Positions 1 through 64,000 of a stretch of 64,000 nucleotides of DNA are shown piece by piece (within the stretch, counting starts at the first letter, position 1; each line of letters starts with the position of its first letter). This DNA comes from Dehalogenimonas sp. 4OHTPN. GTDB taxonomy: Bacteria; Chloroflexota; Dehalococcoidia; Dehalococcoidales; Dehalococcoidaceae. The stretch is taken from contig NZ_CP159307.1 of NCBI RefSeq assembly GCF_040448695.1, positions 620,001 through 684,000 of the forward strand. Reading direction: 5' to 3'. The position numbers were made by a program, and so were the translations under genes. The notes beneath the pieces were generated by a model. It saw only the letters and a program-made list of their open reading frames with translations. It ran no database searches and had not been told where the DNA came from.

Positions 1-23
1 TGTAACAAGGATGGGCTCGCTAT

Positions 24-152
24 ATGACCGAGGAATCTATACTCCAGGAACTTTCGGACAAGCTGGACGTGACAAATTCCCTCTTAAGATTGCTGGTGGT
101 GGCGGTAATAGCCACTGGAGTTGTCATCACGCTGGCGGTGGCGGTGTTCTAG
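24..152 (+). CDS. Small single-pass membrane peptide (42 aa)
   Basis: A 42-residue reading frame starts at ATG 24 and ends with TAG at 150-152. Residues 1-19 are polar with an amphipathic look; residues about 22-42 are almost purely Val/Ala/Leu/Ile, giving one membrane helix that reaches the C-terminus. A weak AAGG-type ribosome site lies upstream. I recognise no family. The shape (short polar head, one helix) is typical of small tail-anchored membrane peptides. It could also be the downstream member of a gene cluster lying left of the window. Confidence is moderate because the ORF is short. Confidence 0.45.
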   Translation: MTEESILQELSDKLDVTNSLLRLLVVAVIATGVVITLAVAVF

Positions 153-178
153 GCTGTCCCGGCCTCAACCCGCGGCTC

Positions 179-529
179 TTACTTCCGTAAAATCTTCTCC
201 ATCGCCCTGCCCTTTGCCAGCTCATCCACCAGCTTATCCAGGTAGCGGATCTCCCGCATCGTCGGCTCTACTATGTCCTCCACCCGGACGCCGCAGATCA
301 GGCCTTTGATCAGGCTCCTTGACGGATTCGGTCGGGGCGCCTCTGCAAAGAAGGTCTCAAAATCGGTCTTGTCTTTAAGCCGCGCCTCCAACTCGTTCTG
401 GCTGTAGCCGGTCAGCCAGCGGATAGTCTCATCCACTTCAGCTCTGGTGCGTCCTTTTTTCTCTGCTTTGGCAATATAAAGGGGATAAACGCTCCCGACG
501 CTCATCGTATAGATCTTGTGCTTGGCCAC
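179..529 (-). CDS. DUF2200 family protein
   Basis: About 116 residues from a GTG start at 529, preceded by a GAGG ribosome site. I prefer this start to the upstream ATG at 607 because DUF2200 members begin with a short V/M-A-x-H-K/R-I-Y-T-M stretch, as here (VAKHKIYTM). The body carries the family's recognisable run [15 protein letters not shown] and, after it, an E-V-D-E-x-IRWLTGY segment. The family is small and cytosolic, with no reaction known to me. It is transcribed away from the DUF1801-like gene at 681. Confidence 0.8.
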
Positions 530-680
530 GGCCGTTATCCTCGGTGCAGTTTCGCATAATCTACCACGCCGCCCGGCAAAGGCAAAACTGGAACCAAATT
601 GACACAACCCGGCGCCCGGGCTAAAGTGAAATTGAGTCCCTTCGAATTATGAAGTGACATCCTCGCCGAGTGGAGATTAT

Positions 681-1103
681 ATGGCTGAAAAGAAGGCTGT
701 GCAGTTATCGGAAGATGAAAAGGCGGCTATGAAAGAGCGCCTTGATGAACTGAAGGCCGGCAAAGCGGCGGAAGGGGAAGGCGCCGTTTTGGCTAAAATC
801 AATGAGATGCCGGAGCCGGACAGGACCGTGGCCCGGCGCATCCACGGGCTCGTCATGGCCGCCGCCCCCGGCCTTAAACCCCGGACCTGGTACGGTATGC
901 CGGCCTGGGCCACCAAAGACGGCAAGGTCATCTGCTTCTTCCAGGGCGCCTCCAGGTTCAAAGCCCGCTACTCCACCCTCGGCTTCAACGATTCGGCCAA
1001 ACTGGATGACGGCAACCTTTGGCCGACCTCCTTCGCCCTGAAGGAACTTACCCCCGCCGAAGAGGCAAGGATCAGCGCTTTGGTGAAGAAGGCGGTAAGT
1101 TAG
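681..1103 (+). CDS. DUF1801/YdhG-like protein
   Basis: About 140 residues. The start at ATG 681 (MAEKK) has a GTGGAGA ribosome site and is preferred over the upstream ATG at 654. The N-terminal third is charged and helical; the C-terminal part has the DUF1801 (YdhG/YjbR/CyaY-like fold) features: a [13 protein letters not shown] segment, a following gly-rich turn and a conserved K-x-R-Y-S-T-LGF stretch. The family is small and cytosolic and its substrate is unknown. It ends 11 bases before the convergent HNH-like gene. Confidence 0.75.
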
Positions 1104-1113
1104 CCGTTATTCG

Positions 1114-1344
1114 TTATTTTGAGGCTTCCGCCTGCCGCCAGCACCTTTTGCACAATAATTTGCAGTTGTGCATTTCCGGCGGCTCTTTGGGGTTAATCGG
1201 CACGTAGTAAGCGTCATGATACGACCAGTAAAGCGTATCGCAGCGTTTGCCGGCATGGCTGCCGCAGGTGGTGCATTCGCACCGGCCGTCAACGCGGCGG
1301 TGCGCCGCTTGCTTGACGTAGTCCGGGAAGAAGTAGTCGGGCAT
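1114..1344 (-). CDS. Small HNH-endonuclease-like zinc protein
   Basis: 76 residues, start ATG at 1344 with an AAGGAAGG ribosome site. It has a C-E-C-x2-C cluster near residue 23 and a C-terminal H-N-C-K-L-L-C-x2-C segment, the pattern of the HNH/His-Me-finger zinc scaffold. Between them lies a Tyr-rich region. It is about the size of a bare HNH domain, so it may be a minimal nuclease or a remnant. The promoter at 1362-1389 reads into it. The function is inferred from the motif alone. Confidence 0.6.
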   Translation of the reverse strand: MPDYFFPDYVKQAAHRRVDGRCECTTCGSHAGKRCDTLYWSYHDAYYVPINPKEPPEMHNCKLLCKRCWRQAEASK

Positions 1345-1361
1345 CGCCTTCCTTTGTCCAG

Positions 1362-1389
1362 ATTATAGGCGCTTTTATCCCTAAGTCAA
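1362..1389 (-). promoter_or_regulatory. Sigma-70-type promoter for the HNH-like gene
   Basis: Read on the minus strand, TTGACT (1384-1389), a 16-base spacer and TATAAT (1362-1367). The predicted transcript starts near 1355, giving a short leader that contains the AAGGAAGG ribosome site. Confidence 0.6.
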
Positions 1390-1412
1390 CGATTATTTTT
1401 ACCCTGGTGTGT

Positions 1413-1418
1413 TATAAT
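1413..1418 (+). promoter_or_regulatory. Extended -10 box, near-leaderless gene
   Basis: TATAAT preceded by TG and one base (extended -10) ends 10 bases before ATG 1429, so a transcript starting about 7 bases downstream would have a leader of only 3-4 nt. No good -35 hexamer is visible. Confidence 0.45.
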
Positions 1419-1428
1419 CAGTCCGATT

Positions 1429-1629
1429 ATGGAAGTACTCTATACCGCTTTTCTGCTCCTCCTGCTGGTTCTCGTGGTATGGGTGATCATGCTACACACC
1501 GCCGATGCCGAACGGCGGGGTTTCAGCCGGCTGCAAGTTTTTCTCATCCGCGCCGGATCATTCATCTTTTTCCCCTTCGGCTTTTTTGCCTATCTTATCC
1601 TCCGCCCTTCGATAAAAGGTGACCGGTAG
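1429..1629 (+). CDS. Small membrane protein, TAxAERRG family
   Basis: 66 residues with two predicted membrane helices (about 5-24 and 38-58) separated by a polar loop containing T-A-D-A-E-R-R-G-F. The same loop (TAAAERRG) occurs between the helices of the protein at 2,054, so the two are paralogues. No ribosome site is evident and the transcript is predicted to be leaderless. Function unknown; probably an integral cytoplasmic-membrane protein. Confidence 0.6.
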   Translation: MEVLYTAFLLLLLVLVVWVIMLHTADAERRGFSRLQVFLIRAGSFIFFPFGFFAYLILRPSIKGDR

Positions 1630-1633
1630 TCAG

Positions 1634-1770
1634 ATGATGGTTGACAGACGAAACCCCCGGCTGGCGTACCACAATTTCTGGGACTGGTGTAGACCGGTAT
1701 CAATCCGTTCTAGGTAATCGCTGTCATCTTCGCCTACTGGTATTACCTGATATCCACGGAGGAGGTTTAA
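1634..1770 (+). pseudogene. Possible decayed small membrane-protein gene
   Basis: A reading frame opens at ATG 1634 and stops at 1715-1717. A different frame immediately after it encodes a hydrophobic stretch (IAVIFAYWYYLIS) ending at TAA 1768-1770, where the strong GGAGGAGG site of the next gene lies. A head in one frame and a membrane helix in another suggests a frameshifted 40-45-residue membrane protein. It could also be chance, and a sequencing indel would look the same. Confidence 0.3.
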
Positions 1771-1771
1771 G

Positions 1772-2005
1772 ATGGCAGAAAGACCGCCCGGGGCTTTTCG
1801 TATTCAGCAATCGGAGAAGAAACAAATGCGGAAAGCATTCCCTTCAGGAATGTTTTCAAAACTTGCCGTCATCGGAGCCGGAGTGCTGATGATGGCTTTC
1901 GGGATAATGACTGAGATGTCCGTCGCGATGTTCGTTGGTCTTGTTATGGTGATCGTGGGCGTTTTCCTGAATTTGAAATTCTTATGGCGTAACGATGAGA
2001 AGTAG
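1772..2005 (+). CDS. Small two-helix membrane protein
   Basis: 77 residues from ATG 1772, which has a near-ideal GGAGGAGG ribosome site; an internal ATG at 1826 is possible. A basic N-terminal 25 residues is followed by two hydrophobic helices (about 29-47 and 51-69) with a short loop between, then an N-D-E-K tail. Its last helix and tail (FLNLKFLWRND) resemble the end of the protein at 2,054 (GIKFFWDNG), so it seems to belong to the same local set of paralogues. No function recognised. Confidence 0.6.
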   Translation: MAERPPGAFRIQQSEKKQMRKAFPSGMFSKLAVIGAGVLMMAFGIMTEMSVAMFVGLVMVIVGVFLNLKFLWRNDEK

Positions 2006-2053
2006 CCGGTTGAATCTCCTTCACTGTTTGCCTGAACGAAGAAGTGTAGTCCG

Positions 2054-2314
2054 ATGACCGGAATTTTTATCGTGTTATTCGTGGTTGTTTTAGCACTCAT
2101 CATCGGCATCATCATCCGCTACACAGCCGCCGCTGAACGCCGCGGCCTGCCGCCAGGTCTCTTGCGGCAGATTAGCCCCATCGCCATCGGCCTGCTGCTA
2201 TTTTCCCTTGCCCTGGTCTCCGATATCCTCATCCTCGCCGTCCTCGGCGGGCTGTCCATCGCCCTGGGCGTGTTCATGGGGATCAAGTTTTTCTGGGACA
2301 ACGGAGGCATCTGA
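2054..2314 (+). CDS. Small membrane protein, TAxAERRG family
   Basis: 86 residues. The first membrane helix (3-22) is followed by the TAAAERRG loop shared with the protein at 1,429, then further hydrophobic segments (about 38-55 and 60-78) and a short K-F-F-W-D-N-G tail. Its stop overlaps the start of the DUF6941-type gene (TGATG), suggesting translational coupling. Integral membrane, function unknown. Confidence 0.65.
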   Translation: MTGIFIVLFVVVLALIIGIIIRYTAAAERRGLPPGLLRQISPIAIGLLLFSLALVSDILILAVLGGLSIALGVFMGIKFFWDNGGI

Positions 2315-2727
2315 TGAGTACCGAACCGAAGCCGCCCCTCAGCCGCGCCAAGCCCGTCCTTATCGCCGCCCTGGTCTGTGACGTCTCGGCCAAGGACCCC
2401 ACCACCGGCAAGATTTCCCTGCTTGGCATCTTCGATAAAATTCACGTCAAGCAGTTCCCCGCCAAGCGCCCGGTATCGGTCTATGCCAAGCTGACCGAAG
2501 CCGAAGGCCAGTACCAGTTCCAGTGCAAATACGTCTATGCCTCCACCGGCGAGACCCTGGCCGAAGCCAAGGGCGAATTCAACTCGCCGAACAAGCTTGG
2601 CACCATCGAACTCAACCTGCAGTTCCCCCCGCTGCCCCTCCCCGCCGAAGGCCGTTTTGATTTCCAGTTCTGGGTCAACGGCCAGTTCCTCGGCCAGACC
2701 TTCATTGACGCCTCGGCTATGGACTGA
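2314..2727 (+). CDS. DUF6941-type protein
   Basis: 137 residues, coupled by a TGATG overlap to the membrane protein before it. After a Pro-rich N-terminus the sequence has the pattern I associate with DUF6941: A-L-V-C-D-V-S-A near residue 20, then a K-I-S-L-L-G-I-F-D-K-I strand and alternating beta-strand-like segments to the end (FDFQFWVNG). A C2-like beta fold is plausible. It is cytosolic and its role is unknown. The family name is from memory. Confidence 0.6.
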   Translation: MSTEPKPPLSRAKPVLIAALVCDVSAKDPTTGKISLLGIFDKIHVKQFPAKRPVSVYAKLTEAEGQYQFQCKYVYASTGETLAEAKGEFNSPNKLGTIELNLQFPPLPLPAEGRFDFQFWVNGQFLGQTFIDASAMD

Positions 2728-2891
2728 CCTCCCCCGGCTTCTCCCGTTCTGTCAGGCCGCCGGGTTTTGTTCGTAACCTTCGGATTATGAACAAAGATTA
2801 ATTTTCATTTCATCTCAGGTTAATCTTCGGGGTGTACACTGGACAGGTGAGGCGCGGAAGTGCCTCCCATCCTGAAGACAAGGAGAGATGA

Positions 2892-3443
2892 ATGAAGAAT
2901 CACACTTTGATAAACCTGGCTCTGGCCGGGTCGGTGATTTGGATCGGCCTGGCCACCGGCGCCGCCGCCGGCAGCCTGGCGCCCGAACGAACACTTGACC
3001 CGATGACCCTGCTCATAAACGCCGACGCCCTGCCGCAGTCGCCGGTTTTAATCGGCGATCCGGCTTCCGGCGAAGGCCAGGGCTCGCTCATCGCCGTCGT
3101 CACCACCCCGCCCCCCGCCCCGACGGCAGTCACGCCGCCGCCCGCGGTGGTCACTCCCCCGGCGGCAACAGTAGCTCCTCCCGTGACGGCAGTGCCTCCT
3201 CCGCCTGCCGTCACTTCTCCGCCCCCGGTCGTCGTTGAGCCGCCCCCGGCCACCGTCGCTCCCCCGCCCGTCACGGTGGCTCCTCCCCCGGTGACCGTGG
3301 CTCCACCGCCGGTAACCGTCGCGCCGCCTCCGGTCACCGTCGCTCCACCCCCGGCCCCGGCCACGCCTCCCAAGCCCACCGGTTCGCTCATCAAGACCCA
3401 CATGACGCTGCCGGAGTACGCAAGCTGCAAGGCCTGCCACTAG
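2892..3443 (+). CDS. Secreted Pro/Val/Thr-repeat protein ending in one CXXCH haem motif
   Basis: 183 residues with a good GGAGAG ribosome site. Residues 1-27 form a signal peptide ending in a small-residue AAAG cleavage region. Residues about 75-160 are low-complexity repeats of P-P-P-V-T-V-A, likely an extended stalk. The last 13 residues end in C-K-A-C-H directly before the stop, a textbook c-type haem attachment motif at the extreme C-terminus. I infer an exported protein that presents one haem on a proline-rich stalk. A strong terminator follows at once, so the C-terminus is genuine and is not a frameshift product. Confidence 0.65.
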   Translation: MKNHTLINLALAGSVIWIGLATGAAAGSLAPERTLDPMTLLINADALPQSPVLIGDPASGEGQGSLIAVVTTPPPAPTAVTPPPAVVTPPAATVAPPVTAVPPPPAVTSPPPVVVEPPPATVAPPPVTVAPPPVTVAPPPVTVAPPPVTVAPPPAPATPPKPTGSLIKTHMTLPEYASCKACH

Positions 3444-3463
3444 CAGCGGACAACTGAATAGGG

Positions 3464-3500
3464 AAGGAGGCTCTTCGCAAGAAGAGCCTCCTTCTTTTTC
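3464..3500 (+). terminator. Strong intrinsic terminator
   Basis: A perfect 12-bp stem (3464-3475 with 3482-3493) with a 6-base loop, followed by a T-rich tract at 3495-3499. It ends the transcript of the Pro-repeat CXXCH protein. Confidence 0.85.
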
Positions 3501-3667
3501 CACCTACCCACACTGTCATTCCGGCGCCGGCCGGAATCCATGCAGGGATGCCCTTCGCCTGAAAGATCACGTCCGGGTGGCCCGAGACTGCCAACTGATA
3601 ACTGATAACTTCCCCCTCCCCCTAAAAAATATTTTTTCCAGACCCCACCAAAAACGACAAAACTCGC

Positions 3668-3699
3668 TTGACGGCCACGAGGAACGCCTGTGCTATAAT
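3668..3699 (+). promoter_or_regulatory. Promoter of the orphan terminase pair
   Basis: TTGACG at 3668-3673 and TATAAT at 3694-3699, with TG one base upstream of the TATAAT (extended -10). The 20-base spacer is long, so the extended -10 probably does most of the work. The -10 box ends 7 bases before ATG 3707, which predicts a leaderless or nearly leaderless mRNA. Confidence 0.5.
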
Positions 3700-3706
3700 G
3701 CCCGCC

Positions 3707-4138
3707 ATGAATAAAGAAAACAGCACACCAGTTCCACTCAATCCCGTTGACACGGCGGGGAATCCGCCGTCCCCCGCCGCCCCGCCCCGCCGCGTCGGCG
3801 CTCAGCCGGGCAACCAGAACGCTTTTGTTCACGGCTTCTACTCCAAAAAGGCGCCCGCTGACCGCCAGGTGGTCATTGACGAGGCGGCGCTGATGGAAGG
3901 CCTGGAGCAGGAGATCGCCTTCCTGCGCTCCATTATTGAGAAGCTGGCGGAACAGGCGGATCCTGATCCCAAGCTGGTGTCGGAACTGCTGCGCACCCTG
4001 TCGCTGGTCATGGTCCGCCGCAAGTATTCCGGCCACAACGCCGTCATCGAGAAAGCCCGTCGCATCCTCGGCAAGCTTTCGGGCGCCGCCGCCGTCGCCG
4101 GCGATGTCGCGTCCGTTGTGGAGGTCTTTTCGGAATGA
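3707..4138 (+). CDS. Terminase small subunit-like protein
   Basis: 143 residues, start ATG 3707 just after a TATAAT box. The N-terminal 40 residues are Pro-rich and include the A-Q-P-G-N-Q-N-A-F-V-H-G-F-Y-S segment often seen near the start of phage small-terminase-like proteins. The rest is helical with a coiled-coil-like stretch (about 60-115). It overlaps the large-subunit gene by 4 bases (ATGA). Small subunits recognise viral DNA for packaging. The call rests on gene order and the N-terminal signature. Confidence 0.6.
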   Translation: MNKENSTPVPLNPVDTAGNPPSPAAPPRRVGAQPGNQNAFVHGFYSKKAPADRQVVIDEAALMEGLEQEIAFLRSIIEKLAEQADPDPKLVSELLRTLSLVMVRRKYSGHNAVIEKARRILGKLSGAAAVAGDVASVVEVFSE

Positions 4139-5478
4139 ACCCCGTATCCGGCCTCATTGACGACCTTCGTCCCTACCAGCTGGACATCGGGCGGGCGGTG
4201 CTGGCCTCGGTCCGGGGCGGCAAGGGTCTGACCTTTACCGTCGAGATCGCCCGTCAGGGCGGCAAAAATGAGCTTTCGGCCTGGCTGGAGGCCTGGCTTC
4301 TGAACGAATTCGTCGCCGAGCCGCTGAACATCATCAAATGCGCCCCCACCTTTGAGCCGCAGGCCATGATCTCCATGAGGCGCCTTCGAGGTCTCCTGGA
4401 CGCCATGGGCTACGCCGGTGATTACGCCGTTGAGTCCGGCCACATCGTCAGGCTTCACCAGGCGCGGGTCGTCTTTCTGTCGGCCGAGCCTTCGGCCAAC
4501 GTCGTCGGCAACACCGCCCACCTGCTGCTCGAGGTTGACGAAGCCCAGGACGTCGCCATAGAGAAGTTCGACCGGGACTTCCGCCCGATGGCCGCCGCCA
4601 TGAACGCCACGACGGTGCTCTACGGCACGCCCTGGCGCGATACCGACCTGCTTTCGACGGTCGGCCGCCGCAATCTGGAACTGGAGGCGGCTGACGGGCT
4701 GAAGCGCCACTTCCGCTACGACTGGCAGGCCGTCGCCGAACATAACCCGGCCTACCGCGCTTACGTGGAAGGAGAGAGGCTCCGGCTGGGCGAAAACCAC
4801 CCGGCGTTCCGCTCGCAGTATGCCCTGCTGCCCGCTTCGGGCGGCGGCGGCTTCTTCACCGACGAGCAGCTTATCATGATGATGGGCGATTACCCGCGGC
4901 AGCGCTCGCCGCGGCCGGGGGCGGTCTATGTCGGCGGCCTCGATTTCGGCGGGGAGGGCAAGACGGCCTGCGATTCGACGGTGTTCACCATCGCCGAAAT
5001 CGTTGCCCCATCAGAATCACGCCTGATCCGCGTTGTCCACCACTACGCCTGGACCGGTCTGCCGTTCAGCCTGCTCCTGCCGAAGATTGTTGACATAACA
5101 AAAGGCTGGGGCCTGCGCCGCCTCGCCGCCGACGCAACCGGCCTGGGCGGGCCGCTGTGCGCCTCACTGAAGCAGTCGCTGGGCCACCGGATCGTTCCTT
5201 TCGTTTTCACGCAAGGCTCTAAAAGCGGCCTGGGCTTCAACCTGCTGGCGGCGGCGGGCACCGGGCGTCTTAGCCTCTACACCCGCGACAGCTCTATGGA
5301 GTGCGATGAGTTCTGGCGTCAGATAGAAGGAGCGGTTGCGGACTACAGCCTCGGCCGGACGATGAACTTCTACGTCGATCCCACCCGCGCCCACGATGAC
5401 TACCTGATGTCTCTAGCCCTCTGCGTGGAGGCTGCCGGCAGATATAAGCCCCGGGCGGCGGCGGGGAGGGTTGCCTAG
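4135..5478 (+). CDS. Terminase large subunit (packaging ATPase-nuclease), orphan
   Basis: 447 residues. The ATPase half has a Walker A-like QGGKN at residues 41-45, a Walker B strand ending D-E-A at 135-137 and a T-T-V-L-Y-G-T-P motif III-like stretch near 160. The nuclease half has the RNase H-fold acidic residues in order: D270 (GLDFGG), D333 (ADATG) and D421-D422 (HDDY). All catalytic positions expected of a TerL protein are therefore present. No portal, protease, capsid or tail gene lies nearby, so this is an isolated pair in the host backbone: a prophage relic, a domesticated packaging motor or part of a dispersed gene-transfer agent. Confidence 0.75.
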   Translation: MNPVSGLIDDLRPYQLDIGRAVLASVRGGKGLTFTVEIARQGGKNELSAWLEAWLLNEFVAEPLNIIKCAPTFEPQAMISMRRLRGLLDAMGYAGDYAVESGHIVRLHQARVVFLSAEPSANVVGNTAHLLLEVDEAQDVAIEKFDRDFRPMAAAMNATTVLYGTPWRDTDLLSTVGRRNLELEAADGLKRHFRYDWQAVAEHNPAYRAYVEGERLRLGENHPAFRSQYALLPASGGGGFFTDEQLIMMMGDYPRQRSPRPGAVYVGGLDFGGEGKTACDSTVFTIAEIVAPSESRLIRVVHHYAWTGLPFSLLLPKIVDITKGWGLRRLAADATGLGGPLCASLKQSLGHRIVPFVFTQGSKSGLGFNLLAAAGTGRLSLYTRDSSMECDEFWRQIEGAVADYSLGRTMNFYVDPTRAHDDYLMSLALCVEAAGRYKPRAAAGRVA

Positions 5479-5481
5479 ATG

Positions 5482-5976
5482 CTAGTCCAGAAACTCGATA
5501 GAAGCCGGCGGCCGCGGCCGTATCTCCACCTCGATGCCGACCTCTTTGAACAGGTCAATGAAAGCGTCGTCGGCGTACTTCCCGAAAGAAACGAAACGCT
5601 TCACCCGGGCGTTGGCCAGCATCTTGGCGCACAGGATGCAGGGGGTGTGGGTGCAGTAGACGGTGGCGCCCTCAAGGTTGACGCCGTGCTGTGCCGCCTG
5701 GATGATGACGTTCTGCTCGGCGTGGACCGCCCGGCAGATCTCGTGGCGGGTGCCCGAGGGGATGCCGTTCTGGTCACGCAGGCAGCCCAGTTCCAGGCAA
5801 TCGCGGGTGCCGGCCGGGGCGCCGTTGTAACCGGTGGTCAGTATATGCTTGGACTTCACCGCCACCGCGCCGACATGGTGGCGGCGGCAGGTGGATCTCT
5901 CCGCCACCACGGCGGCGATCTTCAGGAAGTAGTCGTCGGTTTCAGGTCGTTTGAAGTTTTGAGAGCTATCAGCCAT
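5482..5976 (-). CDS. dCMP deaminase (ComE/Dcd-type cytidine deaminase fold)
   Basis: 164 residues. It has the zinc-dependent deaminase motifs: H-A-E at residues 85-87 and P-C-I-L-C at 112-116, plus the N-G-A-P-A-G substrate-side loop at 51-56. It should convert dCMP to dUMP for thymidylate synthesis, in the cytosol. It lies 35 bases downstream of the kinase-like gene on the same strand and is probably co-transcribed. The sequence over its start codon (GCTGATGGCTGATAGCT) belongs to a simple CTGAT-repeat type also seen near 3,590. Confidence 0.88.
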   Translation of the reverse strand: MADSSQNFKRPETDDYFLKIAAVVAERSTCRRHHVGAVAVKSKHILTTGYNGAPAGTRDCLELGCLRDQNGIPSGTRHEICRAVHAEQNVIIQAAQHGVNLEGATVYCTHTPCILCAKMLANARVKRFVSFGKYADDAFIDLFKEVGIEVEIRPRPPASIEFLD

Positions 5977-6011
5977 CAGCGGTCAGCTTTCATTTAAGTT
6001 GAGTTAAAGTG

Positions 6012-6575
6012 TTAACAGTCCATGTTTTCCAGTTGATGAATGAGTTGTTCAACCTGCGCCCGCAGCTCCCCGATGCCGCCTTCGTTCAGGATCATGTAGT
6101 CGGCCACGGCGATGGGGCCGGCTTTGGACACCTTCTCGATCTCGGCTTTGTCGCGGGAGAAGGTTTCCTCCCGGGTCAGCGGCCGCACCGCGCGCGTCGA
6201 AAGCCTTTTAGCTCTCGTCCCCGGCGAAGCCCATACCGCCGCCACCGCCAGCTTGTCGCCGTAGCGCTCCTTGAGGAACAGGTACTCTTCCCAGGAGTAC
6301 ATGCCGTCAATGACCGCAAATCCCTTCTCCAGGGCGGCGTCGATACGCGCCAGATTGAGTTTGGCGTAGGCCGCCATGCCCAACTCCTGGCGTAGCGCCT
6401 CGCGGACGGAGCGCTCGTTGGCTTCAGAAAGCGGCAGACCGCGGCGTTTCACCTCTTCGTCGGTGACATCGCCGAAGCGGATGCGGCTGTAGCCGTGCTG
6501 CTCCATGACGCGGCTGGCCTCGGTCTTGCCGGCCCCGGCCATGCCCACCATAGCGATGATTTTGGGAGAACTCAT
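6012..6575 (-). CDS. P-loop nucleoside-monophosphate/dephospho-CoA kinase-like protein
   Basis: 187 residues with a P-loop G-M-A-G-A-G-K-T at 11-18, a later F-G-D-V-T-D-E-E-V-K-R-R-G segment and an R-x2-R-P-L-T-R lid-like region around 150. This is the pattern of the UPF0200/CoaE-like kinase group. The phosphate acceptor is unknown. Upstream of the dCMP deaminase gene, it may act in nucleotide metabolism. A TATAAT box on the minus strand ends 8 bases before its ATG, so its mRNA is predicted to be almost leaderless. Confidence 0.75.
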   Translation of the reverse strand: MSSPKIIAMVGMAGAGKTEASRVMEQHGYSRIRFGDVTDEEVKRRGLPLSEANERSVREALRQELGMAAYAKLNLARIDAALEKGFAVIDGMYSWEEYLFLKERYGDKLAVAAVWASPGTRAKRLSTRAVRPLTREETFSRDKAEIEKVSKAGPIAVADYMILNEGGIGELRAQVEQLIHQLENMDC

Positions 6576-6583
6576 TGGCGGAC

Positions 6584-6613
6584 ATTATAGGTGGAAAAGG
6601 GGTGAAGGGACAA
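6584..6613 (-). promoter_or_regulatory. Near-leaderless promoter of the kinase-like gene
   Basis: Minus strand: TTGTCC (6608-6613), an 18-base spacer, TATAAT (6584-6589). The box ends 8 bases before ATG 6575, giving a predicted leader of about 2 nt. Confidence 0.5.
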
Positions 6614-6695
6614 ACACATATCTGAACCATCGTGCGGTTGAAGGAGAACAGGTCATGGCGATTGAAAGCGGGATTGAGACCTGAAAAACCGGCGG

Positions 6696-6724
6696 CTGAC
6701 ACTTGCTTTCTGTTACGCTATAAT
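6696..6724 (+). promoter_or_regulatory. Promoter of ybeY, near-leaderless
   Basis: CTGACA (6696-6701), a 17-base spacer and a perfect TATAAT (6719-6724). ATG 6736 is 12 bases from the end of the -10 box, so the predicted leader is about 5 nt with no room for a ribosome site. Confidence 0.65.
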
Positions 6725-6735
6725 GAAACCTGACT

Positions 6736-7221
6736 ATGAGAATTGACATAACCATAGATAAAGAGTTCAAAAAGGACCTGTCGGTACCGTGGCTCCGCGG
6801 CGTTGCCCGGCAGATCCTCGTTGCCCAATGCGCTGAATCGTCTTCTGAAATGGGCATCTACATCACTGGTCAGGAGCGCATCCGGGAACTTAACCGCATC
6901 TATCGCCATAAAGACCATCCCACCGATGTGCTGTCGTTCTCCTTCTTCGTCAGGGAAGCCGCCGCCGATGCCACCACTCACCCGGACTTTCCGGTCCAGA
7001 TAGACGGCGGCATCAACCTGGGCGAGGTAGTCATATCCCTGCCCCAGGCGCAGCTGCAGGCGGCGGAGTTCGGCCACCCGCTCAAGAAGGAGCTCGGGCG
7101 TCTGCTAATCCACGGTATTATGCACCTCCTGGGTTTCGACCATGAAAAGGAATCCGACGCTGAAATCATGGAGGACCGCGAGCTGCAGATTCTCAAGGAG
7201 CTGGAGCCTTCGCTTTCGTGA
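6736..7221 (+). CDS. ybeY: YbeY endoribonuclease, rRNA maturation factor
   Basis: 161 residues, the usual length for YbeY. The zinc site is H126-x3-H130-x5-H136 in the segment HGIMHLLGFDH, followed by the family's acidic stretch. A central H-P-T-D-V-L-S-F-S block is also diagnostic. YbeY is a metal-dependent single-strand RNase that helps process the 16S rRNA 3' end and in ribosome quality control. Its stop overlaps the GTG start of the flavoprotein gene (GTGA). Confidence 0.93.
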   Translation: MRIDITIDKEFKKDLSVPWLRGVARQILVAQCAESSSEMGIYITGQERIRELNRIYRHKDHPTDVLSFSFFVREAAADATTHPDFPVQIDGGINLGEVVISLPQAQLQAAEFGHPLKKELGRLLIHGIMHLLGFDHEKESDAEIMEDRELQILKELEPSLS

Positions 7222-7787
7222 ACGTCCTCGGCCTGTCAGGCAGCCCCCGCCTCGGTGGCAACACCAGCCAGCTCCTGCACGAAGCCCTGCGCGGCGCCGA
7301 GTCGGCCGGGGCGCTTACCCGCTTCATCGACGCCGCCTCTCTGGACATCTCCGGCTGCCTCCACTGCGATTATTGTGCCCGCACCGGCGACTGCAAGCTG
7401 AATGACGACATGCAGCTGATCTACGAAGCCCTCTCTCACGCCGACCGGGTGATCATCGCCTCGCCGCTGCACTTCATGTCGGTCACCGCCCAGCTTAAAG
7501 CCGCCATCGACCGCTGCCAGTGCCTATGGGCGCGCAAATATCTGCTCAGCCGGCCGCCGATTGAGCCGGAAAAGCCCCGCAAAGGCCTGTTCATCGCCGC
7601 CGGCGGCCGCAAAGGACAGACCTTGTTCGAGCCCGCCCGGGCAACAGTCAAAGCGCTGTTTATCGTGCTGGACATCGAATACACCGGCGAGCTGTTCTTC
7701 TCCGGCGTCGACGGCCCCGGGGCCATCAATAATATCGAAGGCGCCATGTCAAAGGCTTTCGAAGCTGGCCGCAAGCTGGTAGAATAG
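7218..7787 (+). CDS. NADPH-dependent FMN reductase / flavodoxin-fold protein
   Basis: 189 residues, GTG start overlapping the ybeY stop. The N-terminal G-L-S-G-S-P-R-x-G-G-N-T loop (5-16) is the FMN-phosphate-binding signature of the family. A cysteine cluster C-L-H-C-D-Y-C near residue 47-53 followed by G-D-C-K is typical of the iron-sulfur-flavoprotein-like subgroup. A S-P-L-H-F segment near 88 contributes to the flavin site. Cytosolic electron transfer; the partner is unknown. Confidence 0.85.
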   Translation: MNVLGLSGSPRLGGNTSQLLHEALRGAESAGALTRFIDAASLDISGCLHCDYCARTGDCKLNDDMQLIYEALSHADRVIIASPLHFMSVTAQLKAAIDRCQCLWARKYLLSRPPIEPEKPRKGLFIAAGGRKGQTLFEPARATVKALFIVLDIEYTGELFFSGVDGPGAINNIEGAMSKAFEAGRKLVE

Positions 7788-7809
7788 CCCTGAGGTAAAA
7801 AGTACCATT

Positions 7810-8379
7810 ATGACCAAACTGAAACTTGGCCCCCAGGCGCTGCTCTATCCCATGCCGGCCTTCTTGGTCGGCAGCCTGACGGCCGGCAAAGCCAATTTCA
7901 TCACCGTGGCCTGGGGCGGCATCGCCTGCGGCGACCCGCCGATGGTTTCCATCGCCATCCGCCACACCCGCCACAGCCTGAAGGGTATCATGGAGAACAA
8001 GGCCTTTTCGGTCAATATCCCGGATGCCTCACTGGTCAGGGAGACCGACTACTGCGGCATCGTCTCGGGCGCCAAGACCGACAAAGCCGCAGCCTGCCGA
8101 TTTAGAGTCTTCTACGGTAAACAGCCCGGCGCGCCGCTGATAGAGCAGTGCCCTCTTAACCTGGAATGCGAACTGCACACCACGGTCAACCTCGGCTCCC
8201 ACCTGCTGGTCATCGGCCGCATTACCGAGTGCCATATCTCGGAGGAGTGTCTGACCAGCGGCCGCGCCGATGTCAATAAAATCAATCCCATCGTCTACAC
8301 CACCGGCCAGGCGCAGTACCAGGCGCTGGGACAGTTTCTGGGCAAAGCCTTTTCCATCGGCACCGAACTCAAGACATGA
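7810..8379 (+). CDS. Flavin reductase-like FMN-binding protein
   Basis: 189 residues. It begins with the family's P-x-A-L-L-Y-P-M-P segment, then G-K-A-N-F-I-T-V-A-W-G-G (about 28-39) and S-I-A-I-R-x-T-R-H-S, which shape the FMN site of the split-barrel flavin reductase superfamily. An N-L-G-S-H-L-L-V-I-G-R strand lies near the C-terminus. It sits just after another FMN protein, and the two may be co-transcribed. The substrate is not predictable. Confidence 0.85.
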   Translation: MTKLKLGPQALLYPMPAFLVGSLTAGKANFITVAWGGIACGDPPMVSIAIRHTRHSLKGIMENKAFSVNIPDASLVRETDYCGIVSGAKTDKAAACRFRVFYGKQPGAPLIEQCPLNLECELHTTVNLGSHLLVIGRITECHISEECLTSGRADVNKINPIVYTTGQAQYQALGQFLGKAFSIGTELKT

Positions 8380-8915
8380 CTTTCAAAATAGTCACTCCCC
8401 GGCTGGACCTTATCCTGGAGGACATCGCCGCGCTGGAAGCCTTCTCTGAATCGCCGGCCAAACTCGCTTCACTGCTGGGCGCCGAGGTGCCGCCGCATTG
8501 GCCAGTTTGCGGCGCCGATGTCATCACTTACGTCATTGACTGGCTGAAATCAGACCCCGAACTCGGAGGTTTCGGCGCTTACTTCATCATCCACAGGGAT
8601 GACCGGAAACTCATCGGCGACGGCGGGTTCAAAGGCCGCCCGAACCAATCCGGCGAGGTTGAGCTGGGGTATTCCCTGATTGAAGCCTACCGCGGCCAGG
8701 GCTACGCCACCGAGGCGTCCCGGGCGCTCGCCGATTGGGCTTTCAGTCAGCCGGATGTAACCGCCGTCCGCGCCGAGACGTTGCCTGACGGCTTTGCCTC
8801 TCAGGCGGTGTTGAAGAAAATAGGCATGGTCTTTGATGGAGAGTATCTCCACCCCGATGACGGCCGGGTCTTCAGGTGGCGGTTGGACCGCCGCAATTGG
8901 CCGCCATCGCGGTAG
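8376..8915 (+). CDS. GNAT-family N-acetyltransferase (RimJ/RimL type)
   Basis: 179 residues, overlapping the flavin reductase stop by 4 bases. The central G-G-F-K-G-R-P strand, E-V-E-L-G-Y-S-L-I-E-A-Y-R-G-Q-G-Y-A-T-E-A motif A (acetyl-CoA pyrophosphate loop) and F-A-S-Q-A-V-L-K-K-I-G-M motif B are classic. It acetylates an unknown amine. Its stop is one base from the convergent end of the oppF-like gene. Confidence 0.87.
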   Translation: MTFKIVTPRLDLILEDIAALEAFSESPAKLASLLGAEVPPHWPVCGADVITYVIDWLKSDPELGGFGAYFIIHRDDRKLIGDGGFKGRPNQSGEVELGYSLIEAYRGQGYATEASRALADWAFSQPDVTAVRAETLPDGFASQAVLKKIGMVFDGEYLHPDDGRVFRWRLDRRNWPPSR

Positions 8916-8916
8916 A

Positions 8917-9882
8917 TTATAGCCGCAGGCACTCCACCCTGTGTCCCGCCGCCACCTCCACCGCCACCGGCTTGATAGTGTCGCAGCGCCCTTTTTCCGC
9001 TTTCAGGCAGCGGGGAAAGAAGGCGCAGCCCGCATTGACCCTCGACGATGCCGTTTCCAGCGGGATGACCGCCCGCTCCCGGAAGCGGTTCTGGGGGTCT
9101 GGTGTCGGTATTGCGGCGATCAGGGCTTGAGTGTAGGGGTGCTGCGGATGACGGATGAGTTCGCGCGCCGGTCCGGTCTCGACGATTCGTCCGAGATACA
9201 TCACGGCTATGCGGTGGCAGAAGTAGCCCGCGGTAGCGATATCATGGGTGATATACAAAAAACCCAGGTTGTGGCTCCGTTGAAGCTCGGAGAAGAGCGA
9301 CAGAATTTCCGCCCGGGACGACGCGTCAATCATCGATACCGGCTCGTCGGCGACGATATACTCCGGCTTTAGAAGGAGAGCCCGGGCGATGGCTACCCGC
9401 TGCCGCTGGCCGCCTGAGAGCAGGTGGGTGAAGCCGCCGAGGTAGTCGTTAGCAGGCCGTAATTTTACCTCATCGAGAACCCTTGCCGCGGCGTCCTTCC
9501 GCCCGGCGCTGTCGCCGATTTTATGGATGACCAGCGGCTCCTCCAGAATCTGGCCGATGGTCATGAACGGGTCGAGCGAGGCGAAGGGATCCTGGAAAAC
9601 GCCCTGGACGCGGCGGCGCAGATCTTTGAGTTGCTTTTCCGGCTGATTGGTAATGTCACTGCCGTCGAACATGACGGTGCCGGCTGTCGGCCGCAGCAGC
9701 CGCAGGGCGATGCGCGCCAGGGTCGTCTTGCCGGAGCCGGATTCGCCGACGATACCCAGCGTCTCGCCGGGGGCAAGGGAGATGGAAGCTTCGTCGACAG
9801 CGCGGACGATCGATGTCTTGAACATCGACTTCTTGGCTTTGAAGTCCATGGTTACGTTGTTGAGTTCGAGCTTCGAGGTCAT
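8917..9882 (-). CDS. Oligopeptide-type ABC transporter ATP-binding subunit (OppF-like)
   Basis: 321 residues. Walker A G-E-S-G-S-G-K-T-T at 46-54, signature L-S-G-G-Q-R-Q-R at 155-162, Walker B ending V-A-D-E near 177-180 and the C-terminal oligopeptide/dipeptide extension with four cysteine-containing turns near residue 280-300. It powers import with the OppD-like partner, whose stop it overlaps by 4 bases. Last gene of the transporter block. Confidence 0.92.
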   Translation of the reverse strand: MTSKLELNNVTMDFKAKKSMFKTSIVRAVDEASISLAPGETLGIVGESGSGKTTLARIALRLLRPTAGTVMFDGSDITNQPEKQLKDLRRRVQGVFQDPFASLDPFMTIGQILEEPLVIHKIGDSAGRKDAAARVLDEVKLRPANDYLGGFTHLLSGGQRQRVAIARALLLKPEYIVADEPVSMIDASSRAEILSLFSELQRSHNLGFLYITHDIATAGYFCHRIAVMYLGRIVETGPARELIRHPQHPYTQALIAAIPTPDPQNRFRERAVIPLETASSRVNAGCAFFPRCLKAEKGRCDTIKPVAVEVAAGHRVECLRL

Positions 9883-10835
9883 GGTTCAATCACCAGGTGG
9901 CAGCGGGCGTGCTGTCCGGTACCACAGACGATTAGTTCGGGATGGGTTGAGCAGGTATCGCAGACCACCGGGCACCGCGGCGAGAAGTAGCAGCCGGCGG
10001 GCGGCGAAGTCATTTTTGGCGGCGTGCCCGGGATGAATTCCGGGCGTCGGTCGTCGTAGAGGCTGGGGATGCTGCCCAGCAACTTTTTGGTGTAGGGATG
10101 CTTCGGCGACTCGAGTACCTGTTCCGCGGTTCCGATCTCGACGAATTCCCCGGCGTACATCACGGCGATGCGGTCAGCCAGGTCCGAGGCCAGCGCCAGG
10201 TCGTGGGTGACAAAAAGGCCGCCGAGCTTCAAATCGCGCTTGAGTTGCTTCAACAGGTTCATTATCTGCGCCTGGATGATGACGTCCAGGGCCGAGGTCG
10301 GCTCATCGAGGATGACCAGCTTCGGCTTGCAGGCCAAAGCCATGGCGATCATGACCCGCTGCTTCATGCCGCCGGACAGCTCGTGGGGGTAGCGGCGTAA
10401 GGTATCCGGCGGCAGCCGGACGAGGCTTAAAAGCTCGGCGGATCGCCTTGCCGCCGCTGTTTTATCGGTTCGACCGTCCAGCAGCAGCGGTTCGGCAATC
10501 TGGTCACCAACGCGCCTGACCGGGTGCAGCGAGTCCATCGCTCCCTGAAAGACCATCGACAGCTTCTTCCAGCGCACCTGTTTCCTGAACTCCTCCTCTG
10601 ACAGACTGAGGCAGTCTACACCGTCGAGGAGCACATGTCCTTCGGGTGTTAAAGCGTTACGAGGCAAGAGGCGCATCAGCCCCAGTGACAGCGAGGATTT
10701 GCCGGCGCCGGACTCGCCGACCACAGCCAGCGTCTCGCCCTCGTTGACCTCGAAGGAGACACCGCCGACGGCCGCCAGGTTCCCGCCGCCGGTCTCGTAG
10801 CCGATCCTCAGATTGTTAATTTCAAGCAGTGCCAT
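9879..10835 (-). CDS. Oligopeptide-type ABC transporter ATP-binding subunit (OppD-like)
   Basis: 318 residues. Walker A G-E-S-G-A-G-K-S-S at 40-48, signature L-S-G-G-M-K-Q-R at 153-160, then L-V-I-L-D-E-P-T-S-A-L-D. The C-terminal C-x-F-x-P-R-C-x5-C-type region of peptide importers is present. It overlaps the permease gene upstream by 14 bases. It forms the ATPase heterodimer with the OppF-like protein at the cytoplasmic face. Confidence 0.92.
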   Translation of the reverse strand: MALLEINNLRIGYETGGGNLAAVGGVSFEVNEGETLAVVGESGAGKSSLSLGLMRLLPRNALTPEGHVLLDGVDCLSLSEEEFRKQVRWKKLSMVFQGAMDSLHPVRRVGDQIAEPLLLDGRTDKTAAARRSAELLSLVRLPPDTLRRYPHELSGGMKQRVMIAMALACKPKLVILDEPTSALDVIIQAQIMNLLKQLKRDLKLGGLFVTHDLALASDLADRIAVMYAGEFVEIGTAEQVLESPKHPYTKKLLGSIPSLYDDRRPEFIPGTPPKMTSPPAGCYFSPRCPVVCDTCSTHPELIVCGTGQHARCHLVIEP

Positions 10836-12255
10836 GTTGCCTCAATTTGGGGTTGACTACGGGCTCGAAACCCAGGGCTAATAACACGAAGGTCATGGCG
10901 GCGAAGACGACCAAAAGGCCTGGCGGTAGCACCCACCACCAGTAGCCGACGTAGACGGCTCCGGTTGAAAAGCCGCTCTCGAGGATTTGGCCCCAGGTGG
11001 GTATCGACGGGTCGCCCAGACCGAGAAAGGAAAGTCCCGCTTCGGCCAGTATCGCTCCGGGCGTCGAGAAGATCATCTGTGACAGGACGAACGGTCCAAT
11101 CTGGAACAGGACGTGGCGGAACATGATGCGCGACGGACTGGCGCCCAGCGCCCGAGTCGCCTCGACGAGTTGCGAGGCGGCGTGCTGCATCACCATGCTG
11201 CGGGTGATGATGGTCAGGCCCGGCCAGCCGAACACGACCATAATAAGGATGACCAGCCACAGTTTCTGACCGATAATGAAAGCCAGGAAGATGAGGATCG
11301 GTAAGAGCGGAACGTTAGCTAGAACGTCACACAGCCGCTGGATGAAGGTGTCGGTCTTGCCCCCGACGTAGCCGGAGATGATGCCCGTGGCCGTGCCGAT
11401 GACGGTAATGAACACGCTGGTGACCACACCGATTAGAAGAGCCACCGGGAAGCCGAAGAGCAAGCCCCTAGCCAGGTCGCGGCCTAAAGAATCGGTGCCC
11501 ATCAGACCGTAGACGGTGCCGCCCAGGACGTATTTCACCTCGGCGATGGAGTCGGCGTCGGCGTAAGTCAGGGCAGTGACGTTGATTCGGTATTCACCCG
11601 GCATCGGCGTGAAGCCGCCGGCGCCGTCCGGCTGGCCGAAGACGACCGCCTCCGGTTTGGCCTGGACCTCCGCCAGAGACAGCGACAGACCCAGTTCACC
11701 GGCGGCAAAGTCCCGAACGTTGTAGGCCACCGCTTGGTCACCGGTCAAATACACGCGGAATGGCGTTTCGGAGTAGCGGGTGTAGGGCGCAGTTTCGCCG
11801 GCCGCCGCTCCGGGTACAATATGGCGGAGCAGCAGAACCTCTTTGCCGTCGGGGCGTAGGATTGACAGCGACAATATCGGCGGGCGGTCGCTGAAGGTCA
11901 CGCCGGACAGGGAGAACGAGGTGAAAGCAGGGAATTCATCGTAGTCATAACCGAGATCGAAGCGGTAGATCAAGTATCGGCCGGTGCTGTCGGCGACGAC
12001 GTCGAACGGTTCATCGGCGGTGAAGGTGGTGTGGGAAACCCTGGCGTCGGAGGAAAAGGTATTGGTCCAGGCCGGCGGTGCGCTCTGGGGGTAGTCCGCC
12101 CAAAAAACCGGATTGTTCCAGACCTTCTTGCCGAAGTCCAGCGGGTAGGTCATCAGGACGAACACGGAAACCAGAAGCATCAGCGCCAGGAAGGCGGCGC
12201 CGACGCGCCCCACCCAGCTCGAGAGTAGCGTCCGTATAATATCTTTGGGTTTCAT
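10822..12255 (-). CDS. ABC transporter permease (OppC-like) with large extracytoplasmic insert
   Basis: 477 residues, clearly longer than the usual 280-320. One membrane helix near residues 18-36 is followed by about 200 residues of beta-rich, soluble sequence (includes DAR-type and Tyr-rich strands) before the ordinary permease domain, which starts around Y-G-L-M-G-T-D-S-L-G-R-D (about 250) and contains five helices and the EAA-loop-like E-A-T-R-A-L-G-A-S. The insert would sit outside the membrane and may dock the anchored solute-binding protein. Confidence 0.88.
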   Translation of the reverse strand: MKPKDIIRTLLSSWVGRVGAAFLALMLLVSVFVLMTYPLDFGKKVWNNPVFWADYPQSAPPAWTNTFSSDARVSHTTFTADEPFDVVADSTGRYLIYRFDLGYDYDEFPAFTSFSLSGVTFSDRPPILSLSILRPDGKEVLLLRHIVPGAAAGETAPYTRYSETPFRVYLTGDQAVAYNVRDFAAGELGLSLSLAEVQAKPEAVVFGQPDGAGGFTPMPGEYRINVTALTYADADSIAEVKYVLGGTVYGLMGTDSLGRDLARGLLFGFPVALLIGVVTSVFITVIGTATGIISGYVGGKTDTFIQRLCDVLANVPLLPILIFLAFIIGQKLWLVILIMVVFGWPGLTIITRSMVMQHAASQLVEATRALGASPSRIMFRHVLFQIGPFVLSQMIFSTPGAILAEAGLSFLGLGDPSIPTWGQILESGFSTGAVYVGYWWWVLPPGLLVVFAAMTFVLLALGFEPVVNPKLRQHGTA

Positions 12256-13299
12256 TTAGGTATACCTGATGCGTGGGTCCAGCCAGAGGTAAAGGACTTC
12301 CAGGACGAAGCGGGCGGCCAGGTAGATCAGGGTGAAGACGAAGGTCAATGCGACGATGACCGTCTCGTCGGCGGCGATGATGGCGTCGTAGTAGAGGCGG
12401 CCCATGCCCGGCCAGTTGAACACCGTCTCGGTCAGGATGGCACCGCCCAGCGAACCCGCCAGGCCGAGGATGAGGGAGGTGACTATCGGAGGGGCCGCCG
12501 CCCGGAGGATGTAGCGGCGCTCGATGAGGTTCTGGGGGAGGCCCTTGGCTTTGCCTACGGTGACGAAAGGTTCCTGGGCGGTATTAAGGACCATCGTCCG
12601 CACGGCATAGGCCCAGGAGCCGAAGGAGACGACTACCAGAGCGGCCACTGGCAGCGCGGCGTGCCAGGCCATATCGCCCAACCGGGCCAGGGCGCCGTCC
12701 GGCGGCGGCGCCGACAGCAGCCCGCCGTAGGGGAAGATGCCCCATTCGAAGGCGAAAAAGAGTACGAAGAAGATGCCGACCCACCAGGCGGGCAGGGCAT
12801 ACGACACCGCCAGCGCCAGGCAGGCGGCGCGGTCGAGTCTCGTGCCGGCACGGGCGGCTAGCCGCGGGCCGATTAGAAGTCCCAATATGGAAGTGATGAC
12901 CGAAGCAGTGGTAATGAGCAGGATAGTGTTGCCCAGGCGCTCGGCTAAAAGATCAGCGACGCGCGGCGATCCGTCGGTCGTCCGCAGCGTCCGGGCTTCG
13001 CCCAGGTCGAAGGTGACCACCCGCTGGATGGTGTCCGGCAGGCGAGTGAACCACGGCTGGTCCAGATGATAAAAAGCCTCAAGCTCAGCGCGGCGCTGGG
13101 CAACGGTTGCTTCGAGGACTTCAGGGTCACGGATTGTCTGCGACAGGGTGGTGCGGTAGGCGCGGATCTCTTCGGAGACGGTTGACTGGAGCATCCGGTC
13201 GGAAAAACCGGTGGCTCCGAGTGACACCACCACCATGAGCAAGACGACGATGAGCACGCCGAACAGGGTGAGGCCGCGGCCAAGCAGCTTCAATACCAT
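12256..13299 (-). CDS. ABC transporter permease (OppB-like)
   Basis: 347 residues. One N-terminal helix (13-32), an extracytoplasmic region of about 100 residues, then the permease core from residue about 130 with the conserved A-Y-A-V-R-T-M-V-L-N-T and K-A-K-G-L-P loop that contacts the ATPases, ending in an R-F-V-L-E-V-L-Y-L-W-L-D-P-R-I tail. It lies directly before the OppC-like gene (adjacent stop and start). Forms the channel for the peptide-type substrate. Confidence 0.9.
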   Translation of the reverse strand: MVLKLLGRGLTLFGVLIVVLLMVVVSLGATGFSDRMLQSTVSEEIRAYRTTLSQTIRDPEVLEATVAQRRAELEAFYHLDQPWFTRLPDTIQRVVTFDLGEARTLRTTDGSPRVADLLAERLGNTILLITTASVITSILGLLIGPRLAARAGTRLDRAACLALAVSYALPAWWVGIFFVLFFAFEWGIFPYGGLLSAPPPDGALARLGDMAWHAALPVAALVVVSFGSWAYAVRTMVLNTAQEPFVTVGKAKGLPQNLIERRYILRAAAPPIVTSLILGLAGSLGGAILTETVFNWPGMGRLYYDAIIAADETVIVALTFVFTLIYLAARFVLEVLYLWLDPRIRYT

Positions 13300-13322
13300 C
13301 AGCTATCGGTCCACCGCCCGCC

Positions 13323-15872
13323 TTATTTTTTAGTCTTGGCGCCTTTGAGAATCATAAAGACCAGCCCGCCGCCGACCAGCAGGGCGATCGGGATGACGAT
13401 CAGCATCGGCGAAATGCCGCCGCCGCCTCCTCCGCCGCCGTTCTCGCCGTTATCACCCGGCACGGTAATGACGCCCCCGCCTGCCATGTCGACATCCAAT
13501 CGGCGTTCTGTCACCTGGGACACGGCGTCGCTGGATCCCAGCAAATAGAGGTAATAGATGCCCTGCTTCAGGTTCTGGGTATCGGCGGCGCTGAGCGCTA
13601 CGGTGAACCTGGTGCCGCTGCCCTGCGCCTGGCCGCTCTTAAGTACTTTGCTTGTCGCCGGATCCACCAGGGAGAAGTCTACCGCCAGGGTACCGGCCCC
13701 CGATAGTTCGACGGTGACCTCCCCGGCTTTGCCCGGTTCCAGTTTGCTGGAGGTGACGTTCTTGATATCCACCAGCTGTGCCGCCCCGAGGTACTTGTCC
13801 CCGGGTTTGAAAGGATAACCGGGATCGCGGAAAGCATCCAGCTCGGCGTACTGCGCCGCTGAATCGAACCTGACCAGTTTGAAAGGCCCGTTGGAAATCG
13901 CCAGGTGGGAATAGCTATCGTAGAAATCCATTGAGGCCTGATACCTGGCCTGGGCGCTTGAAAAGCTGACCCTGGTTTGCGGGGTGTCGAAAATCAGGTT
14001 GGGCACTGTACCGGCATCTTTGAAACCGGACAGCACGGTCCTGATGCGGAGTGCGTGGCTTTTATTGACCGTGGACAGCCAGTCAACATTGAACCGCGCC
14101 GCCGCGGTGTCCGAGTAAGCGCCCTGCCGCTTATCGAAGACAATGTTGTCCATGGCAGCCAGGATTTCCCAGGGGGTGGTTAACGAAGCCGGCACCGCGT
14201 AAGAAGCGATGTAATCCGGTACGAAATGCCAGTAGTCAACGTAGACCTCGATGCGGTTGGCATCCAGTATCTTGAACCCTTTGAAAGTATCGAGCACCGG
14301 TTTGGTCGTGGTGGCCGCGGCGAATTCGATAGCCGACTTGTTTTTGTTATAGACCATGTCGAAGGACTGGTAGATGGCATAGATCAGGTCAGCCATCTCT
14401 ATCTGCTGGCCGTTGTGCCACTTGGACTGGAAATACTTTGAGTAGTCGAAAGTGACCTTGGACGTTGCCCGGGTGGCGCCGGCGATCGTCGCGAACTTGC
14501 CCTTATCGGCGTCCCAGCGGAAAGCATCGGCCGGCACCGCCAGCGTGCTTGACGGACCGGCGGTCTCCACAGTATATGACGCCCGGTAAGCCGCCGGGAG
14601 TCCGGTGAAGGGGTGGCTGTAAAGGGGCGGGTCGACCATGTTGCGCCAGATGTCTGACGAATAGACATCGCCGAAACCGCCCACCGGATTCCAGGTTGAG
14701 CGTTCCGTCCACACCCACTGGTTGCCGATGGTCAGCGTGGATTGGTTGGGCACGTAGGCGTCTCTCAGCGTCAGCAGGGATCTCGGCCCGGCGGCTATGT
14801 CCTGAGTGACGCCGTCCATGGTGCTTTTAGCGGCGAAGTTGTTGACGGCGGTCACCACCCACAACCTGACCGCTTCCTCCATCGCCAGTTTGGTCATTTG
14901 CTTGTAAAGGTCGTCGCGCTGGGAGGTGGAGGCGAAGGTCCCCATATAGACCTTCTTGCCAAGGTCGTCGAGGGTGGCGTTCTGGTATTGCCAAAAGCCT
15001 TGCTCCTGCCAGCCGGGCATGTTGCCCAGCCAGGGAGCGTACATCTGGTTGATCAAGCCGGAGTCGTATTTATCGGCGCCGCCTTTGCTCCAGCCCTCGG
15101 TGTAGAGGTGCCACTGCAGCAAAGCCGGATCCTGGGCGTAGACCATGTTGATCGCTTGAGCGAACTGCTGATAGATGATGCGGGTGGTGAAGCCGAGTTT
15201 ATCTAGTTCCGCGGCGATGGTGTCGCCGACAACCCGCCGCTCATCCTCGGTTCGGACGATAAATTTCAACTCGACAGGCTTGCCCTGGTACTGCCACTTG
15301 TTATTGACCAGGGTGCACCCGGCCTTCTGCATCTCCGCGGTGACGGTGGTTTTCGCCTGTTCCGGCTGGTAACCCAAGTTCATCTCATAGACCATCGAAT
15401 TGATGACCCGGTAATCGTAATCTCCGGAAGAGAGGTGGGAATACATCGGCAGCGCCGAACCCTGGTATATCTGCTGGGCGATATAGTTCCGGTCCAGGAC
15501 TTGGTTGACGGCATACCGGATAGCTTTGACTGAAAAAGGATTCAATTGCCCCGACGGCGCCGGCGCCGGATTCAAGATCAAGCCGATTGAAGTGGCCGGA
15601 GCCTGGTACATCTTGATGCCCTGAACCTTGGCCAGCTCCTGGGCGGCCAGCGTTTTCAGGGAATAGATATACATATCCATTTCGCCTTTTTGGAGGGCGG
15701 CGGGGGCGATGTCCACGTTGAAAGCCTTAAATATCAGCTTGTCGGCCGCCGGGCCGGGTTTGGAGTGCGGCGGAGTGTAGGCTGCCACCGGCGAGACGAG
15801 GAATGACATGGCCAGCACGAGACTTAAGACGATGGCGAAGCCTCTCCCAGCCATCCGCGGTCTCTTATACAT
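13323..15872 (-). CDS. Membrane-anchored family 5 solute-binding protein
   Basis: 849 residues. I choose ATG 15872 because a GAGGAGGAG ribosome site precedes it. Signal peptide about 10-32. The body matches SBP family 5 (peptide/nickel-binding): paired lobes with R-Y-A-V-N-Q-V-L-D-R and W-H-N-G-Q-x-I/V-E-M-A-D type segments, although it is longer than the usual 500-600. The C-terminal 170 residues add a beta domain, a Gly-rich linker (eight glycines) and a membrane helix with a K-G-A-K-T-K-K tail. It is therefore tethered at the cell surface rather than lipidated. Confidence 0.85.
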   Translation of the reverse strand: MYKRPRMAGRGFAIVLSLVLAMSFLVSPVAAYTPPHSKPGPAADKLIFKAFNVDIAPAALQKGEMDMYIYSLKTLAAQELAKVQGIKMYQAPATSIGLILNPAPAPSGQLNPFSVKAIRYAVNQVLDRNYIAQQIYQGSALPMYSHLSSGDYDYRVINSMVYEMNLGYQPEQAKTTVTAEMQKAGCTLVNNKWQYQGKPVELKFIVRTEDERRVVGDTIAAELDKLGFTTRIIYQQFAQAINMVYAQDPALLQWHLYTEGWSKGGADKYDSGLINQMYAPWLGNMPGWQEQGFWQYQNATLDDLGKKVYMGTFASTSQRDDLYKQMTKLAMEEAVRLWVVTAVNNFAAKSTMDGVTQDIAAGPRSLLTLRDAYVPNQSTLTIGNQWVWTERSTWNPVGGFGDVYSSDIWRNMVDPPLYSHPFTGLPAAYRASYTVETAGPSSTLAVPADAFRWDADKGKFATIAGATRATSKVTFDYSKYFQSKWHNGQQIEMADLIYAIYQSFDMVYNKNKSAIEFAAATTTKPVLDTFKGFKILDANRIEVYVDYWHFVPDYIASYAVPASLTTPWEILAAMDNIVFDKRQGAYSDTAAARFNVDWLSTVNKSHALRIRTVLSGFKDAGTVPNLIFDTPQTRVSFSSAQARYQASMDFYDSYSHLAISNGPFKLVRFDSAAQYAELDAFRDPGYPFKPGDKYLGAAQLVDIKNVTSSKLEPGKAGEVTVELSGAGTLAVDFSLVDPATSKVLKSGQAQGSGTRFTVALSAADTQNLKQGIYYLYLLGSSDAVSQVTERRLDVDMAGGGVITVPGDNGENGGGGGGGGISPMLIVIPIALLVGGGLVFMILKGAKTKK

Positions 15873-15948
15873 GGCTCTCCTCCTCACCTTTATTCAACGC
15901 CGTTGCGACTGGCGTGGCGGCAGCGCGTTCTATCTTCGAGTTGATGAA

Positions 15949-18102
15949 TTATTTCGATTGCCTCATCCTGATGAACAGGGCCAGGACTGCCAGCAGACTG
16001 ACGAACAGGGCGCCGCCCAACGTAGCCACCAGCCAGTCGTTGCTTCCCCCTTCGTTTTCCGGCGGCGCGGCGTTCATCCCGTCAATTTTTGTTGAAAGAT
16101 CAGCCAGACCCTTTTCGAAGGTATCGAAGCCGAACTCAGTGAAAAATGATGCCAGCGCCACGTTGCCGGATATGTCGGAGACGGCGATGTCGCGGGCGCC
16201 TTCACCGGCAATGGGGGCATAGATGGTTTGCATGAAGTTACCCTGTAGGTCGGTGAAACCGGTGCTGATGATTACGCCGCCCATAGAGATGAAAATCTCG
16301 GAATCCGGCTGGAAGTTACTGCCCTGGACGATAACGTCCCGCCCGGCGGCGCCGGCCGGCGGCGAAAGGAATAGCTGGGGCGTCGGCATGGCGCGCTGCC
16401 GCGCGAAGCCGATTTTTTGATTGTAACCCATGACTTCGCCCAGGCGGCTGTCGGCCCAGACCATGTACACGTCGGAACCGGTGGCTTTCATCGAAAAATA
16501 ATCGCCGATAAAGGCGCCGTAGGGGAATCCGAGGTTGGGATTGGACGGGAAGTCGGTGACCCTGGCGTTCATCGTCCAGGTCTTGCCGCCGTCGGTGGAA
16601 GAAGAGTAATAGATGTGGTAGGTCAATTCACCGCGGTCATCCCGGGTATCACCCCACATCATATGGACTTTGCCGTCCGGGCCGGTGGCGATGGAAGGGA
16701 AGAACTGAAGGTGATCCGAGACGTCATCGTTTACTTTCTTCGGTAGCGAGTATGTCCGGCCGCCGTCGGTTGAGGCAACCATATATATATCGCCGGAATC
16801 GGTAGCCCGGTCGCTCGGGTAGGCGGTATAGGCGATGTAAATTTCGCCGTTCGGTCCCAGGGCGGTCTGAGGGAAACCGGTTGCCCACACCCGGAAACTG
16901 GCGCCCCGCGGCAGGTAATCCATCTCCACAAAATGGGCTGCCGCCCGCCTGGTGAAAGTCTGTCCCTTGTCTTTGGAAGTGGCGACCATGATCTCGGCGT
17001 CGCCCTCCCAGGCGCCGTCAACCCAGGTGTCCAGGTAGGCGACATAAAGGGTGCCGTCCGGGGCAACCATCGGCTGAGAGCCGTGCACCAGGCGGTCCTG
17101 CTCGGCGCCGTGGGCGGTGGTATAAACGTACGGGCTGACTTCTACCGGTTCGGTCCAGGTCTTACCGCCGTCTTCGCTCCTGACCATCTCGATAACCGCC
17201 ACTTCTTCGACAACATTGAGTGCCGGCAGTTCGTCAAGCCACACCAGGGTGTCGACCTCGATGAAAGTGGTGAAGGTAAGATAAATGATTGATTTGGTCG
17301 GGTCAGTAGGCGAGGGGCCAACCGTCATCCAGGGCTTGTCAACAAAAAAGCTGTAAACATCGCCCCGGGCCCGCTCGCCCTCGGGAACCTGGTAGTCCTG
17401 GGAGAATACCGCTCCGGGGATGGCGGTGGAGGCTTCGCTCCAGGTCAGGCCGCCGTCGGTCGAACGGCTGACGATTATCGAAGATACCTCGGCATAACCG
17501 ACAACGCCGCCGACTTCGAATTTTTCCTGGGTCACCGTCATCTGGCAGATATAAGCCGTGCCGTCTTTGCCGAAGGCGGTGACCGGGTCGCCGACGCCGG
17601 CAAACTGGTGCCGCGGGATTTTAGGCTGGAAAGGACCCTGCCAGGTGGCTCCGCCGTCGAAGCTGGAATACGTCACCACCCCGGGGAAGTTGTAATCGAT
17701 CATGCCGACGATCAAATTATTGGAGTCCTTAGGATTGACCGAGATATGAGGCTCGGTCTGGTAGGTGATGTTGCCGAAGTCCCTGGAGATTAAAATGTTG
17801 CGGCTGAAACTGGCTACCGGACTTCGGTAGGGGATAAGGGCGGCGGCGGCCCCGCCGACCGCTTGGGTGCTGCCGGGCATCGGGCTGGTCAGCATACCGC
17901 TGTCAACCAGGTTCACCAGCGATGGCGTTTGGTGCGTTATATAGAGGTAGGCTCCGCCAGATAGAAATTTCGGGTTGTTGACGCCGAGGGTTTCCTGGAT
18001 GGTTGTCACTTCTCTGGGAGGGTCGGCGGCGGCTGTCGGCGCAGCGAATCCCATCAGGACTATCGGGAGCACAACAAGGCCGGTAAGAATTGTTTTGCGC
18101 AT
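15949..18102 (-). CDS. Membrane-anchored BNR/sialidase-fold surface protein
   Basis: 717 residues from ATG 18102, which has a GGAGGGG site. A signal peptide (1-26) is followed by a beta-propeller with repeated S-x-D-G-G-x-T-W Asp-box motifs (at least five, e.g. SFDGGATW, STDGGLTW, SEDGGKTW, SKDKGQTF, STDGGKTW). After it come an IPT-like beta domain (around 560-640) and a C-terminal helix with an R-M-R-Q-S-K tail. Sialidase catalytic residues cannot be assigned, so binding rather than hydrolysis is equally possible. Confidence 0.8.
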   Translation of the reverse strand: MRKTILTGLVVLPIVLMGFAAPTAAADPPREVTTIQETLGVNNPKFLSGGAYLYITHQTPSLVNLVDSGMLTSPMPGSTQAVGGAAAALIPYRSPVASFSRNILISRDFGNITYQTEPHISVNPKDSNNLIVGMIDYNFPGVVTYSSFDGGATWQGPFQPKIPRHQFAGVGDPVTAFGKDGTAYICQMTVTQEKFEVGGVVGYAEVSSIIVSRSTDGGLTWSEASTAIPGAVFSQDYQVPEGERARGDVYSFFVDKPWMTVGPSPTDPTKSIIYLTFTTFIEVDTLVWLDELPALNVVEEVAVIEMVRSEDGGKTWTEPVEVSPYVYTTAHGAEQDRLVHGSQPMVAPDGTLYVAYLDTWVDGAWEGDAEIMVATSKDKGQTFTRRAAAHFVEMDYLPRGASFRVWATGFPQTALGPNGEIYIAYTAYPSDRATDSGDIYMVASTDGGRTYSLPKKVNDDVSDHLQFFPSIATGPDGKVHMMWGDTRDDRGELTYHIYYSSSTDGGKTWTMNARVTDFPSNPNLGFPYGAFIGDYFSMKATGSDVYMVWADSRLGEVMGYNQKIGFARQRAMPTPQLFLSPPAGAAGRDVIVQGSNFQPDSEIFISMGGVIISTGFTDLQGNFMQTIYAPIAGEGARDIAVSDISGNVALASFFTEFGFDTFEKGLADLSTKIDGMNAAPPENEGGSNDWLVATLGGALFVSLLAVLALFIRMRQSK

Positions 18103-18136
18103 TATCCCCTCCAATAAGACGGCAAGTACTTACATC

Positions 18137-18634
18137 TCAGGAATTACGGGTAACCGTGCCCCAGCCGATCGGCTGGTAAAGGTCATCGTCCTCAATATCC
18201 CACACCCAGATTTCATTATTGACTACCGCGATGCCGAAGATGAAGAAAAAGGCGTCGGTGACAAATTCCTGGTCGATTGAAATGATGAACCCGTCATTAA
18301 GAGCTGCCAGCTGCATCTTCAAACCGCGGGAATATAATTCTTCGATAGTTGCCGGAGCGGGCTGCTGGTCGGTTTTGTCCTTGGCTACCCAGTCCTTCAG
18401 TTCCTGTAGGCTGGTAAAATCACGGGGTGGAAACACCTTGGAGATTTTCTCGTAGTTTGTTTGAAGAGTTGAGACTTGGCCGCTGAGATTGGTGATCTGG
18501 CTGTTTAGGTCGGCAACCTGGGAAGACAGGGCGGCGTTTTGGTCCAGAGCTTCCTGATATTTGGCGTTGGAAGTGCAGCCCGGTAACAGCATTATCAGCG
18601 TTGCTATTGGGAGCAGCCAGCGCCAGCGTTTCAT
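18137..18634 (-). CDS. Coiled-coil lipoprotein
   Basis: 165 residues from ATG 18634 (an upstream ATG at 18652 is less likely). Signal peptide with lipobox L-P-G-C, lipidated Cys near residue 20. Residues 25-65 form a heptad-type coiled coil (Q-V-A-D-L-N-S-Q-I-T-N-L). The C-terminal half is globular, ending in Trp-rich strands. It lies between the peptidase and BNR genes on the same strand. Likely a surface-anchored structural or adaptor protein; no named family recognised. Confidence 0.7.
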   Translation of the reverse strand: MKRWRWLLPIATLIMLLPGCTSNAKYQEALDQNAALSSQVADLNSQITNLSGQVSTLQTNYEKISKVFPPRDFTSLQELKDWVAKDKTDQQPAPATIEELYSRGLKMQLAALNDGFIISIDQEFVTDAFFFIFGIAVVNNEIWVWDIEDDDLYQPIGWGTVTRNS

Positions 18635-18780
18635 CTCATTCTCCCCGGACAAACTGTCCGCAACCGAGATGGGGTACCGGGAAATATATGAAAGCTTAAT
18701 GCAAATCAGGGAAAATTACAACCGTCTTGTAACCTTGGATCCCTTAGATTTTAGCTTGCGCCAGCCCCTTGTGGAACGGT

Positions 18781-20256
18781 TTACGGCATCACCCAGCCCG
18801 AAAAAATGGCATCCAGGTCCCGCCCGGAGCAGGCTTCAAACCAGGCCTGAAATGATGCGGTAGTCGTGATGCCCCAGATGTTGGCCTGGTAGTAGCCGCG
18901 GAAGCACTCATCAAGGACCGCCTGGCCTATCTCGGCAGCCAGGGCGTTCAGGAATAGCGGGCCGCGGCCGTAAACTATCGGCCCGTAGCGGTTGAGGGTA
19001 TAATCGCCAACCGCCAACCCGATTGGAATCGGCGCTGATCCGGCCCGGTTCCAGAAATTTCGCCACTCGGTCAGGGATCTGTTCCAGCCGGCAGGGCCTT
19101 CGGTGTCGAGGAAGAACAGCCCGGTGAAATACTGGCTGACCGCCTCGTCAAGCCACGGCTGATTGATCTGGTCGTTGCCCACGGCGTTATAGAACCACTG
19201 GTGCGCCGCTTCATGGGCGACGGTCGTTTTCAGCGTAAGCTCGAGAGGATAAACACTGGCGGCGACACCGAAAATCCCGGGGTACTCAATGCCGATGCCC
19301 CCGCCCTGCAGCGGCAGCGGTACGATATCTAGTTCGGTATACGGGTATTCGCCCAGTCTCCGATTGAAGGTTTCAAGGGCTTCAACGGCGGTTTTCAAAG
19401 CGGTATCGGCACCGCCCTCCAGCCCCGGCAGGTAGTACGAATTGATCGTTGTTTCGCCGGATGTCGCGCTCATTTTTGCATATTTGTCGCTGCCGGCCAG
19501 GAAGAAATCCCTGGCCGGGCCGGCGGCAAAAGTGACTACCTGGTCGGCGCCGTCTACTGAGCGCGCCGTTTCGACTCCGGAGGTCGCCAGAGTCATTGAG
19601 GCTGGCGCTTTAACTCTTACCAGATAGAATGACGTGTCCAGAAACGTATGGTCGCCGCCGTCCGGCGCTGGCCCGATATGCCAGCCTGAGTCGTCGTGCA
19701 CCGGTATGACCGGGTAAAAACAGTCCAGAGTGAGAATGCCGTTGAAATAGCCGAATAACCCGGGACTGCCGGCGAGGCTGCGCGGGATAGCTACGCTGAA
19801 GTCTTGTTGGACTGTGACCGCCGCCCCCGGCTGGAGCGGTCTGGCCAGCGGCACCCTGAGCGTCGTGCCCCCGGATATAATCGAGGCTTCAACCGGCCGG
19901 CCGTCCACTCTCGCCTCTGAAACTGTGACACTGCCCCCGGCTGAATTGGGGAAAAGTTGGAAATACAGGTCCGAAAGATCGGTGGTTTCCTGATTGGTGT
20001 AACGGACTTGCAGGCGGCCGCTTATGGTTTGCAGCGACGGGTCGATGGTCAGGTCCATGTGATAGACCGAGGCTTCCTGAAGGGAGTCGAGGGCCGCTTC
20101 CCCGGATTGGACTAGGTTGTCGCGGTAGACCGAAAGGTCGTCCCAGCTGCCGCCAAGGAGGGCGGTCTCCGGTCGGCTGCAGGCTGAAACTCCGGCGAGT
20201 GTGATGATTAAACTGGCGGCAGTGAAAAGTCTGGCGAAGGGTATGGGTATTCTCAC
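18781..20256 (-). CDS. M1-family (gluzincin) aminopeptidase-like lipoprotein
   Basis: 491 residues, GTG start. The lipobox ends at Cys26 (AGVSAC). The zinc site is H348-E-A-A-H352 with E371 exactly 18 residues later, the M1 arrangement; the exopeptidase GxMEN-like strand is G-G-I-G-I-E-Y-P-G near 319. A V-Y-G-R-G-P-L-F tyrosine region follows. It should trim extracellular peptides at the membrane, fitting the downstream peptide-type ABC system. A TACAAT box ends 6 bases before the GTG, so its start lies directly at the edge of the integrated element. Confidence 0.85.
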   Translation of the reverse strand: MRIPIPFARLFTAASLIITLAGVSACSRPETALLGGSWDDLSVYRDNLVQSGEAALDSLQEASVYHMDLTIDPSLQTISGRLQVRYTNQETTDLSDLYFQLFPNSAGGSVTVSEARVDGRPVEASIISGGTTLRVPLARPLQPGAAVTVQQDFSVAIPRSLAGSPGLFGYFNGILTLDCFYPVIPVHDDSGWHIGPAPDGGDHTFLDTSFYLVRVKAPASMTLATSGVETARSVDGADQVVTFAAGPARDFFLAGSDKYAKMSATSGETTINSYYLPGLEGGADTALKTAVEALETFNRRLGEYPYTELDIVPLPLQGGGIGIEYPGIFGVAASVYPLELTLKTTVAHEAAHQWFYNAVGNDQINQPWLDEAVSQYFTGLFFLDTEGPAGWNRSLTEWRNFWNRAGSAPIPIGLAVGDYTLNRYGPIVYGRGPLFLNALAAEIGQAVLDECFRGYYQANIWGITTTASFQAWFEACSGRDLDAIFSGWVMP

Positions 20257-21910
20257 GGAACAATTGTAACACGGAGAGAGCAGGAAAGTTGAGAATAAAC
20301 CTGTCGCTTCGGGGGGGCGCTGAGGAATTTCTGCCTTTGGTTTCCTTTGGTGGAGCTGAAGAGACGATATCGAGAACCGAGACCGTCTCCTTCATCACGT
20401 TATCCGGTGGGAACGGGATAGTGTACTCCACCGTTATTTTATCATCTTCGACCTTGATGTTCTCAACAAATGACCTGAGTATAGCCTTCCGCTCGATGAT
20501 GCCCCTGGTGTCCAGGAATTCTCGCAACTGGGCCACATAAGAGAGCACCTTTTGCGGGTCAAGGAGCTTGGCCCGTTGCAATGTATAGTTCTCTTCCATG
20601 TCGAGCTTGGTCTGTTTCAATTCATTAATTCGGTCTTGAAGTTCAGCGATCCGCTCGGCCATCCGGCCTGGATCGATTGCCCGTGTCTCGATGAACTCGT
20701 AGATCCGGTCCAGACGCTGCCGCCATTCCCCGATTTCCCGGTCGAGTGCTTCCATTTTCTCGGTGTGCTTGTAGCTGGCGTGGCCGAATTCGAGATTCGA
20801 TTGCTTGATCAATTCCAGAAGATTTTCATCTGACAGGACAAAGTGCTTGACCTTGGCAACTATGAAGCTCTCCACTTTCTCTTTGGGTAAATGCTGGCTG
20901 GGGCAGGTTTCTTTACCCTTGCTGTAAGTAGTGCCGCAGACGTAATAATGGAACTGCCCGGACTTCGCCCCGTAGCCGATGTAGGCGGCGCCGCACTTCT
21001 GGCACTTGATCATTCCACTCAACAGGTAGGTACTGCCCGTGACCCTGGGGTGGATGACCTTCGGCGCTCTTGAAGCCAACGTCATTTGGACTTTTTCAAA
21101 ATGGGTCTTCTCGATGATCGCCGGCCAGGCATCATCCTTAATGATGGGCGGCAGATTGTTGTTGCCTTTGTGGAACTTGCCCCAGATGAGCCTGCCGACG
21201 TAGGCTTCGTTGGTGAGTATCTTGTGAAGGCGCTGTTTGCCCCATTTGCCACCGCAAGGAGCCGACAACCCTTCGCTGTTGAGGGCCTTGGCGATTTCTT
21301 TGAGCCCTTTACCGTTGGATATGTCGTTAAATATCCTTTGAACGATAGGGCTTTGCTCGGGATGGGGCACCAGGGTATTGCGCTCCTTATCACCGTCCCG
21401 GACCTTCATCCTGGAATAACCGTATGGCGGGCGGCTGCAGTTATAGAAACCCCTCGATGCATTCTCGCGAAGGCCCCGGGTGATGTCCTGAGCCAGGTTA
21501 GAGGAATAAAACTCATCGATGACCTCGATGATGCCTTCCATGAGCCGCCCGGTAGGAGTATCTTCGATAGGTTCGTTGATTGACACCACCTGCACGCCCT
21601 GTTTCCTCAGTAGGGACTTGTAGATGATCGAGTCTTCACGGTTCCGGGCGAACCGCGAGAGCTTCCAAACGAGGATCATCTCGAATGGATGCTGCTTGGC
21701 CCGAGCCAGGCTGATCATCTCCCGAAAAGCCGGCCGGGCGGTGCTGCGGCCACTCTCTGCCTCATCGACGAATTCCTTCAATATCGAGTATCCGTGCTTC
21801 GAGGCGTAGTCCCGAAGGGCTTTCAACTGTGCCGTAATGGACAGGTCGACGTCCTGCCGGTCCGAAGAAACCCGGGCATAAACCACCACTCTTTTTGTAT
21901 CGTTCAGCAT
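19889..21910 (-). CDS. Large serine recombinase (integrase) running through the left junction
   Basis: 673 residues as an open frame. N-terminal resolvase domain Y-A-R-V-S-S-D-R-Q (catalytic Ser near 15), R-F-A-R-N-R-E-D-S around 86, recombinase domain 160-270, zinc ribbon (C-Q-K-C-G about 303, C-G-T-T-Y and C-P near 325-335) and a coiled coil 390-450. Family members of this type usually stop soon after the P-F-P-P-D-N-V segment, near residue 500-540. Here the last about 130 residues (below 20,290) lie in host DNA overlapping the M1 peptidase gene in another frame, so they are probably supplied by the insertion site. Confidence 0.9.
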   Translation of the reverse strand: MLNDTKRVVVYARVSSDRQDVDLSITAQLKALRDYASKHGYSILKEFVDEAESGRSTARPAFREMISLARAKQHPFEMILVWKLSRFARNREDSIIYKSLLRKQGVQVVSINEPIEDTPTGRLMEGIIEVIDEFYSSNLAQDITRGLRENASRGFYNCSRPPYGYSRMKVRDGDKERNTLVPHPEQSPIVQRIFNDISNGKGLKEIAKALNSEGLSAPCGGKWGKQRLHKILTNEAYVGRLIWGKFHKGNNNLPPIIKDDAWPAIIEKTHFEKVQMTLASRAPKVIHPRVTGSTYLLSGMIKCQKCGAAYIGYGAKSGQFHYYVCGTTYSKGKETCPSQHLPKEKVESFIVAKVKHFVLSDENLLELIKQSNLEFGHASYKHTEKMEALDREIGEWRQRLDRIYEFIETRAIDPGRMAERIAELQDRINELKQTKLDMEENYTLQRAKLLDPQKVLSYVAQLREFLDTRGIIERKAILRSFVENIKVEDDKITVEYTIPFPPDNVMKETVSVLDIVSSAPPKETKGRNSSAPPRSDRFILNFPALSVLQLFRENTHTLRQTFHCRQFNHHTRRSFSLQPTGDRPPWRQLGRPFGLPRQPSPIRGSGPRLPSGSLGLSHGPDHRPVAANHKRPPASPLHQSGNHRSFGPVFPTFPQFSRGQCHSFRGESGRPAG
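20262..20267 (-). promoter_or_regulatory. -10 box of the M1 peptidase gene at the element edge
   Basis: Minus-strand TACAAT ending 6 bases before GTG 20256. The -35 region would lie at about 20285-20290, at or inside the integrated element, so the insertion may have replaced it. Confidence 0.35.
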
Positions 21911-21927
21911 TGAAGCGCCTCCTGAAG

Positions 21928-22845
21928 TTAAAAACTCTTGAGAAACTTTTCGATTTCAACAGGGCATATACGGTCGAGTTGAGGATCGAGTTTGTCCCGG
22001 TCAGAGCGAAGGACCACGGTGAGCACCGCCTTCACCGGCTCATCCGAGATCAAAAGCGGCCTGGCCAGGGCCAGGAGCTCGACGTCTTCATCATGTCCAA
22101 GGGCTATCCGGCCCAAATGGGGCCGTCCAGTTTTCAAGGCCAGGTCGACGATTGAGTCTGCTGAGACACCTCGACCTTTTCTAGGAAACAAACCGTTTGC
22201 GGAATAAACGTTGGCCTCGGGTTCTTCTTCGTTTGAACAGCCCGTCCAGTAAGCTACCGACCAGCCGCTGGGTTCGCTTGCCGGCTCATAGAGGGCGGTA
22301 TAAAGAAAGAGTTTCCCCTGAAGGACTTCACCCATCCGAAGCAGCACCTGCGCGCAACTCTTGGAGTAAAAAGAAGCCAGGTCGATGACATCGAGGCCTG
22401 TCTCGTAGACTTTCTTCACGAAATCATCCCTGGGCAGAAGCACCGCAGTGGCAAACGAGTTCGCCGCCATGTGCCGGGCGCTGGTCCTCAGCGGTTCATA
22501 GCTTGAGTCAGTTTCAGCAAAGAGCGTCTCCATCATCTCTCGGATCTCATGGAGGATGGTGTTTTGAATGCCCGAGACGGTGTCGTCTTTCCTGAAGTAG
22601 ATGTTTTTCCGGCTGCCGATAACTTCATGGTAGCCCCTGAGATTGTGGGGCATCCGCTCGATTTCTTTCAGGTCGATACCGCAGGCGAAGGCTACGGCGC
22701 GCAGGGTCCGCATATTCAGGGGTAAGTTTTTAAGGTAGACGCTCCTGAATTCATCGGCTTTTTGCTCTTCGGTCAAGGCGCGTGGATTGCCGTACTTTCT
22801 GGCCAGAAGGTAGCAGAAGCAGCGGAGATCGCTCGAGATTTTCAT
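21928..22845 (-). CDS. ImmA/IrrE-like metallopeptidase, variant HExxE site
   Basis: 305 residues. The N-terminal third resembles ImmA/IrrE peptidases: I-L-H-E-I-R-E at 97-103 sits where HEIGH is expected, so the second zinc His is replaced by Glu103. A later A-A-N-S-F-A-T-A-V-L-L-P segment matches the family's conserved N-x-F-A-x2-L-L-M/P region. The C-terminal 120 residues look like a separate GAF-like alpha/beta domain. It follows the XRE repressor gene by 3 bases, the ImmR-ImmA order known from ICEBs1, where ImmA cleaves the repressor to induce excision. Confidence 0.7.
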   Translation of the reverse strand: MKISSDLRCFCYLLARKYGNPRALTEEQKADEFRSVYLKNLPLNMRTLRAVAFACGIDLKEIERMPHNLRGYHEVIGSRKNIYFRKDDTVSGIQNTILHEIREMMETLFAETDSSYEPLRTSARHMAANSFATAVLLPRDDFVKKVYETGLDVIDLASFYSKSCAQVLLRMGEVLQGKLFLYTALYEPASEPSGWSVAYWTGCSNEEEPEANVYSANGLFPRKGRGVSADSIVDLALKTGRPHLGRIALGHDEDVELLALARPLLISDEPVKAVLTVVLRSDRDKLDPQLDRICPVEIEKFLKSF

Positions 22846-22848
22846 CCC

Positions 22849-23241
22849 TTACGCTCCGGGCAGCAGCTTCTTGCCGGTGGCCTTTTCGTACATCTCAACG
22901 ATGAAACGCTTCACATCGGTAGTGAGCTCACCGGACAGGCGGGTGCCCGACTTGTAACGGGGATCGTTCATGACGTACCGGAAGGCCATTTCCACCTCCA
23001 ATTCTTCACTGAGATCACCAACCGCTTCCTCCAGGTACCCGGCGGCCTTCATCAGGTCGCGCACAGGCACGTCGTAGACGGGGGCGAGCTTCTTGAGTAT
23101 TTCGGCGCTGGGTTTGTGCTTGTGTCCTTGTTCGATCTGCGCCAGGTAAGAGCCAGAGACGCCGGACCGGGCCTGGACGTCCCGGAGTGAGAGGTCTTTC
23201 TCTTTTCTGAGGCTTCTTAGGTACTGTGCGAAATCTGCCAT
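22849..23241 (-). CDS. XRE-family repressor (ImmR/CI-like)
   Basis: 130 residues from ATG 23241 (the longer frame upstream covers the promoter). The helix-turn-helix is at about 8-60: L-S-L-R-D-V-Q-A-R-S-G-V-S-G-S-Y-L-A-Q-I-E-Q-G. The C-terminal 65 residues form a small helical domain. Together with the ImmA-like gene it should maintain the integrated state by repressing the divergent Cro-like operon through the 23,242-23,398 operator region. Confidence 0.85.
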   Translation of the reverse strand: MADFAQYLRSLRKEKDLSLRDVQARSGVSGSYLAQIEQGHKHKPSAEILKKLAPVYDVPVRDLMKAAGYLEEAVGDLSEELEVEMAFRYVMNDPRYKSGTRLSGELTTDVKRFIVEMYEKATGKKLLPGA

Positions 23242-23261
23242 AGTTCTACCCTCCGCCCGGC

Positions 23262-23290
23262 AGTATAGCATACAGTGTACAGAATTGCAA
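23262..23290 (-). promoter_or_regulatory. Repressor promoter with dyad operator in the spacer
   Basis: Minus strand: TTGCAA (23285-23290), 17-base spacer, TATACT (23262-23267). The spacer holds the dyad TACA-g-TGTA at about 23271-23279, a likely operator. Two AAACAATAT direct repeats at about 23289-23297 and 23311-23319 lie between this promoter and the rightward one. Confidence 0.6.
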
Positions 23291-23334
23291 ACAATATAGA
23301 ACACAAATAGAAACAATATGGCGACAGTTACCGC

Positions 23335-23363
23335 TTGACGACTTAGCGGCTGATGTTTATACT
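23335..23363 (+). promoter_or_regulatory. Rightward early promoter of the element
   Basis: TTGACG (23335-23340), exactly 17 bases, TATACT (23358-23363). It drives the Cro-like gene and probably the whole rightward replication block. Adjacent AAACAATAT repeats may be operator half-sites. Confidence 0.65.
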
Positions 23364-23398
23364 ACACAGCAAACAAAACGCTTGCTAGGGAGAATACA

Positions 23399-23632
23399 GT
23401 GGTCAAGGTGAGGCTCAAGCGGCAAGAGTTCGACGTAGCCCTGGTCAAGCGGAACCTTTCCCAGCGTCGTCTCGCTATAAAGCTCGGCATGTCACGGGCT
23501 TACTTGTCCCAGATCGTCACCGGCAAGCGGCAACCCTCGGCCTTCATGAGGGAGCGCCTGCTCGATTTTTTCAAGGGCTACTCTTTCGACGATCTGTTTG
23601 CTATCGAAGAAAACGGGCAGCACACACAATGA
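23399..23632 (+). CDS. Cro-like XRE-family regulator
   Basis: 77 residues, GTG start with a GGGAG ribosome site. Residues 18-60 form a helix-turn-helix: L-S-Q-R-R-L-A-I-K-L-G-M-S-R-A-Y-L-S-Q-I. It is divergent from the ImmR-like repressor and first in the rightward operon, the position of Cro or an excision activator. Acts on the shared operator region. The stop overlaps the next ATG. Confidence 0.8.
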   Translation: MVKVRLKRQEFDVALVKRNLSQRRLAIKLGMSRAYLSQIVTGKRQPSAFMRERLLDFFKGYSFDDLFAIEENGQHTQ

Positions 23633-23871
23633 TGGAATACACGCCGCAAAACGGCCTCAAGATGCTTGCCAGAATGATCGCCGAAGCTTATATGGAAGAG
23701 CTGGCTGAAGAAGCCAGGCAGATCAGGATCGCAAAGCAGAAGAAGGAGGCTTGTGATGCCAAACAAGAAGCCCAGCAAGAACAAAGAGTTGGACAAGGTG
23801 AGCAAGGACAATCCGGGGACAAAGAGAGAGCCTGGCGAAAGCCCGGAAACAGAGTTGAGGGGCGAGACTGA
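23629..23871 (+). CDS. Small element protein with GLxxLARMIA motif
   Basis: 80 residues, start coupled to the Cro-like stop (ATGA). Residues 9-26 contain G-L-K-M-L-A-R-M-I-A-E-A-Y-M-E-E-L, an amphipathic helix shared with the next gene product, so the two are related. The C-terminal half is Gln/Glu/Lys-rich and overlaps the next gene by 116 bases in another frame, so the C-terminus may carry little information. No family recognised. Confidence 0.5.
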   Translation: MMEYTPQNGLKMLARMIAEAYMEELAEEARQIRIAKQKKEACDAKQEAQQEQRVGQGEQGQSGDKERAWRKPGNRVEGRD

Positions 23872-24061
23872 CGAACAAGTCATGGAGAGGGGCCTGAGAG
23901 TACTCGCCCGCATGATCGCACGCTTGTATCTAATGGACCTTGCGAAATTAAAGGAAATTGAAACGGAGGGAAAGGGAAATGCCGATCAAGGGAGTCACCG
24001 GAGTCATCAGGCTGCCGAGGCTGGGCAAAATCAGGCTGGGCCTAACGAGGGAATCGAGTGA
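23756..24061 (+). CDS. Small element protein, paralogue of the previous one
   Basis: 101 residues from ATG 23756, which has an AAGGAGG site 6 bases upstream. A Lys/Glu/Pro-rich first half is followed by G-L-R-V-L-A-R-M-I-A-R-L-Y-L-M-D-L at about 47-63, the same amphipathic helix as in the preceding protein. Its last 27 codons overlap the next gene. Both proteins may bind a common partner through this helix. Confidence 0.55.
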   Translation: MPNKKPSKNKELDKVSKDNPGTKREPGESPETELRGETDEQVMERGLRVLARMIARLYLMDLAKLKEIETEGKGNADQGSHRSHQAAEAGQNQAGPNEGIE

Positions 24062-24956
24062 AGGGTTTTCTTACCCGGTTCCAACCGATTACTTCGTCTG
24101 CCCGGATGAGGTGAAGAAAGTCTTCGGAGGCCGCCCGACCGAGCTTTCGGTCATGCTGCCGACCGAAGACCCCAACCAGTGGGCCAGCCAGTACCTTAGA
24201 TGTTATTCGGCTTACCGAGGTCTCATCTGCCGCGGCGACGGCGAAACGGCGGTGGCCAGGGTGAACACAAAGACGGGTCAGATCGCTACACACGAGGATC
24301 TTGAGACCGAGCTTAGGGAGATCGCCTGCGCCCCGAAGTCATGCGCCCACTACGAAACCGGACGCTGCAAGCGGGTGATGAATCTCCAGTTCCTCGTCCC
24401 CGACTGCCCCGGCATCGGCGTCTATCAGCTCGACACCGGCTCGTTTCATTCCATCGTCAACGTGAACTCCAGCCTGGACCTGATCAGGAGGGCTTGCGGC
24501 CGGCTGTCGATGATCCCGCTGTCGCTCAGGCTTATCGAGAAAGAGGTCGATGTCGAGGGTAAGAAGAAGACCGTCCGGGTGCTTTCGCTGACCTCGCCCT
24601 CCACCCTGGCCGAGATCCAGAAGTTCGCCCAGATGCCGCCGAGCGAGGTATTGCTCCTGCCGCCGCCCGACAGTGCGGCGCCGGATGACCTTTTCCCTGA
24701 AGAGGTTCTCGGTAAGGGCTTCGTGAAGCTCGAGGAGGGTATCACCGAAAAAGACTTGATCACCCTCTGGGACAAGGCCAAGAGTAAGGTCTGGCAGCTC
24801 GACATCCGGGAACACCAGCTCAAGGCATGGTTCGAGAAGAACTGTCACATCAGCGTCTACCTGGACGACTTCAACTGGCCGCTGCCGCCGGCGAAGTTTT
24901 CTGCCGAAGTCCTGAGCCGTTTCCTAAAGGCTATCGAACGCGATACTTCCTGCTAA
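23979..24956 (+). CDS. Conserved Cys-containing protein, candidate Gp3-like recombination directionality factor
   Basis: 325 residues from ATG 23979 (MPIKGVTGV) with a GGAGGG site. It starts with R-L-P-R-L-G-K-I-R-L-G, then V-P-T-D-Y-F-V-C-P, L-S-V-M-L-P-T-E-D-P, and Q-Y-L-R-C-Y-S. A C-A-P-K-S-C-x9-C-K segment near 112-126 looks like a metal site. The conserved L-D-T-G-S-F-H-S-I-V-N-V-N-S block follows. This architecture recurs in Firmicutes and Chloroflexota elements beside large serine recombinases. I associate it with phiC31 Gp3-type directionality factors, but that link is from memory and unproven here. Confidence 0.6.
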   Translation: MPIKGVTGVIRLPRLGKIRLGLTRESSEGFSYPVPTDYFVCPDEVKKVFGGRPTELSVMLPTEDPNQWASQYLRCYSAYRGLICRGDGETAVARVNTKTGQIATHEDLETELREIACAPKSCAHYETGRCKRVMNLQFLVPDCPGIGVYQLDTGSFHSIVNVNSSLDLIRRACGRLSMIPLSLRLIEKEVDVEGKKKTVRVLSLTSPSTLAEIQKFAQMPPSEVLLLPPPDSAAPDDLFPEEVLGKGFVKLEEGITEKDLITLWDKAKSKVWQLDIREHQLKAWFEKNCHISVYLDDFNWPLPPAKFSAEVLSRFLKAIERDTSC

Positions 24957-24962
24957 AAGAAC

Positions 24963-27266
24963 ATGGCCACGAAAGACCTTTGCGCCGACAAGGCCGCAAC
25001 TCCCGATGCCTTCAGCGAGGTCGTGCCCGAGCTCCTCGAGCGCCACTTGAGGCACCTCCTTGAGGACACCGGGCTCGACCTCGACATTATCCGGGAGCGG
25101 AAATACCGCAGCATCGTGTGTAAGGCCGAGCTAGGAAGGCTCGGCTTTGCATCATCCCAGCAGCGGGTGCCCGGGCTCCTGATTCCCCTGTGGGGCGTCG
25201 ACGGGCAGGCGGCCGGCTACCAATTCCGGTCGGATAAACCTCGCACCAACGCCCAGGGCAAGGTGGTCAAGTACGAGTTGCCGGCAGGATCAGCAAATCG
25301 CCTCGATTGCCTGCCCCGGTGTCAAAAAGGTCTCGGCAATCCAAAGATACCTTTATGGATCACCGAAGGCTCGAAGAAAGCCGATGCCCTGGCCACTCAC
25401 GGCGCCTGCGCCATTTCAGTAACCGGAGTCTGGGGCTTCAAGGGCAAGAACGAATTCGGCGGGGTAACCTTCCTTGCCGATTGGGACCACATCGCGGTCA
25501 AAGACCGGAAGGTGTACCTTGCCTTCGACTCGGACATCGCGACCAAGGAGCCGGTGAGAAAGGCCCTATCGCATATCGCCGAGCACCTCCGGCGCAAAGG
25601 GGCAAATCTCCAGATCGTCCAGTTGCCGCAGCTCGAAGGTCAAGCGAAGACAGGCATCGATGACTACCTCCTGAAGCACTCGCTTGCCGAAGCCGAAGCC
25701 CTGGTGGGCGAATTCCGACTCGAGGAAGAGGATAAGGAGAGGTATGTCGCCGGGTTCATTCTCCGCGACGGCACCGTCGGCGAGATGGTCGTCGACGACG
25801 AAGACCGTTATTTCATGGTCGCGTCAAACGGCGCGGTCAAGAAGGCTTACCAGTACGAGACGCCGAAAGCAATCTACCTGCCCACCTCGGACCTTCTGGT
25901 CGGCCACGTGGTTCATTTCGCGCCGGGAGCATCGCCTTACGACTCCCAGGCCAGGCTGTTCGCTGAAATCAGGCGCTTCATCCATTACTACCTTGAGCTG
26001 CCGGCAGACTTCGAGGAGATCGCCTCGCTATACGTCCTACTTTCCTGGGTCTACGAGTTCGCCCCGTCGATTCCTTACCTCCGGGTGATCGGCGATTGGG
26101 GCACCGGAAAAACCCGGTTTCTGCAGGTCGTCGGCAGCATCTGCTTTCGGCCGATGTTTGCTTCTGGCGCCACGACCCCAGCCCCGATTTTCCGAATTCT
26201 CGAGCAATTCCGGGGGACTCTCGTGCTAGATGAGGCCGACTTCAAGGACTCAACCGCCTGGGCAGAGATGGTGAAGCTTTTGAACAACGGTTACCGCCCG
26301 GGCATGCCTGTGCTACGGGCTGACAAAGAGAACGGTAAGTGGTTTCCCCGCGGCTATCAGGTGTTCGGTCCCAAGATACTTTCGACCAGGTTCCAGTTTA
26401 GCGACGAGGCGTTAGAGAGCCGCTGCCTCACTTCCGAGATGATGCCTTTAACCCGGGATGACATTCCGCGGGTGTTGCCGCAGTCATTCGATGCCGAGGT
26501 CGGCAGGCTCAGGTCGAAGCTTCTCACCTTCCGCCTCAACAACCTGTGCCGTCTGAAGGGCAAGACCTTCGGCAACGAGCTTCTCGAACCCAACCTTCAG
26601 CCGCGCCTCCAGGAGATCCTGATTCCCTTGAAGGCCATGCTTAATGGTGACGGCGCCATGGTCGAGGCGTTGGGCAATTTCGTTCACCGGCTGCAGGAAT
26701 CTCTTTATGCCCGGCGCCGGGAGTCCGATGCCGGACGGGTGCTCTCGGCGATGATCGAATTGAACACCGAAGGCGCCGAACTAACATCCCGGAGCATCGC
26801 CACCAAGGCCAATCGCCTTGATGAAGAAGCTCCGGAACTTACCCCCGAAAGAGTCGGCCACCTCACCAAACGGCTGGGCTTTGCCAAGGACCGTATCGGC
26901 AAGAACCGTCAAAGGACTATCCGCTGGGAGACTGAAAGGGCGAAAAGACTGTGCTCGATGTATGGCATCAAAGACGATAGCCCCGTATCCCCTGGAAAAC
27001 CGTCCGCTCCGTCCGAACCGTCCGCATTAGATACAAATCCGGCGGACGGTTTCGGAGCGGCTTTTTCAAACCGTCCGCCGTCTGAAGCTGAATCCGCTGT
27101 TTTGGCGGACGGTTTTACGAAGTCGCCCGCAAACCGTCCGCCAAACCCCAAAGCTAAGCCCAATCGTGAGGCGGACAGTGCGGACGGTTCGGACGGTTTG
27201 CGCAGGGGTAAGGCGGCCCTCGGTGATGATGAGGTCCCCGGCCCTTCTTTTGAGAGGACGATATGA
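24963..27266 (+). CDS. DUF3854 primase-like / P-loop ATPase replication protein
   Basis: 767 residues. Residues 50-240 match the DUF3854 Toprim-like module: W-I-T-E-G-S-K-K-A-D-A-L near 130, and Y-L-A-F-D-S-D near 183-189 with acidic metal ligands. The C-terminal ATPase has G-D-W-G-T-G-K-T at about 377-384 and L-V-L-D-E-A-D-F near 420. The last 100 residues are a disordered Pro/Ser/Asp tail whose DNA holds iteron-like repeats. This should be the initiator or primase-helicase that replicates the excised element. Confidence 0.8.
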   Translation: MATKDLCADKAATPDAFSEVVPELLERHLRHLLEDTGLDLDIIRERKYRSIVCKAELGRLGFASSQQRVPGLLIPLWGVDGQAAGYQFRSDKPRTNAQGKVVKYELPAGSANRLDCLPRCQKGLGNPKIPLWITEGSKKADALATHGACAISVTGVWGFKGKNEFGGVTFLADWDHIAVKDRKVYLAFDSDIATKEPVRKALSHIAEHLRRKGANLQIVQLPQLEGQAKTGIDDYLLKHSLAEAEALVGEFRLEEEDKERYVAGFILRDGTVGEMVVDDEDRYFMVASNGAVKKAYQYETPKAIYLPTSDLLVGHVVHFAPGASPYDSQARLFAEIRRFIHYYLELPADFEEIASLYVLLSWVYEFAPSIPYLRVIGDWGTGKTRFLQVVGSICFRPMFASGATTPAPIFRILEQFRGTLVLDEADFKDSTAWAEMVKLLNNGYRPGMPVLRADKENGKWFPRGYQVFGPKILSTRFQFSDEALESRCLTSEMMPLTRDDIPRVLPQSFDAEVGRLRSKLLTFRLNNLCRLKGKTFGNELLEPNLQPRLQEILIPLKAMLNGDGAMVEALGNFVHRLQESLYARRRESDAGRVLSAMIELNTEGAELTSRSIATKANRLDEEAPELTPERVGHLTKRLGFAKDRIGKNRQRTIRWETERAKRLCSMYGIKDDSPVSPGKPSAPSEPSALDTNPADGFGAAFSNRPPSEAESAVLADGFTKSPANRPPNPKAKPNREADSADGSDGLRRGKAALGDDEVPGPSFERTI
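26997..27199 (+). repeat. Iteron-like ACCGTCCGC repeats inside the primase 3' end
   Basis: At least eight copies of a CCGTCCG core or its complement. Those at 26997-27007, 27016-27025, 27068-27079 and 27131-27142 read AACCGTCCGC. Those at 27041-27052, 27104-27116, 27180-27190 and 27190-27199 read the complement. The central four alternate in orientation with a 63-base period (27-base spacing within each pair). They encode the Asp-Gly-Phe / Asn-Arg-Pro-Pro tail repeats. The layout suits a binding array for the primase, that is, an origin. Confidence 0.55.
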
Positions 27267-27508
27267 AGAAAAGGCGCTCGCTCTATGACTGCAACCACGC
27301 CCGGGTGCTGGGAGCGCGGATCTATTGCCGCCGCGGCTACCCGCTGTCTTTCAAGGCCGGCACCGGCAGCCTCGACATCAAGCGGCTCGCCCGCGGCGAA
27401 CCGCTGGTGCTCGACATCTGCCAGAACTGCCCGGATTGCGACCAACTAGTACCGAAGGTGCCCCAGGAGGAGCGCGGCTGGCTTAAGAAGAAGGAGGCAA
27501 AATCATGA
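27263..27508 (+). CDS. Small Cys-rich (putative zinc) protein
   Basis: 81 residues, ATGA-coupled to the primase gene. Cysteines occur as D-C-N-H-A near 9-13, Y-C-R-R-G-Y near 21, and I-C-Q-N-C-P-D-C-D near 52-60, a likely zinc-binding set. The C-terminal residues are basic. I believe similar short proteins recur next to replication genes in related elements, but I cannot name a family. It may be a nucleic-acid-binding accessory protein. Confidence 0.6.
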   Translation: MKKRRSLYDCNHARVLGARIYCRRGYPLSFKAGTGSLDIKRLARGEPLVLDICQNCPDCDQLVPKVPQEERGWLKKKEAKS

Positions 27509-27726
27509 TCGAGTTCCTGGGAAGGCTGTACGAAAGCCTGTGGCGAAAAATCGGCGGCCGGCCGTGGACCGAGATCATCCGAGACGACCAGAAGAAGTCG
27601 CCCCTCGTCTTCATGCTTATCTTTCTCGGCCTGGGCATGCTGCTTCTGCGGTTTGGCGGCAAGTACTGGTGGCAGATCCTCATCGGCTTTTTCCTGGGGA
27701 TCCTGTGCGGCCATTTCTGGTGGTAG
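27505..27726 (+). CDS. Small membrane protein
   Basis: 73 residues, coupled by a 4-base overlap. A basic/aromatic N-terminal 35 residues is followed by two adjoining hydrophobic stretches (about 38-52 and 57-72) ending G-H-F-W-W. Probably an integral membrane protein with a cytoplasmic head; no family recognised. It lies in the replication operon, which is unusual for a structural gene. Confidence 0.6.
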   Translation: MIEFLGRLYESLWRKIGGRPWTEIIRDDQKKSPLVFMLIFLGLGMLLLRFGGKYWWQILIGFFLGILCGHFWW

Positions 27727-27730
27727 CGCC

Positions 27731-28087
27731 ATGGAAGAACGTTTCAACCGGATCAAACGGATGCAGCAGGACCTGGCGAATGAACTCCAGGTGTTTATGT
27801 GCGAGCTCTTTTCAAGCGCCGCCGACCCGGCCGTGGTGATGAGCTTCGCCCGGAGGCTCGGCATGGACGTCTCGGCCGGGAGGCCTTCGCCACCTCAGCC
27901 ACCGACCCACGACCCGTACCGTGTCCTCGGTTGCGAGCGGTCGATGCCCCAGGAACAGGTTAGGCGCCGCTACCTCGACCTGCTTAGAAAGATTCACCCC
28001 GATACCGCCGGCATCAAGGGCACCGAGTACTTGACCCAGCTGGTGACCGAGGCCTTCAGGAAGATTTCCGTTGAGAATAGGTGGTAG
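27731..28087 (+). CDS. J-domain (DnaJ-like) protein
   Basis: 118 residues. After a helical N-terminal region (1-55) there is a J-domain from D-P-Y-R-V-L-G-C to the end, with the diagnostic H-P-D at about 89-91 in the R-K-I-H-P-D-T-A-G segment, so it should stimulate an Hsp70 (DnaK) ATPase. Viral J-proteins commonly recruit host DnaK for replication-complex remodelling or assembly. It overlaps or abuts the AAA+ gene. Confidence 0.8.
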   Translation: MEERFNRIKRMQQDLANELQVFMCELFSSAADPAVVMSFARRLGMDVSAGRPSPPQPPTHDPYRVLGCERSMPQEQVRRRYLDLLRKIHPDTAGIKGTEYLTQLVTEAFRKISVENRW

Positions 28088-28089
28088 GC

Positions 28090-29010
28090 ATGAAAGATGA
28101 AAACGTCCTGGAACTTCTTTCCGAGATCTTAAGGTTTGAAGGGTCGGTGGATATGGACAAGGACTACCGCATCGGCTGGGGCTGGCGCCACGTCAAGATC
28201 TGGCCGGCGACGCTTGCCAAGCTGTTCAAGGAAGGTTACATCGAAAATGTCTTCCGCTCCAACTCCTTCACCGGCTACCGCTTAAGCGAACTCGGCAAAA
28301 GGCTGCTTTCGGCTGAAAAGACTCCTCCCCAGACGCACCAGGGGTCGAAATTAGCGGAGGCCGATTCTCTATTCGCTGATATCATCGGGCATGACGGCGT
28401 AAAAGAGCTTCTGAGGGCCTCACTTCTGGCCGAAAAGCCGGTGCATGTCCTTTTGACCGGTCCGCCGGCGCTGGCCAAGACGCTTTTTCTTTGGGACATC
28501 GAAAAGGCCGGCGGCGAGAAAGCAATCTGGCTGGTGGGTTCGGCGACATCGAAGGCCGGCTTGTGGGATCTGGTCGCCGAGCGCGAGCCGCGGGTGCTTC
28601 TCATCGACGAGATCGACAAGATGAACGCCTCCGACACTGCGGCGCTTCTGACCATGATGGAAGGTGGCAGGCTGGTCCGGGCTAAAAGAGGCCGCGAGCT
28701 CAACATCAACAATCCCCTTTGGGTGGTCGCTGCGTCGAACCGGTGCGAGAAGCTGTCGTCGGAACTTAGGTCTCGCTTTGCCGTCCGAAACCTCAACCCG
28801 TACGGCCGGGCGGAGTACCTCACCGTCGTGAAGGGCGTGCTGGTCCGCTCCGAAGGCCTTAGCCCGGAGCTTGCCTCGGAGGTCGCCAACCGTCTCGATG
28901 GGCTGACACAAAACGTACGGGATGCTATCCGGGTGGCCAGGCTCGCCCCGCAGCTCGGCGTCGACAAGGCGGTTAAATTACTTTTGGGAGGATTAGAGGG
29001 TGAAGACTGA
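28090..29010 (+). CDS. MoxR-type AAA+ ATPase with N-terminal winged helix
   Basis: 306 residues from ATG 28090, preferred because AGGTGG lies 5-6 bases upstream; GTG 28081 is the alternative. Residues 1-75 look like a winged helix (L-F-K-E-G-Y-I-x-N-V-F-R-S-N-S-F-T-G-Y-R-L-S). The AAA+ core has G-P-P-A-L-A-K-T near 122-129, L-L-I-D-E-I-D-K-M near 170 and an A-A-S-N-R-C sensor 1 near 217. MoxR ATPases usually act with a VWA partner, which is absent. It may remodel or load a protein in replication or particle assembly. Confidence 0.82.
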   Translation: MKDENVLELLSEILRFEGSVDMDKDYRIGWGWRHVKIWPATLAKLFKEGYIENVFRSNSFTGYRLSELGKRLLSAEKTPPQTHQGSKLAEADSLFADIIGHDGVKELLRASLLAEKPVHVLLTGPPALAKTLFLWDIEKAGGEKAIWLVGSATSKAGLWDLVAEREPRVLLIDEIDKMNASDTAALLTMMEGGRLVRAKRGRELNINNPLWVVAASNRCEKLSSELRSRFAVRNLNPYGRAEYLTVVKGVLVRSEGLSPELASEVANRLDGLTQNVRDAIRVARLAPQLGVDKAVKLLLGGLEGED

Positions 29011-29332
29011 AAAAGAAATCAGGCAGAAGCTGGAATATTACCGGGGAATCCTTGCCATCATCGAGGCAAAGAGAACAAGGACCCGCTCCGAGGGTTACTT
29101 TAAAGGCGCCCGGCCGTTTCCGGAGGATGCCCTGCACCTGCTCACTGCCGGGGCGAATGTCGATGAAGTCATCACCGATTCTCCGCCTGCCGAACAGGAG
29201 TTTATCCGCCAGTGGTTTGGTTCGCTGTCGGCCAGCGCCTTGCAGCTCATCACCGCCCTGGCCGGAATTCTGGGCTGGGTGCTCGATGAGGCCGAAGTGG
29301 TGGAGGGGGTGACCCCCCACCAGGCAAAATAG
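29000..29332 (+). CDS. Uncharacterised element protein (110 aa)
   Basis: 110 residues, GTG start overlapping the ATPase stop, with a GAGG ribosome site. Mostly helical: a charged first half (R-Q-K-L-E-Y-Y-R-G-I-L-A-I-I-E-A-K) and a hydrophobic helix near 73-92 (L-Q-L-I-T-A-L-A-G-I-L-G-W-V-L). Possibly membrane-associated. No family recognised; it closes the first rightward operon. Confidence 0.55.
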   Translation: MKTEKEIRQKLEYYRGILAIIEAKRTRTRSEGYFKGARPFPEDALHLLTAGANVDEVITDSPPAEQEFIRQWFGSLSASALQLITALAGILGWVLDEAEVVEGVTPHQAK

Positions 29333-29471
29333 CTTCAAATCAGGGAGTTTTATAGTGGTTGAAAACCAACCATTTAGCTTTGTCAGGCGCAACCGGTTTA
29401 CAGCCGATTTACGATTAAAACGGAAACCAGCGGCTAACCGCTTTAGCTTTGGCGGTTGAAAAAGAGGTTAT
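29333..29471. promoter_or_regulatory. Repeat-dense intergenic control region
   Basis: About 140 bases without a gene. It holds a TGGTT-gaa-AACCA dyad at about 29353-29365, an AACCGGTT palindrome near 29391, an AGCGG-ctaa-CCGCT hairpin near 29429-29442, and a direct repeat TTTAGCTTTG at about 29371 and 29443. No clear -35/-10 pair is visible. Likely an operator or promoter region between the replication and structural blocks. Confidence 0.45.
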
Positions 29472-30296
29472 ATGGATGACCAGTTTGTCGAAAAAGTGAA
29501 GGAACTTGCGGGCGGTAATATGTCGCAACGCAAGATCGCCGAAAAACTGAATGTGCCCCGAAACCAGGTACAGAAGGTCTTAGCGGCATCGAAAGCCCCG
29601 GCCGACGGCGCTCCCCAAGTGTCCGAGGGGCAGTTGCGAAAGATCATTCGCGAGGAGCTAAAAAGCGCCAGGGAATCGGACAAGGCGGATGAAAAGGAGA
29701 AAGCGAACGGGCAGTTCCCCCTAGTGCGCAAGATGGGTGGCGGCATGGAGGTCATCGCCCCGGAGGCGGTCTTGCGCCAGTACATGGGCGGCACCCCCGA
29801 AGAAGAGACCGAGCTTCGGGCGATTATGAAGTTCCGGGCGGCGATGCTCATGGTCATGGATCTTGTGAACATTCAGAAGGGTTCCGCTGAAGCCGATGCC
29901 AAGCGGATGATCCCCATTCTCAGTCTGATGAAGGAAACGAGGGAGGAGCAAGACGCCGCGGCCGCCAGGGCTAAAGCCTCGAGCGAAGAAATCGCCGACC
30001 GAGCAGCCCACGAGACGGCGGCTCACCTCCTGGGTGCCATCTCCCAGAATAACACCCAGGTCAGCGGCTCGCTCGATCAGATTCGTCAGATTCTTTCCGG
30101 CAAGAACGACGATCCATTCAGCCGCTTGATGAATATGATGCAGTCGATGCAGAGTTTGTCCCAGATGTTCGGTATGCCGATGCCGGGCATGATGCCAGGT
30201 GCTCCACCGCCTGGCTCACCTGGTATCCAACCGCCGCCAAATCCGCAACCTATCGAGAGATACAAGATAAACGAAACGGAGGAAAAAGATGTTTGA
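29472..30296 (+). CDS. HTH/coiled-coil protein with Met/Pro-rich tail
   Basis: 274 residues with an AGAGG ribosome site. Residues 5-40 form a helix-turn-helix (M-S-Q-R-K-I-A-E-K-L-N-V-P-R-N-Q-V-Q-K-V-L). The centre is Glu/Lys/Ala-rich and coiled-coil-prone (60-210). The tail (215-274) is rich in Met then Pro (F-G-M-P-M-P-G-M-M-P-G). It could bind element DNA at one end and a membrane or particle protein at the other. The Met-rich theme continues in the next gene and in the membrane block further on. Confidence 0.6.
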   Translation: MDDQFVEKVKELAGGNMSQRKIAEKLNVPRNQVQKVLAASKAPADGAPQVSEGQLRKIIREELKSARESDKADEKEKANGQFPLVRKMGGGMEVIAPEAVLRQYMGGTPEEETELRAIMKFRAAMLMVMDLVNIQKGSAEADAKRMIPILSLMKETREEQDAAAARAKASSEEIADRAAHETAAHLLGAISQNNTQVSGSLDQIRQILSGKNDDPFSRLMNMMQSMQSLSQMFGMPMPGMMPGAPPPGSPGIQPPPNPQPIERYKINETEEKDV

Positions 30297-30567
30297 TTTC
30301 ATGCAGTTGGCCAGCTCACCCCAATCCCAGGAGATGATGTTCCGGATGATGAGCCGACAGATGGGTCAGGCGCCGCCAGAGGTCAGGGATGCAGTAGCCC
30401 GGGTGGAAGTGGTCATTAAAAAGGGCGAACGGGGCTTCGAACTTCGTATGAGCCATAGCGACAATGCTAAAGTTGAAGAGATGACCAAGCAGTCGGTTGA
30501 GAGTTGGGTTGATTTGCTGAGCCGTGGATTTCAGGCTGTTGGATATAAGGTGAAGATCTATGAATAG
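30289..30567 (+). CDS. Met-rich small protein (92 aa)
   Basis: 92 residues with a GGAGG site. The N-terminus is Met/Gln-rich (M-M-F-R-M-M-S-R-Q-M-G-Q). The rest alternates beta and helix (V-E-V-V-I-K-K-G then a helix E-E-M-T-K-Q-S-V-E-S-W) and ends G-Y-K-V-K-I-Y-E. It overlaps the genes on both sides by 8 bases, so it belongs to the same operon as the HTH/Met-rich protein. Unknown family. Confidence 0.55.
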   Translation: MFDFMQLASSPQSQEMMFRMMSRQMGQAPPEVRDAVARVEVVIKKGERGFELRMSHSDNAKVEEMTKQSVESWVDLLSRGFQAVGYKVKIYE

Positions 30568-30805
30568 CTGGCTGTCGCCGTTATATTCACTGCTGTTTCT
30601 GGCGCTTTGGCGCGTGTCATACGAAGCCGCCAACAATACCCAAAAAACTCATCATGCAGAAGATGTCTCTACCCGAGAAAATCGGCAGTCAGAAGCTCCG
30701 CTCACTTCTCAAAGGGAGTGGGCGGAGAAGGCTGTGCTCAAATATAAGGAGTGCCAACCGAGAAAGTGGGAGAGTTGGAGCAAGTCAATGTTTGAAGACA
30801 AATAA
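30560..30805 (+). CDS. Small membrane-anchored protein
   Basis: 81 residues. One hydrophobic N-terminal helix (4-18: L-S-P-L-Y-S-L-L-F-L-A-L-W) followed by a polar, charged tail. Start overlaps the preceding stop by 8 bases. Codon use is less GC-rich than in the upstream genes, and the downstream genes are also lower in GC. Function unknown; could be a signal-anchor protein. Confidence 0.45.
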   Translation: MNSWLSPLYSLLFLALWRVSYEAANNTQKTHHAEDVSTRENRQSEAPLTSQREWAEKAVLKYKECQPRKWESWSKSMFEDK

Positions 30806-30812
30806 GTTGGGA

Positions 30813-31172
30813 TTAAGATTCACCGTTGGACATCATGGGGGAAATCAATCCGATCACAAGAGAGATAACCAATAGAGGTGGTCCAAAATCCGTGCCAATA
30901 GACAAGCCCGCCACGAATGCAAGCCCGACGGCTATTAACCCCATTACGCCTCCGACTGCATAGGTCAACCATAATGAAACTGCCGTCATAACCAGAGGTA
31001 TTAACCAGAACCACAATGAAATTCCAGAGTCGGGAGCGATGGCTTCCGCTACACTTGCGAAAGCCTTAATTAGCTCTGTTTCTGGATTAATCCCGACGTG
31101 AATCCACAGACCACTGAGAAAGCCGAATCCAATCACGATTTCGCTTAAAAAGGTCGGAACAATCTTTTGCAT
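30813..31172 (-). CDS. Multi-pass membrane protein (cargo)
   Basis: 119 residues on the strand opposite to the element's main operons. Four hydrophobic segments are visible (about 8-26, 50-68, 72-90, 95-113). Base composition is lower in GC than the flanking element genes. It is divergent from the membrane peptidase at 31,299, and the pair looks like an inserted cargo unit. No family recognised. Confidence 0.6.
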   Translation of the reverse strand: MQKIVPTFLSEIVIGFGFLSGLWIHVGINPETELIKAFASVAEAIAPDSGISLWFWLIPLVMTAVSLWLTYAVGGVMGLIAVGLAFVAGLSIGTDFGPPLLVISLVIGLISPMMSNGES

Positions 31173-31298
31173 AAGATCCCCAGCCCGCTAGTTGGTTCGG
31201 CTCATTAGACCATAATAATTTCCCTTGCCTAAAACATCAAGGTCGATCGGTTCCTTAGCTAGCGCACAAGGCTTTATGCTAAGATTCATGGACTCACA

Positions 31299-32396
31299 AT
31301 GAAGCAATTAATGACTAGTCGGCCAGTGTTAAAAACTGCCTTTACCTTGGTAGCGAGCTTGGCTACATTTATTTTTTTAAGTACAGCATTGATCATAATA
31401 TGTGGGGCTATCTATCTTGAGGTTTTCCTTCCACGTCAGATCGCAAATCCAGCATTATTAGCTACCACCGGTGGCGTAATCCTTGTTCTATCCGGGTATC
31501 TTACTCGTAGCATTTTCCTTAGAAAGTCGCGTAATAGTGCCGCTGACGAATCCAAACACTCTAAACACACAAGGATGGCTTTACTATTTTTGGCGTTATC
31601 GACATTACTAACTTTCTCGATATGGATATACAGGGATTACATTAAACCTGATCGGTTGCTCGGTAAAGCTGAGATGCAATTTGAAATAGTATTGAAAGGC
31701 GAAATTTCCACAGAGAGCGTTAAATCTACATTAGTCGTCCTACAAAAGGAAATTGACCGATTTAGAAAAAAATACAACCCGTCTAACACGTATGAGCATA
31801 TCACTGTTTACTTATACCCGGACATAAACAGCCTTCAGTCAGATACCGGGCAAATGGACGCTCACGGCGTGTTCAGGGTGTCGGATGATGGATCACCTAT
31901 GATCTTCCTCGTAGCCGAAATAGCGAAAGATCCAATGAAATCGAGTATAACGACTCCAACTCCCAGCCATGAAGTGTCCCACCTTGTTATCTATGAGATG
32001 CTCGGATCCAATGGCATTAGGATGCTCCCGCGCGGGATTTACGAAGGGATAGCGGTTCAAGACAGCCTAGGAGGTACCCAACGGTTTTTGGAACGTATCT
32101 TCCTCAGACTCGAGCTGATGATGTCTTCCGTTAACATTGCTGACATCAAGAACTTCCTAATTTATGGCGAATTGTCAGATACAATGCCTATCTCCCAACT
32201 CTATAGCGCATCCTATGAATTTGTTGACTATCTAAAAGGTCGTTACGGTGCTCACATATTCGAAGAGATATTCCAATCTATAATTGACGGGAATCATTTT
32301 TTTATTGGCTTCTACAGGAGCACTGGGGTGGACTTCGGCGAAATTTACGATGAATGGGTGACCCATTATTTTCTTGAACAGCAGTTGGTCGAATAA
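31299..32396 (+). CDS. Membrane-anchored HExxH peptidase-like protein (cargo)
   Basis: 365 residues, lower GC than neighbours. Three N-terminal membrane helices (about 15-40, 52-70, 92-110), then a soluble domain with H-E-V-S-H near 224-228 and G-I-Y-E-G-I-A-V-Q about 20 residues later. That is the HExxH plus downstream Glu layout of gluzincin (peptidase MA-like) domains. The helix S-A-S-Y-E-F-V-D-Y-L near 310 matches the conserved segment after the active site in those domains. It probably faces outside. Substrate unknown. Confidence 0.65.
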   Translation: MKQLMTSRPVLKTAFTLVASLATFIFLSTALIIICGAIYLEVFLPRQIANPALLATTGGVILVLSGYLTRSIFLRKSRNSAADESKHSKHTRMALLFLALSTLLTFSIWIYRDYIKPDRLLGKAEMQFEIVLKGEISTESVKSTLVVLQKEIDRFRKKYNPSNTYEHITVYLYPDINSLQSDTGQMDAHGVFRVSDDGSPMIFLVAEIAKDPMKSSITTPTPSHEVSHLVIYEMLGSNGIRMLPRGIYEGIAVQDSLGGTQRFLERIFLRLELMMSSVNIADIKNFLIYGELSDTMPISQLYSASYEFVDYLKGRYGAHIFEEIFQSIIDGNHFFIGFYRSTGVDFGEIYDEWVTHYFLEQQLVE

Positions 32397-32471
32397 CGCT
32401 TGCTATATACATCACCTATCAAGTTAAGGCCCCTTGACGCTTTGAAGCGAAGCTAAAATACCCTCAACCTA

Positions 32472-32499
32472 TTGACAGGCCGGATAAGGCCTGTATAAT
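32472..32499 (+). promoter_or_regulatory. Consensus promoter with palindromic operator in its spacer
   Basis: Perfect TTGACA (32472-32477), 16-base spacer, perfect TATAAT (32494-32499). The spacer region contains CAGGCC-N6-GGCCTG (32476-32481 and 32488-32493), a perfect dyad placed so that a bound dimer would block RNA polymerase. It is the strongest promoter I see in the window and should drive the block starting at 32703 unless stopped by the hairpins that follow. Confidence 0.75.
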
Positions 32500-32505
32500 C
32501 TGAAA

Positions 32506-32556
32506 CCGTAAGCCTCGTGAGCTTGCCGACTGAAGTTGGCTCACGAGGCTTTTTGC
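32506..32556 (+). ncRNA. Predicted tiny terminated transcript or attenuator
   Basis: Transcription from the promoter at 32472 would begin near 32506 and at once enter a hairpin: AAGCCTCGTGAGC (32510-32522) pairs with GCTCACGAGGCTT (about 32539-32551), with a 16-base loop and five Ts at the stem end. Most transcripts would stop after about 50 nt, giving a tiny structured RNA, unless an antiterminator acts. Inference from sequence only. Confidence 0.5.
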
Positions 32557-32583
32557 TTTAAGCGGCAGCTCACAGGCTTCATT

Positions 32584-32630
32584 AAGGGGTCAGCACTCTG
32601 GATCGGTTAGGTTCAGGCTGACCCCTTTGC
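32584..32630 (+). terminator. Second hairpin, terminator-like
   Basis: A perfect 11-bp stem AAGGGGTCAGC (32584-32594) with GCTGACCCCTT (32617-32627) around a 22-base loop, followed by a short T run and TTGCCTTT. Either a second terminator or part of a two-hairpin leader RNA for the membrane-protein operon. Confidence 0.5.
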
Positions 32631-32702
32631 CTTTCCGACCAGGGTGCACCCCAATAATTGTCCCGGCCGCGAACGGACCGAGACTAACAAGGAGGTGCCC
32701 GC

Positions 32703-32915
32703 ATGGGTAAGTACGCCAGCTGGAACGACCTGGAAAAGAATGTCCCCGTCGCCTATCAGGAGAAAGCCACCCCTGAAGCCTTCCGCACCGGCATGAACGG
32801 TATCGCGCCGTCCGGCCTGAAGGTCAAGGAAGGCCGGGTAAGCCATTATCGCGACGGCGTCGACGGCAAGGGTCCGGTCATGGTTAGCGGCTACAAGCGC
32901 GCCATGTTCGAGTAG
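32703..32915 (+). CDS. Small protein, first paralogue of the block-flanking pair
   Basis: 70 residues with an ideal AAGGAGG site. The N-terminal 40 residues (M-G-K-Y-A-S-W ... V-P-V-A-Y-Q-E-K-A-T-P-E-A-F ... G-M-N-G-I-A-P-S-G-L) align with the protein at 41,032 (M-G-R-Y-A-N ... A-P-V-N-Y-R-E-D-T-T-S-E-V-Y ... G-M-S-A-I-A-P-P-G-M). Soluble, no signal peptide. It is the first gene after the strong promoter. No known family; the pair brackets the membrane-protein block. Confidence 0.6.
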   Translation: MGKYASWNDLEKNVPVAYQEKATPEAFRTGMNGIAPSGLKVKEGRVSHYRDGVDGKGPVMVSGYKRAMFE

Positions 32916-32957
32916 CGCCACCTTCGCCTGATGCTCTCCCCTCGAGGCTAGTCTTCT

Positions 32958-32991
32958 ATTCCTCACCGTCGTCGCGGCGGCGGTGAGGAAT
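32958..32991 (+). promoter_or_regulatory. Perfect mRNA hairpin without T-tract
   Basis: ATTCCTCACCG (32958-32968) pairs with CGGTGAGGAAT (32981-32991) around a GC-rich 12-base loop. No T run follows, so it is more likely an RNA-stability or processing element between the 32703 and 33058 genes than a terminator. Confidence 0.5.
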
Positions 32992-33057
32992 GTAGCCCGG
33001 GGGGGACGGCGTCAGGCCAGCGCATAAAGATCAACCGAAAGCAGTTAGGAGAAAGCG

Positions 33058-33261
33058 ATGTACAGGACACAGCAAATCAGCGGGCCGTTCGCACCGGGCC
33101 AGGCCGGTCCGATGCAGGTGGCCGGACCTTCGGCCTACTATCCGAGCCAGACCACCGATCCCTTTTCAGGGATGTTCTCCGCCATGATGCCCATGATCAT
33201 GATGGTGATGATGATGGCTATCATCATGCCCATGATGAAGGGCGTCACATCCAAGGACTGA
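33058..33261 (+). CDS. Met-rich single-helix membrane peptide, copy 1
   Basis: 67 residues with a GGAGAAAG site. The N-terminal 38 residues are Gln/Pro/Gly/Tyr-rich and probably extracytoplasmic or disordered. Residues about 39-60 are a membrane helix made almost entirely of Met, Ile, Val and Ala (F-S-A-M-M-P-M-I-M-M-V-M-M-M-A), ending K-G-V-T-S-K-D. The size and layout resemble small membrane coat proteins of non-tailed viruses, though no sequence match is claimed. It forms a tandem pair with the next gene. Confidence 0.7.
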   Translation: MYRTQQISGPFAPGQAGPMQVAGPSAYYPSQTTDPFSGMFSAMMPMIMMVMMMAIIMPMMKGVTSKD

Positions 33262-33486
33262 ACCAAAACGAAGTTGACTACAGGAGGTAGCTAAGAAATG
33301 TATCCCGCGCAGCAGTTCAACACCCAGCAGATCCGCCCTCAGCAGTACCAGTACGGCACGGTGGGCGGTTACTACCCAATGCAGACCACCGACATGACCA
33401 GCATGTTCTCGGCCATGATGCCCATGATCATGATGGTGATGATGATGGCCATCCTGATGCCGATGATGAAGGGCATCACATCCAAG
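33172..33486 (+). repeat. 84-bp near-identical direct repeat pair
   Basis: Positions 33172-33255 and 33403-33486 are the membrane-helix coding parts of the tandem Met-rich genes, 231 bases apart. They differ at only about seven of 84 positions, mostly third codon positions. Their N-terminal coding parts are much more diverged. Confidence 0.8.
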
Positions 33487-33492
33487 TCCTAG
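33298..33492 (+). CDS. Met-rich single-helix membrane peptide, copy 2
   Basis: 64 residues with an AGGAGG site. Gln/Tyr/Pro-rich head (M-Y-P-A-Q-Q-F-N-T-Q-Q-I), a shared T-T-D motif before the helix, and a Met-rich membrane helix identical to that of copy 1 except for one or two Ile/Leu changes. The helix is conserved while the head varies, which is what one expects of packed coat subunits with different exposed faces. No known family. Confidence 0.7.
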   Translation: MYPAQQFNTQQIRPQQYQYGTVGGYYPMQTTDMTSMFSAMMPMIMMVMMMAILMPMMKGITSKS

Positions 33493-33523
33493 GCGGTTCT
33501 CGCCGAACGAAGGAGACTAGCAA

Positions 33524-34111
33524 ATGACGAAAGAGAATATCCCGCAACAATACCCGGGTTATCCCGGGACGCGGCCTCCCAAGGGCTGGGTGCCCCCGCT
33601 GGGGCAGTCGCTCGCCCTGCTCGGCGTGTACGACAACGAGTCTGGCAACTGGATGGGTCTGCCGCTCCAGGTCTTCCGGGAAGCCCTGCTTAGCGCCGAA
33701 GCCATCCATACCGAGGACCGGATCGATGAGCGCGACAAGGTCGAGGTGACCGTACCCGACGCTTCGGCACAGGACACGGTCAAGACCGTTGAGCTAGAGG
33801 TACCGGCCGGCGAGGTCTGGTTCCTTAACCGCCTCAACCTCATTACCGAGGCCGAGGTCTCCGGCAACGTCCGCGTCTCGAAGTTCCCGAAAACCGATAC
33901 CATCGATAAGAAATACCTGGGCACCGACCAGGCGGCAGGTGGTAACACCAACTACGATCTGGCCGCGGCCGGGCAGCTCGGCGCCGATCTCCGGCTCATC
34001 GGCGGCGACAAACTCACGGTGATGGCCACGGTGACCGCCGCCGGCGGCACCACCGCAGCCCGCAAGGTGACCCTTAATCCGTACGGCCGCAAGGCCAGGC
34101 GGCTAGTCTAA
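33524..34111 (+). CDS. Beta-rich protein, candidate particle or surface subunit
   Basis: 195 residues, GGAG site upstream. Pro/Gly/Tyr-rich N-terminus (8-30: P-G-Y-P-G-T-R-P-P-K-G-W), a linker with E-D-R-I-D-E-R-D-K near 65, then beta strands typified by V-P-A-G-E-V-W-F-L-N-R-L-N-L-I (about 92-106) and G-G-D-K-L-T-V-M-A-T-V-T (about 165-176). The V-P-A-G-x-V-W to G-x-K-L-x-V spacing recalls jelly-roll-like exposed proteins of phages. No membrane helix. Likely a surface subunit; this is inference. Confidence 0.5.
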   Translation: MTKENIPQQYPGYPGTRPPKGWVPPLGQSLALLGVYDNESGNWMGLPLQVFREALLSAEAIHTEDRIDERDKVEVTVPDASAQDTVKTVELEVPAGEVWFLNRLNLITEAEVSGNVRVSKFPKTDTIDKKYLGTDQAAGGNTNYDLAAAGQLGADLRLIGGDKLTVMATVTAAGGTTAARKVTLNPYGRKARRLV

Positions 34112-34128
34112 GCGTAGGGAGGCTTCCC

Positions 34129-34629
34129 ATGCCCTCTGCGATGGTGCCGCCAGGCTACCGGGCGATACCTCTGGGAATTGCCGGCAGCATTGAAGGACTG
34201 GGCGCCTTCGCCCCGCTCGAAGAGAGCTCAGACGAAGGCGCTCTTTTCTTAGCCCGGCTCGATTTCGAGGATTTCCCCTCGGCCGAGACTTTGGCACAGA
34301 TGGAACAGGCCTTTACCGTTGCCGGTGTCGAGCACTGGCCCGGCTACAACTATATCGTCCATGCCGATTCGAGTAAACCTGCTGTCTATCTGGCCTGGCA
34401 GAAGGGTATGGCCTGGCTGCCGGTCATCGCCGGCATCATCGGCTTCATCGCTCTGCCGCCACTGGTCGGCACCGTAATCTGGTGGCTGATCCCGGAGGAC
34501 GTGAAAAACCTCATCTCAAGCCTCATCAACATGGGCATGATGCTTCTGGTCATGTTCATCCTGATGCAGGTGATGAAGCCGCTCACGGCGCCTAAAAAGC
34601 CTAAGAAACTTCCCGAGGCTAAGGCATGA
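34129..34629 (+). CDS. Two-helix membrane protein with soluble N-domain
   Basis: 166 residues. Residues 1-95 are a soluble alpha/beta domain. Helix 1 is at about 97-122 (L-P-V-I-A-G-I-I-G-F-I-A-L-P-P) and helix 2 at about 131-150, Met-rich (N-M-G-M-M-L-L-V-M-F-I-L-M-Q-V-M). A Lys/Pro-rich basic tail follows. It fits the block's recurring plan of soluble head plus Met-rich membrane helix. No family recognised. Confidence 0.6.
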   Translation: MPSAMVPPGYRAIPLGIAGSIEGLGAFAPLEESSDEGALFLARLDFEDFPSAETLAQMEQAFTVAGVEHWPGYNYIVHADSSKPAVYLAWQKGMAWLPVIAGIIGFIALPPLVGTVIWWLIPEDVKNLISSLINMGMMLLVMFILMQVMKPLTAPKKPKKLPEAKA

Positions 34630-34787
34630 ACGGCTACCCCGTCGAATACAATTCATACCAGCCGATGTTCTGGCAGGCGGCGTTTTCGGCCGTCATCGGC
34701 GTCGCCATGATGATCGCCCTGGGAGCCTGGGCTCTGTCCACCGTGAGAAAAGCCCTCAAGGGCGAGGACGTGGAGTTCCCGCTATGA
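34626..34787 (+). CDS. 53-residue membrane peptide
   Basis: ATG 34626 overlaps the preceding stop (ATGA), and the TGA at 34785 overlaps the next ATG. A Tyr/Pro-rich head (M-N-G-Y-P-V-E-Y-N-S-Y) precedes a membrane helix at about 15-37 (W-Q-A-A-F-S-A-V-I-G-V-A-M-M-I-A-L) and a basic then acidic tail. Both-sided overlaps make this a real gene despite its size. The head resembles those of the 33,058 and 33,298 peptides in composition. Confidence 0.65.
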   Translation: MNGYPVEYNSYQPMFWQAAFSAVIGVAMMIALGAWALSTVRKALKGEDVEFPL

Positions 34788-35350
34788 GCCAGGCGTCATC
34801 GGTTATGGGTGGAACGCTGGGTGACGTCTTCTGGGACCTGCCGCCGTGGCTTTATTACAGCCCGGGCTACGATCTCGGCGTTTCCGTCTACGTGGCCAAT
34901 CCCACGGATGCTGAGCAGGAATATGCGTTGCTAGCCCGCCTTTCTCGGGATGCGACCCAGATCAGCGAAGAAGCCCTGCCGGTCTTTGGTTACACCTGGT
35001 TCACGGTCGAGCCGGGGGACGTCGCCAGGCTTAAAGGCGCTTTGCGTTTTTCCGAAACCAACGCAGTACTTACGCTGCTCCTACACGAGAAAGACAGCGG
35101 CGAGGTCATCGACTCGGTGGCCACCATGCTAGTAGCGCCTAACAGTTCGGTGCTGCCGCCCGCCTGGCCGGGAGCACCGGCAAACACCGGCATCAATGGT
35201 TTCGATTGGACCTCGCTCCTCGGCTTCATGCTGCCGGTCATGATGCTAGGCATGGTTACATCGGCGATGAAGCCCAGAAAGGACGAAATCAAACGGCTTG
35301 AGCCGGGAAAAGAGCCGGTGAAACAGTTGCCGCTGGGGAGGGGAAGCTGA
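34784..35350 (+). CDS. Beta-domain protein with C-terminal Met-rich anchor
   Basis: 188 residues. An Ig-like beta sandwich at about 20-120 (G-V-S-V-Y-V-A-N-P-T-D-A-E-Q-E-Y, later Y-T-W-F-T-V-E-P-G-D) is followed by a Pro-rich linker and a membrane helix at about 145-165 (L-L-G-F-M-L-P-V-M-M-L-G-M-V), then a basic tail. This is a type I-like topology without a visible signal peptide. I infer a spike- or adhesin-like exposed domain on a membrane. No family recognised. Confidence 0.55.
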   Translation: MSQASSVMGGTLGDVFWDLPPWLYYSPGYDLGVSVYVANPTDAEQEYALLARLSRDATQISEEALPVFGYTWFTVEPGDVARLKGALRFSETNAVLTLLLHEKDSGEVIDSVATMLVAPNSSVLPPAWPGAPANTGINGFDWTSLLGFMLPVMMLGMVTSAMKPRKDEIKRLEPGKEPVKQLPLGRGS

Positions 35351-35817
35351 TGCCTGGCGAGTTCTATGTCGAGGGCAACAAAACAAAGGTCTCTCTGAAG
35401 GCCATCGAAGCGGCCGTCGCCAGCTTAGAGGCGAAACTGGAGGTGGTGAGGAGCCAGACCGACAAGCTTGCAGGCGAAGTGCCTCACGTAGGGTTCACGA
35501 TCGCCGACTGGCAAGTCGCTGAAAGCAACCTGATCATCGTCGGTGCGCCCGGCGCGAAATACAAGCTGCACGACGTTTCGCTCGGCATCCAGAACCTCAC
35601 GGGAACCCAAATAACGGTCCGGCTGTTCAAGAAGATAAACGGCATTGAACGCAAAGTCTACGAGCAGTCTTTCGATGCCGCTGCCGATGGGCCAGGCCTG
35701 CCAGTGGTGAACGGTGCCTGGGCGATTCACGACATTTTAAGAGTGACCCTTCAAAGCAACGACCCGACCGACAACGGCAAGGCAATCGATTATGACTTCA
35801 TGCTGGAGGCGATGTAG
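35350..35817 (+). CDS. Coiled-coil plus beta-domain protein
   Basis: 155 residues, coupled to the gene before it (1-base overlap). The N-terminus has a helical heptad region at about 15-45 (I-E-A-A-V-A-S-L-E-A-K-L-E-V-V-R-S-Q), followed by a beta domain with V-S-L-G-I-Q-N-L-T-G-T-Q-I-T-V-R-L-F and a C-terminal D-Y-D-F-M-L-E-A-M. A coiled-coil stalk with a beta head is common in trimeric fibres. No membrane helix, so it may attach to an anchored neighbour. Confidence 0.5.
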   Translation: MPGEFYVEGNKTKVSLKAIEAAVASLEAKLEVVRSQTDKLAGEVPHVGFTIADWQVAESNLIIVGAPGAKYKLHDVSLGIQNLTGTQITVRLFKKINGIERKVYEQSFDAAADGPGLPVVNGAWAIHDILRVTLQSNDPTDNGKAIDYDFMLEAM

Positions 35818-36321
35818 GTGAGTTTTCTACTGAGGGCTAAATCGGGAGCAGCGAGGCTTTCCGAAATCGAGATCGATACCGACAAGGACTGGGGCGCGCG
35901 TTCCATCCGAAACCTCGGCGGAATCGGATCCTCAATGCAGCCAGGCGACATCATCTACCGGGGCGAAAGCGTCTTCGAGCGGCTGCCCCTTGTGTATGGT
36001 AATGGCTACAACGTCCTTAAAGCCCTGAACCATGGCGCAGGACGGCCGGGCTGGCTCGACATCCAGGAACTCATCATCTACATGACCGGCGCCGTGAATC
36101 GTGTCGCCTCCTTGCCGCTTCTGGTGATGCAGCGGCCGCCCCTGGAAATCCATACAAACGAGGATCATTCAGGCGGCGCTCACATCTCGGCAGCAGCCCG
36201 CACAATTTCGGCGCCGGGCATTTCCATCGTAACGGGCGTTGGACTCGACGTAAGTAATGATGAATTCGAGGCGCTCACCGTACCTGTCCCGATGATCGGT
36301 GTGGCCGCGCAACTCGTCTAG
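35818..36321 (+). CDS. Uncharacterised block protein (167 aa)
   Basis: 167 residues, GTG start directly after the preceding stop. Mixed alpha/beta composition with Gly-rich turns, no signal peptide or membrane helix. A notable E-L-I-I-Y-M-T-G-A-V-N-R-V-A-S-L-P-L-L-V segment near 84-103 is hydrophobic but interrupted. Position in the operon suggests a structural role alongside the fibre-like proteins. No family recognised. Confidence 0.45.
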   Translation: MSFLLRAKSGAARLSEIEIDTDKDWGARSIRNLGGIGSSMQPGDIIYRGESVFERLPLVYGNGYNVLKALNHGAGRPGWLDIQELIIYMTGAVNRVASLPLLVMQRPPLEIHTNEDHSGGAHISAAARTISAPGISIVTGVGLDVSNDEFEALTVPVPMIGVAAQLV

Positions 36322-36334
36322 GAAGGAGACTTAA

Positions 36335-37090
36335 GTGACAGAAGAGATCTACACCGAAGACCCAAAGCTAGAAAAGCTGTACAGGCGTTTTGAGAACCTG
36401 GGCACCCGACTCAAGATGCCGGTATTCAGGGCATACCTCGCCATGGAGGTCCGGGACGAGGGAGGAAACATCATCCATGCCCACCGGCAGCGGAGTCACT
36501 CCTGGAACCGGAACGCCTACAACTTCCTCTTTTCTCAGGTGGCTGCCTACGGCCTCACCGGGACCAACCTGTTCGAAGCCGGGGCGATATCGCTCAAATG
36601 GACGAACGGCAACGTCTTTCCCAACGGCTCCGGCTGGGGCTTGAACCAGGCGGCCGGCTGGGATGAAGCCGTCAACTTAAATCAGCGGTCAACCAGCACC
36701 GGGTTTCTGGCCACGGCCGGGTCTACAGATAAAGGCATCGTCATCGGCACCAACAATTTCCCTGAATCGTTCGACGGCTATGTCTTGGGAGCAGCGATCG
36801 GGAATGGCTCGGGTGCCGGCCAGATGGACTATGCCCAGTCGGACCTCCACTCCATTACCTACGACGCCCCCACCAAAACGCTGACCGATACCCTCATCAG
36901 GTACATCAATAATAACTCCGGCGCTCCGATCGGCGTCAATGAGGTCGGGCTGTACGGCTTGGTCAAGTTTAATTCGGCCGGCACCGGCTCAATCATGTTC
37001 TCCCGCGATCTTCTGGCATCCACGGTGAATGTGCCCAACACCGGCCAACTCAAGGTGACCTATACCATCCAGTTGACTTATCCGGCATAA
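36335..37090 (+). CDS. Candidate receptor-binding or fibre-tip-like protein
   Basis: 251 residues, GTG start with an AAGGAG site. After an acidic helix (1-30) comes a long beta-rich region with many Gly/Asn/Thr turns. It includes an I-V-I-G-T-N-N-F-P-E-S-F-D-G-Y-V-L-G then G-N-G-S-G-A-G-Q-M-D-Y-A-Q-S segment and an N-N-N-S-G-A-P-I-G-V-N-E-V-G-L-Y segment. These G-T-x-D/N ... G-x-G-x-G-Q-x-x-Y patterns occur in phage-encoded exposed proteins of unknown role. Best reading: an attachment protein; not proven. Confidence 0.5.
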   Translation: MTEEIYTEDPKLEKLYRRFENLGTRLKMPVFRAYLAMEVRDEGGNIIHAHRQRSHSWNRNAYNFLFSQVAAYGLTGTNLFEAGAISLKWTNGNVFPNGSGWGLNQAAGWDEAVNLNQRSTSTGFLATAGSTDKGIVIGTNNFPESFDGYVLGAAIGNGSGAGQMDYAQSDLHSITYDAPTKTLTDTLIRYINNNSGAPIGVNEVGLYGLVKFNSAGTGSIMFSRDLLASTVNVPNTGQLKVTYTIQLTYPA

Positions 37091-37099
37091 GGAGAAGAC

Positions 37100-38356
37100 A
37101 TGCGCTACGCTCTTGTATCCAAGGGACTTTCAATCGACCAGATCGAAGAAGACGCGAGAAAAGCCGGCGCCCGGAACATCCGAAAAGCCCAAGTCATCGG
37201 CCAAGTCTTCTGCGAGCTGGATCAAGCCCAGGCCGAGAAACTGGCCGCGGTCCCGGGGCTGGTGCTTAAGCCTCTCAAGGAATACGGCACCAGTCAGATG
37301 GCCGCCGAGGCGCCGCCGGCCGAGAGTATCTCGGACGTATTCTATCTCCTGCGGAGCTATTTTGCTCCACCGATCACCGGCACCGGCCTTACCGTGGCTG
37401 TATTGGACAGTGGCGTCCGAAAGACCCACCGGTCGCTGCAAGGCAAGGTGGTCTATGAGGCCAACTTCACCGAGTCGCCGACCGCAGCCGATGTCTTCGG
37501 ACACGGCACCCAGGTGGCCTTCACCGTCGCTGGTGGAATGCACGCCCTGGGTGAAAACGCCGGTGTCTCGCCCGGCGCCGTCATCATGAACATCAAGGTT
37601 ATCGGCGACGAAGGTATCGCCTCGGACGAAGCCATTGTTCTGGGCATCGACCGGGTGTGCGATCTGGCCGAGCAGGCAAGAACCTCCGGGCTTTTACCGA
37701 CCGATGACATATATCCCAACGTCGTCAACCTCTCGCTCGGTGGCGAGGATGACGGAGATCCCGACAATCCGGTCCGGGTGGCCTGCCGCATGGCAAGCGT
37801 CGAATACGGACTCGATGTCATCGCCGCGGCGGGCAATACCGGCCCGAAGATGACCACGGTGATGCTGCCGGCCTGCGAGCCGGAGGTCATCGCCGTAGGC
37901 GCGGTGGAGACGTTCGGCGAGCTTCTTGTCTGGGAAAGATCCTCGCGAGGGCCGACCGTCCAGGGCGAGACCAAGCCGGATTTCGTCATCTGGGGCACAA
38001 ACCTCGAAATGGCTTCCGATAAAAACGACGACGACTTCCTGGTGAAGTCGGGAACTAGCTTTGCCGCGCCGATGCTTGCCGGGCTCACCGGCCTCCTCTG
38101 GGAAAGCGGCCGCAGGGCTTACGGCGAAGGATGGCAGTACCGTTGGACGGCAGCCCGGGAAGTGGCGCCGTATTTTTCGACCAAGCCGCAGGATGCGCCA
38201 CTTGGCAAGGACAACGCCTACGGCTTCGGACTGCCGGCCATGGGAGCCATGCTCGGCCAGGTGATGAACAGCGCTTCACCCAACGCCCAGACAACGGAGA
38301 TGGTTCAAATGATGACGGCCGTGATGATGATGGCCGGGATTGTGGGAGCGATATAG
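37100..38356 (+). CDS. Subtilisin-like (S8) serine protease with C-terminal membrane helix
   Basis: 418 residues with an AAGGAG site. No signal peptide; residues 1-75 look like a propeptide. Catalytic Asp near 102 (V-L-D-S-G-V), His near 134 (G-H-G-T-Q), Ser near 317 (G-T-S-F-A-A-P), and the N-L-S-L-G-G strand near 211. The C-terminus ends in a Met-rich hydrophobic helix (M-M-T-A-V-M-M-M-A-G-I-V-G). The protease is intact. In this operon it may mature the other proteins, as viral prohead proteases do, or sit on the surface. Confidence 0.85.
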   Translation: MRYALVSKGLSIDQIEEDARKAGARNIRKAQVIGQVFCELDQAQAEKLAAVPGLVLKPLKEYGTSQMAAEAPPAESISDVFYLLRSYFAPPITGTGLTVAVLDSGVRKTHRSLQGKVVYEANFTESPTAADVFGHGTQVAFTVAGGMHALGENAGVSPGAVIMNIKVIGDEGIASDEAIVLGIDRVCDLAEQARTSGLLPTDDIYPNVVNLSLGGEDDGDPDNPVRVACRMASVEYGLDVIAAAGNTGPKMTTVMLPACEPEVIAVGAVETFGELLVWERSSRGPTVQGETKPDFVIWGTNLEMASDKNDDDFLVKSGTSFAAPMLAGLTGLLWESGRRAYGEGWQYRWTAAREVAPYFSTKPQDAPLGKDNAYGFGLPAMGAMLGQVMNSASPNAQTTEMVQMMTAVMMMAGIVGAI

Positions 38357-38548
38357 ATGAACAAGGGAATGATTGCGGCTATCGTCATCGAGCTCGTAGG
38401 CATCGGCGCCACCGGCGTCGGTATCGGCATCGAGCTGGCAAGCTCCGTCGATTTCGGCCTGGTGGTCACCACCAGCGGCAGCTGCCTCATCGCCATGGGC
38501 GGCGTCATCTGGGGCAAGTTCATCTGCATTAACCGAAAGAAGGACTGA
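38357..38548 (+). CDS. Small two-helix membrane protein
   Basis: 63 residues starting directly after the protease stop. Two hydrophobic helices (about 4-27, rich in Gly/Ile/Val, and about 30-56) with a short Ser/Asp turn, then a basic N-R-K-K-D tail. Size and topology resemble class II holins, but the block has no evident endolysin. Alternatively it is a particle membrane protein. Confidence 0.55.
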   Translation: MNKGMIAAIVIELVGIGATGVGIGIELASSVDFGLVVTTSGSCLIAMGGVIWGKFICINRKKD

Positions 38549-38553
38549 CAGCC

Positions 38554-38862
38554 ATGGAGAGACTGTTTATTGCATTGGCAGCCCTTTTCGGAGGTATTGT
38601 CGCCGCGGCCCTTGGCTGGCTTGAAAGCAAAGAGGCTTTCGATCTGCGAAAGTTCGGCGGCTCTATCGTCCGGTCGCTGATCGCCGGGGTGGCGCTGGCT
38701 CTTGGCTCAAGCCTCGCTGGTCAGGTCGACGTCGCCGCGCTCTTTTATGCTTTCCTGGGCGGCGCCGGGGTCGACGTCATCGGCAACAGGCTCTCCGGCA
38801 ACTTCGGCAACGGCAGTTTCCCTCTGGCACAGAAAGCTCCGGAGGATTCCGAGGAGAGCTAA
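38554..38862 (+). CDS. Holin-sized membrane protein
   Basis: 102 residues. Three hydrophobic stretches (about 4-22, 38-58, 62-78) with a W-L-E-S-K-E-A-F-D-L-R-K-F-G-G loop between the first two, and an acidic tail. The loop and spacing are reminiscent of phage-type holin-like proteins. It lies immediately upstream of the 128-residue beta protein, with adjacent stop and start. Confidence 0.55.
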   Translation: MERLFIALAALFGGIVAAALGWLESKEAFDLRKFGGSIVRSLIAGVALALGSSLAGQVDVAALFYAFLGGAGVDVIGNRLSGNFGNGSFPLAQKAPEDSEES

Positions 38863-39249
38863 ATGGCGCAGTACGCCGATATCGTCTCCATCGATGCCCC
38901 GTTTGAAGCCGCCTCCGGCAGCCGGGTGGATCTCACCATCAGGGTGAAGAACACCTATTCAGCACCCATCGCCATCAGAGTGGCGGCGACGCTGGAATAT
39001 GGCGCTCCGCCCTACCCGGGCGCCGTTATCCCGGTTGACTGGGCCAACGTCGATGCAGGGGTTACCTGGCCGTATTCCGGCTATTTCTACATGCCCGGCC
39101 AGAAGGTAACTGTTCGCGCTAAAAGCTTCTGGTACGGCGCCGACGGAGTGTGGTATGCCGATGACGAAATGACGAAGGCGGTGAATCTCGCTTCGGTCGG
39201 TTCGCCGAACATTTCAGACTTTCGCATCGCCGATTTCACAAAGGTTTAG
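38863..39249 (+). CDS. Beta-sandwich protein, SDF-x-I-x-DF-x-KV tail, copy 1
   Basis: 128 residues. CARDB/Ig-like beta strands (V-D-L-T-I-R-V-K-N-T-Y-S-A-P-I-A-I-R-V) over residues 15-105, no membrane helix. The last 12 residues (I-S-D-F-R-I-A-D-F-T-K-V) recur at the end of the next protein (I-S-E-F-K-I-S-D-F-A-K-V), a conserved terminal tag that could dock both on one partner or mark them for assembly. No named family. Confidence 0.55.
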   Translation: MAQYADIVSIDAPFEAASGSRVDLTIRVKNTYSAPIAIRVAATLEYGAPPYPGAVIPVDWANVDAGVTWPYSGYFYMPGQKVTVRAKSFWYGADGVWYADDEMTKAVNLASVGSPNISDFRIADFTKV

Positions 39250-39258
39250 GAGGAACAT

Positions 39259-39861
39259 ATGGCTCTCAAGAAACTGGAACTCGAACTGAAACCCTTTACC
39301 GCTCAGGGAGAAGGCGCTCCTACCCTCGCCGAAGACCCGACATTGCCCGGCTGGTATGTCGATCCGGTGACAGGGCAGCGCGTCTTTTTCGATCCGGTTG
39401 CCGGCAAATTCTTCACCGCCGCGGGCGGCGTCTACATCCCCCTCGGTTACATGAATCCGGCGCCCAAGCAGGTAGCCGTCGCCCCCGGTGACCGGCTCAT
39501 GGTTTCGATCTCGTTCAAGTACACCGGACCGGCAATCTCCGGCGTCACCGGCTACTATTGTATCGGGACGAACGGCATGTTCGGTTTCGACGAAAAGCTG
39601 GTGCAGCAGACGACCTTCAGCATCCCGCAGGTGACGACCCCGCCGTCGTATCCCAACGTCACCAACTCCTACATCTTCACTATCCCGTCTAATGTCGACA
39701 CAAACTGGGACGACATCTACGTGAAGATATTCGGCGGCACGCCCTCCATCGGCGGCCAGGCGACAACCAATTACCTCTTCGGCTACGAAAACGCTCTTTT
39801 AGTCGCCGGCATCCAGCCGACGATTTCGGAGTTCAAGATCTCGGACTTCGCCAAGGTGTAG
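39259..39861 (+). CDS. Beta protein, SDF-x-I-x-DF-x-KV tail, copy 2
   Basis: 200 residues with an AGGAGG site. The N-terminal 60 residues include a WW-like W-Y-V-D-P-V-T-G-Q-R-V-F-F-D-P-V segment. The rest is a beta-rich domain with V-A-P-G-D-R-L-M-V-S-I-S-F-K-Y-T-G. That V-x-x-G-D-x-x-x-V-x-V-S-F-x-Y pattern also opens the protein at 39,871 (F-N-A-G-D-T-V-R-V-T-V-S-F-R-Y), linking the three consecutive genes. It ends with the shared tail tag. Likely exposed structural protein. Confidence 0.55.
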   Translation: MALKKLELELKPFTAQGEGAPTLAEDPTLPGWYVDPVTGQRVFFDPVAGKFFTAAGGVYIPLGYMNPAPKQVAVAPGDRLMVSISFKYTGPAISGVTGYYCIGTNGMFGFDEKLVQQTTFSIPQVTTPPSYPNVTNSYIFTIPSNVDTNWDDIYVKIFGGTPSIGGQATTNYLFGYENALLVAGIQPTISEFKISDFAKV

Positions 39862-39870
39862 GAGAGGGTC

Positions 39871-40341
39871 GTGGTACTCGATATCGCCTTTGCGCCGATG
39901 GCGCTAGCGCCAACCACATTCAATGCCGGGGACACCGTCCGGGTGACGGTGTCCTTCAGGTACGTTGTCGGTGTGACCAAGACGGTGAAACTCCTGGCTG
40001 GCCCTTATTCGACAAACCTCTTCGGCAAGCACCTGGTGAACGCCTGTGTCGGCCAGGCTGACCTGACCCTTCCGGCCAGCTCGACACCGGCAGAAGGCAC
40101 CGGCTCGGTCGATTTCCTGCTGGTGCCCAAATCGAGCGGCGGCATCGACGACGGCACCTTCGGCCTTCGCGTTTGGATCGAAGACACGAACGCCGTAGCC
40201 GAACAGGATGCCGTTATCATAGTTTCCGGCAACTCTTCGGGCGGCGACATGCTCTCAGGGATGATGCCGATGCTCATGATGCTTCTCATGATGGGCATGA
40301 TCATGCCGATGACCCAGCAGATGGGCGAGGAGTCGGGATAG
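39871..40341 (+). CDS. Beta-domain protein with Met-rich membrane anchor
   Basis: 156 residues, GTG start with a GGAG site. A CARDB-like beta domain (10-115) is followed by a Ser/Gly linker and a C-terminal helix composed largely of Met and Leu (S-G-M-M-P-M-L-M-M-L-L-M-M-G-M-I), then T-Q-Q-M-G-E-E-S-G. The helix is very like those of the peptides at 33,058 and 33,298. This is the clearest case of a head domain grafted to the block's common anchor. Confidence 0.6.
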   Translation: MVLDIAFAPMALAPTTFNAGDTVRVTVSFRYVVGVTKTVKLLAGPYSTNLFGKHLVNACVGQADLTLPASSTPAEGTGSVDFLLVPKSSGGIDDGTFGLRVWIEDTNAVAEQDAVIIVSGNSSGGDMLSGMMPMLMMLLMMGMIMPMTQQMGEESG

Positions 40342-41054
40342 TGGGCAAGGCGTACCTGGAGATCGAAGAGGTGGCGAAGCTCGAAAGCGCGGCGGAATAC
40401 CTTCGGGACCGGCTGCTCGTCCGGCTGCTCTTTCACCTCGGCTGCCGGGTGTCCGAAGCCCTCGCTCTTCGGGTCAGAGACATCGACCTCAGACGTGGCA
40501 CAGTTACCATCGAGCACCTGAAATCGCGGATCCAGTTGTCATGCCCAGGCTGCAGTGCGCGTCTGGGCAAAGGACACAGATTTTGCCCGGTATGCGGACA
40601 GGGAGTAGAGAAGGCGGTCGCCCTGGAGAAAGAACATCACCGGTACCGGACGCTACCGGTGGACGAAACAACCCTGAAACTGCTTAAGGAATTCATCGGC
40701 CGCGGCGGCGCCGTCGAGAGGAACGGCGAAAAGCATCTTTTTGACCTGCGGCGCAACCGCGCCTGGCAGATCGTGAAAGTGTGCGCCGAGCGCGCACATC
40801 TTCCCCGGTTGGTGAATGCCGAAAGCGGGAAGACCCACAACGTCAGCCCTCACCGGCTGCGCGATGCTTTCGCCGTCCATGCGGTTAAGGCGGACGACTC
40901 CGGCGACGGGCTCCGGCTGCTACAGGAGCATCTTGGCCACCGGAGTATCGTCACCACCATGAAATACCGCAAGGTTTCCGGCGAAGAACAGAAAGAATGG
41001 TATCGGAAACTCTGGCAAGGAGGACAAGCAAATGGGCAGATATGCCAATCATGA
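40341..41054 (+). CDS. Minimal tyrosine recombinase with zinc-ribbon insert
   Basis: 237 residues. I choose GTG 40341, which overlaps the preceding TAG; the open frame extends further upstream over the previous gene. Catalytic residues: R near 34 (G-C-R-V-S-E-A-L), H-R-L-R near 170, L-G-H-R-S near 198 and Y near 208 (T-M-K-Y-R-K-V). Between the Arg box and the HxxR box is an insert C-P-G-C-x(n)-C-P-V-C-G (about 67-87), a zinc ribbon that is unusual in this family. The N-terminal core-binding domain is missing. It may invert or resolve element DNA. Confidence 0.78.
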   Translation: MGKAYLEIEEVAKLESAAEYLRDRLLVRLLFHLGCRVSEALALRVRDIDLRRGTVTIEHLKSRIQLSCPGCSARLGKGHRFCPVCGQGVEKAVALEKEHHRYRTLPVDETTLKLLKEFIGRGGAVERNGEKHLFDLRRNRAWQIVKVCAERAHLPRLVNAESGKTHNVSPHRLRDAFAVHAVKADDSGDGLRLLQEHLGHRSIVTTMKYRKVSGEEQKEWYRKLWQGGQANGQICQS

Positions 41055-41337
41055 AGAGTTCGGGGTGAACGCTCCCGTAAACTACCGCGAAGACACGACA
41101 AGCGAGGTCTATCTCGAAGGCATGTCGGCGATCGCCCCGCCCGGCATGAGGCCGAAGAGAAGCCGCGGCGAGAAGTTCGAGGAGAAGACTGACTTCAAGA
41201 CCTCTGCCCGGTGGCACCGTAACTTCGATCAGGCCATGTTCGGCGGATCGGATATTGGAGATACCGACTTCGAGAGCCGGCAGATGGGTCTTGAGAGCAA
41301 GCGAAACGGTATAAAGCGGATCCCCGGGAGGCGTTGA
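41032..41337 (+). CDS. Small protein, second paralogue of the block-flanking pair
   Basis: 101 residues with an AAGGAGG site inside the recombinase gene. The first 45 residues align with the protein at 32,703 (shared M-G-x-Y-A, A/V-P-V-x-Y, G-M-x-x-I-A-P-x-G). The C-terminal half is basic and charged (R-S-R-G-E-K, S-K-R-N-G-I-K-R) and absent from the shorter paralogue. No family recognised. The pair marks the two ends of the membrane-protein block. Confidence 0.55.
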   Translation: MGRYANHEEFGVNAPVNYREDTTSEVYLEGMSAIAPPGMRPKRSRGEKFEEKTDFKTSARWHRNFDQAMFGGSDIGDTDFESRQMGLESKRNGIKRIPGRR

Positions 41338-42812
41338 TGGCTGGCCAAGTTAAAATAACCATCAAAGGCAGAGAGTGGATCGCCGCGGTGGCGGCCACTC
41401 CCTGGGAATTGACCAAAGGACTGGGCGGATTGCCCGGACTAGCGGCTGGGACCGGAATGCTCTTTGACCTGGGGTATTCTCGGATTGTTGAAGTGACGAC
41501 GGTGCCAATGCTTTTCCCTTTGGACATCGCCTTTCTCTCCGAGGACTTCACCATAAAAAAGATCTATCGTGACGTCTCGCCTGGGTACCAGGTCAGTGCG
41601 ACTTCGCCAGCCCGTTACTTCATCGAGGTGAATGCCGGCGAGCTGGCAGGAATCGAGGTGGGCGACGAGGCTTCAGTGAGCTGGCTTCCGCTTCAGGAAT
41701 CGTCGCCGGCAGCGCCGGATTGGCCAAGCACGATTGCTTTGCTTGGCGGGTCCCTGGCGGCCGGGATATTTCTGATTAGCTTGTCCCGCCACTTGACCGA
41801 TTCAGCTATCGGCTCATCTGCTTCTGACCTGCAGTCCGCGACCGGGAGCCAGCCGACCAAATGCGAGATCGTCACCCCTCGAAGCTACGACCTGACGAGC
41901 TGGGTCGGCGCTCCAGTGCCGGATTACAGCTTTTCCATCGAGCCCGAGGCTAAAGAGCGCCGCATTGATGAGGTCCTGAAAAAGCTCAAGGACGGCGTCG
42001 ATACAATCCATTCCAGCAGCCACTTCCGGAACTTCCTGCTAACCATGTCGAAGTTCCACGACTATTCTATCGGCAACCTCATCCTCATCGCCTCCCAGAA
42101 TCCAAATGCTACCCGGGTGGCCGGCTTCAACACCTGGAAGGACCTCGGCCGCTTTGTTAGGAAAGGCGAAAAGGGCATTGCCATTCTCGCTCCGTGCCTG
42201 CCGCCGAAGTCGTCTTTGAAAGCCGAACCGGTTGACCAACCCGAAGGCAAGAAAAACGACGAGGAAGAGGAGAAACAGGAATTTCTGAGGCCGATCTACT
42301 TCAAGGTGGTCTATGTCTTCGACCTCAGTCAAACCGAAGGCAAGCCGCTGCCCGAATTCGAGGTTCCAGTACTCACCGGAGAAGCCAACGAAGAACTTTT
42401 CGGCGACATTACGCATCTCGTCAGGAGTGAAGGTGTGCACGTCGGGTTTGACTCGAAGCCGTACCAGGACCCGGCCATCAAGGGCTATTTCTCCGGCAAG
42501 GAAATCTGGGTCAGGCCCGAGGAATCGCGGGCTCAGCAACTGAAGACGCTTATCCACGAGGTGGCCCACTACTATTCAGAAGGGGTTTTCTACATCCCCC
42601 GGCGTGATGCCGAGACCATCGCCGAGAGCGTCGCCTTTGCCGTCGGCGCGCACTTTGGGTTCGATACTGGAACCAGGTCCTTCCCCTACGTCGCCTTCTG
42701 GGCGCAGGACAAGAAGGTCCTTGAGCGAAATCTGGCCTCGATCCGCCAGGTGACCACCCGAATCATCGAAGGCCTCGAATCTCTGGCGAAAAAGCCGGCA
42801 GGGGTGGCTTAG
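41337..42812 (+). CDS. DUF192 - membrane helix - ArdC-like/metallopeptidase fusion
   Basis: 491 residues from ATG 41337 (overlapping the preceding TGA). Residues 1-115 match DUF192 (G-L-G-G-L-P-G-L-A-A-G-T-G-M-L-F-D then P-L-D-I-A-F-L). A membrane helix follows near 140-158. Residues 200-280 match the ArdC-type N-domain (F-H-D-Y-S-I-G-N-L-I-L-I, T-W-K-D-L-G-R-F-V-R-K-G-E-K-G-I), and H-E-V-A-H near 407 gives a zinc-peptidase site. ArdC proteins protect incoming DNA from restriction. Fusion to DUF192 and a membrane helix is unusual. Confidence 0.75.
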   Translation: MAGQVKITIKGREWIAAVAATPWELTKGLGGLPGLAAGTGMLFDLGYSRIVEVTTVPMLFPLDIAFLSEDFTIKKIYRDVSPGYQVSATSPARYFIEVNAGELAGIEVGDEASVSWLPLQESSPAAPDWPSTIALLGGSLAAGIFLISLSRHLTDSAIGSSASDLQSATGSQPTKCEIVTPRSYDLTSWVGAPVPDYSFSIEPEAKERRIDEVLKKLKDGVDTIHSSSHFRNFLLTMSKFHDYSIGNLILIASQNPNATRVAGFNTWKDLGRFVRKGEKGIAILAPCLPPKSSLKAEPVDQPEGKKNDEEEEKQEFLRPIYFKVVYVFDLSQTEGKPLPEFEVPVLTGEANEELFGDITHLVRSEGVHVGFDSKPYQDPAIKGYFSGKEIWVRPEESRAQQLKTLIHEVAHYYSEGVFYIPRRDAETIAESVAFAVGAHFGFDTGTRSFPYVAFWAQDKKVLERNLASIRQVTTRIIEGLESLAKKPAGVA

Positions 42813-42821
42813 ATCACCTCG

Positions 42822-43358
42822 ATGGAAATGGAACTGAGACCGAGCAGGGGTGGCTTCCTCCGGCCGTTTGGCTGTGGCAGGTTTATCCGGGAGTATCTCC
42901 TGGGGAACGGGCCGGAAGGTTCGCCGCGGATCGATCCAGAGAAGGGCGCGCCGCAGGCCGATATCAATTATGAATACAAAGAGGCGCTGGCCAGGGCGAC
43001 CGCCAGGGAGCGGGCGGAGCGGATCATCAGTAAGCAGGTGGTCCGCGGCGTCGATATTACGGAAGAGTACGCCGAGGAGATCTACCAGAAGCAGCTGAGG
43101 AAGGTGTCACGGAAGTTTACTCACATGCGATACCACTCTTTCCTGATGTATTTCGGGGTGCTGAAGAGGTTGGGGTGGGTAGAAGCGACAGAACGATCTG
43201 AGCCTTCAGCCATCCAAGACAATTACCCGCCGGCACCTGAACGGACCTACTACAGGCTGACCGAAGGGGGCATTAGCGCCGGGGATAATCTTTGGGCTAA
43301 TCCACTCTTTACCCTGTACCCAGAAATTGGCCCTAGCCATGTGAGCAGAAATAAATAG
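42822..43358 (+). CDS. Uncharacterised element protein, possible winged-helix
   Basis: 178 residues (start ATG 42822; ATG 42828 is close). A basic N-terminus, a long charged helix (about 50-90: R-A-T-A-R-E-R-A-E-R-I-I-S-K-Q), then a segment R-Y-H-S-F-L-M-Y-F-G-V-L-K-R-L-G-W-V followed by T-Y-Y-R-L-T-E-G-G, which looks like the recognition part and wing of a winged helix. DNA binding is plausible. No family recognised. Confidence 0.5.
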   Translation: MEMELRPSRGGFLRPFGCGRFIREYLLGNGPEGSPRIDPEKGAPQADINYEYKEALARATARERAERIISKQVVRGVDITEEYAEEIYQKQLRKVSRKFTHMRYHSFLMYFGVLKRLGWVEATERSEPSAIQDNYPPAPERTYYRLTEGGISAGDNLWANPLFTLYPEIGPSHVSRNK

Positions 43359-43406
43359 CTGCCAAACCTGCACACGCTGTGGGGAAGGGACCTTAACGCT
43401 ATATAT

Positions 43407-46400
43407 TTACCTCAGTTTGCTAGCAGAGCGAGAGGCTCCACGGATTATTATGGTCACGACACCGATAACTCCTTCTGGGGAAGGATCAATGCCCATTTCC
43501 GTCTCTCCTTTACGGATCATAACATCGTCGATTAAATTTGGGGTGGCCGTAGTTCGATCTGACGTATCGAGAATGCACAGTATACCGACGCTTCGTTCTT
43601 GGCTAATAGTATATTGTGTAACCTGAGGTAAACTCGTACCAGCGAAATGTTCAAGTTTTTCATAGCCCCTGAAGACCTTTAACTCAACAGGAATACCCAA
43701 AGCCAGTACGTCCAAGAATCCTCTTCCCGACTTGATCTCACGAAATACATCGTTACGCCCAATCTTAATGCATAAGTATCTCGTTAAATCCCTCTGGAAT
43801 TCTTTCTCATCAATTTCGGCATTCGTAAAGCTGGGGTCCTTGAGTTGATAGCCCGCATAATTAATTAGACAGGTAATGATTTCCCTCTCCTCAGGGTAAG
43901 GTGATGTCTTAAAATCTGAAACGATGCTATCTAGATTCTTGAAAACCTTATCGACAGCTGAGGCTTCTGCTTTCCCATGAGCTAATAGCCTGGCTTCATC
44001 GCGTATCTTGAATTTCAAATGTGATTGTCCGAAAACTGTACAGGATTCATTGGAACCATCCGGCTTCACCAAAAACACTTGAATCCTGGTATCAATGGGT
44101 TCACTCAATTCCGATTGAGCATTATTAAATTTTAGATGTCCCTTTATTTCATAAGTATTTTCCCCATCAATGAGAGGAACCGATTGTCTAGGGAAAATAT
44201 ATTCTTGTTCAGGAAGTACCGATAATGGAGCTAACCGTAGTTCTTGTTTACAGGTGTTTACGCGAGAGAGTTCAATAACAATTTTAATGTCATGAATACG
44301 ACCCGCTACTATTGTAACAATTTTTGGGATTTCTTGGCCGTCGATTAATACTTTTGCGAATGCGACATTTGCATGGCTATGCAAATGTTTTTCTTCACTC
44401 GAGATTTCTAAATTATTTCGTTTAATAGGTGAATGCCAATGTTCAGGTATTGGCAAATCGTATTGAGGTATAGGCATGGGATCCAAAATCAACTCTTGTA
44501 GGAGCCCGGTCATACCATTAGTTGCGGAAAGGGAATCAACTTTTATTAGATGATCTTTAATCCGGGTCTTAAGTAGCTCACTATCGTTGGTTTGAAGCCC
44601 CTTCAACGCTTCCGACAAGTGACCCTTTATCGCCTCTCGTTTTACAACTTGTTCCGAATCACCATTCAATACGCATTGGTACCATTCAGACAAAAATTTC
44701 GCTGCAATGGCCAATTCTTCATGAAAGTCCAGGACTCTTTGATCATTTGCTTCGAGTTTCAATTCCTTTATTTGTTGAACCACTTTTTCCAAAGCCTGCC
44801 CAGCCTCTGCTGGATCATCGCTCAGATTCAACCATAATAGTCTTATCTGTAGCCAGGTTATATAGAAATATGGGCGTACCTTCTCTTTAGGGATGGATTG
44901 TTCCAATCCAAAAGGTAGATTTCTTTTTGGGTTGGCACGAGACCCCAGTTCCTCAAGGGCTTTTTCCATTGATTCCTTTGCTTTGCTGAGGTGAGAATCC
45001 TTTAGGGCCGTTTCAGCATCGAGAAGTAACGCTAACGCTGTATGTGTTGAACGGTCCCAGGCATAGCGCTCTTCTTCGGGCAACAATGTAACATAGCTTC
45101 TTAACAACTGTGCAGCTTCTTCGAAAATTCCGACATATATCAATAGAGAGGCGAAATGAATAAGATTATATGGTTCCTTCTGACCATGAGCGACCGTCAT
45201 TAGTTTGGTAATCTCAGATCTGATTACTTCTGGAGAAACGCTATATAGTTTTTCAAATTCAGAATCGCTTTTCCCACTATGATAATTTGCGCGACTTGAT
45301 GTAATTTCTAAGTCATAACGAGAGTAATGATCTAATAGTGACAAAAGGTATATGGATTGGTATTCTTTATGTTGAGAGGCCAGTCTTCGCAACGAGCGAA
45401 GCCCGTCTTTGGCAGAGTAGAAGTAAGGATTATTTGCCAAATCAGCAGCTACCTGTGCAGCGTAGGGCAAGAACTGGGTATGACTATTGGCGACATTTAC
45501 CAAGGCCACCGAAGCTTTTTCGATCAAGTGACCTTGAGACTGGTCCTGTTTATACACGAAGTAAATACCCACAAGAGCATTTACTACTTTCCCGGCCGTT
45601 TGGAAATCTTTGACTTGGATCCATTCGAAAGCCTCCGTCGCCACCCGAACAGGGTATAGGTACTCATCGCTCAACAAGGCAGCTAACACTAGGACAACAT
45701 TTTCGGGCAGGTAAGTTCCATCCCTCATAGCAATTTCTGAAAAAGCCTCAGCAGCAGCTCCGCGAACCATGTAAGACTCGTTATCAACAAGGTGCGGAAA
45801 AATAATAGGTATTATCTTTGAGGAAAGTTCAGGGTGCCGATGACCAAAATCGCCAAGAAGTAAAATGAGTTCCCTTTTGAAGGAAGCTGCAATTTTGCTG
45901 CTTGTTCGCGAAATCAAACTCTCGATTTCAGAAAGGGTCCTTTCGGCATCCGTGTTTCCGACGTTTTCTATGATTTCTCGTAAATTCCGTGCAGTACCAC
46001 TTAGGGCGGAAATGTTGGATTGATATTCAATAAACGAAATTTCGTCCCTTTCCTCTTCTCGGACGAGTTTGTGTCTTTTATCTTCAAGATCGCATACGAT
46101 AGCAAGAACACCAAAAAGCCCCGTGATGTGTGCGTAAATAACATCGGGACGGTCTTTAGAAATGATTGATAACATTTCTGACACTTTGAACTTGGTTTGT
46201 TCTGCAAGCCGGTCATTTGCCAGAAGGTTTAGAAGGGGCTCAATCCAGACTTCGGCAAAAGCCAGAGCTTCATCACGTATAAATACATGAAGTAAGGCTT
46301 CTTGAAGTTCTTCGCTAGCCTTGATTATAGCTGCAAGGATCTCCTTTGAAATGACAAGAGGTTCACTCACCATGATCTTCGCGCACGTTTGGCATATTGA

Positions 46401-47456
46401 GGCGTCTACGTACAGATCTTCGTCTTCTCGTTCCCATGATAACGCGCCAAACAGCGGTTCCAAATACCGTTCAAATGAGAAATCAGGCAATGATTGATGT
46501 AAAACCTGAACCGCTGCGCAAGCTGTAGCAACAAGGTGTGGTTGATCAGATCCAAGAAGGCTTATCACGGTGCCTTCAACCAGACTCTGGTCTTGACTTA
46601 TAAATACCTTTAGAGCCTCTTCAACACCATCGCGATGCTTTTTTCTTCCTCGTATGCGAGGGCTTGGGAAAGGATCAACCGGCGAAGAAAGCCAGGAAAC
46701 TGCACTACTTACCAATGTTGGAGTTAATTTGATCTGCCCTTGTTTGAGGCCTTCTGCGATCAACATACAGGCCGAATCAACATTCCTACCCTCATCGAGA
46801 GCGATATTTGCCCCTTTGATAGCAATTGAGACGATGTTCTGATTGTACTGTCCAGCTAAACGTAGAATCTCCAGTACGCCACCTCCCACCTGCTGGTCGA
46901 GGACCGCGCCAATAAGAACCGCGGCTAATTTTTCCGATATTATTTGGGGTTTATGCTTTGTACCCTGAAGGAGCTTGTCCACCGCTTCGCATTTGTGTTC
47001 CTCGATGATGAGTAGCCCGGCTAATTCACGTGCCGTTGCGTCGCTCTCGATATCCGACTCAAGTACGGCCTTTGGATTAATCGGGATCAATCCTTTCAGT
47101 AGTTGGTTAGCATTTCCTACTTCGTTTTTCCTCTTTGCGCGCTCTTGAATTTTCGAGATAACACCCTCTCCGTAATTGTCAGAACTCACGAGGACGTGAT
47201 GTGGACAATCAACGCAGTTACCTTCAATGAAGATAGATGCCGTGTCCTTGATCGTCATCCCTGAATAACCATGATGGAAACGGCAACCAATACGTTTTGC
47301 CCCAATCGGGAGATCGACCATTTGACCAACAAGACTAACGTTTTCTTGATATATTACCAGGTGCTTACACCAGTTCTTTACACGTTGTTGGGGCACATCC
47401 TCGAGTTCCAACCGGATAATCTCGTCAATTTGTTTCTGCAAATTCTTACGAACCAT
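43407..47456 (-). CDS. HEAT-repeat scaffold with C-terminal PD-(D/E)XK-like nuclease domain
   Basis: 1,349 residues from ATG 47456, chosen because a TATAAT box ends 9 bases before it; the frame opens at 47483, upstream of that box. Residues 40-90 hold a Cys/His cluster (C-R-F-H-H, G-N-C-V-D-C-P-H-H). Residues about 150-1000 are tandem helical repeats of HEAT/ARM/TPR type. Residues 1010-1170 are beta-rich. The C-terminus has F-L-D-V-L-A near 1244 and V-E-L-K-V near 1252, the D...ExK core of restriction-type nucleases, then Q-V-T-Q-Y. Lower GC than its neighbours and on the opposite strand, it looks like acquired cargo, probably defensive. No named system recognised. Confidence 0.6.
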   Translation of the reverse strand: MVRKNLQKQIDEIIRLELEDVPQQRVKNWCKHLVIYQENVSLVGQMVDLPIGAKRIGCRFHHGYSGMTIKDTASIFIEGNCVDCPHHVLVSSDNYGEGVISKIQERAKRKNEVGNANQLLKGLIPINPKAVLESDIESDATARELAGLLIIEEHKCEAVDKLLQGTKHKPQIISEKLAAVLIGAVLDQQVGGGVLEILRLAGQYNQNIVSIAIKGANIALDEGRNVDSACMLIAEGLKQGQIKLTPTLVSSAVSWLSSPVDPFPSPRIRGRKKHRDGVEEALKVFISQDQSLVEGTVISLLGSDQPHLVATACAAVQVLHQSLPDFSFERYLEPLFGALSWEREDEDLYVDASICQTCAKIMVSEPLVISKEILAAIIKASEELQEALLHVFIRDEALAFAEVWIEPLLNLLANDRLAEQTKFKVSEMLSIISKDRPDVIYAHITGLFGVLAIVCDLEDKRHKLVREEERDEISFIEYQSNISALSGTARNLREIIENVGNTDAERTLSEIESLISRTSSKIAASFKRELILLLGDFGHRHPELSSKIIPIIFPHLVDNESYMVRGAAAEAFSEIAMRDGTYLPENVVLVLAALLSDEYLYPVRVATEAFEWIQVKDFQTAGKVVNALVGIYFVYKQDQSQGHLIEKASVALVNVANSHTQFLPYAAQVAADLANNPYFYSAKDGLRSLRRLASQHKEYQSIYLLSLLDHYSRYDLEITSSRANYHSGKSDSEFEKLYSVSPEVIRSEITKLMTVAHGQKEPYNLIHFASLLIYVGIFEEAAQLLRSYVTLLPEEERYAWDRSTHTALALLLDAETALKDSHLSKAKESMEKALEELGSRANPKRNLPFGLEQSIPKEKVRPYFYITWLQIRLLWLNLSDDPAEAGQALEKVVQQIKELKLEANDQRVLDFHEELAIAAKFLSEWYQCVLNGDSEQVVKREAIKGHLSEALKGLQTNDSELLKTRIKDHLIKVDSLSATNGMTGLLQELILDPMPIPQYDLPIPEHWHSPIKRNNLEISSEEKHLHSHANVAFAKVLIDGQEIPKIVTIVAGRIHDIKIVIELSRVNTCKQELRLAPLSVLPEQEYIFPRQSVPLIDGENTYEIKGHLKFNNAQSELSEPIDTRIQVFLVKPDGSNESCTVFGQSHLKFKIRDEARLLAHGKAEASAVDKVFKNLDSIVSDFKTSPYPEEREIITCLINYAGYQLKDPSFTNAEIDEKEFQRDLTRYLCIKIGRNDVFREIKSGRGFLDVLALGIPVELKVFRGYEKLEHFAGTSLPQVTQYTISQERSVGILCILDTSDRTTATPNLIDDVMIRKGETEMGIDPSPEGVIGVVTIIIRGASRSASKLR

Positions 47457-47465
47457 TGTGGCGTC

Positions 47466-47495
47466 ATTATAACACTGACCCAAGGGGGGTGATAA
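47466..47495 (-). promoter_or_regulatory. Near-leaderless promoter of the HEAT/nuclease gene
   Basis: Minus strand: TTATCA (47490-47495), 18-base spacer, TATAAT (47466-47471) with TG one base upstream (extended -10). The predicted leader before ATG 47456 is about 3 nt. Confidence 0.5.
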
Positions 47496-47624
47496 ACGTG
47501 CTAGTTCTTCGGAGTGTTCAAAGTGACTTTTTGTTTGACAATGAAGCTGGAAAAACGCGCAAACGTACCTTAAAAACCGAATAGAAAAACCTTGACCTGA
47601 ACGCTTGCCCGAAAGGGGGAAAGC

Positions 47625-48464
47625 GTGAGTTCAAGCGTAGCAGTAACAGGAGAACACAGCCGGCCTGGGGGCTTCTGTAGCCGGTGTCACCGGGTTTGGG
47701 TGCTAAAAGAAAGGCAAGGCGTTTGCCGATGGTGCGGAAAGGTCGCCACCTGTCAGACCACTTCAACAAGCGCCTTGCGTGGCTTCAAGTCTAGTCGAAG
47801 CTCAAGCTCAAAGCAAGCCGACACCAACGGGAACGGCTATGACAATCTTTCCGGCAACTGGTTTACCTTCTATACCATCGCCTCGAAGTTCAGCCACAAA
47901 GCCAAGCCGGATGAACGGGATGACCTTCTCCACGACATCATCATCACCCTCGCCGATGTCGAAAGGAATAACGGACATCATCAGTTTACCGAAGCGGCTA
48001 TGTATCGTATCGCCAGCCGCGCCCAAGCTCTCTACTGGCGGAAGCGATACCGGATGGACAACGGCCTGACCTGCGGGGATTGTAGCAAGGCACAACGGCG
48101 GAAGTGTAAAGAGAACTGGCTGTTTGCGGCCTGTCCCAAAGCGGTAAAGCTCGAAAGCCTGAATAAACCGGTCATAGACGAGGAAGGCAACACCACCGAA
48201 CTCGGCGATCTGATTGCCGACGACAGGGCTTTGGACCTCGATGCCTGGCTGGATGCCAATACATTCTTGCTACAATGCCCCGACAGGCTAATCGCCATCG
48301 CCGAAAAGCGGCGGGACGGGTTAGCCCTCGACAATGCCGAAATGATTTACCTTTGCCGCTTTCGGAAACGGGAACAAAAAAGCCTGTTTTCCGGTGAAAG
48401 GTTTTCGCCCGTTTTCGCAACTAATACAGTGGGAGCTTCGGCTATGCCAGCGGTTTGCGGGTAG
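47625..48464 (+). CDS. Zinc-finger, sigma-factor-like protein
   Basis: 279 residues, GTG start with an AAAGGGGGAA site. An N-terminal four-Cys cluster (C-S-R-C-H ... C-R-W-C-G, 18-37) is followed by a Ser-rich linker. Then comes a helical region with K-A-K-P-D-E-R-D-D-L-L-H-D-I-I-I-T-L-A-D-V (about 93-113), resembling sigma-70 region 2 or small phage sigma-like proteins. A second Cys cluster (C-G-D-C ... C-K) follows near 150. It may steer RNA polymerase to late genes; alternatively a primase-like or DNA-binding protein. Confidence 0.55.
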   Translation: MSSSVAVTGEHSRPGGFCSRCHRVWVLKERQGVCRWCGKVATCQTTSTSALRGFKSSRSSSSKQADTNGNGYDNLSGNWFTFYTIASKFSHKAKPDERDDLLHDIIITLADVERNNGHHQFTEAAMYRIASRAQALYWRKRYRMDNGLTCGDCSKAQRRKCKENWLFAACPKAVKLESLNKPVIDEEGNTTELGDLIADDRALDLDAWLDANTFLLQCPDRLIAIAEKRRDGLALDNAEMIYLCRFRKREQKSLFSGERFSPVFATNTVGASAMPAVCG

Positions 48465-48491
48465 CCGATAGCTTACTACTAGGCGAAGCCG

Positions 48492-49832
48492 ATGGAGTTG
48501 CCCACCTATCGGATAGCAAGAGGGGGTCGGACAATCGAACAACTGAATATCGAGGGCAAGCGTTCAGGTCAGGGCTTTTTAGCGCACAAGGCGGTACTGG
48601 TAAGCGCCTTATCAAGAGCACTCGCCGAAAGGGCGATGCTTCTTGACCTCACCATCGGGCGGAAAGGCTTTCTCACCTACCTTAAGTCTTTAGGCGGGTC
48701 TAACATCGTGAAAATAGTCCCGTCTAACGGCGATGCCAGCGTATCGCGGGTCGCCGGAAAATGCCTCAAGGTGGTCTGCGGAGCCAACACCAGCTACCTC
48801 GAACACATGGCCTGGGTCGGCGAAAAGACACCCCTTACCCTGTGCGACATCAGGGTCAGCCCCTCAAACTCGGTTAGCCCCAACCTCGGCGCGACGGAGC
48901 TTTCGGACGCCCTGTCAAGGGTACTGCCGTTCACCTCGGATGAGACGACACGCCCCATTCTCCAGTGCGTTCTCTTTCGAGTGAAAGACGGCAAGCTAAC
49001 CCTTGTCAGTGCTGACGGCTACCGCCTCGCCGTCCTAACACTTCCATTCGACGGGTATGAGGGACAGGTGCTCGTTAGCCGCGATGACCTCAAGGGCGTC
49101 ACCGGAGCTTTGAAACGGGCGCGGCGGGTAAGACTGTCGCTGGACAAGAACGGCGACAAAGACCCGATGAGCCTAGTGCTCGACACGGAGCTAATCCGTT
49201 ACACGTGGCGAGGATGCGGCGGGAACTTCCCGGACTACGAGAAACTCATACCCGCCGAAACAAACACCCGCGCCAGCTTCGACACCAACGAAGCGATGAA
49301 GGCGGTTAGCTCATTAAAGGTCGTCGCCAACGTCAAGGCTTGGGCCGTTGACCTCGCCATCGGGGACGGCAAGGTAATCGTTAGTTCCACCGATGACAAG
49401 GGGACGGCGGAGATACCCGCCGACACCACCGGCGAGCCTATCAAGATTAGGCTTGACGGCGGATACCTCGCCGAAGCGTTAAGGGCTTGCGGCGGCATGG
49501 TTGAGCTAAGGGTCAAGGACGCAAGGTCGCCGATGCTTTTTGCCGCGCCGGATTATGAGCTGGTGGTCATGCCGATGCTTCTGCCGGAAGCCAAGAAGCC
49601 GGCGGACACGGCCAAGACCGCCGAGCCGGACAAGGGCGAAGCACCGACACCCGCCGAACCTGCCGAGCCGAAGGTCGAGACAGCCGAGGCAGTCGCGCCG
49701 GAGCCGACAGCCGAGCCAGTACCCGCCGAGGAAGTCGCCCAAGCCGTAGCCGAGGCCGAGGCTATCACGAAGGCCGAGAAACCGAAGGCCAAGAAGCACA
49801 ATAAGGCGAAAGAACCAGTAGCCGTAGCCTGA
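48492..49832 (+). CDS. DnaN-like sliding clamp with N- and C-terminal extensions
   Basis: 446 residues. Residues about 133-375 match beta-clamp domains: T-T-R-P-I-L-Q-C-V-L-F, L-V-S-A-D-G-Y-R-L-A-V (the diagnostic D-G-Y/H-R-L-A motif), then G-N-F-P-D-Y-E-K-L-I-P and the terminal V-V-M-P-M-L-L-P, which parallels the host clamp's final M-P-M-R-L. There are about two clamp domains instead of three, an N-terminal 130-residue region of unknown fold, and a 75-residue Ala/Glu/Pro/Lys tail. An element-encoded processivity factor, suggesting partly autonomous replication. Confidence 0.75.
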   Translation: MELPTYRIARGGRTIEQLNIEGKRSGQGFLAHKAVLVSALSRALAERAMLLDLTIGRKGFLTYLKSLGGSNIVKIVPSNGDASVSRVAGKCLKVVCGANTSYLEHMAWVGEKTPLTLCDIRVSPSNSVSPNLGATELSDALSRVLPFTSDETTRPILQCVLFRVKDGKLTLVSADGYRLAVLTLPFDGYEGQVLVSRDDLKGVTGALKRARRVRLSLDKNGDKDPMSLVLDTELIRYTWRGCGGNFPDYEKLIPAETNTRASFDTNEAMKAVSSLKVVANVKAWAVDLAIGDGKVIVSSTDDKGTAEIPADTTGEPIKIRLDGGYLAEALRACGGMVELRVKDARSPMLFAAPDYELVVMPMLLPEAKKPADTAKTAEPDKGEAPTPAEPAEPKVETAEAVAPEPTAEPVPAEEVAQAVAEAEAITKAEKPKAKKHNKAKEPVAVA

Positions 49833-49878
49833 AAAAACCTGAACTTGAACGCTTGAACTCGCAAAACAGCCGCACATG

Positions 49879-49905
49879 AAGGGGTGTCAAAACCCCTTTT
49901 TGTGC
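49879..49905 (+). terminator. Terminator after the clamp gene
   Basis: A 7-bp stem (49879-49885 with 49892-49898), 6-base loop, then a run of Ts. The TTTCTTTTT tract further on strengthens it. Confidence 0.65.
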
Positions 49906-49916
49906 TTTCTTTTTGT

Positions 49917-49964
49917 AAAGGGGATATTCCTGCCCCACGCGGCGGGAGTATCCCCTTTCGTTTT
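49917..49964 (+). terminator. Second hairpin in tandem
   Basis: A perfect 10-bp outer stem AAAGGGGATA (49917-49926) with TATCCCCTTT (49949-49958), with further pairing inside and a TTTT run after a CG. Either a backup terminator or a leader hairpin for the downstream small genes. The stretch 49833-50003 contains no credible gene. Confidence 0.5.
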
Positions 49965-50003
49965 GGCTGAAAACGGGCAAGTCCAGAAGCCAGAGGAAGA
50001 CCG

Positions 50004-50081
50004 ATGGCGAAAGAAAAAACGCCGGAACCAGGCGAATACGCCCGCCGCGGTTTCAGGCTAGAGAGGAGAAGACAGGTATGA
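50004..50081 (+). CDS. 25-residue basic peptide ORF, coupled to the next gene
   Basis: ATG 50004 with a GAGGA site; the TGA at 50079-50081 overlaps the next ATG (50078). The product is Lys/Arg/Glu-rich (R-L-E-R-R-R-Q-V at the end). Probably a translational-coupling leader; it may not be a functional protein. Confidence 0.3.
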   Translation: MAKEKTPEPGEYARRGFRLERRRQV

Positions 50082-50380
50082 ACGGATTACTAGTGATCAA
50101 TCCCGTCGTTCCTTTAGGCCAAGTAGTGGCCACCCGGGGGGTTTATACGCTAGCCAGTGAGAAGCCAGACTTTGCCGAGTTCATGCGCCGTTCCTTGAAC
50201 CGACATGCCCAGGGCGATTGAGGCAATCTCGATGAGGCGGATAGGCAGGAGAATGAGTTGAGCCTGAAACAAGGCTTCAGAATACTCTCCGCCTATGAGG
50301 CCGAAGGCTTGCCCAAAATCTGGATAATCACCGAGGCCGATCGGTCAGCAACGACGATACTGTTCCCTGAGGAATACTGA
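50078..50380 (+). pseudogene. Conserved small element protein interrupted by in-frame TGA
   Basis: A single frame of 101 codons from ATG 50078 (GAGGAG site) to TGA 50378-50380, broken by one TGA at 50219-50221 (codon 48). The sequence after it (N-L-D-E-A-D-R-Q-E-N-E-L-S-L-K-Q-G-F-R, then K-I-W-I-I-T-E-A-D-R-S-A-T-T-I-L and P-E-E-Y) is the conserved part of a small protein family common on Firmicutes and Chloroflexota elements. From memory, members have G-D-W-G where this gene has G-D-stop-G, so TGG appears to have become TGA. Either a recent nonsense mutation or readthrough. Confidence 0.7.
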
Positions 50381-50466
50381 CCTTTCACGACCCTGTTTGC
50401 CGGCTCAGGGTTTATCAATAGCTGGTGAATATGACGGGCTGATATGCCCGGATGGGGGGTGTAACT

Positions 50467-50763
50467 TTGCCAATTAAATGGAGTGCCCTTAAAGTCAGCG
50501 AGGCGATGGACATGGTAGAAGAATTCGTCGACCAGGCTACCGAACCGCTGGAACAGGCCAGGCTTGTTGCGATCGCGGCGAGAGGTATTGCTGACATACC
50601 GCAATATGTTGATGAGCGCTTAGCCCATCTTACTGCCAGCATCGGACGCATCGACCATATAAAAAGCTCGATAAAGACAGTACGCGAGTCATTGCCCAAC
50701 GGCGCCGTGGCAGTAGAGCAGCAACGGATCGAAAGTGGCAACCAGCTCGTCTTGGTGGACTGA
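50467..50763 (+). CDS. Small helical element protein
   Basis: 98 residues from TTG 50467, chosen because the GGGGGGTG purine run lies just upstream and because it gives the M-P-I-K-W-S-A-L-K-V-S-E-A-M-D start I recall for this family; ATG 50452 is the alternative. Entirely helical: E-E-F-V-D-Q-A-T-E-P-L-E-Q-A-R, then L-P/I-P-Q-Y-V-D-E-R-L-A-H-L, and S-S-I-K-T-V-R-E-S-L-P-N-G-A. Recurrent next to the previous gene in related elements, as I recall. Function unknown. Confidence 0.55.
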   Translation: MPIKWSALKVSEAMDMVEEFVDQATEPLEQARLVAIAARGIADIPQYVDERLAHLTASIGRIDHIKSSIKTVRESLPNGAVAVEQQRIESGNQLVLVD

Positions 50764-50823
50764 TCAACCCACGATTCCGATTCAAAGGAGAACCCATACA
50801 AAATACTTGAAAGCGAGGGGATA

Positions 50824-51300
50824 ATGCCGGGTCAACTTGATCTATTCCAAGGCATCAAACTTACGGAGCCGGAAACGAAAACGACGGTGAGGCTCGGCCA
50901 AAGGGCCGCCCAAGTGGCGTTGCGACAGAAGCAACAGATAGCAGCAATACGTCTCATGGAAATACTCCATGAACTCGAAGGGAAAGACATTTTCATCGGC
51001 TCTTACAGCGCTGGTGGCGGCCACTTCTGGCTTGCCAACTTGAAGCTCTCCAGGCTAAGAGTCGAATCGTTCAGGACTGAGCGTGATGAATCCGTCCCGC
51101 CATCGGTGGTTGTCTTATGGGGAGCTAGAGACGCCTGCATCAGGATATTCGTAGATTGTCTTTCGGGTGTCCGTGAACAAGAGTATCAGGAATACCACCA
51201 CTATCTCTTGGACTTCTGGAATGGTTTCGGTGAAAGCCCAATCAACAACTACCGGTCGCACTATGCTTGTTTGGCCGTAACCAAGTTCAAGGATCAATAG
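50824..51300 (+). CDS. Uncharacterised element protein (158 aa)
   Basis: 158 residues. Starts M-P-G-Q-L-D-L-F, a segment resembling clamp-binding Q-x-x-L-x-L-F peptides (here G-Q-L-D-L-F), which may be meaningful beside an element-encoded sliding clamp. The centre is alpha/beta (H-E-L-E-G-K-D-I-F-I-G-S-Y-S-A-G-G-G-H-F-W) and the C-terminus aromatic. A strong terminator follows, so this closes the element's rightward transcript. No family recognised. Confidence 0.5.
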   Translation: MPGQLDLFQGIKLTEPETKTTVRLGQRAAQVALRQKQQIAAIRLMEILHELEGKDIFIGSYSAGGGHFWLANLKLSRLRVESFRTERDESVPPSVVVLWGARDACIRIFVDCLSGVREQEYQEYHHYLLDFWNGFGESPINNYRSHYACLAVTKFKDQ

Positions 51301-51324
51301 ATCGGATCATGAAAGTCGGTTGAA

Positions 51325-51368
51325 AAAGGGGGAACCCGAGAAGATTTTCCGGGTTCCCCCTTTATTTT
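51325..51368 (+). terminator. Very strong intrinsic terminator
   Basis: A perfect 14-bp stem (51325-51338 with 51350-51363), 11-base loop and a TTTATTTTG tract. It separates the element genes from the minus-strand defence cassette and may work in both directions, because the upstream arm is preceded by an A run. Confidence 0.9.
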
Positions 51369-51484
51369 GTCCATCTAGCTGCGTATTTCGGAGCAAATCG
51401 CCCACACTATCGGAGGAAAACCGACCGTCAGTCTATGTCAATTTTCAGCGAAAGCCGCACCCAAGTATATTTTAAGCAAATTGG

Positions 51485-54400
51485 CTAGTTCCATGATCGA
51501 TTCAATTTCAATAGCAGGTCGTTAATATTTGCCTTAACCAACTCGAATCGCTTTTTTAGGCCCTCCATCGTTAGATCCTGGAGTTTAACCCAAGTTGGGT
51601 CGGAGGGGCTTGGCGCTATTTCAGATAAATCAATGAGGCGCATTAGTGGGGTAATAGGATAGTTGAAACGTTTGAGGTTTCTCACGGCTTCTTTGGTGAA
51701 CCCTGCTAGGTTTGGACCTTGGATGACAGAACCGGGAAATCTGGACAAGGCTATATCAACATAGGTTGCCTCAAGCAGTAGCTGCTTTCCCTTTTCGACC
51801 AAAGCTGACCGGGCTTCTTCCATCTGTGCTTCATTATGCTGTTGGACTGTCTTTTTGAACTCTTCAATTCTGCTGGAGAAATCTGAATCAACCTGAGTCA
51901 GTTGATCGGGCGACAGCGAAACCTTGGGTTTTTCCAGGCAGGTGACAAGGTCCGAAAGCGTTAAGATCGGCCTTGGAACGCCTTCATTGCATGAATAATA
52001 AACGCAGAGGGCCGGATTCTCCGAGCTTTTCCTGACCATCCAACTTGGAAAGTCTTGTGATCTAAGAGTGTCAACTGCTTCGAGTAACCCATGGAACAAG
52101 GGCTCGCCATAGCTTATCAATTTCAATGAGTTGGGATTTCGATCGAAAAGTTCCGGGTTGAAAGTTGAAGGAACCGACACTCCTTCATCCCAAACCCGAT
52201 ACGTTCCAATGCGAGAGGCGTCGGAGCTAATGAGTCCCTTGGGTTCCAATGCCTGTAAAAGACTGCATTCGATTTCAGCCTGGGTAACCGGAGGCATAGA
52301 CTTGGGGGCCTGAATGACGTCTTCGGGAAGATATTTATCCAAACTGAGGCTATTCACCTGCCGCTCATCAATATCGCGCTTGATGGCCTCTATCTCGGAA
52401 GTCAAAAGCAATTGTCTGGCTCCGCCTGTCTCCATGGCTGCCGTTTGGATGACTCTCGCGACTCGAGCGAGAATTGGCTGAAGATCACCTACTACGGTCT
52501 CAAACCAATTGATGCGCCCTTCGAGGGCCCTATAAATCTGCGCTTCCACTGTATTTTCATAGAAGTAATTATGTATCCAGACCTCGTCATATTTCTGCCC
52601 GATGCGGTCAATGCGGCCGATACGTTGTTCAACTCTCATCGGGTTCCACGGCATATCGTAGTTGATCATCATACCGCAAGACTGCAGGTTCAGACCCTCC
52701 GATAAGGCGTCGGTGCCAACCAGGATTTTGATCTTTTCCGCCAAGAAGTCTTTTTTGATCGTATCTTTCGTCGTGCCCTTCCAGGCGGTGCCGTCCCACA
52801 CTTCCCCGCCGCGCCCAGAATAACAAGCCACGGCTTGCCCGTAGACCGCACGAAGGTGCTCTCGGAGATAGTCCATGGTATCGGTATACAAAGTAAAGAT
52901 AATGATCGTCTCTCGTTTCCGAAAAAGGTCGTCCAGTTGGCGCAATAACTGCTCAACTTTGGAGTCAGCTGCCAATGGATGAATCTGCCCCATGAAATCT
53001 TCGATATATGCTATCTCGTCGTGGTAGATCGAGCGCTCTGGTGTTGCTAACTCCTCCAGGACATCGCTGTCCAGGTCGTCGTCTTCCACATCTTCGTCTG
53101 TGAGGCCGCCGTTAGGCAAAGCCTCAGGTTCTCCCCGCAGGAATTTTAGACGCCGAGTGAGGCTTTGACTCATTGCATAAAAGCTTGATGTTAACCTTCT
53201 ACGGTAGACGGTCATGATAAAGCCCAGGCCTTTGCGCTCAGCCTCGTACCTTTTGTAGAAGTGCGAAATGTATTCCTCGATCTTAAGGTAAAGCAGCATT
53301 TCTTCATCGCGCATCTTGATCCAATTCAGGTGCGGACGGCGGGTGGGGACCTTCTTGCCTCCCAACAGGCCTCGCTTTTGGTACTCCCGGAGGAGAGCCC
53401 GCGTATTGCGCATAATAAACCGGGCAAGCGGGGTGTGGCGGCGCACGAATTCTGAAAGAACGGCTTTGCCGACTGGATTCAGTTGAGAGATTTCGGCAAC
53501 CGCTTTTGAAGAATAGGGCAAATTCTTAATTGTCTCCCAGGTTACCAAGCCGATTCGCCTCAGTGCTACTGAGTCAAAGGCCGGATCTATTGCTCCGCCA
53601 TGGTCTAAATAATCCCGAACCATCTTGAGCAGAAACGGCCAGTCAGCCTCAGAGCCCTGCCTTATCTCATCGAAAAAGCGTGTAAAATTTGCATCCGAGG
53701 CGCCCCAGCGTCCCCCAAGCCCGAGCACCGCAAGGAGGTCCCAGACTTCCCGGGGATCCACCTGCATCGGAGTGGCAGTGAGCAGGATAAGGCCGCGGGT
53801 TCTTCTGGCCAACCCAGCCTCGTCCGGCTTCTCCTGCGGTCCCATCAACAGCGAAAGCAGTCGGTTGCGCCGGTATTGTCCTGACAAGAAATCCTTACGC
53901 CGAGCGTGGTGGGCCTCATCTACAAGGATTAGATCCCAAGGCTCGGCTTGGAAGAGCTCCGACATGCGGTCCCGCCGTTTGGCCAGCTGGCTGGAGGTAA
54001 TGGTCACTGGGAACGCATTCCAGGGATTGGCGCTCTCCGCAGGTAATTCCCTTCTGAAATAGTCTCTAAAAACCGAGCCGTCATAGAGCGGTACGTTGAG
54101 TAGGAATTTCTCATAAAGCTCTTCTTGCCATTGGCGGCAGACGCTTTTTGGCGCCAGGATCAGGCAGCGACGGGCTCGCCCTGAGAGCGAGAGTTCTTTT
54201 AGGGCGCCACCACCCTCCAGCGTCTTTCCAAGCCCGACCTCATCACAGAGCATATATCTCGCCGGGAAAGTACCGACCAGCCTATCGACCACCTTTGATT
54301 GGTGCGGCCAGAGGTTTACTGTAGTGGCGACGCGACCGAGTAAATGCCCATTGGGAAATAGCGGTGCATCCCTGAGGAACTGGAATAGTATCCTCTCTCT

Positions 54401-55177
54401 GGTGCTTTTAGGAAGCGACGGACCCTCTTCTGGCTTTCCAGGTTCACCGGTTTTTTCGAGCGGGTCTTTCGAGGGGGCTTCTCGCGGACTGTAGGTCAAC
54501 AGGCGCGCTCTAACTGCTTCGGGAATAGCCAAACTGATCCAGCCGTCTTCCTGGTTGTTCCACAGGCGCTCGAAGTACCGTGTGTGAGTGGTGATGTAAG
54601 GTTGTAAACCCGGTTTCCAGGAGCAATACACCGAAAACAGCTCGTAGTTGTGGCGCCAGGCTTGCTCGCTTTCGTTGATACTCCCAACGAAGACGACCTG
54701 GTTACCCTGGCTGTCGGTAAAGATCCCGGTCTTGGGGTGATAGTAGTCATGTGATGCCGAAGCCGGCAGCGGATGTCCGTCCTTTCCCCGGGGTAGCACG
54801 ACCCGGACTTCAAGGGTGCCCTGATCTATCATCCATGCCAATGCAGCAAGCCTTTCACAGGTGATGGCGTCTGCCATGACATCAATACTCGAATTCATGC
54901 GTTCGGCCACCACCGCCGCCAGTTCAGTGCCGCCGTGAAGAGCGGCCACATCGTCTTCAGATAGCTGAGCCCCTACCAAAAGCCTCATCTGACCGCCGGT
55001 GGCGATGAGATGGGCTACGCCGACCGCCGCTACCGCAAGTGCTGACGAGGAGAAAAACCCAGCTGTGCGGTCGTACTTTATTGACCGCGAAAGAGCCGGC
55101 ACATAAAACTCATCTACCCGGTTATCGCGGGGTCCGTAAGCCACCTGAAAATCGTAGTCGGATAATTGCTGAGGCAT
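51485..55177 (-). CDS. PLD-domain SNF2-family helicase, defence cassette gene 4
   Basis: 1,230 residues. The N-terminal phospholipase D-like nuclease domain has H-P-K-T-G-I-F-T-D near 143-151 (HxK plus Asp). The SF2/SNF2 motor has C-D-E-V-G-L-G-K-T near 310-318, V-D-E-A-H-H-A-R near 415, T-A-T-P near 463 and Q-R-I-G-R-I-D-R-I-G-Q motif VI near 860. The last 350 residues are helical and unassigned. It translocates on DNA and probably cuts it with the PLD domain. It resembles helicases of DISARM- and BREX-type loci. Seven bases separate it from the methylase gene. Confidence 0.85.
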   Translation of the reverse strand: MPQQLSDYDFQVAYGPRDNRVDEFYVPALSRSIKYDRTAGFFSSSALAVAAVGVAHLIATGGQMRLLVGAQLSEDDVAALHGGTELAAVVAERMNSSIDVMADAITCERLAALAWMIDQGTLEVRVVLPRGKDGHPLPASASHDYYHPKTGIFTDSQGNQVVFVGSINESEQAWRHNYELFSVYCSWKPGLQPYITTHTRYFERLWNNQEDGWISLAIPEAVRARLLTYSPREAPSKDPLEKTGEPGKPEEGPSLPKSTRERILFQFLRDAPLFPNGHLLGRVATTVNLWPHQSKVVDRLVGTFPARYMLCDEVGLGKTLEGGGALKELSLSGRARRCLILAPKSVCRQWQEELYEKFLLNVPLYDGSVFRDYFRRELPAESANPWNAFPVTITSSQLAKRRDRMSELFQAEPWDLILVDEAHHARRKDFLSGQYRRNRLLSLLMGPQEKPDEAGLARRTRGLILLTATPMQVDPREVWDLLAVLGLGGRWGASDANFTRFFDEIRQGSEADWPFLLKMVRDYLDHGGAIDPAFDSVALRRIGLVTWETIKNLPYSSKAVAEISQLNPVGKAVLSEFVRRHTPLARFIMRNTRALLREYQKRGLLGGKKVPTRRPHLNWIKMRDEEMLLYLKIEEYISHFYKRYEAERKGLGFIMTVYRRRLTSSFYAMSQSLTRRLKFLRGEPEALPNGGLTDEDVEDDDLDSDVLEELATPERSIYHDEIAYIEDFMGQIHPLAADSKVEQLLRQLDDLFRKRETIIIFTLYTDTMDYLREHLRAVYGQAVACYSGRGGEVWDGTAWKGTTKDTIKKDFLAEKIKILVGTDALSEGLNLQSCGMMINYDMPWNPMRVEQRIGRIDRIGQKYDEVWIHNYFYENTVEAQIYRALEGRINWFETVVGDLQPILARVARVIQTAAMETGGARQLLLTSEIEAIKRDIDERQVNSLSLDKYLPEDVIQAPKSMPPVTQAEIECSLLQALEPKGLISSDASRIGTYRVWDEGVSVPSTFNPELFDRNPNSLKLISYGEPLFHGLLEAVDTLRSQDFPSWMVRKSSENPALCVYYSCNEGVPRPILTLSDLVTCLEKPKVSLSPDQLTQVDSDFSSRIEEFKKTVQQHNEAQMEEARSALVEKGKQLLLEATYVDIALSRFPGSVIQGPNLAGFTKEAVRNLKRFNYPITPLMRLIDLSEIAPSPSDPTWVKLQDLTMEGLKKRFELVKANINDLLLKLNRSWN

Positions 55178-55184
55178 GCCTTTT

Positions 55185-58091
55185 CTATTCCTCTAGCTCT
55201 TCTTCCTCTTCTTCAGCGGTTTCGTCTTCGACAAATCCTGTAAGAGTGCCCTGGGTCGCTACAACTTTGGGTTCTTCCTCGATAGGCACCGATAGATCGT
55301 CGAAGAAGCTCAACCTTAGATCATCCAAAGTTTTGGATTCGGGGCGGACGAATCCATTGTCCTTATTCTTGGTCCGCGGTATGGCATTGATCATCGCCTG
55401 TAACACCGCCTTGAAAGTCTGGTCCTGCATGAGTCCTGTCCGCTTCAAAAAAGCCTGGCATGCCAGGCCCCCGTCTTCCTGATAAATGAGCATAGCGGTG
55501 TGGGCGGCATCCAGCCACGAGCCGAAAGAATTCAACTCCTCGTCAACGACACCCTTCTTTCTCCGGGCAAGCGGTTGCTGGATAATTACATTTTTGCCTT
55601 TCTTGGTGGCGATCCTCTTTTCGGCAATGACTTCGCGTTCAATATCAAGCCCGAGAACGATGGCAAGCTTGCGGGCCTCGTCTGCCGGGAACTCCTCAGC
55701 ATTGAAGGCATCCCAGGCCATGAGATACCAATCGGTTGCCTGATCGAATTGAACCGTGCGCCCAAGCAGTAGCTCTTGTTTGCGTAAAGCGACGACTTCC
55801 TCCCTTGCCAGGTCAAGGGCTACCTCTGGCCTGATGACCATCGGCTCACCTTTGCTATCTGTTTCTGATGAGAGAACCGGCCAATTTTGCGAAAGAACGG
55901 AAAGAACCGGCCCAAAGGTGCTGATATACAAATCCACACCGGAGATACCCAGCGCATGAAATTCATGAGCCTTATTTCTCGCTGTTTGGCGAATGGCGCC
56001 TTTAATATCATCCCACCAGGTCGGTTCCGCCCTTTCAAGGCGCTTCCGGCAAACTAGAAGGATTGTACTGGAGGCGGAATTCTTTTTTACCTGGTGCAGG
56101 CTGTGCTCACTCTCCGTATGTACTGGCCATGAGGTCTGAATGGAAAAACCGGCGCTGATCAGAGAAACTGCCAGATTGTTCCAGGCTTCAACCTCCTTGT
56201 GGGTGAACATTACCGTCAACACCCCGTCCGGATGCAGGATGCGGTGCATTTCTCTAAAACAGCTAGCCATTTTACGCTCGTAATCCGTATCAGCGAGAGC
56301 CTTCTTATTCCGTGCGCCTTCAAAACGTGCCTGGTTGGCTACTGCTTCATCGTCCTTGTTGGTAAGGTCATCTCTGAACCAATTTGGAAAGAGTTCTCCT
56401 ACAGTACGCTTCTGCCACACGTAGAAAAAATCTGAGCATTCAGCGTACATGACATTCGCTGAGTACGGAGGATCAACACATACCGCATTGACCGAACCGG
56501 TTTCGATATTATTTAAGTCGTTTGCATTGCCCTTTGTCACACTTAAAGACCCTCGAAGGTCACGTTTGTGAAACAATGTCTTCGTTTCGACTAATCGGGA
56601 AATTCCTTCGAATGCGTCTATGATTTGGCCGACAACCCAAGGATATAGATTATCAGCTGCGTCAAATTCACCGTGACTCCACTTAAAGGCGAAATCATGT
56701 CGTTCAAAAGAATTGACCATGACTCCTCTACCGCTGTGGAAACGCGATCTTCTTGAGTTGTAATCGGCTGATTTGTCGATCGCCAAAGCTAGATAGGTCC
56801 TTATAGCTTTGGCTTTTTCCTGACCACATTCGTGCTCAATCTCAATGCCCAGATTTTTGAGTTCTTCGACCGCGACGATCATGGATAACAGTTGACGGGG
56901 AGAAAAGCACTCAAACCACCGGACTATACCATAGTTTATCGAACGATCTGCGGGTCCAGCATACCGTTCTTCCATTGGTACTAGATTTGCTTTTTTCCAT
57001 TCTGGCATTCGCATCAACAGTTCTTTTTCTGCTTCATCTACTGCCATCAGGTCCTCGTTGATCGGTGCTCGAAATTTCAGCCCGCCTTCGGTCTTCGTCC
57101 CAACGGCATAAAGCTGCTGTCCCATACGGCCAGCCTGAGCTTCAGCCTTGATGTAGTCTCCATCTATCGGATCTCCGGTCCATGGGCTACGGCCGATACC
57201 TTGCTTGACGGTTCCCTTATCGGGGCTTAGGGCAATAGCGGCCTTTCCTTCTTCTATTCTAAACTGGCACACTTCCCGGTCTGGATCAGCCACTAGTCTG
57301 GCAGCAACAGGATTTGAACCTTTCTGGAGCCACCAATTTGGAGATAGGGGTACCGGTTTACCGGTTACCGGGCAAGATACCGTTCTAGCCCAAATATAAG
57401 CATGTATTGACTCATTGGGTTGCTTTGGGAAATATTTCGCTAGTTTTTCATTTACACGCTGGCAAAAAATATTGCCCCATTTCTTGATATCTTCGGATAG
57501 TTGTGCTCCGAAACGAGATGGATATTCGAGCGTAGCCCTGAGAATTACCGAGGCAACCGGATTTAGTTCGTTCGCATAAGTCTCGAAGCCAAATCTTAAT
57601 GATTCGAATGGGATCGACCCGCCCCCTGCCATCGGATCTATCACAGATAATGAATTCTTGCCCCAGGTATGTCCTAGCAGTTCTTTGACAATTGCTGCAT
57701 CTTCCGGGGATGGATTACGAGTAAAAGCTCGCTTGTATCCATACGGATCAGCTTGAAGCTTGACTCCTTTGTCTTTAGCCCAATCGATTAGCTTCCTGGC
57801 GGACACCGGATCGCCGAAGATACCGATTAACTGCAGAAACCACTCATGGTAGCTCTTCTCGGTTGGGAATTTCTCAAGTAGATGTTTTGGCCAATCACTG
57901 TTCCATTGAGGAAGCAAACTGCCGAGAACGGCGGCTCGGCTGATCATCAAAGGGCGCCTGGCCCACCAGACATGAAGAAAATAGAGCGGAGGCAGGGCTG
58001 ATGACGCTCCGCGCTCTCTCATGCACTCAGCACCGATCTTATCAATCGGCAACCATTGTTCTGCTAAGACTTTCGGTCTATTCTCAGGCAT
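55185..58091 (-). CDS. DUF1156-type DNA methyltransferase, defence cassette gene 3
   Basis: 968 residues. The N-terminal DUF1156 region carries L-H-V-W-W-A-R-R-P-L near 40-49. The SAM-binding motif I is D-P-M-A-G-G-G near 152-158 and the catalytic motif IV is D-P-P-Y near 539-542 (C-V-D-P-P-Y-S-A-N-V), an adenine- or N4-cytosine-type amino-methyltransferase. The C-terminus ends in a highly acidic stretch (E-E-E-E-E-L-E-E). In related loci this enzyme marks self DNA. It lies between the small DUF gene and the helicase. Confidence 0.88.
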   Translation of the reverse strand: MPENRPKVLAEQWLPIDKIGAECMRERGASSALPPLYFLHVWWARRPLMISRAAVLGSLLPQWNSDWPKHLLEKFPTEKSYHEWFLQLIGIFGDPVSARKLIDWAKDKGVKLQADPYGYKRAFTRNPSPEDAAIVKELLGHTWGKNSLSVIDPMAGGGSIPFESLRFGFETYANELNPVASVILRATLEYPSRFGAQLSEDIKKWGNIFCQRVNEKLAKYFPKQPNESIHAYIWARTVSCPVTGKPVPLSPNWWLQKGSNPVAARLVADPDREVCQFRIEEGKAAIALSPDKGTVKQGIGRSPWTGDPIDGDYIKAEAQAGRMGQQLYAVGTKTEGGLKFRAPINEDLMAVDEAEKELLMRMPEWKKANLVPMEERYAGPADRSINYGIVRWFECFSPRQLLSMIVAVEELKNLGIEIEHECGQEKAKAIRTYLALAIDKSADYNSRRSRFHSGRGVMVNSFERHDFAFKWSHGEFDAADNLYPWVVGQIIDAFEGISRLVETKTLFHKRDLRGSLSVTKGNANDLNNIETGSVNAVCVDPPYSANVMYAECSDFFYVWQKRTVGELFPNWFRDDLTNKDDEAVANQARFEGARNKKALADTDYERKMASCFREMHRILHPDGVLTVMFTHKEVEAWNNLAVSLISAGFSIQTSWPVHTESEHSLHQVKKNSASSTILLVCRKRLERAEPTWWDDIKGAIRQTARNKAHEFHALGISGVDLYISTFGPVLSVLSQNWPVLSSETDSKGEPMVIRPEVALDLAREEVVALRKQELLLGRTVQFDQATDWYLMAWDAFNAEEFPADEARKLAIVLGLDIEREVIAEKRIATKKGKNVIIQQPLARRKKGVVDEELNSFGSWLDAAHTAMLIYQEDGGLACQAFLKRTGLMQDQTFKAVLQAMINAIPRTKNKDNGFVRPESKTLDDLRLSFFDDLSVPIEEEPKVVATQGTLTGFVEDETAEEEEEELEE

Positions 58092-58097
58092 TGATCT

Positions 58098-58535
58098 TTA
58101 TTCCTCTGCCATCAGGATACGGGCTGCGCGGCAAGCACGCCCGCGCCCGGCTCCCCTGGAGCATTTTGCAAACCAATAGTAAGCTTCCTCTGTCTCCATC
58201 TGCCGTATGGAACAAGAAACGCTCTCTATGCGGGACGGCTTCTTTAAGGGTTTAATAGCTAGGAACAGTAACCCTAAGCGGACGCCCTGCTCCTCGTCCA
58301 ATTCGAAGGGTTCTTCGCGGCTGGCGCGGAGATCATTAGCACGGTATCCATTCTTTTTGATGGTGTCCAGCACCTGATCCAGCACGGCTTTGAGTGGCAT
58401 CCCCTGCACCGACACTACCAGAGGCATCCCGCTATCGCCTTTGTCACCGGCTAGTTTGCGCTGGCGTAGTTCGAGCGCATATTCGGCATCGGACAGAGGC
58501 AACACTTTTAACTCGAATGATTTCCCGTCTTTCAC
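58098..58535 (-). CDS. Small conserved defence-cassette protein (DUF7680-like)
   Basis: 145 residues, overlapping the stop of the DUF499 gene by 4 bases. N-terminal beta hairpins (F-E-L-K-V-L-P-L), then G-M-P-L-K-A-V-L-D-Q-V-L-D-T-I-K-K-N-G-Y, a G-V-R-L-G-L-L-F-L-A-I-K-P-L strand, E-E-A-Y-Y-W-F-A-K-C and an Arg-rich end. I associate this pattern with DUF7680, a partner of DUF499/DUF1156 genes; the name is from memory. Probably an adaptor between ATPase and methylase. Confidence 0.65.
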   Translation of the reverse strand: MKDGKSFELKVLPLSDAEYALELRQRKLAGDKGDSGMPLVVSVQGMPLKAVLDQVLDTIKKNGYRANDLRASREEPFELDEEQGVRLGLLFLAIKPLKKPSRIESVSCSIRQMETEEAYYWFAKCSRGAGRGRACRAARILMAEE

Positions 58536-61500
58536 CCGGTCTCCTTATTCATCTTTTCGGCGCTGACAACAATTTTCCCAAAACCCAGCGTCGAAAAGAT
58601 GTCGCGGATAACCTCAAGTTGGGGATTATCAAGGTCCAGTCCGCTATCAAATTCGATTTCTAACCGGGTGCGGGCATGCACTTTGTCGGCCAGCTTGCCA
58701 AAGGCGTCGGTCAATGTCTTAACCTGCTTGTATTTTTCCCAGGAACCCTTGAAGCTCAACGAGAAGGTTTCCGCTCCAAACTCGCAGTTCATCACCTGTT
58801 CGATCTTGAAGTTGCCCTTGCCGATTTGAGGAATAGCCAGGCCGATCAACCTGGAGTCATTGGCCGCATCGGGCCCTGTGCCTTCCACCTTGATGCCAAG
58901 CCTGTACAGGCGCTGGACCTTTTGATCCCGCGCCTGGTCAAGAACGGCCTGGAAAGCCTGGCCCGGCGCGCCTTCGAACGTTATAACCTTGGTTTCTTTT
59001 TCGGGTTCGCGAACCTCTCCCGCGCAGATGCATGCGTCGACAGGGCAGGCGCAAATAGGGCAAATGGGTTTTTGTTCCCCTTTTACAGGCAGACCAATTG
59101 CCTTAGCTCCTTCCGGGGTGTAAAGAATCGCACTTTCATCGAAAACTATGGAGGGCACCGGTGATGGCAGCCCGTAAACCTCTTGCTCACCCGGAGCCTG
59201 ATAAACCCAGACGCCTGTCTTTTTGCAGCCATCTCTAATAGAAGCCTTGAGTTGGTTGATATCAATCAAAATCTTTAACCCCAACCGCTGGCCGAAAGCC
59301 CGACGAATCTCCTCGGTCGATACATACTCTTTGCCAGCAGGCCACGCTTTGGACTTGAGATATGCGGCGTTCAGGGGTTTATCATCCGCCGTAAGCGCCT
59401 TGTCCAGCTGGCGGAGAACACGCAGCAACACTTGAGATTGGTCCTGATCGACGTTGCCCTGGTCCTGGGCCGGCAGTGTTTCTTTAGCTAGGCGTCCATT
59501 TTTGTCAAGGGCATCGGCGCTGGGATAGTACATGTAGCGATAGGCTCGAGTGATGGCGATGCGGTATTGGAGCTCCGTCTCCTCCAACATGCCCTTCAGT
59601 TTTTTCCGCTGCTCTTCGGCAAATTCCCTCATACGGTCGGCGTCGTTGACGATCCTTGCGATGGCGAAGTGGCGCCGGGCGACCTCAATCATACGCTCAA
59701 TCTGATCGGTGTCCGCAACCAAGAAAAGTACATTGTTGCGGAAAACCCTGAAGCCTTCTTGAGTACCTGCGTGTTCAGCAATTTTGATCACGAGCTCCGG
59801 CGGCGCCGACTCCAGGGCGGTAGTCTTGGCGGCATCGTAATGGATGACAACGAGTTTGGGGATACCGGAATCATCGTCAACTTCGGCAGCTTCGCTGGGA
59901 AAGTAAATTGGCTGGAAGATACCCTTCCGCCAGACATTCTTGATGCGATGATTGAGTTCCTCTTTTGGCTTGAGGCGCCCTGCATTTTCTGCCTCGTCGG
60001 CGATGAGTTTATTGAGCGAAGGTTCGGTCTTGAAGCGGTATCGCCGGCCGTCGTAGTCCAAAAACCAGGCCGAATCGAGAAGGCTCTCTATAGCCTTTTG
60101 GAGATTCCCAGGATCATCCCCGGGCTCTAGTACTGCCAGCAGAGCCCCTTGGTGGTCCACGCCGGAGGCGACTCCCTGCACGATACTATGTAAAAACACA
60201 GTTGTACCGAAGCGCCGTGCGTAATCTGGCCTTCCAGCGTCAATGAAAGGTCGGTCGACCAAAGCGGCATGGGCTAAACTGCCTTTTTCCAAAGAGACTA
60301 TATCAGCCTCGGCAACCTGGCGGTACTGGGGGCGCTTGAGCCGTGAGGTGAGCTCATTCAGAACATCATCGTCGCTCAAATCTATGTGATGTGGATGAAT
60401 CAGCCACGCGTCAACCGGCCTATTCTGCCAGAGCTTGCGGACAACCAGCGCTAAGAGGCGCAGGGCGCCGCGGGTTCTTTGAAAATCAGGGATGGTTGAG
60501 GTCTTCCGGTTTAACGTCACAATGAGCTCAGGGGAAAACGGGTAGTTCTTCTGGATTTCCTCGCTGTATTCGGCACGCCCCGAGCTTTCGGGCAGTTCAA
60601 CGCGCCTATCAAGCTGCTCCCGAATATAATCGCTATAGGCTCGCGCGGTGACAGCGCCCTCTGAACTATCAACGTTTTGGAATAGGCGGTGGGTGACGAT
60701 AGGGGCTATCTCCGTCTCCGAAGTGGGGGTGATAATTCGCTCCTGTCGTGCGGTCACCTTGCCCGCCTCGGCCATTACCGCTTGTACCCTTTCTGTTTCC
60801 GCACCGAAGGCATCTTTGACATCTGCAAGGGTGATGACAACGACAACACGCTGCATCTTGGCTGCAAAGGATAGGAGGGTGAGGAGGAATGCGGAAGATT
60901 GCTCGGCGAGATTGGATTCACCTACTGGCACACCTTCGGCCTTGCGTAGGAAGGCGGCAAACTCGTCAAGCAAAATCAACGCTGGCCGGTCGCCCACCAG
61001 TTTCTCAAAAACTTGGACCCCTGGTGCTACCTTAGTCTCGTCAGATTTCTGCATCAGACGATATCCTGCGAGTCCGCCAAGCTGGTAGGCAATTTCGCCC
61101 CAAACGGTGTAGGTGACGCAATCCCCATGATCCAGCCCGTTGGTAGGATCCAGATCGGACCCGACGATACCGGCGATTAGGTCGATCGGCTCGGCAGGTA
61201 CGATACTAGTGTCGACGAAACGGGACACCATATCAGCACCTGCGTTGCCAACTCTTGCCGTATGATAAAGCGCGATCAGGTTGTGGGTTTTACCACCGCC
61301 AAAACTTGTCTCGAGTCGGATTATCGGTGCGCTGGCTGTCTTTGTCCCAGCTAATCTCCCAAGGGCCTCGCGCAGCAGTTGTCTAAGGCCTTCGGTTGGA
61401 TAAGTGTACTCGAAAAACACCCCAGGTTCGCGATAGATCGGATCAGCTTTCGCATCAATAACATCGCGGAGATGCGCCGCAAACCTCTCCTCTTTAAGCT

Positions 61501-61552
61501 CACCTTTAAGTACGTCTTCTCTGGGCTTACAGTTCTCGAATACTGTTTTCAT
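58532..61552 (-). CDS. DUF499 AAA+/P-loop ATPase, defence cassette gene 1
   Basis: 1,006 residues with a TAGGAGA site. Walker A is T-S-F-G-G-G-K-T-H near 82-90, the DUF499 signature, and Walker B-like L-I-L-L-D-E-F-A-A-F near 191-200. A Cys-rich segment C-P-I-C-A-C-P-V-D-A-C-I-C (about 830-842) suggests a zinc site. The family includes BrxC/PglY-like ATPases of BREX systems. It is the first gene of the operon and probably the energy-dependent core that senses or remodels incoming DNA. Confidence 0.85.
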   Translation of the reverse strand: MKTVFENCKPREDVLKGELKEERFAAHLRDVIDAKADPIYREPGVFFEYTYPTEGLRQLLREALGRLAGTKTASAPIIRLETSFGGGKTHNLIALYHTARVGNAGADMVSRFVDTSIVPAEPIDLIAGIVGSDLDPTNGLDHGDCVTYTVWGEIAYQLGGLAGYRLMQKSDETKVAPGVQVFEKLVGDRPALILLDEFAAFLRKAEGVPVGESNLAEQSSAFLLTLLSFAAKMQRVVVVITLADVKDAFGAETERVQAVMAEAGKVTARQERIITPTSETEIAPIVTHRLFQNVDSSEGAVTARAYSDYIREQLDRRVELPESSGRAEYSEEIQKNYPFSPELIVTLNRKTSTIPDFQRTRGALRLLALVVRKLWQNRPVDAWLIHPHHIDLSDDDVLNELTSRLKRPQYRQVAEADIVSLEKGSLAHAALVDRPFIDAGRPDYARRFGTTVFLHSIVQGVASGVDHQGALLAVLEPGDDPGNLQKAIESLLDSAWFLDYDGRRYRFKTEPSLNKLIADEAENAGRLKPKEELNHRIKNVWRKGIFQPIYFPSEAAEVDDDSGIPKLVVIHYDAAKTTALESAPPELVIKIAEHAGTQEGFRVFRNNVLFLVADTDQIERMIEVARRHFAIARIVNDADRMREFAEEQRKKLKGMLEETELQYRIAITRAYRYMYYPSADALDKNGRLAKETLPAQDQGNVDQDQSQVLLRVLRQLDKALTADDKPLNAAYLKSKAWPAGKEYVSTEEIRRAFGQRLGLKILIDINQLKASIRDGCKKTGVWVYQAPGEQEVYGLPSPVPSIVFDESAILYTPEGAKAIGLPVKGEQKPICPICACPVDACICAGEVREPEKETKVITFEGAPGQAFQAVLDQARDQKVQRLYRLGIKVEGTGPDAANDSRLIGLAIPQIGKGNFKIEQVMNCEFGAETFSLSFKGSWEKYKQVKTLTDAFGKLADKVHARTRLEIEFDSGLDLDNPQLEVIRDIFSTLGFGKIVVSAEKMNKETG

Positions 61553-61825
61553 TGGATTCTCCTAAAACGAGAAGATTGATCCTAATGTCGATTCCATCCA
61601 ACCGTAAAATCTGCCCGCGACAGAGGCATTTCTCATATACGGTACAGATGACAACGGATTGCTGCTCAAGTGTAGCTTCGTCTGCCTAGGATTTCAACCG
61701 TACAGCCTATGCGGCAAGGCCTTCACAGATTGATCTGCGATTTCTTGTACTTTATCCTTTATGGTGCTATTATGTTCCCAAAAAGGGAATAGATGATGAA
61801 CACCTAGTCGGGTTTTGGAGAGATC
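61553..61825. other. Divergent intergenic region, defence cassette / HigBA
   Basis: 273 bases with no gene. It must hold the leftward promoter of the DUF499 operon, for which I see no convincing -35/-10 pair, and it holds the rightward HigBA promoter with its dyad near the right end. A direct repeat CAACCGTA occurs at about 61602 and 61697. Confidence 0.5.
61745..61789 (+). promoter_or_regulatory. HigBA promoter and operator dyad
   Basis: TTGTAC (61745-61750), exactly 17 bases, TATTAT (61768-61773). The dyad TTCCC-AAAAA-GGGAA (61775-61789) lies over the expected transcription start, the usual place for antitoxin autorepression. Confidence 0.65.
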
Positions 61826-62110
61826 ATGAAGGTGATAGGGTTAGCGATACTTCACAGGTATTGCGTGAATCACACAGATTGCGCGGATCAGATTTCTACC
61901 TGGATCGCTGAAGTAGAGGAAGCAGCATGGGCCAAGCCCAATGATATTAAGGCACGTTATGCAAGTGCGAGTTTTCTTCCTGATAACCGAGTTGTATTCA
62001 ACATTAAGGGAAACAGATATAGGTTGGATACGAAGGTCTTTTACCAACGTAAGGTTGTCATGGTGAAGAGGATGGGTACCCACGCTGAATATGAGGGGTG
62101 GAAGTTCTAA
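61826..62110 (+). CDS. higB: HigB-type toxin (RelE-fold mRNA interferase)
   Basis: 94 residues with a GGAGAG site. It has the HigB pattern: I-L-H-R-Y near 8-12, a helix ending W-I-A-E-V-E-E-A-A-W, N-D-I-K-A-R-Y-A-S-A-S-F-L, then F-N-I-K-G-N-R-Y-R-L near 65 and the C-terminal G-T-H-A-E-Y. HigB toxins cleave mRNA at the ribosome when their antitoxin is lost. The gene precedes its antitoxin, the order typical for higBA. Confidence 0.85.
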   Translation: MKVIGLAILHRYCVNHTDCADQISTWIAEVEEAAWAKPNDIKARYASASFLPDNRVVFNIKGNRYRLDTKVFYQRKVVMVKRMGTHAEYEGWKF

Positions 62111-62123
62111 AAGGAGGGAAGAG

Positions 62124-63329
62124 ATGAGCAAAGTTATAAAGAATGAAGAAGATTATGAAGGAGTGATGGTTGAGCTAGAAAGTTTGCTGGATCGAAATCC
62201 CGCTCCCGGAACTTCTGACAATGAAAGGTTGGAGCTTCTCACTTTACTCGTTCGGGACTATGAATCCAAGGCTTTTCAATTTGTCCCACCAGATCCAATA
62301 GAAGCAATTAAATTTAGAATGGAACAACAGAGTCTTACTCCCAGAGATCTTATTCCTTATGTCGGTAGTCGGAGCAAGGTCTCAGAAGTTCTTTCCGGGA
62401 AGAGGCCGCTCACAATTTCGATGATACGAGCTCTTAATTCAGGTTTAAGAATACCGGCAAGTATTTTAATACAAGAAAAAACGCCGGATGGCTGTGATGA
62501 TGTCATTGATTGGGAAAGGTTCCCTTTGAAACAGATGGTTGATTGGGGTTGGATAAATCTGCACGGGTCAGCAAGTTCAGCTCCCCCTGAGCAAATACTC
62601 CCTGCCTTTCTGGCATCAGCTGGTTCGCTGCGTGCACAAGCTGTCCTTTGCCGCTCGTCGAGTCACGTTAGGTCCGCTAGGACAATGGATGATTATGCTT
62701 TTACGGCCTGGGTGGCTCGGGTTCTACATCTGGCCAACAAGAGCCCGGTGAAAACCAAGTACAAACCTGGCGCCCTTTCAAGCAAATTATTAAACGAGCT
62801 AGCTCGTTTAAGCAAATCAGAGAATGGACCTTTAGATGCGCGCCAATTTCTTAGAGACTTGGGGATTCACGTAATCGTTGAACGGCATTTGCCCCACACA
62901 TATCTCGACGGAGCAGCTATTATGGTGGACCGGCAACATCCGGTTATTGCACTTACGCTGAGATATGACCGTGTTGATAGCTTCTGGTTCACATTGATGC
63001 ACGAACTGGCCCACATTTTACTGCACCTAGAGAATGAGGATGATGTTTACTACGACGACTTAGACATCGATGCTGAAGATGACCCGAGGGAAAGGGAGGC
63101 TAACCGCTTTGCGGGCGAGGCACTCATCCCTACCGATGCTTGGGATAAAAGTCTAGCGAAACATTTACGTTCACCACAAGCTGCGGAACATTTAGCCAAT
63201 CAGTTGGGAATTCACCCTGCCATTGTCGCTGGACGTATGCAACACGAATTCAAAGCTTATCAACTTCTGAGGAATCTCGTTGGTAATCGCCAAGTAAGGA
63301 AGTTTTTCCCTGAGGTCAATTGGAGTTAG
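62124..63329 (+). CDS. higA: HigA antitoxin fused to ImmA/IrrE-type peptidase domain
   Basis: 401 residues from ATG 62124 with an ideal AAGGAGGG site 13 bases after the toxin stop. Residues 10-120 match HigA: P-P-D-P-I-E-A-I-K-F-R-M-E-Q-Q, the HTH (L-T-P-R-D-L-I-P-Y-V-G-S-R-S-K-V-S-E-V-L) and R-P-L-T-I-S-M-I-R-A-L. The C-terminal half has L-M-H-E-L-A-H-I-L-L-H near 291-301, an ImmA/IrrE zinc-peptidase site with both His ligands intact. The fusion could let the antitoxin be inactivated by its own protease domain or by a signal. Confidence 0.85.
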   Translation: MSKVIKNEEDYEGVMVELESLLDRNPAPGTSDNERLELLTLLVRDYESKAFQFVPPDPIEAIKFRMEQQSLTPRDLIPYVGSRSKVSEVLSGKRPLTISMIRALNSGLRIPASILIQEKTPDGCDDVIDWERFPLKQMVDWGWINLHGSASSAPPEQILPAFLASAGSLRAQAVLCRSSSHVRSARTMDDYAFTAWVARVLHLANKSPVKTKYKPGALSSKLLNELARLSKSENGPLDARQFLRDLGIHVIVERHLPHTYLDGAAIMVDRQHPVIALTLRYDRVDSFWFTLMHELAHILLHLENEDDVYYDDLDIDAEDDPREREANRFAGEALIPTDAWDKSLAKHLRSPQAAEHLANQLGIHPAIVAGRMQHEFKAYQLLRNLVGNRQVRKFFPEVNWS

Positions 63330-63334
63330 TAGCT

Positions 63335-64000
63335 ATGAAAAGATTCGATTCGCAACATTACGTACCAATTTTACGATGGAAGAAGGCTGAACGAACTGCT
63401 TTGGCTAGATTGTACGAGGCCGATTCAGGGTGCATAACGCCAATGATCGAAATCGTGCCGGAAAACCTAATACGTAAGGATCCCAAAGGTGAGATCGTCA
63501 ACTTAAGCCCAGAAGAGGCAATTAACAAAATAGTATCGCAAATCTCCAAGCATTGGGGGAGCAGACAACTCTATATTGACGTTGGACTTTTATCTCCGAG
63601 TGCCCTTTTCTTTGACGGAAATCATTTCCTTACGATGGTAAGTCAGCACGCTAGCACCTTGGGTTTATCATTTATACCAGTAATTAGGGTTGCGAAAGAT
63701 CAGACTTATAACTCTGCAGTCAAAGCAGTGACTCTGATACACGGCCAGGGCGCTTGTATACGATTGACCCATGAGGAGATCAAACAGCCCGAGTTGGCCA
63801 ATAAAATAGACACCTTATTGGCTTTCCTAGAAATTTCCCCCGAGAATGTTGACTTGATGATTGATTTTCAATTCGTCGGCCAAGGTCTACCTACATTCAA
63901 AACAATATACAAGGTACTGCCACACGTCGATGAATGGAGGAATCTAATTTGGGCAGGCGGTGCCTTTCCCGAAGACCTCAGTAAGTTGAAAAAGAATGAT
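63335..64000 (+). CDS. Beta-family protein, partial (cut by window end)
   Basis: 222 codons from ATG 63335, with no stop before 64000. The start M-K-R-F-D-S-Q-H-Y-V-P-I-L-R-W-K-K-A-E and the following A-L-x2-L, I-T-P-M-I-E-I-V-P and L-Y-I-D-V-G-L-L segments are those of the beta-protein family (the T4 beta-gt-associated type). The body alternates strands and helices in a TIM-barrel-like fashion. It lies 5 bases after the HigA-ImmA gene and is presumably co-transcribed. In other genomes such proteins often accompany XRE/ImmA genes. Function unknown. Confidence 0.7.
   Translation, partial: MKRFDSQHYVPILRWKKAERTALARLYEADSGCITPMIEIVPENLIRKDPKGEIVNLSPEEAINKIVSQISKHWGSRQLYIDVGLLSPSALFFDGNHFLTMVSQHASTLGLSFIPVIRVAKDQTYNSAVKAVTLIHGQGACIRLTHEEIKQPELANKIDTLLAFLEISPENVDLMIDFQFVGQGLPTFKTIYKVLPHVDEWRNLIWAGGAFPEDLSKLKKND

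What the first reader, a model, noticed from the sequence alone, without database searches (positions are those of the whole stretch)
43407..47456. HEAT-repeat giant protein ending in a PD-(D/E)XK-like nuclease: candidate stand-alone defence gene
About 1,350 residues: Cys/His cluster, long helical-repeat array, beta region, then a D...E-L-K nuclease core with Q-V-T-Q-Y. It has lower GC than its flanks, opposite orientation, its own extended -10 promoter, and sits as cargo in a mobile element. A sensor scaffold fused to a nuclease fits abortive-infection logic. I know no named system with this order.
Basis: partly seen in the sequence, partly recalled or inferred. Interest (0 to 1): 0.75.

Follow-up and report, generated by a model that had tools for sequence, protein, structure and literature searches.

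The report
HEAT-repeat nuclease, likely anti-phage defence
A large bacterial protein with a zinc-binding tip, a long helical scaffold and a DNA-cutting end sits alone in a swappable cargo slot of a mobile element; relatives lie beside known anti-phage systems and share their nuclease with the Lamassu system, so it is probably a previously unnamed sensor-plus-nuclease defence.

Summary
Confirmed: one intact 1349-aa gene, 43407-47456(-). It has a C/H cluster, an all-helical HEAT solenoid, a beta-sandwich, and a C-terminal PD-(D/E)XK core of the QxxxY type (E1217, Q1221, D1249, E1258, K1260, Q1278, Y1282); these nuclease residues are invariant in 12 aligned relatives down to about 20% identity. 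The host looks like Dehalogenimonas (inference).

The gene is the only one in a cargo slot of a recurrent mobile element. Other copies of the slot carry different cargo: several PADLOC-positive defence genes, but also reductive-dehalogenase blocks. Relatives occur in Chloroflexota, Planctomycetota, Latescibacterota and one IMG/VR phage-like contig. Outside Dehalococcoidia they are two overlapping genes: Zn+HEAT (~850 aa) and solenoid+sandwich+nuclease (~500 aa). In Latescibacterota the pair lies inside a type I RM locus next to DarG. The same nuclease ends LmuA in a complete Lamassu operon, and in Pelosinus is fused to a TPR array.

Best reading: an autoinhibited nuclease released when the Zn/HEAT part senses infection. 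Defence is supported by context only; trigger and substrate are unknown. The whole protein has no match in PADLOC (2023), NCBIfam or PHROGs and none above threshold in Pfam. New variant of a known kind.

The parts
43407..47456 (-). Whole gene, 1349 aa, ATG start, single fused protein
   Evidence: full-length homologues
47127..47456 (-). Residues 1-110: N-terminal Cys/His domain (W29, C30, C58, C81, C84, H87 near-invariant in the family); probable zinc site
   Evidence: alignments; positions; model confidence low here (pLDDT about 45-66)
44943..47039 (-). Residues 140-838: HEAT-type alpha solenoid
   Evidence: AlphaFold model all-helical, Foldseek hits karyopherins/CAND1; Pfam HEAT_2 below cut-off
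44457..44924 (-). Residues 845-1000: further helices; the stretch where the protein is split into two overlapping genes in other phyla
44001..44366 (-). Residues 1031-1152: beta-sandwich, Ig-like
   Evidence: AlphaFold strands; structural matches to many Ig-like/beta-sandwich domains, Integrator INTS4 first
43557..43829 (-). Residues 1210-1300: PD-(D/E)XK nuclease core, E1217/Q1221, D1249, E1258-x-K1260, Q1278-xxx-Y1282
   Evidence: invariant across 12 sequences including Lamassu LmuA; helix-strand order in the model; PADLOC LmuA/OloB matches of relatives
47466..47495 (-). Promoter-like site TTATCA-18-TATAAT with extended -10 (TG), 9 nt before the ATG; suggests a leaderless or nearly leaderless transcript (inference)
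   Evidence: sequence
43353..47482 (.). Cargo in the slot of a recurrent mobile element: this gene only
   Evidence: homology of flanks to 13 other slot stretches stops at 43333-43352 and starts at 47479-47500
42822..43358 (+). Left slot neighbour, 178-aa backbone gene
   Evidence: recurs in the congeners' slots
47625..48464 (+). Right slot neighbour, 279-aa backbone gene; followed by a DNA polymerase III beta-like gene at 48492-49832

Best explanation
The gene encodes a fused, single-protein version of a two-component anti-mobile-element defence. The N-terminal Cys/His domain and HEAT solenoid act as sensor and scaffold; the C-terminal RecB-type (QxxxY) PD-(D/E)XK domain is the effector nuclease. 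In the resting cell the nuclease is held inactive against the solenoid and beta-sandwich; binding of a phage or plasmid product or DNA structure by the N-terminal part releases it to cut DNA, either the invader's or indiscriminately (abortive infection). Shown: the architecture, strict conservation of the catalytic residues, one gene as sole cargo of a mobile slot, fused and split forms, the shared nuclease with Lamassu LmuA, relatives in defence islands. Inferred: defence function, autoinhibition and release, DNA as substrate, outcome for the cell.
For: Nuclease residues E, Q, D, ExK, QxxxY invariant in 12 sequences incl. two LmuA-type proteins and modelled in PD-(D/E)XK order. Nuclease subunits of relatives match PADLOC LmuA (best 1.2e-21, 8 of 9 members) and OloB; in L045 that nuclease ends the LmuA of a complete Lamassu operon with LmuB 2e-115 and LmuC 8e-43. 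Same nuclease on a different repeat scaffold (TPR) in Pelosinus, as expected if the scaffold is an exchangeable sensor. L025: the pair lies between type I HsdM/OLD-like ATPase/HsdS and DarG/HsdR. L024: cargo between phage genes. Window: sole cargo of a slot whose other occupants include SIR2, NDT and LmuB-like ATPase genes, with Hma and PD-Lambda-2 4-15 kb away. Patchy: 5 of 400 Chloroflexota genomes, none of the 7 congeners.
Against: No functional data. The same slot also holds reductive-dehalogenase and metabolic cargo, so it is not defence-specific. Contexts of the Stieleria and some Chloroflexota relatives show no defence neighbour among the proteins tested. The window protein itself had no PADLOC hit at E 0.01; the LmuA link runs through relatives. 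Fold searches did not return a PD-(D/E)XK structure, as the beta-sandwich filled the lists.
Confidence: 0.66

Rival explanations
1. It serves the mobile element itself, not the host: an element-borne nuclease that excludes or destroys rival elements or processes the element's own DNA during transfer.
For: Sole cargo of an element slot, carried in a phage-like contig in L024, next to an element-borne beta-clamp-like gene. Defence genes carried by elements often act in inter-element conflict (general knowledge).
Against: It is accessory: the same slot in other elements lacks it, so it is not needed for transfer. Chromosomal loci in Latescibacterota sit in an RM island.
Confidence: 0.17
2. It is a DNA repair or recombination nuclease in which the HEAT/beta-sandwich part recruits it to DNA or partner proteins; the link to defence is coincidental.
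For: RecB-type QxxxY nucleases are common in repair, and HEAT solenoids are common scaffolds (general knowledge).
Against: Rare and patchy distribution, mobile contexts, kinship of the nuclease to LmuA.
Confidence: 0.08
3. It is an accessory subunit of the neighbouring Hma system (51485-61552).
For: Hma genes lie about 4 kb away on the same element side.
Against: Backbone genes separate them and the gene alone fills a slot with conserved edges; no homologue seen here has Hma next to it in the neighbours tested.
Confidence: 0.04
4. It is an RNA- or modified-DNA-targeting restriction factor with sequence or modification specificity rather than an infection sensor.
For: In L025 the pair sits inside a type I RM locus; in L033 a weak methyltransferase hit lies upstream.
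Against: No methyltransferase or target-recognition domain is conserved beside the family; in the window the gene stands alone.
Confidence: 0.1

Closest known systems
Lamassu (LmuA-LmuC-LmuB), subtype with a C-terminal PD-(D/E)XK nuclease in LmuA (PADLOC PDLC03853)
   Same: Homologous C-terminal nuclease domain with identical catalytic residues (hhalign probability 97%, E 5e-11; PADLOC E down to 1.2e-21)
   Different: No LmuB SMC-like ATPase and no LmuC beside the gene; the sensor part is a Zn/HEAT solenoid instead
Olokun OloB (PADLOC PDLC03926)
   Same: Weaker match of the nuclease region (best 2e-9, 7 of 9 members)
   Different: No OloA partner identified; match limited to about 120-150 residues
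Pelosinus TPR-nuclease (L028, 573 aa, found here, unnamed)
   Same: Nuclease 52% identical to the G216 subunit over about 190 residues; N-terminal Cys cluster plus helical repeats
   Different: TPR array instead of HEAT; no beta-sandwich; single short gene
Eukaryotic Integrator subunits INTS4/INTS7 (structure only)
   Same: HEAT repeats followed by a beta-sandwich; top Foldseek hits of the C-terminal half, INTS4 also top by VIA-align (Z 11.8)
   Different: No nuclease; rmsd about 16 A and TM about 0.2; a shared arrangement, not evidence of kinship

Membership tests
PD-(D/E)XK nuclease superfamily (QxxxY branch) | Catalytic D...ExK with preceding acidic residue, QxxxY in the following helix | tested here: met
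   E1217, D1249, E1258, K1260, Q1278, Y1282 invariant in 12 sequences
PD-(D/E)XK nuclease superfamily (QxxxY branch) | alpha-beta-beta-beta-alpha-beta core | tested here: met
   Model of the C-terminal half: H373-388, E393-399, E402-408, E411-418, H424-441, E446-453; pLDDT about 72-89 over these blocks
PD-(D/E)XK nuclease superfamily (QxxxY branch) | Structural match of the isolated domain to a solved member | tested here: inconclusive
HEAT-repeat proteins | Tandem antiparallel helix pairs forming a solenoid | tested here: met
   Pfam HEAT_2 only below its cut-off
Lamassu | LmuA with homologous effector nuclease | tested here: met
Lamassu | LmuB SMC-like ATPase encoded in the same operon | tested here: not met
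   Gene is alone in its slot; window neighbours and the two-gene loci show no LmuB
Hma (helicase-methylase-ATPase) | Gene is one of the Hma subunits | tested here: not met
   No PADLOC match for the protein; Hma subunits are the separate genes 51485-61552
Anti-phage defence system (any) | Protects cells from phage | not testable with these tools
   Needs an experiment

The most novel reading that the evidence does not exclude
A distinct, unnamed defence family in which a Zn/HEAT solenoid senses infection directly and releases a RecB-type nuclease without any ATPase or nucleotide messenger: two genes in most phyla, fused into a self-sufficient 1349-aa protein in Dehalococcoidia, built by pairing the Lamassu-type nuclease with a new sensor.
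Probability: 0.5. Interest if true: 0.68.

Novelty: new variant of a known kind. Interest (0 to 1): 0.57.

Why it matters
If true, it adds a compact one-gene defence to the catalogue and shows one effector nuclease being plugged into at least three sensor types: an SMC-like complex (Lamassu), a TPR array, and a Zn/HEAT solenoid. Conserved catalytic residues, and the natural fused and split forms, make the question of what the HEAT part recognises directly testable. It also shows that slots in mobile elements of organohalide-respiring bacteria, known for moving dehalogenase genes, carry defence cargo as well.

Tried and rejected
Whole-protein searches in Pfam, PADLOC, NCBIfam, PHROGs and PDB sequences gave only sub-threshold HEAT matches; the weak RE_MjaI and APH hits are chance. 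The full-length protein had no match in the phage or plasmid collections; relatives' subunits had none in phages and one weak Streptomyces plasmid hit. Viral scans with the full protein, the HEAT half or the N-terminal domain found nothing; only the nuclease core worked. G134 (E 3e-4, helical part only) was judged chance. INTS4/INTS7 similarity was rejected as kinship (low TM, high rmsd). Foldseek and VIA-align returned no PD-(D/E)XK structure among listed rows, which says nothing either way. An accessory role to Hma was rejected because the slot edges isolate the gene. 'Orphan Lamassu' was rejected because LmuB is absent. Repeats around the gene are short chance pairs and do not mark its ends. 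Papers combining HEAT repeats with Lamassu or PDDEXK phage defence: none in the held library, which lacks most subscription papers and bioRxiv.

Full report
Observation. The gene runs from ATG 47456 to the stop at 43407 on the minus strand and encodes 1349 residues. The own genome is one contig of 1.75 Mb with one copy. None of seven congeners has it. Neighbouring slot copies carry reductive-dehalogenase-like genes with twin-arginine signals, so the host is probably Dehalogenimonas; this is inference. GC is 43.4% with 39.9% at third positions, against 58.6% and 55.5% in the two flanks. A promoter-like TTATCA-18-TATAAT with an extended -10 ends 9 nt before the ATG.

Relatives. A 56% identical fused homologue was found in another Chloroflexota genome, and more distant ones in three more, making 5 of 400 genomes with the window's own. 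A scan of 84,980 genomes with the nuclease core found ten loci in Latescibacterota, Planctomycetota (Rhodopirellula, Stieleria), Chloroflexota and Pelosinus, using one strict peptide pattern, so the count is a lower bound. In 294 genomes of the Stieleria phylum only one full member appeared, besides a nuclease-only match. One IMG/VR contig carries it. Except in Dehalococcoidia the protein is split: an 840-870-aa Zn/HEAT gene and a 490-510-aa gene, the second starting in the last bases of the first in every complete pair but one; in G307 the overlap as called is longer. The summed length, about 1350 aa, matches the fused protein, and both halves align end to end.

Domains. The N-terminal cluster W29-C30, C58, C81, C84, H87 is near-invariant across the family. 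The model of residues 1-844 is an all-helical solenoid (mean pLDDT 75.8) resembling karyopherins and CAND1; the Cys domain itself is modelled poorly. Residues 845-1349 (mean pLDDT 70) give helices, a beta-sandwich and then the order helix, three strands, helix, strand expected for PD-(D/E)XK. E1217 and Q1221, D1249, E1258, K1260, Q1278 and Y1282 are invariant in all 12 aligned proteins, though some pairs share only about 20% identity overall.

The nuclease links to known defence. Relatives' nuclease subunits match the PADLOC family LmuA (8 of 9 members, best E 1.2e-21) and OloB (7 of 9). A search with the LmuA model found a Chloroflexota locus, L045, with LmuA (1e-51), LmuB (2e-115) and LmuC (8e-43): a complete Lamassu operon in which the nuclease is C-terminal. 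Profile comparison joins this nuclease with ours (probability 97.1%, E 5e-11). A review describes LmuA as the variable effector usually with its enzymatic domain at the N-terminus, and LmuB as the likely sensor (PMC10586767). In Pelosinus the same nuclease ends a 573-aa protein with an N-terminal Cys cluster and TPRs. So one effector is joined to different sensors.

Context. The mobile element recurs in the genus. Similarity of flanks to the window stops at 43333-43352 on the left (most copies) and starts at 47479-47500 on the right (all copies), so the gene with about 30-50 bp on each side is the whole cargo. Other occupants of the slot are a SIR2 protein (4e-34), an NDT_II-A-like protein (2.5e-8), two LmuB-like ATPase proteins (6e-34, 8e-27), a five-gene set with an MBL-type protein (two proteins tested, no PADLOC hit), a DUF429/DinD-like set, a transport/metabolic set, and large reductive-dehalogenase blocks (the annotations without E-values are by eye). 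About 4 kb to the right lies a Hma locus and then a PD-Lambda-2_B gene. In Latescibacterota the pair lies in a type I RM locus: HsdM, pAgo-like, OLD-like ATPase, HsdS, the pair, a 212-aa gene, DarG, further genes, HsdR, pAgo-like. In L024 it lies between a phage-type methyltransferase gene near a terminase and a primase-like gene (by eye).

Interpretation. These facts fit a defence in which the Zn/HEAT part senses and the nuclease kills or cuts. Gene-sized cargo implies that the fused protein can act alone, apart from host factors. Autoinhibition is inferred from the general need to keep such nucleases silent, and from the beta-sandwich and solenoid lying next to the nuclease in one chain; no structure shows it. 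The trigger and the substrate (phage or host DNA) are unknown.

Limits. No experiment. PADLOC is of 2023; newer catalogues could hold this family under a name unknown to me. The nuclease was not folded alone. The slot carries non-defence cargo too. The window protein reaches LmuA only through relatives; its 56% homologue does so at 1.7e-8.

Noticed in passing
51485-61552 (-): Hma-type locus: PLD/SNF2 helicase (HmaA-like), DUF1156 methylase (HmaB-like), 145-aa DUF7680 protein and DUF499 ATPase (HmaC); scores are far below NCBIfam equivalog cut-offs, so a divergent type.
   Followed up: partly
62091-63329 (+): Strong PADLOC PD-Lambda-2_B match (2.4e-148), a peptidase/repressor-like protein next to the Hma locus.
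   Followed up: no
41334-42812 (+): Protein joining DUF192 with the N-terminal domain of the anti-restriction factor ArdC: possible anti-defence gene in the element backbone.
   Followed up: no
48492-49832 (+): DNA polymerase III beta-clamp-like gene in the element backbone, recurring in slot copies.
   Followed up: no
19889-21910 (-): Large serine recombinase (Resolvase/Recombinase/Zn ribbon), possible integrase of the element; ends of the element not mapped.
   Followed up: no
L058 316-5727 and L064 308-5639: Same slot in two congeners holds an uncharacterised five-gene cargo with a ~750-aa metallo-beta-lactamase-like protein; the two proteins tested gave no PADLOC hit: candidate new system.
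   Followed up: partly
L062/L063, L068/L069, L070/L071: The same slot also carries 30-40 kb blocks with reductive dehalogenases, cobamide and radical-SAM-like genes, so defence and respiration cargo share one insertion site.
   Followed up: partly
L028 8678-10399: Pelosinus 573-aa protein: Cys cluster + TPR + the same nuclease; a sister one-gene architecture.
   Followed up: partly
L040 9566-19730 (-): Planctomycetota operon with a 673-aa protein ending in this nuclease, a 684-aa and a 245-aa protein laid out as in Lamassu, plus an extra 1777-aa gene.
   Followed up: partly
L025 1285-2385 and 18390-20267: Two separate pAgo/SIR2-Ago-like matches flank the type I RM island that contains the pair.
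   Followed up: no
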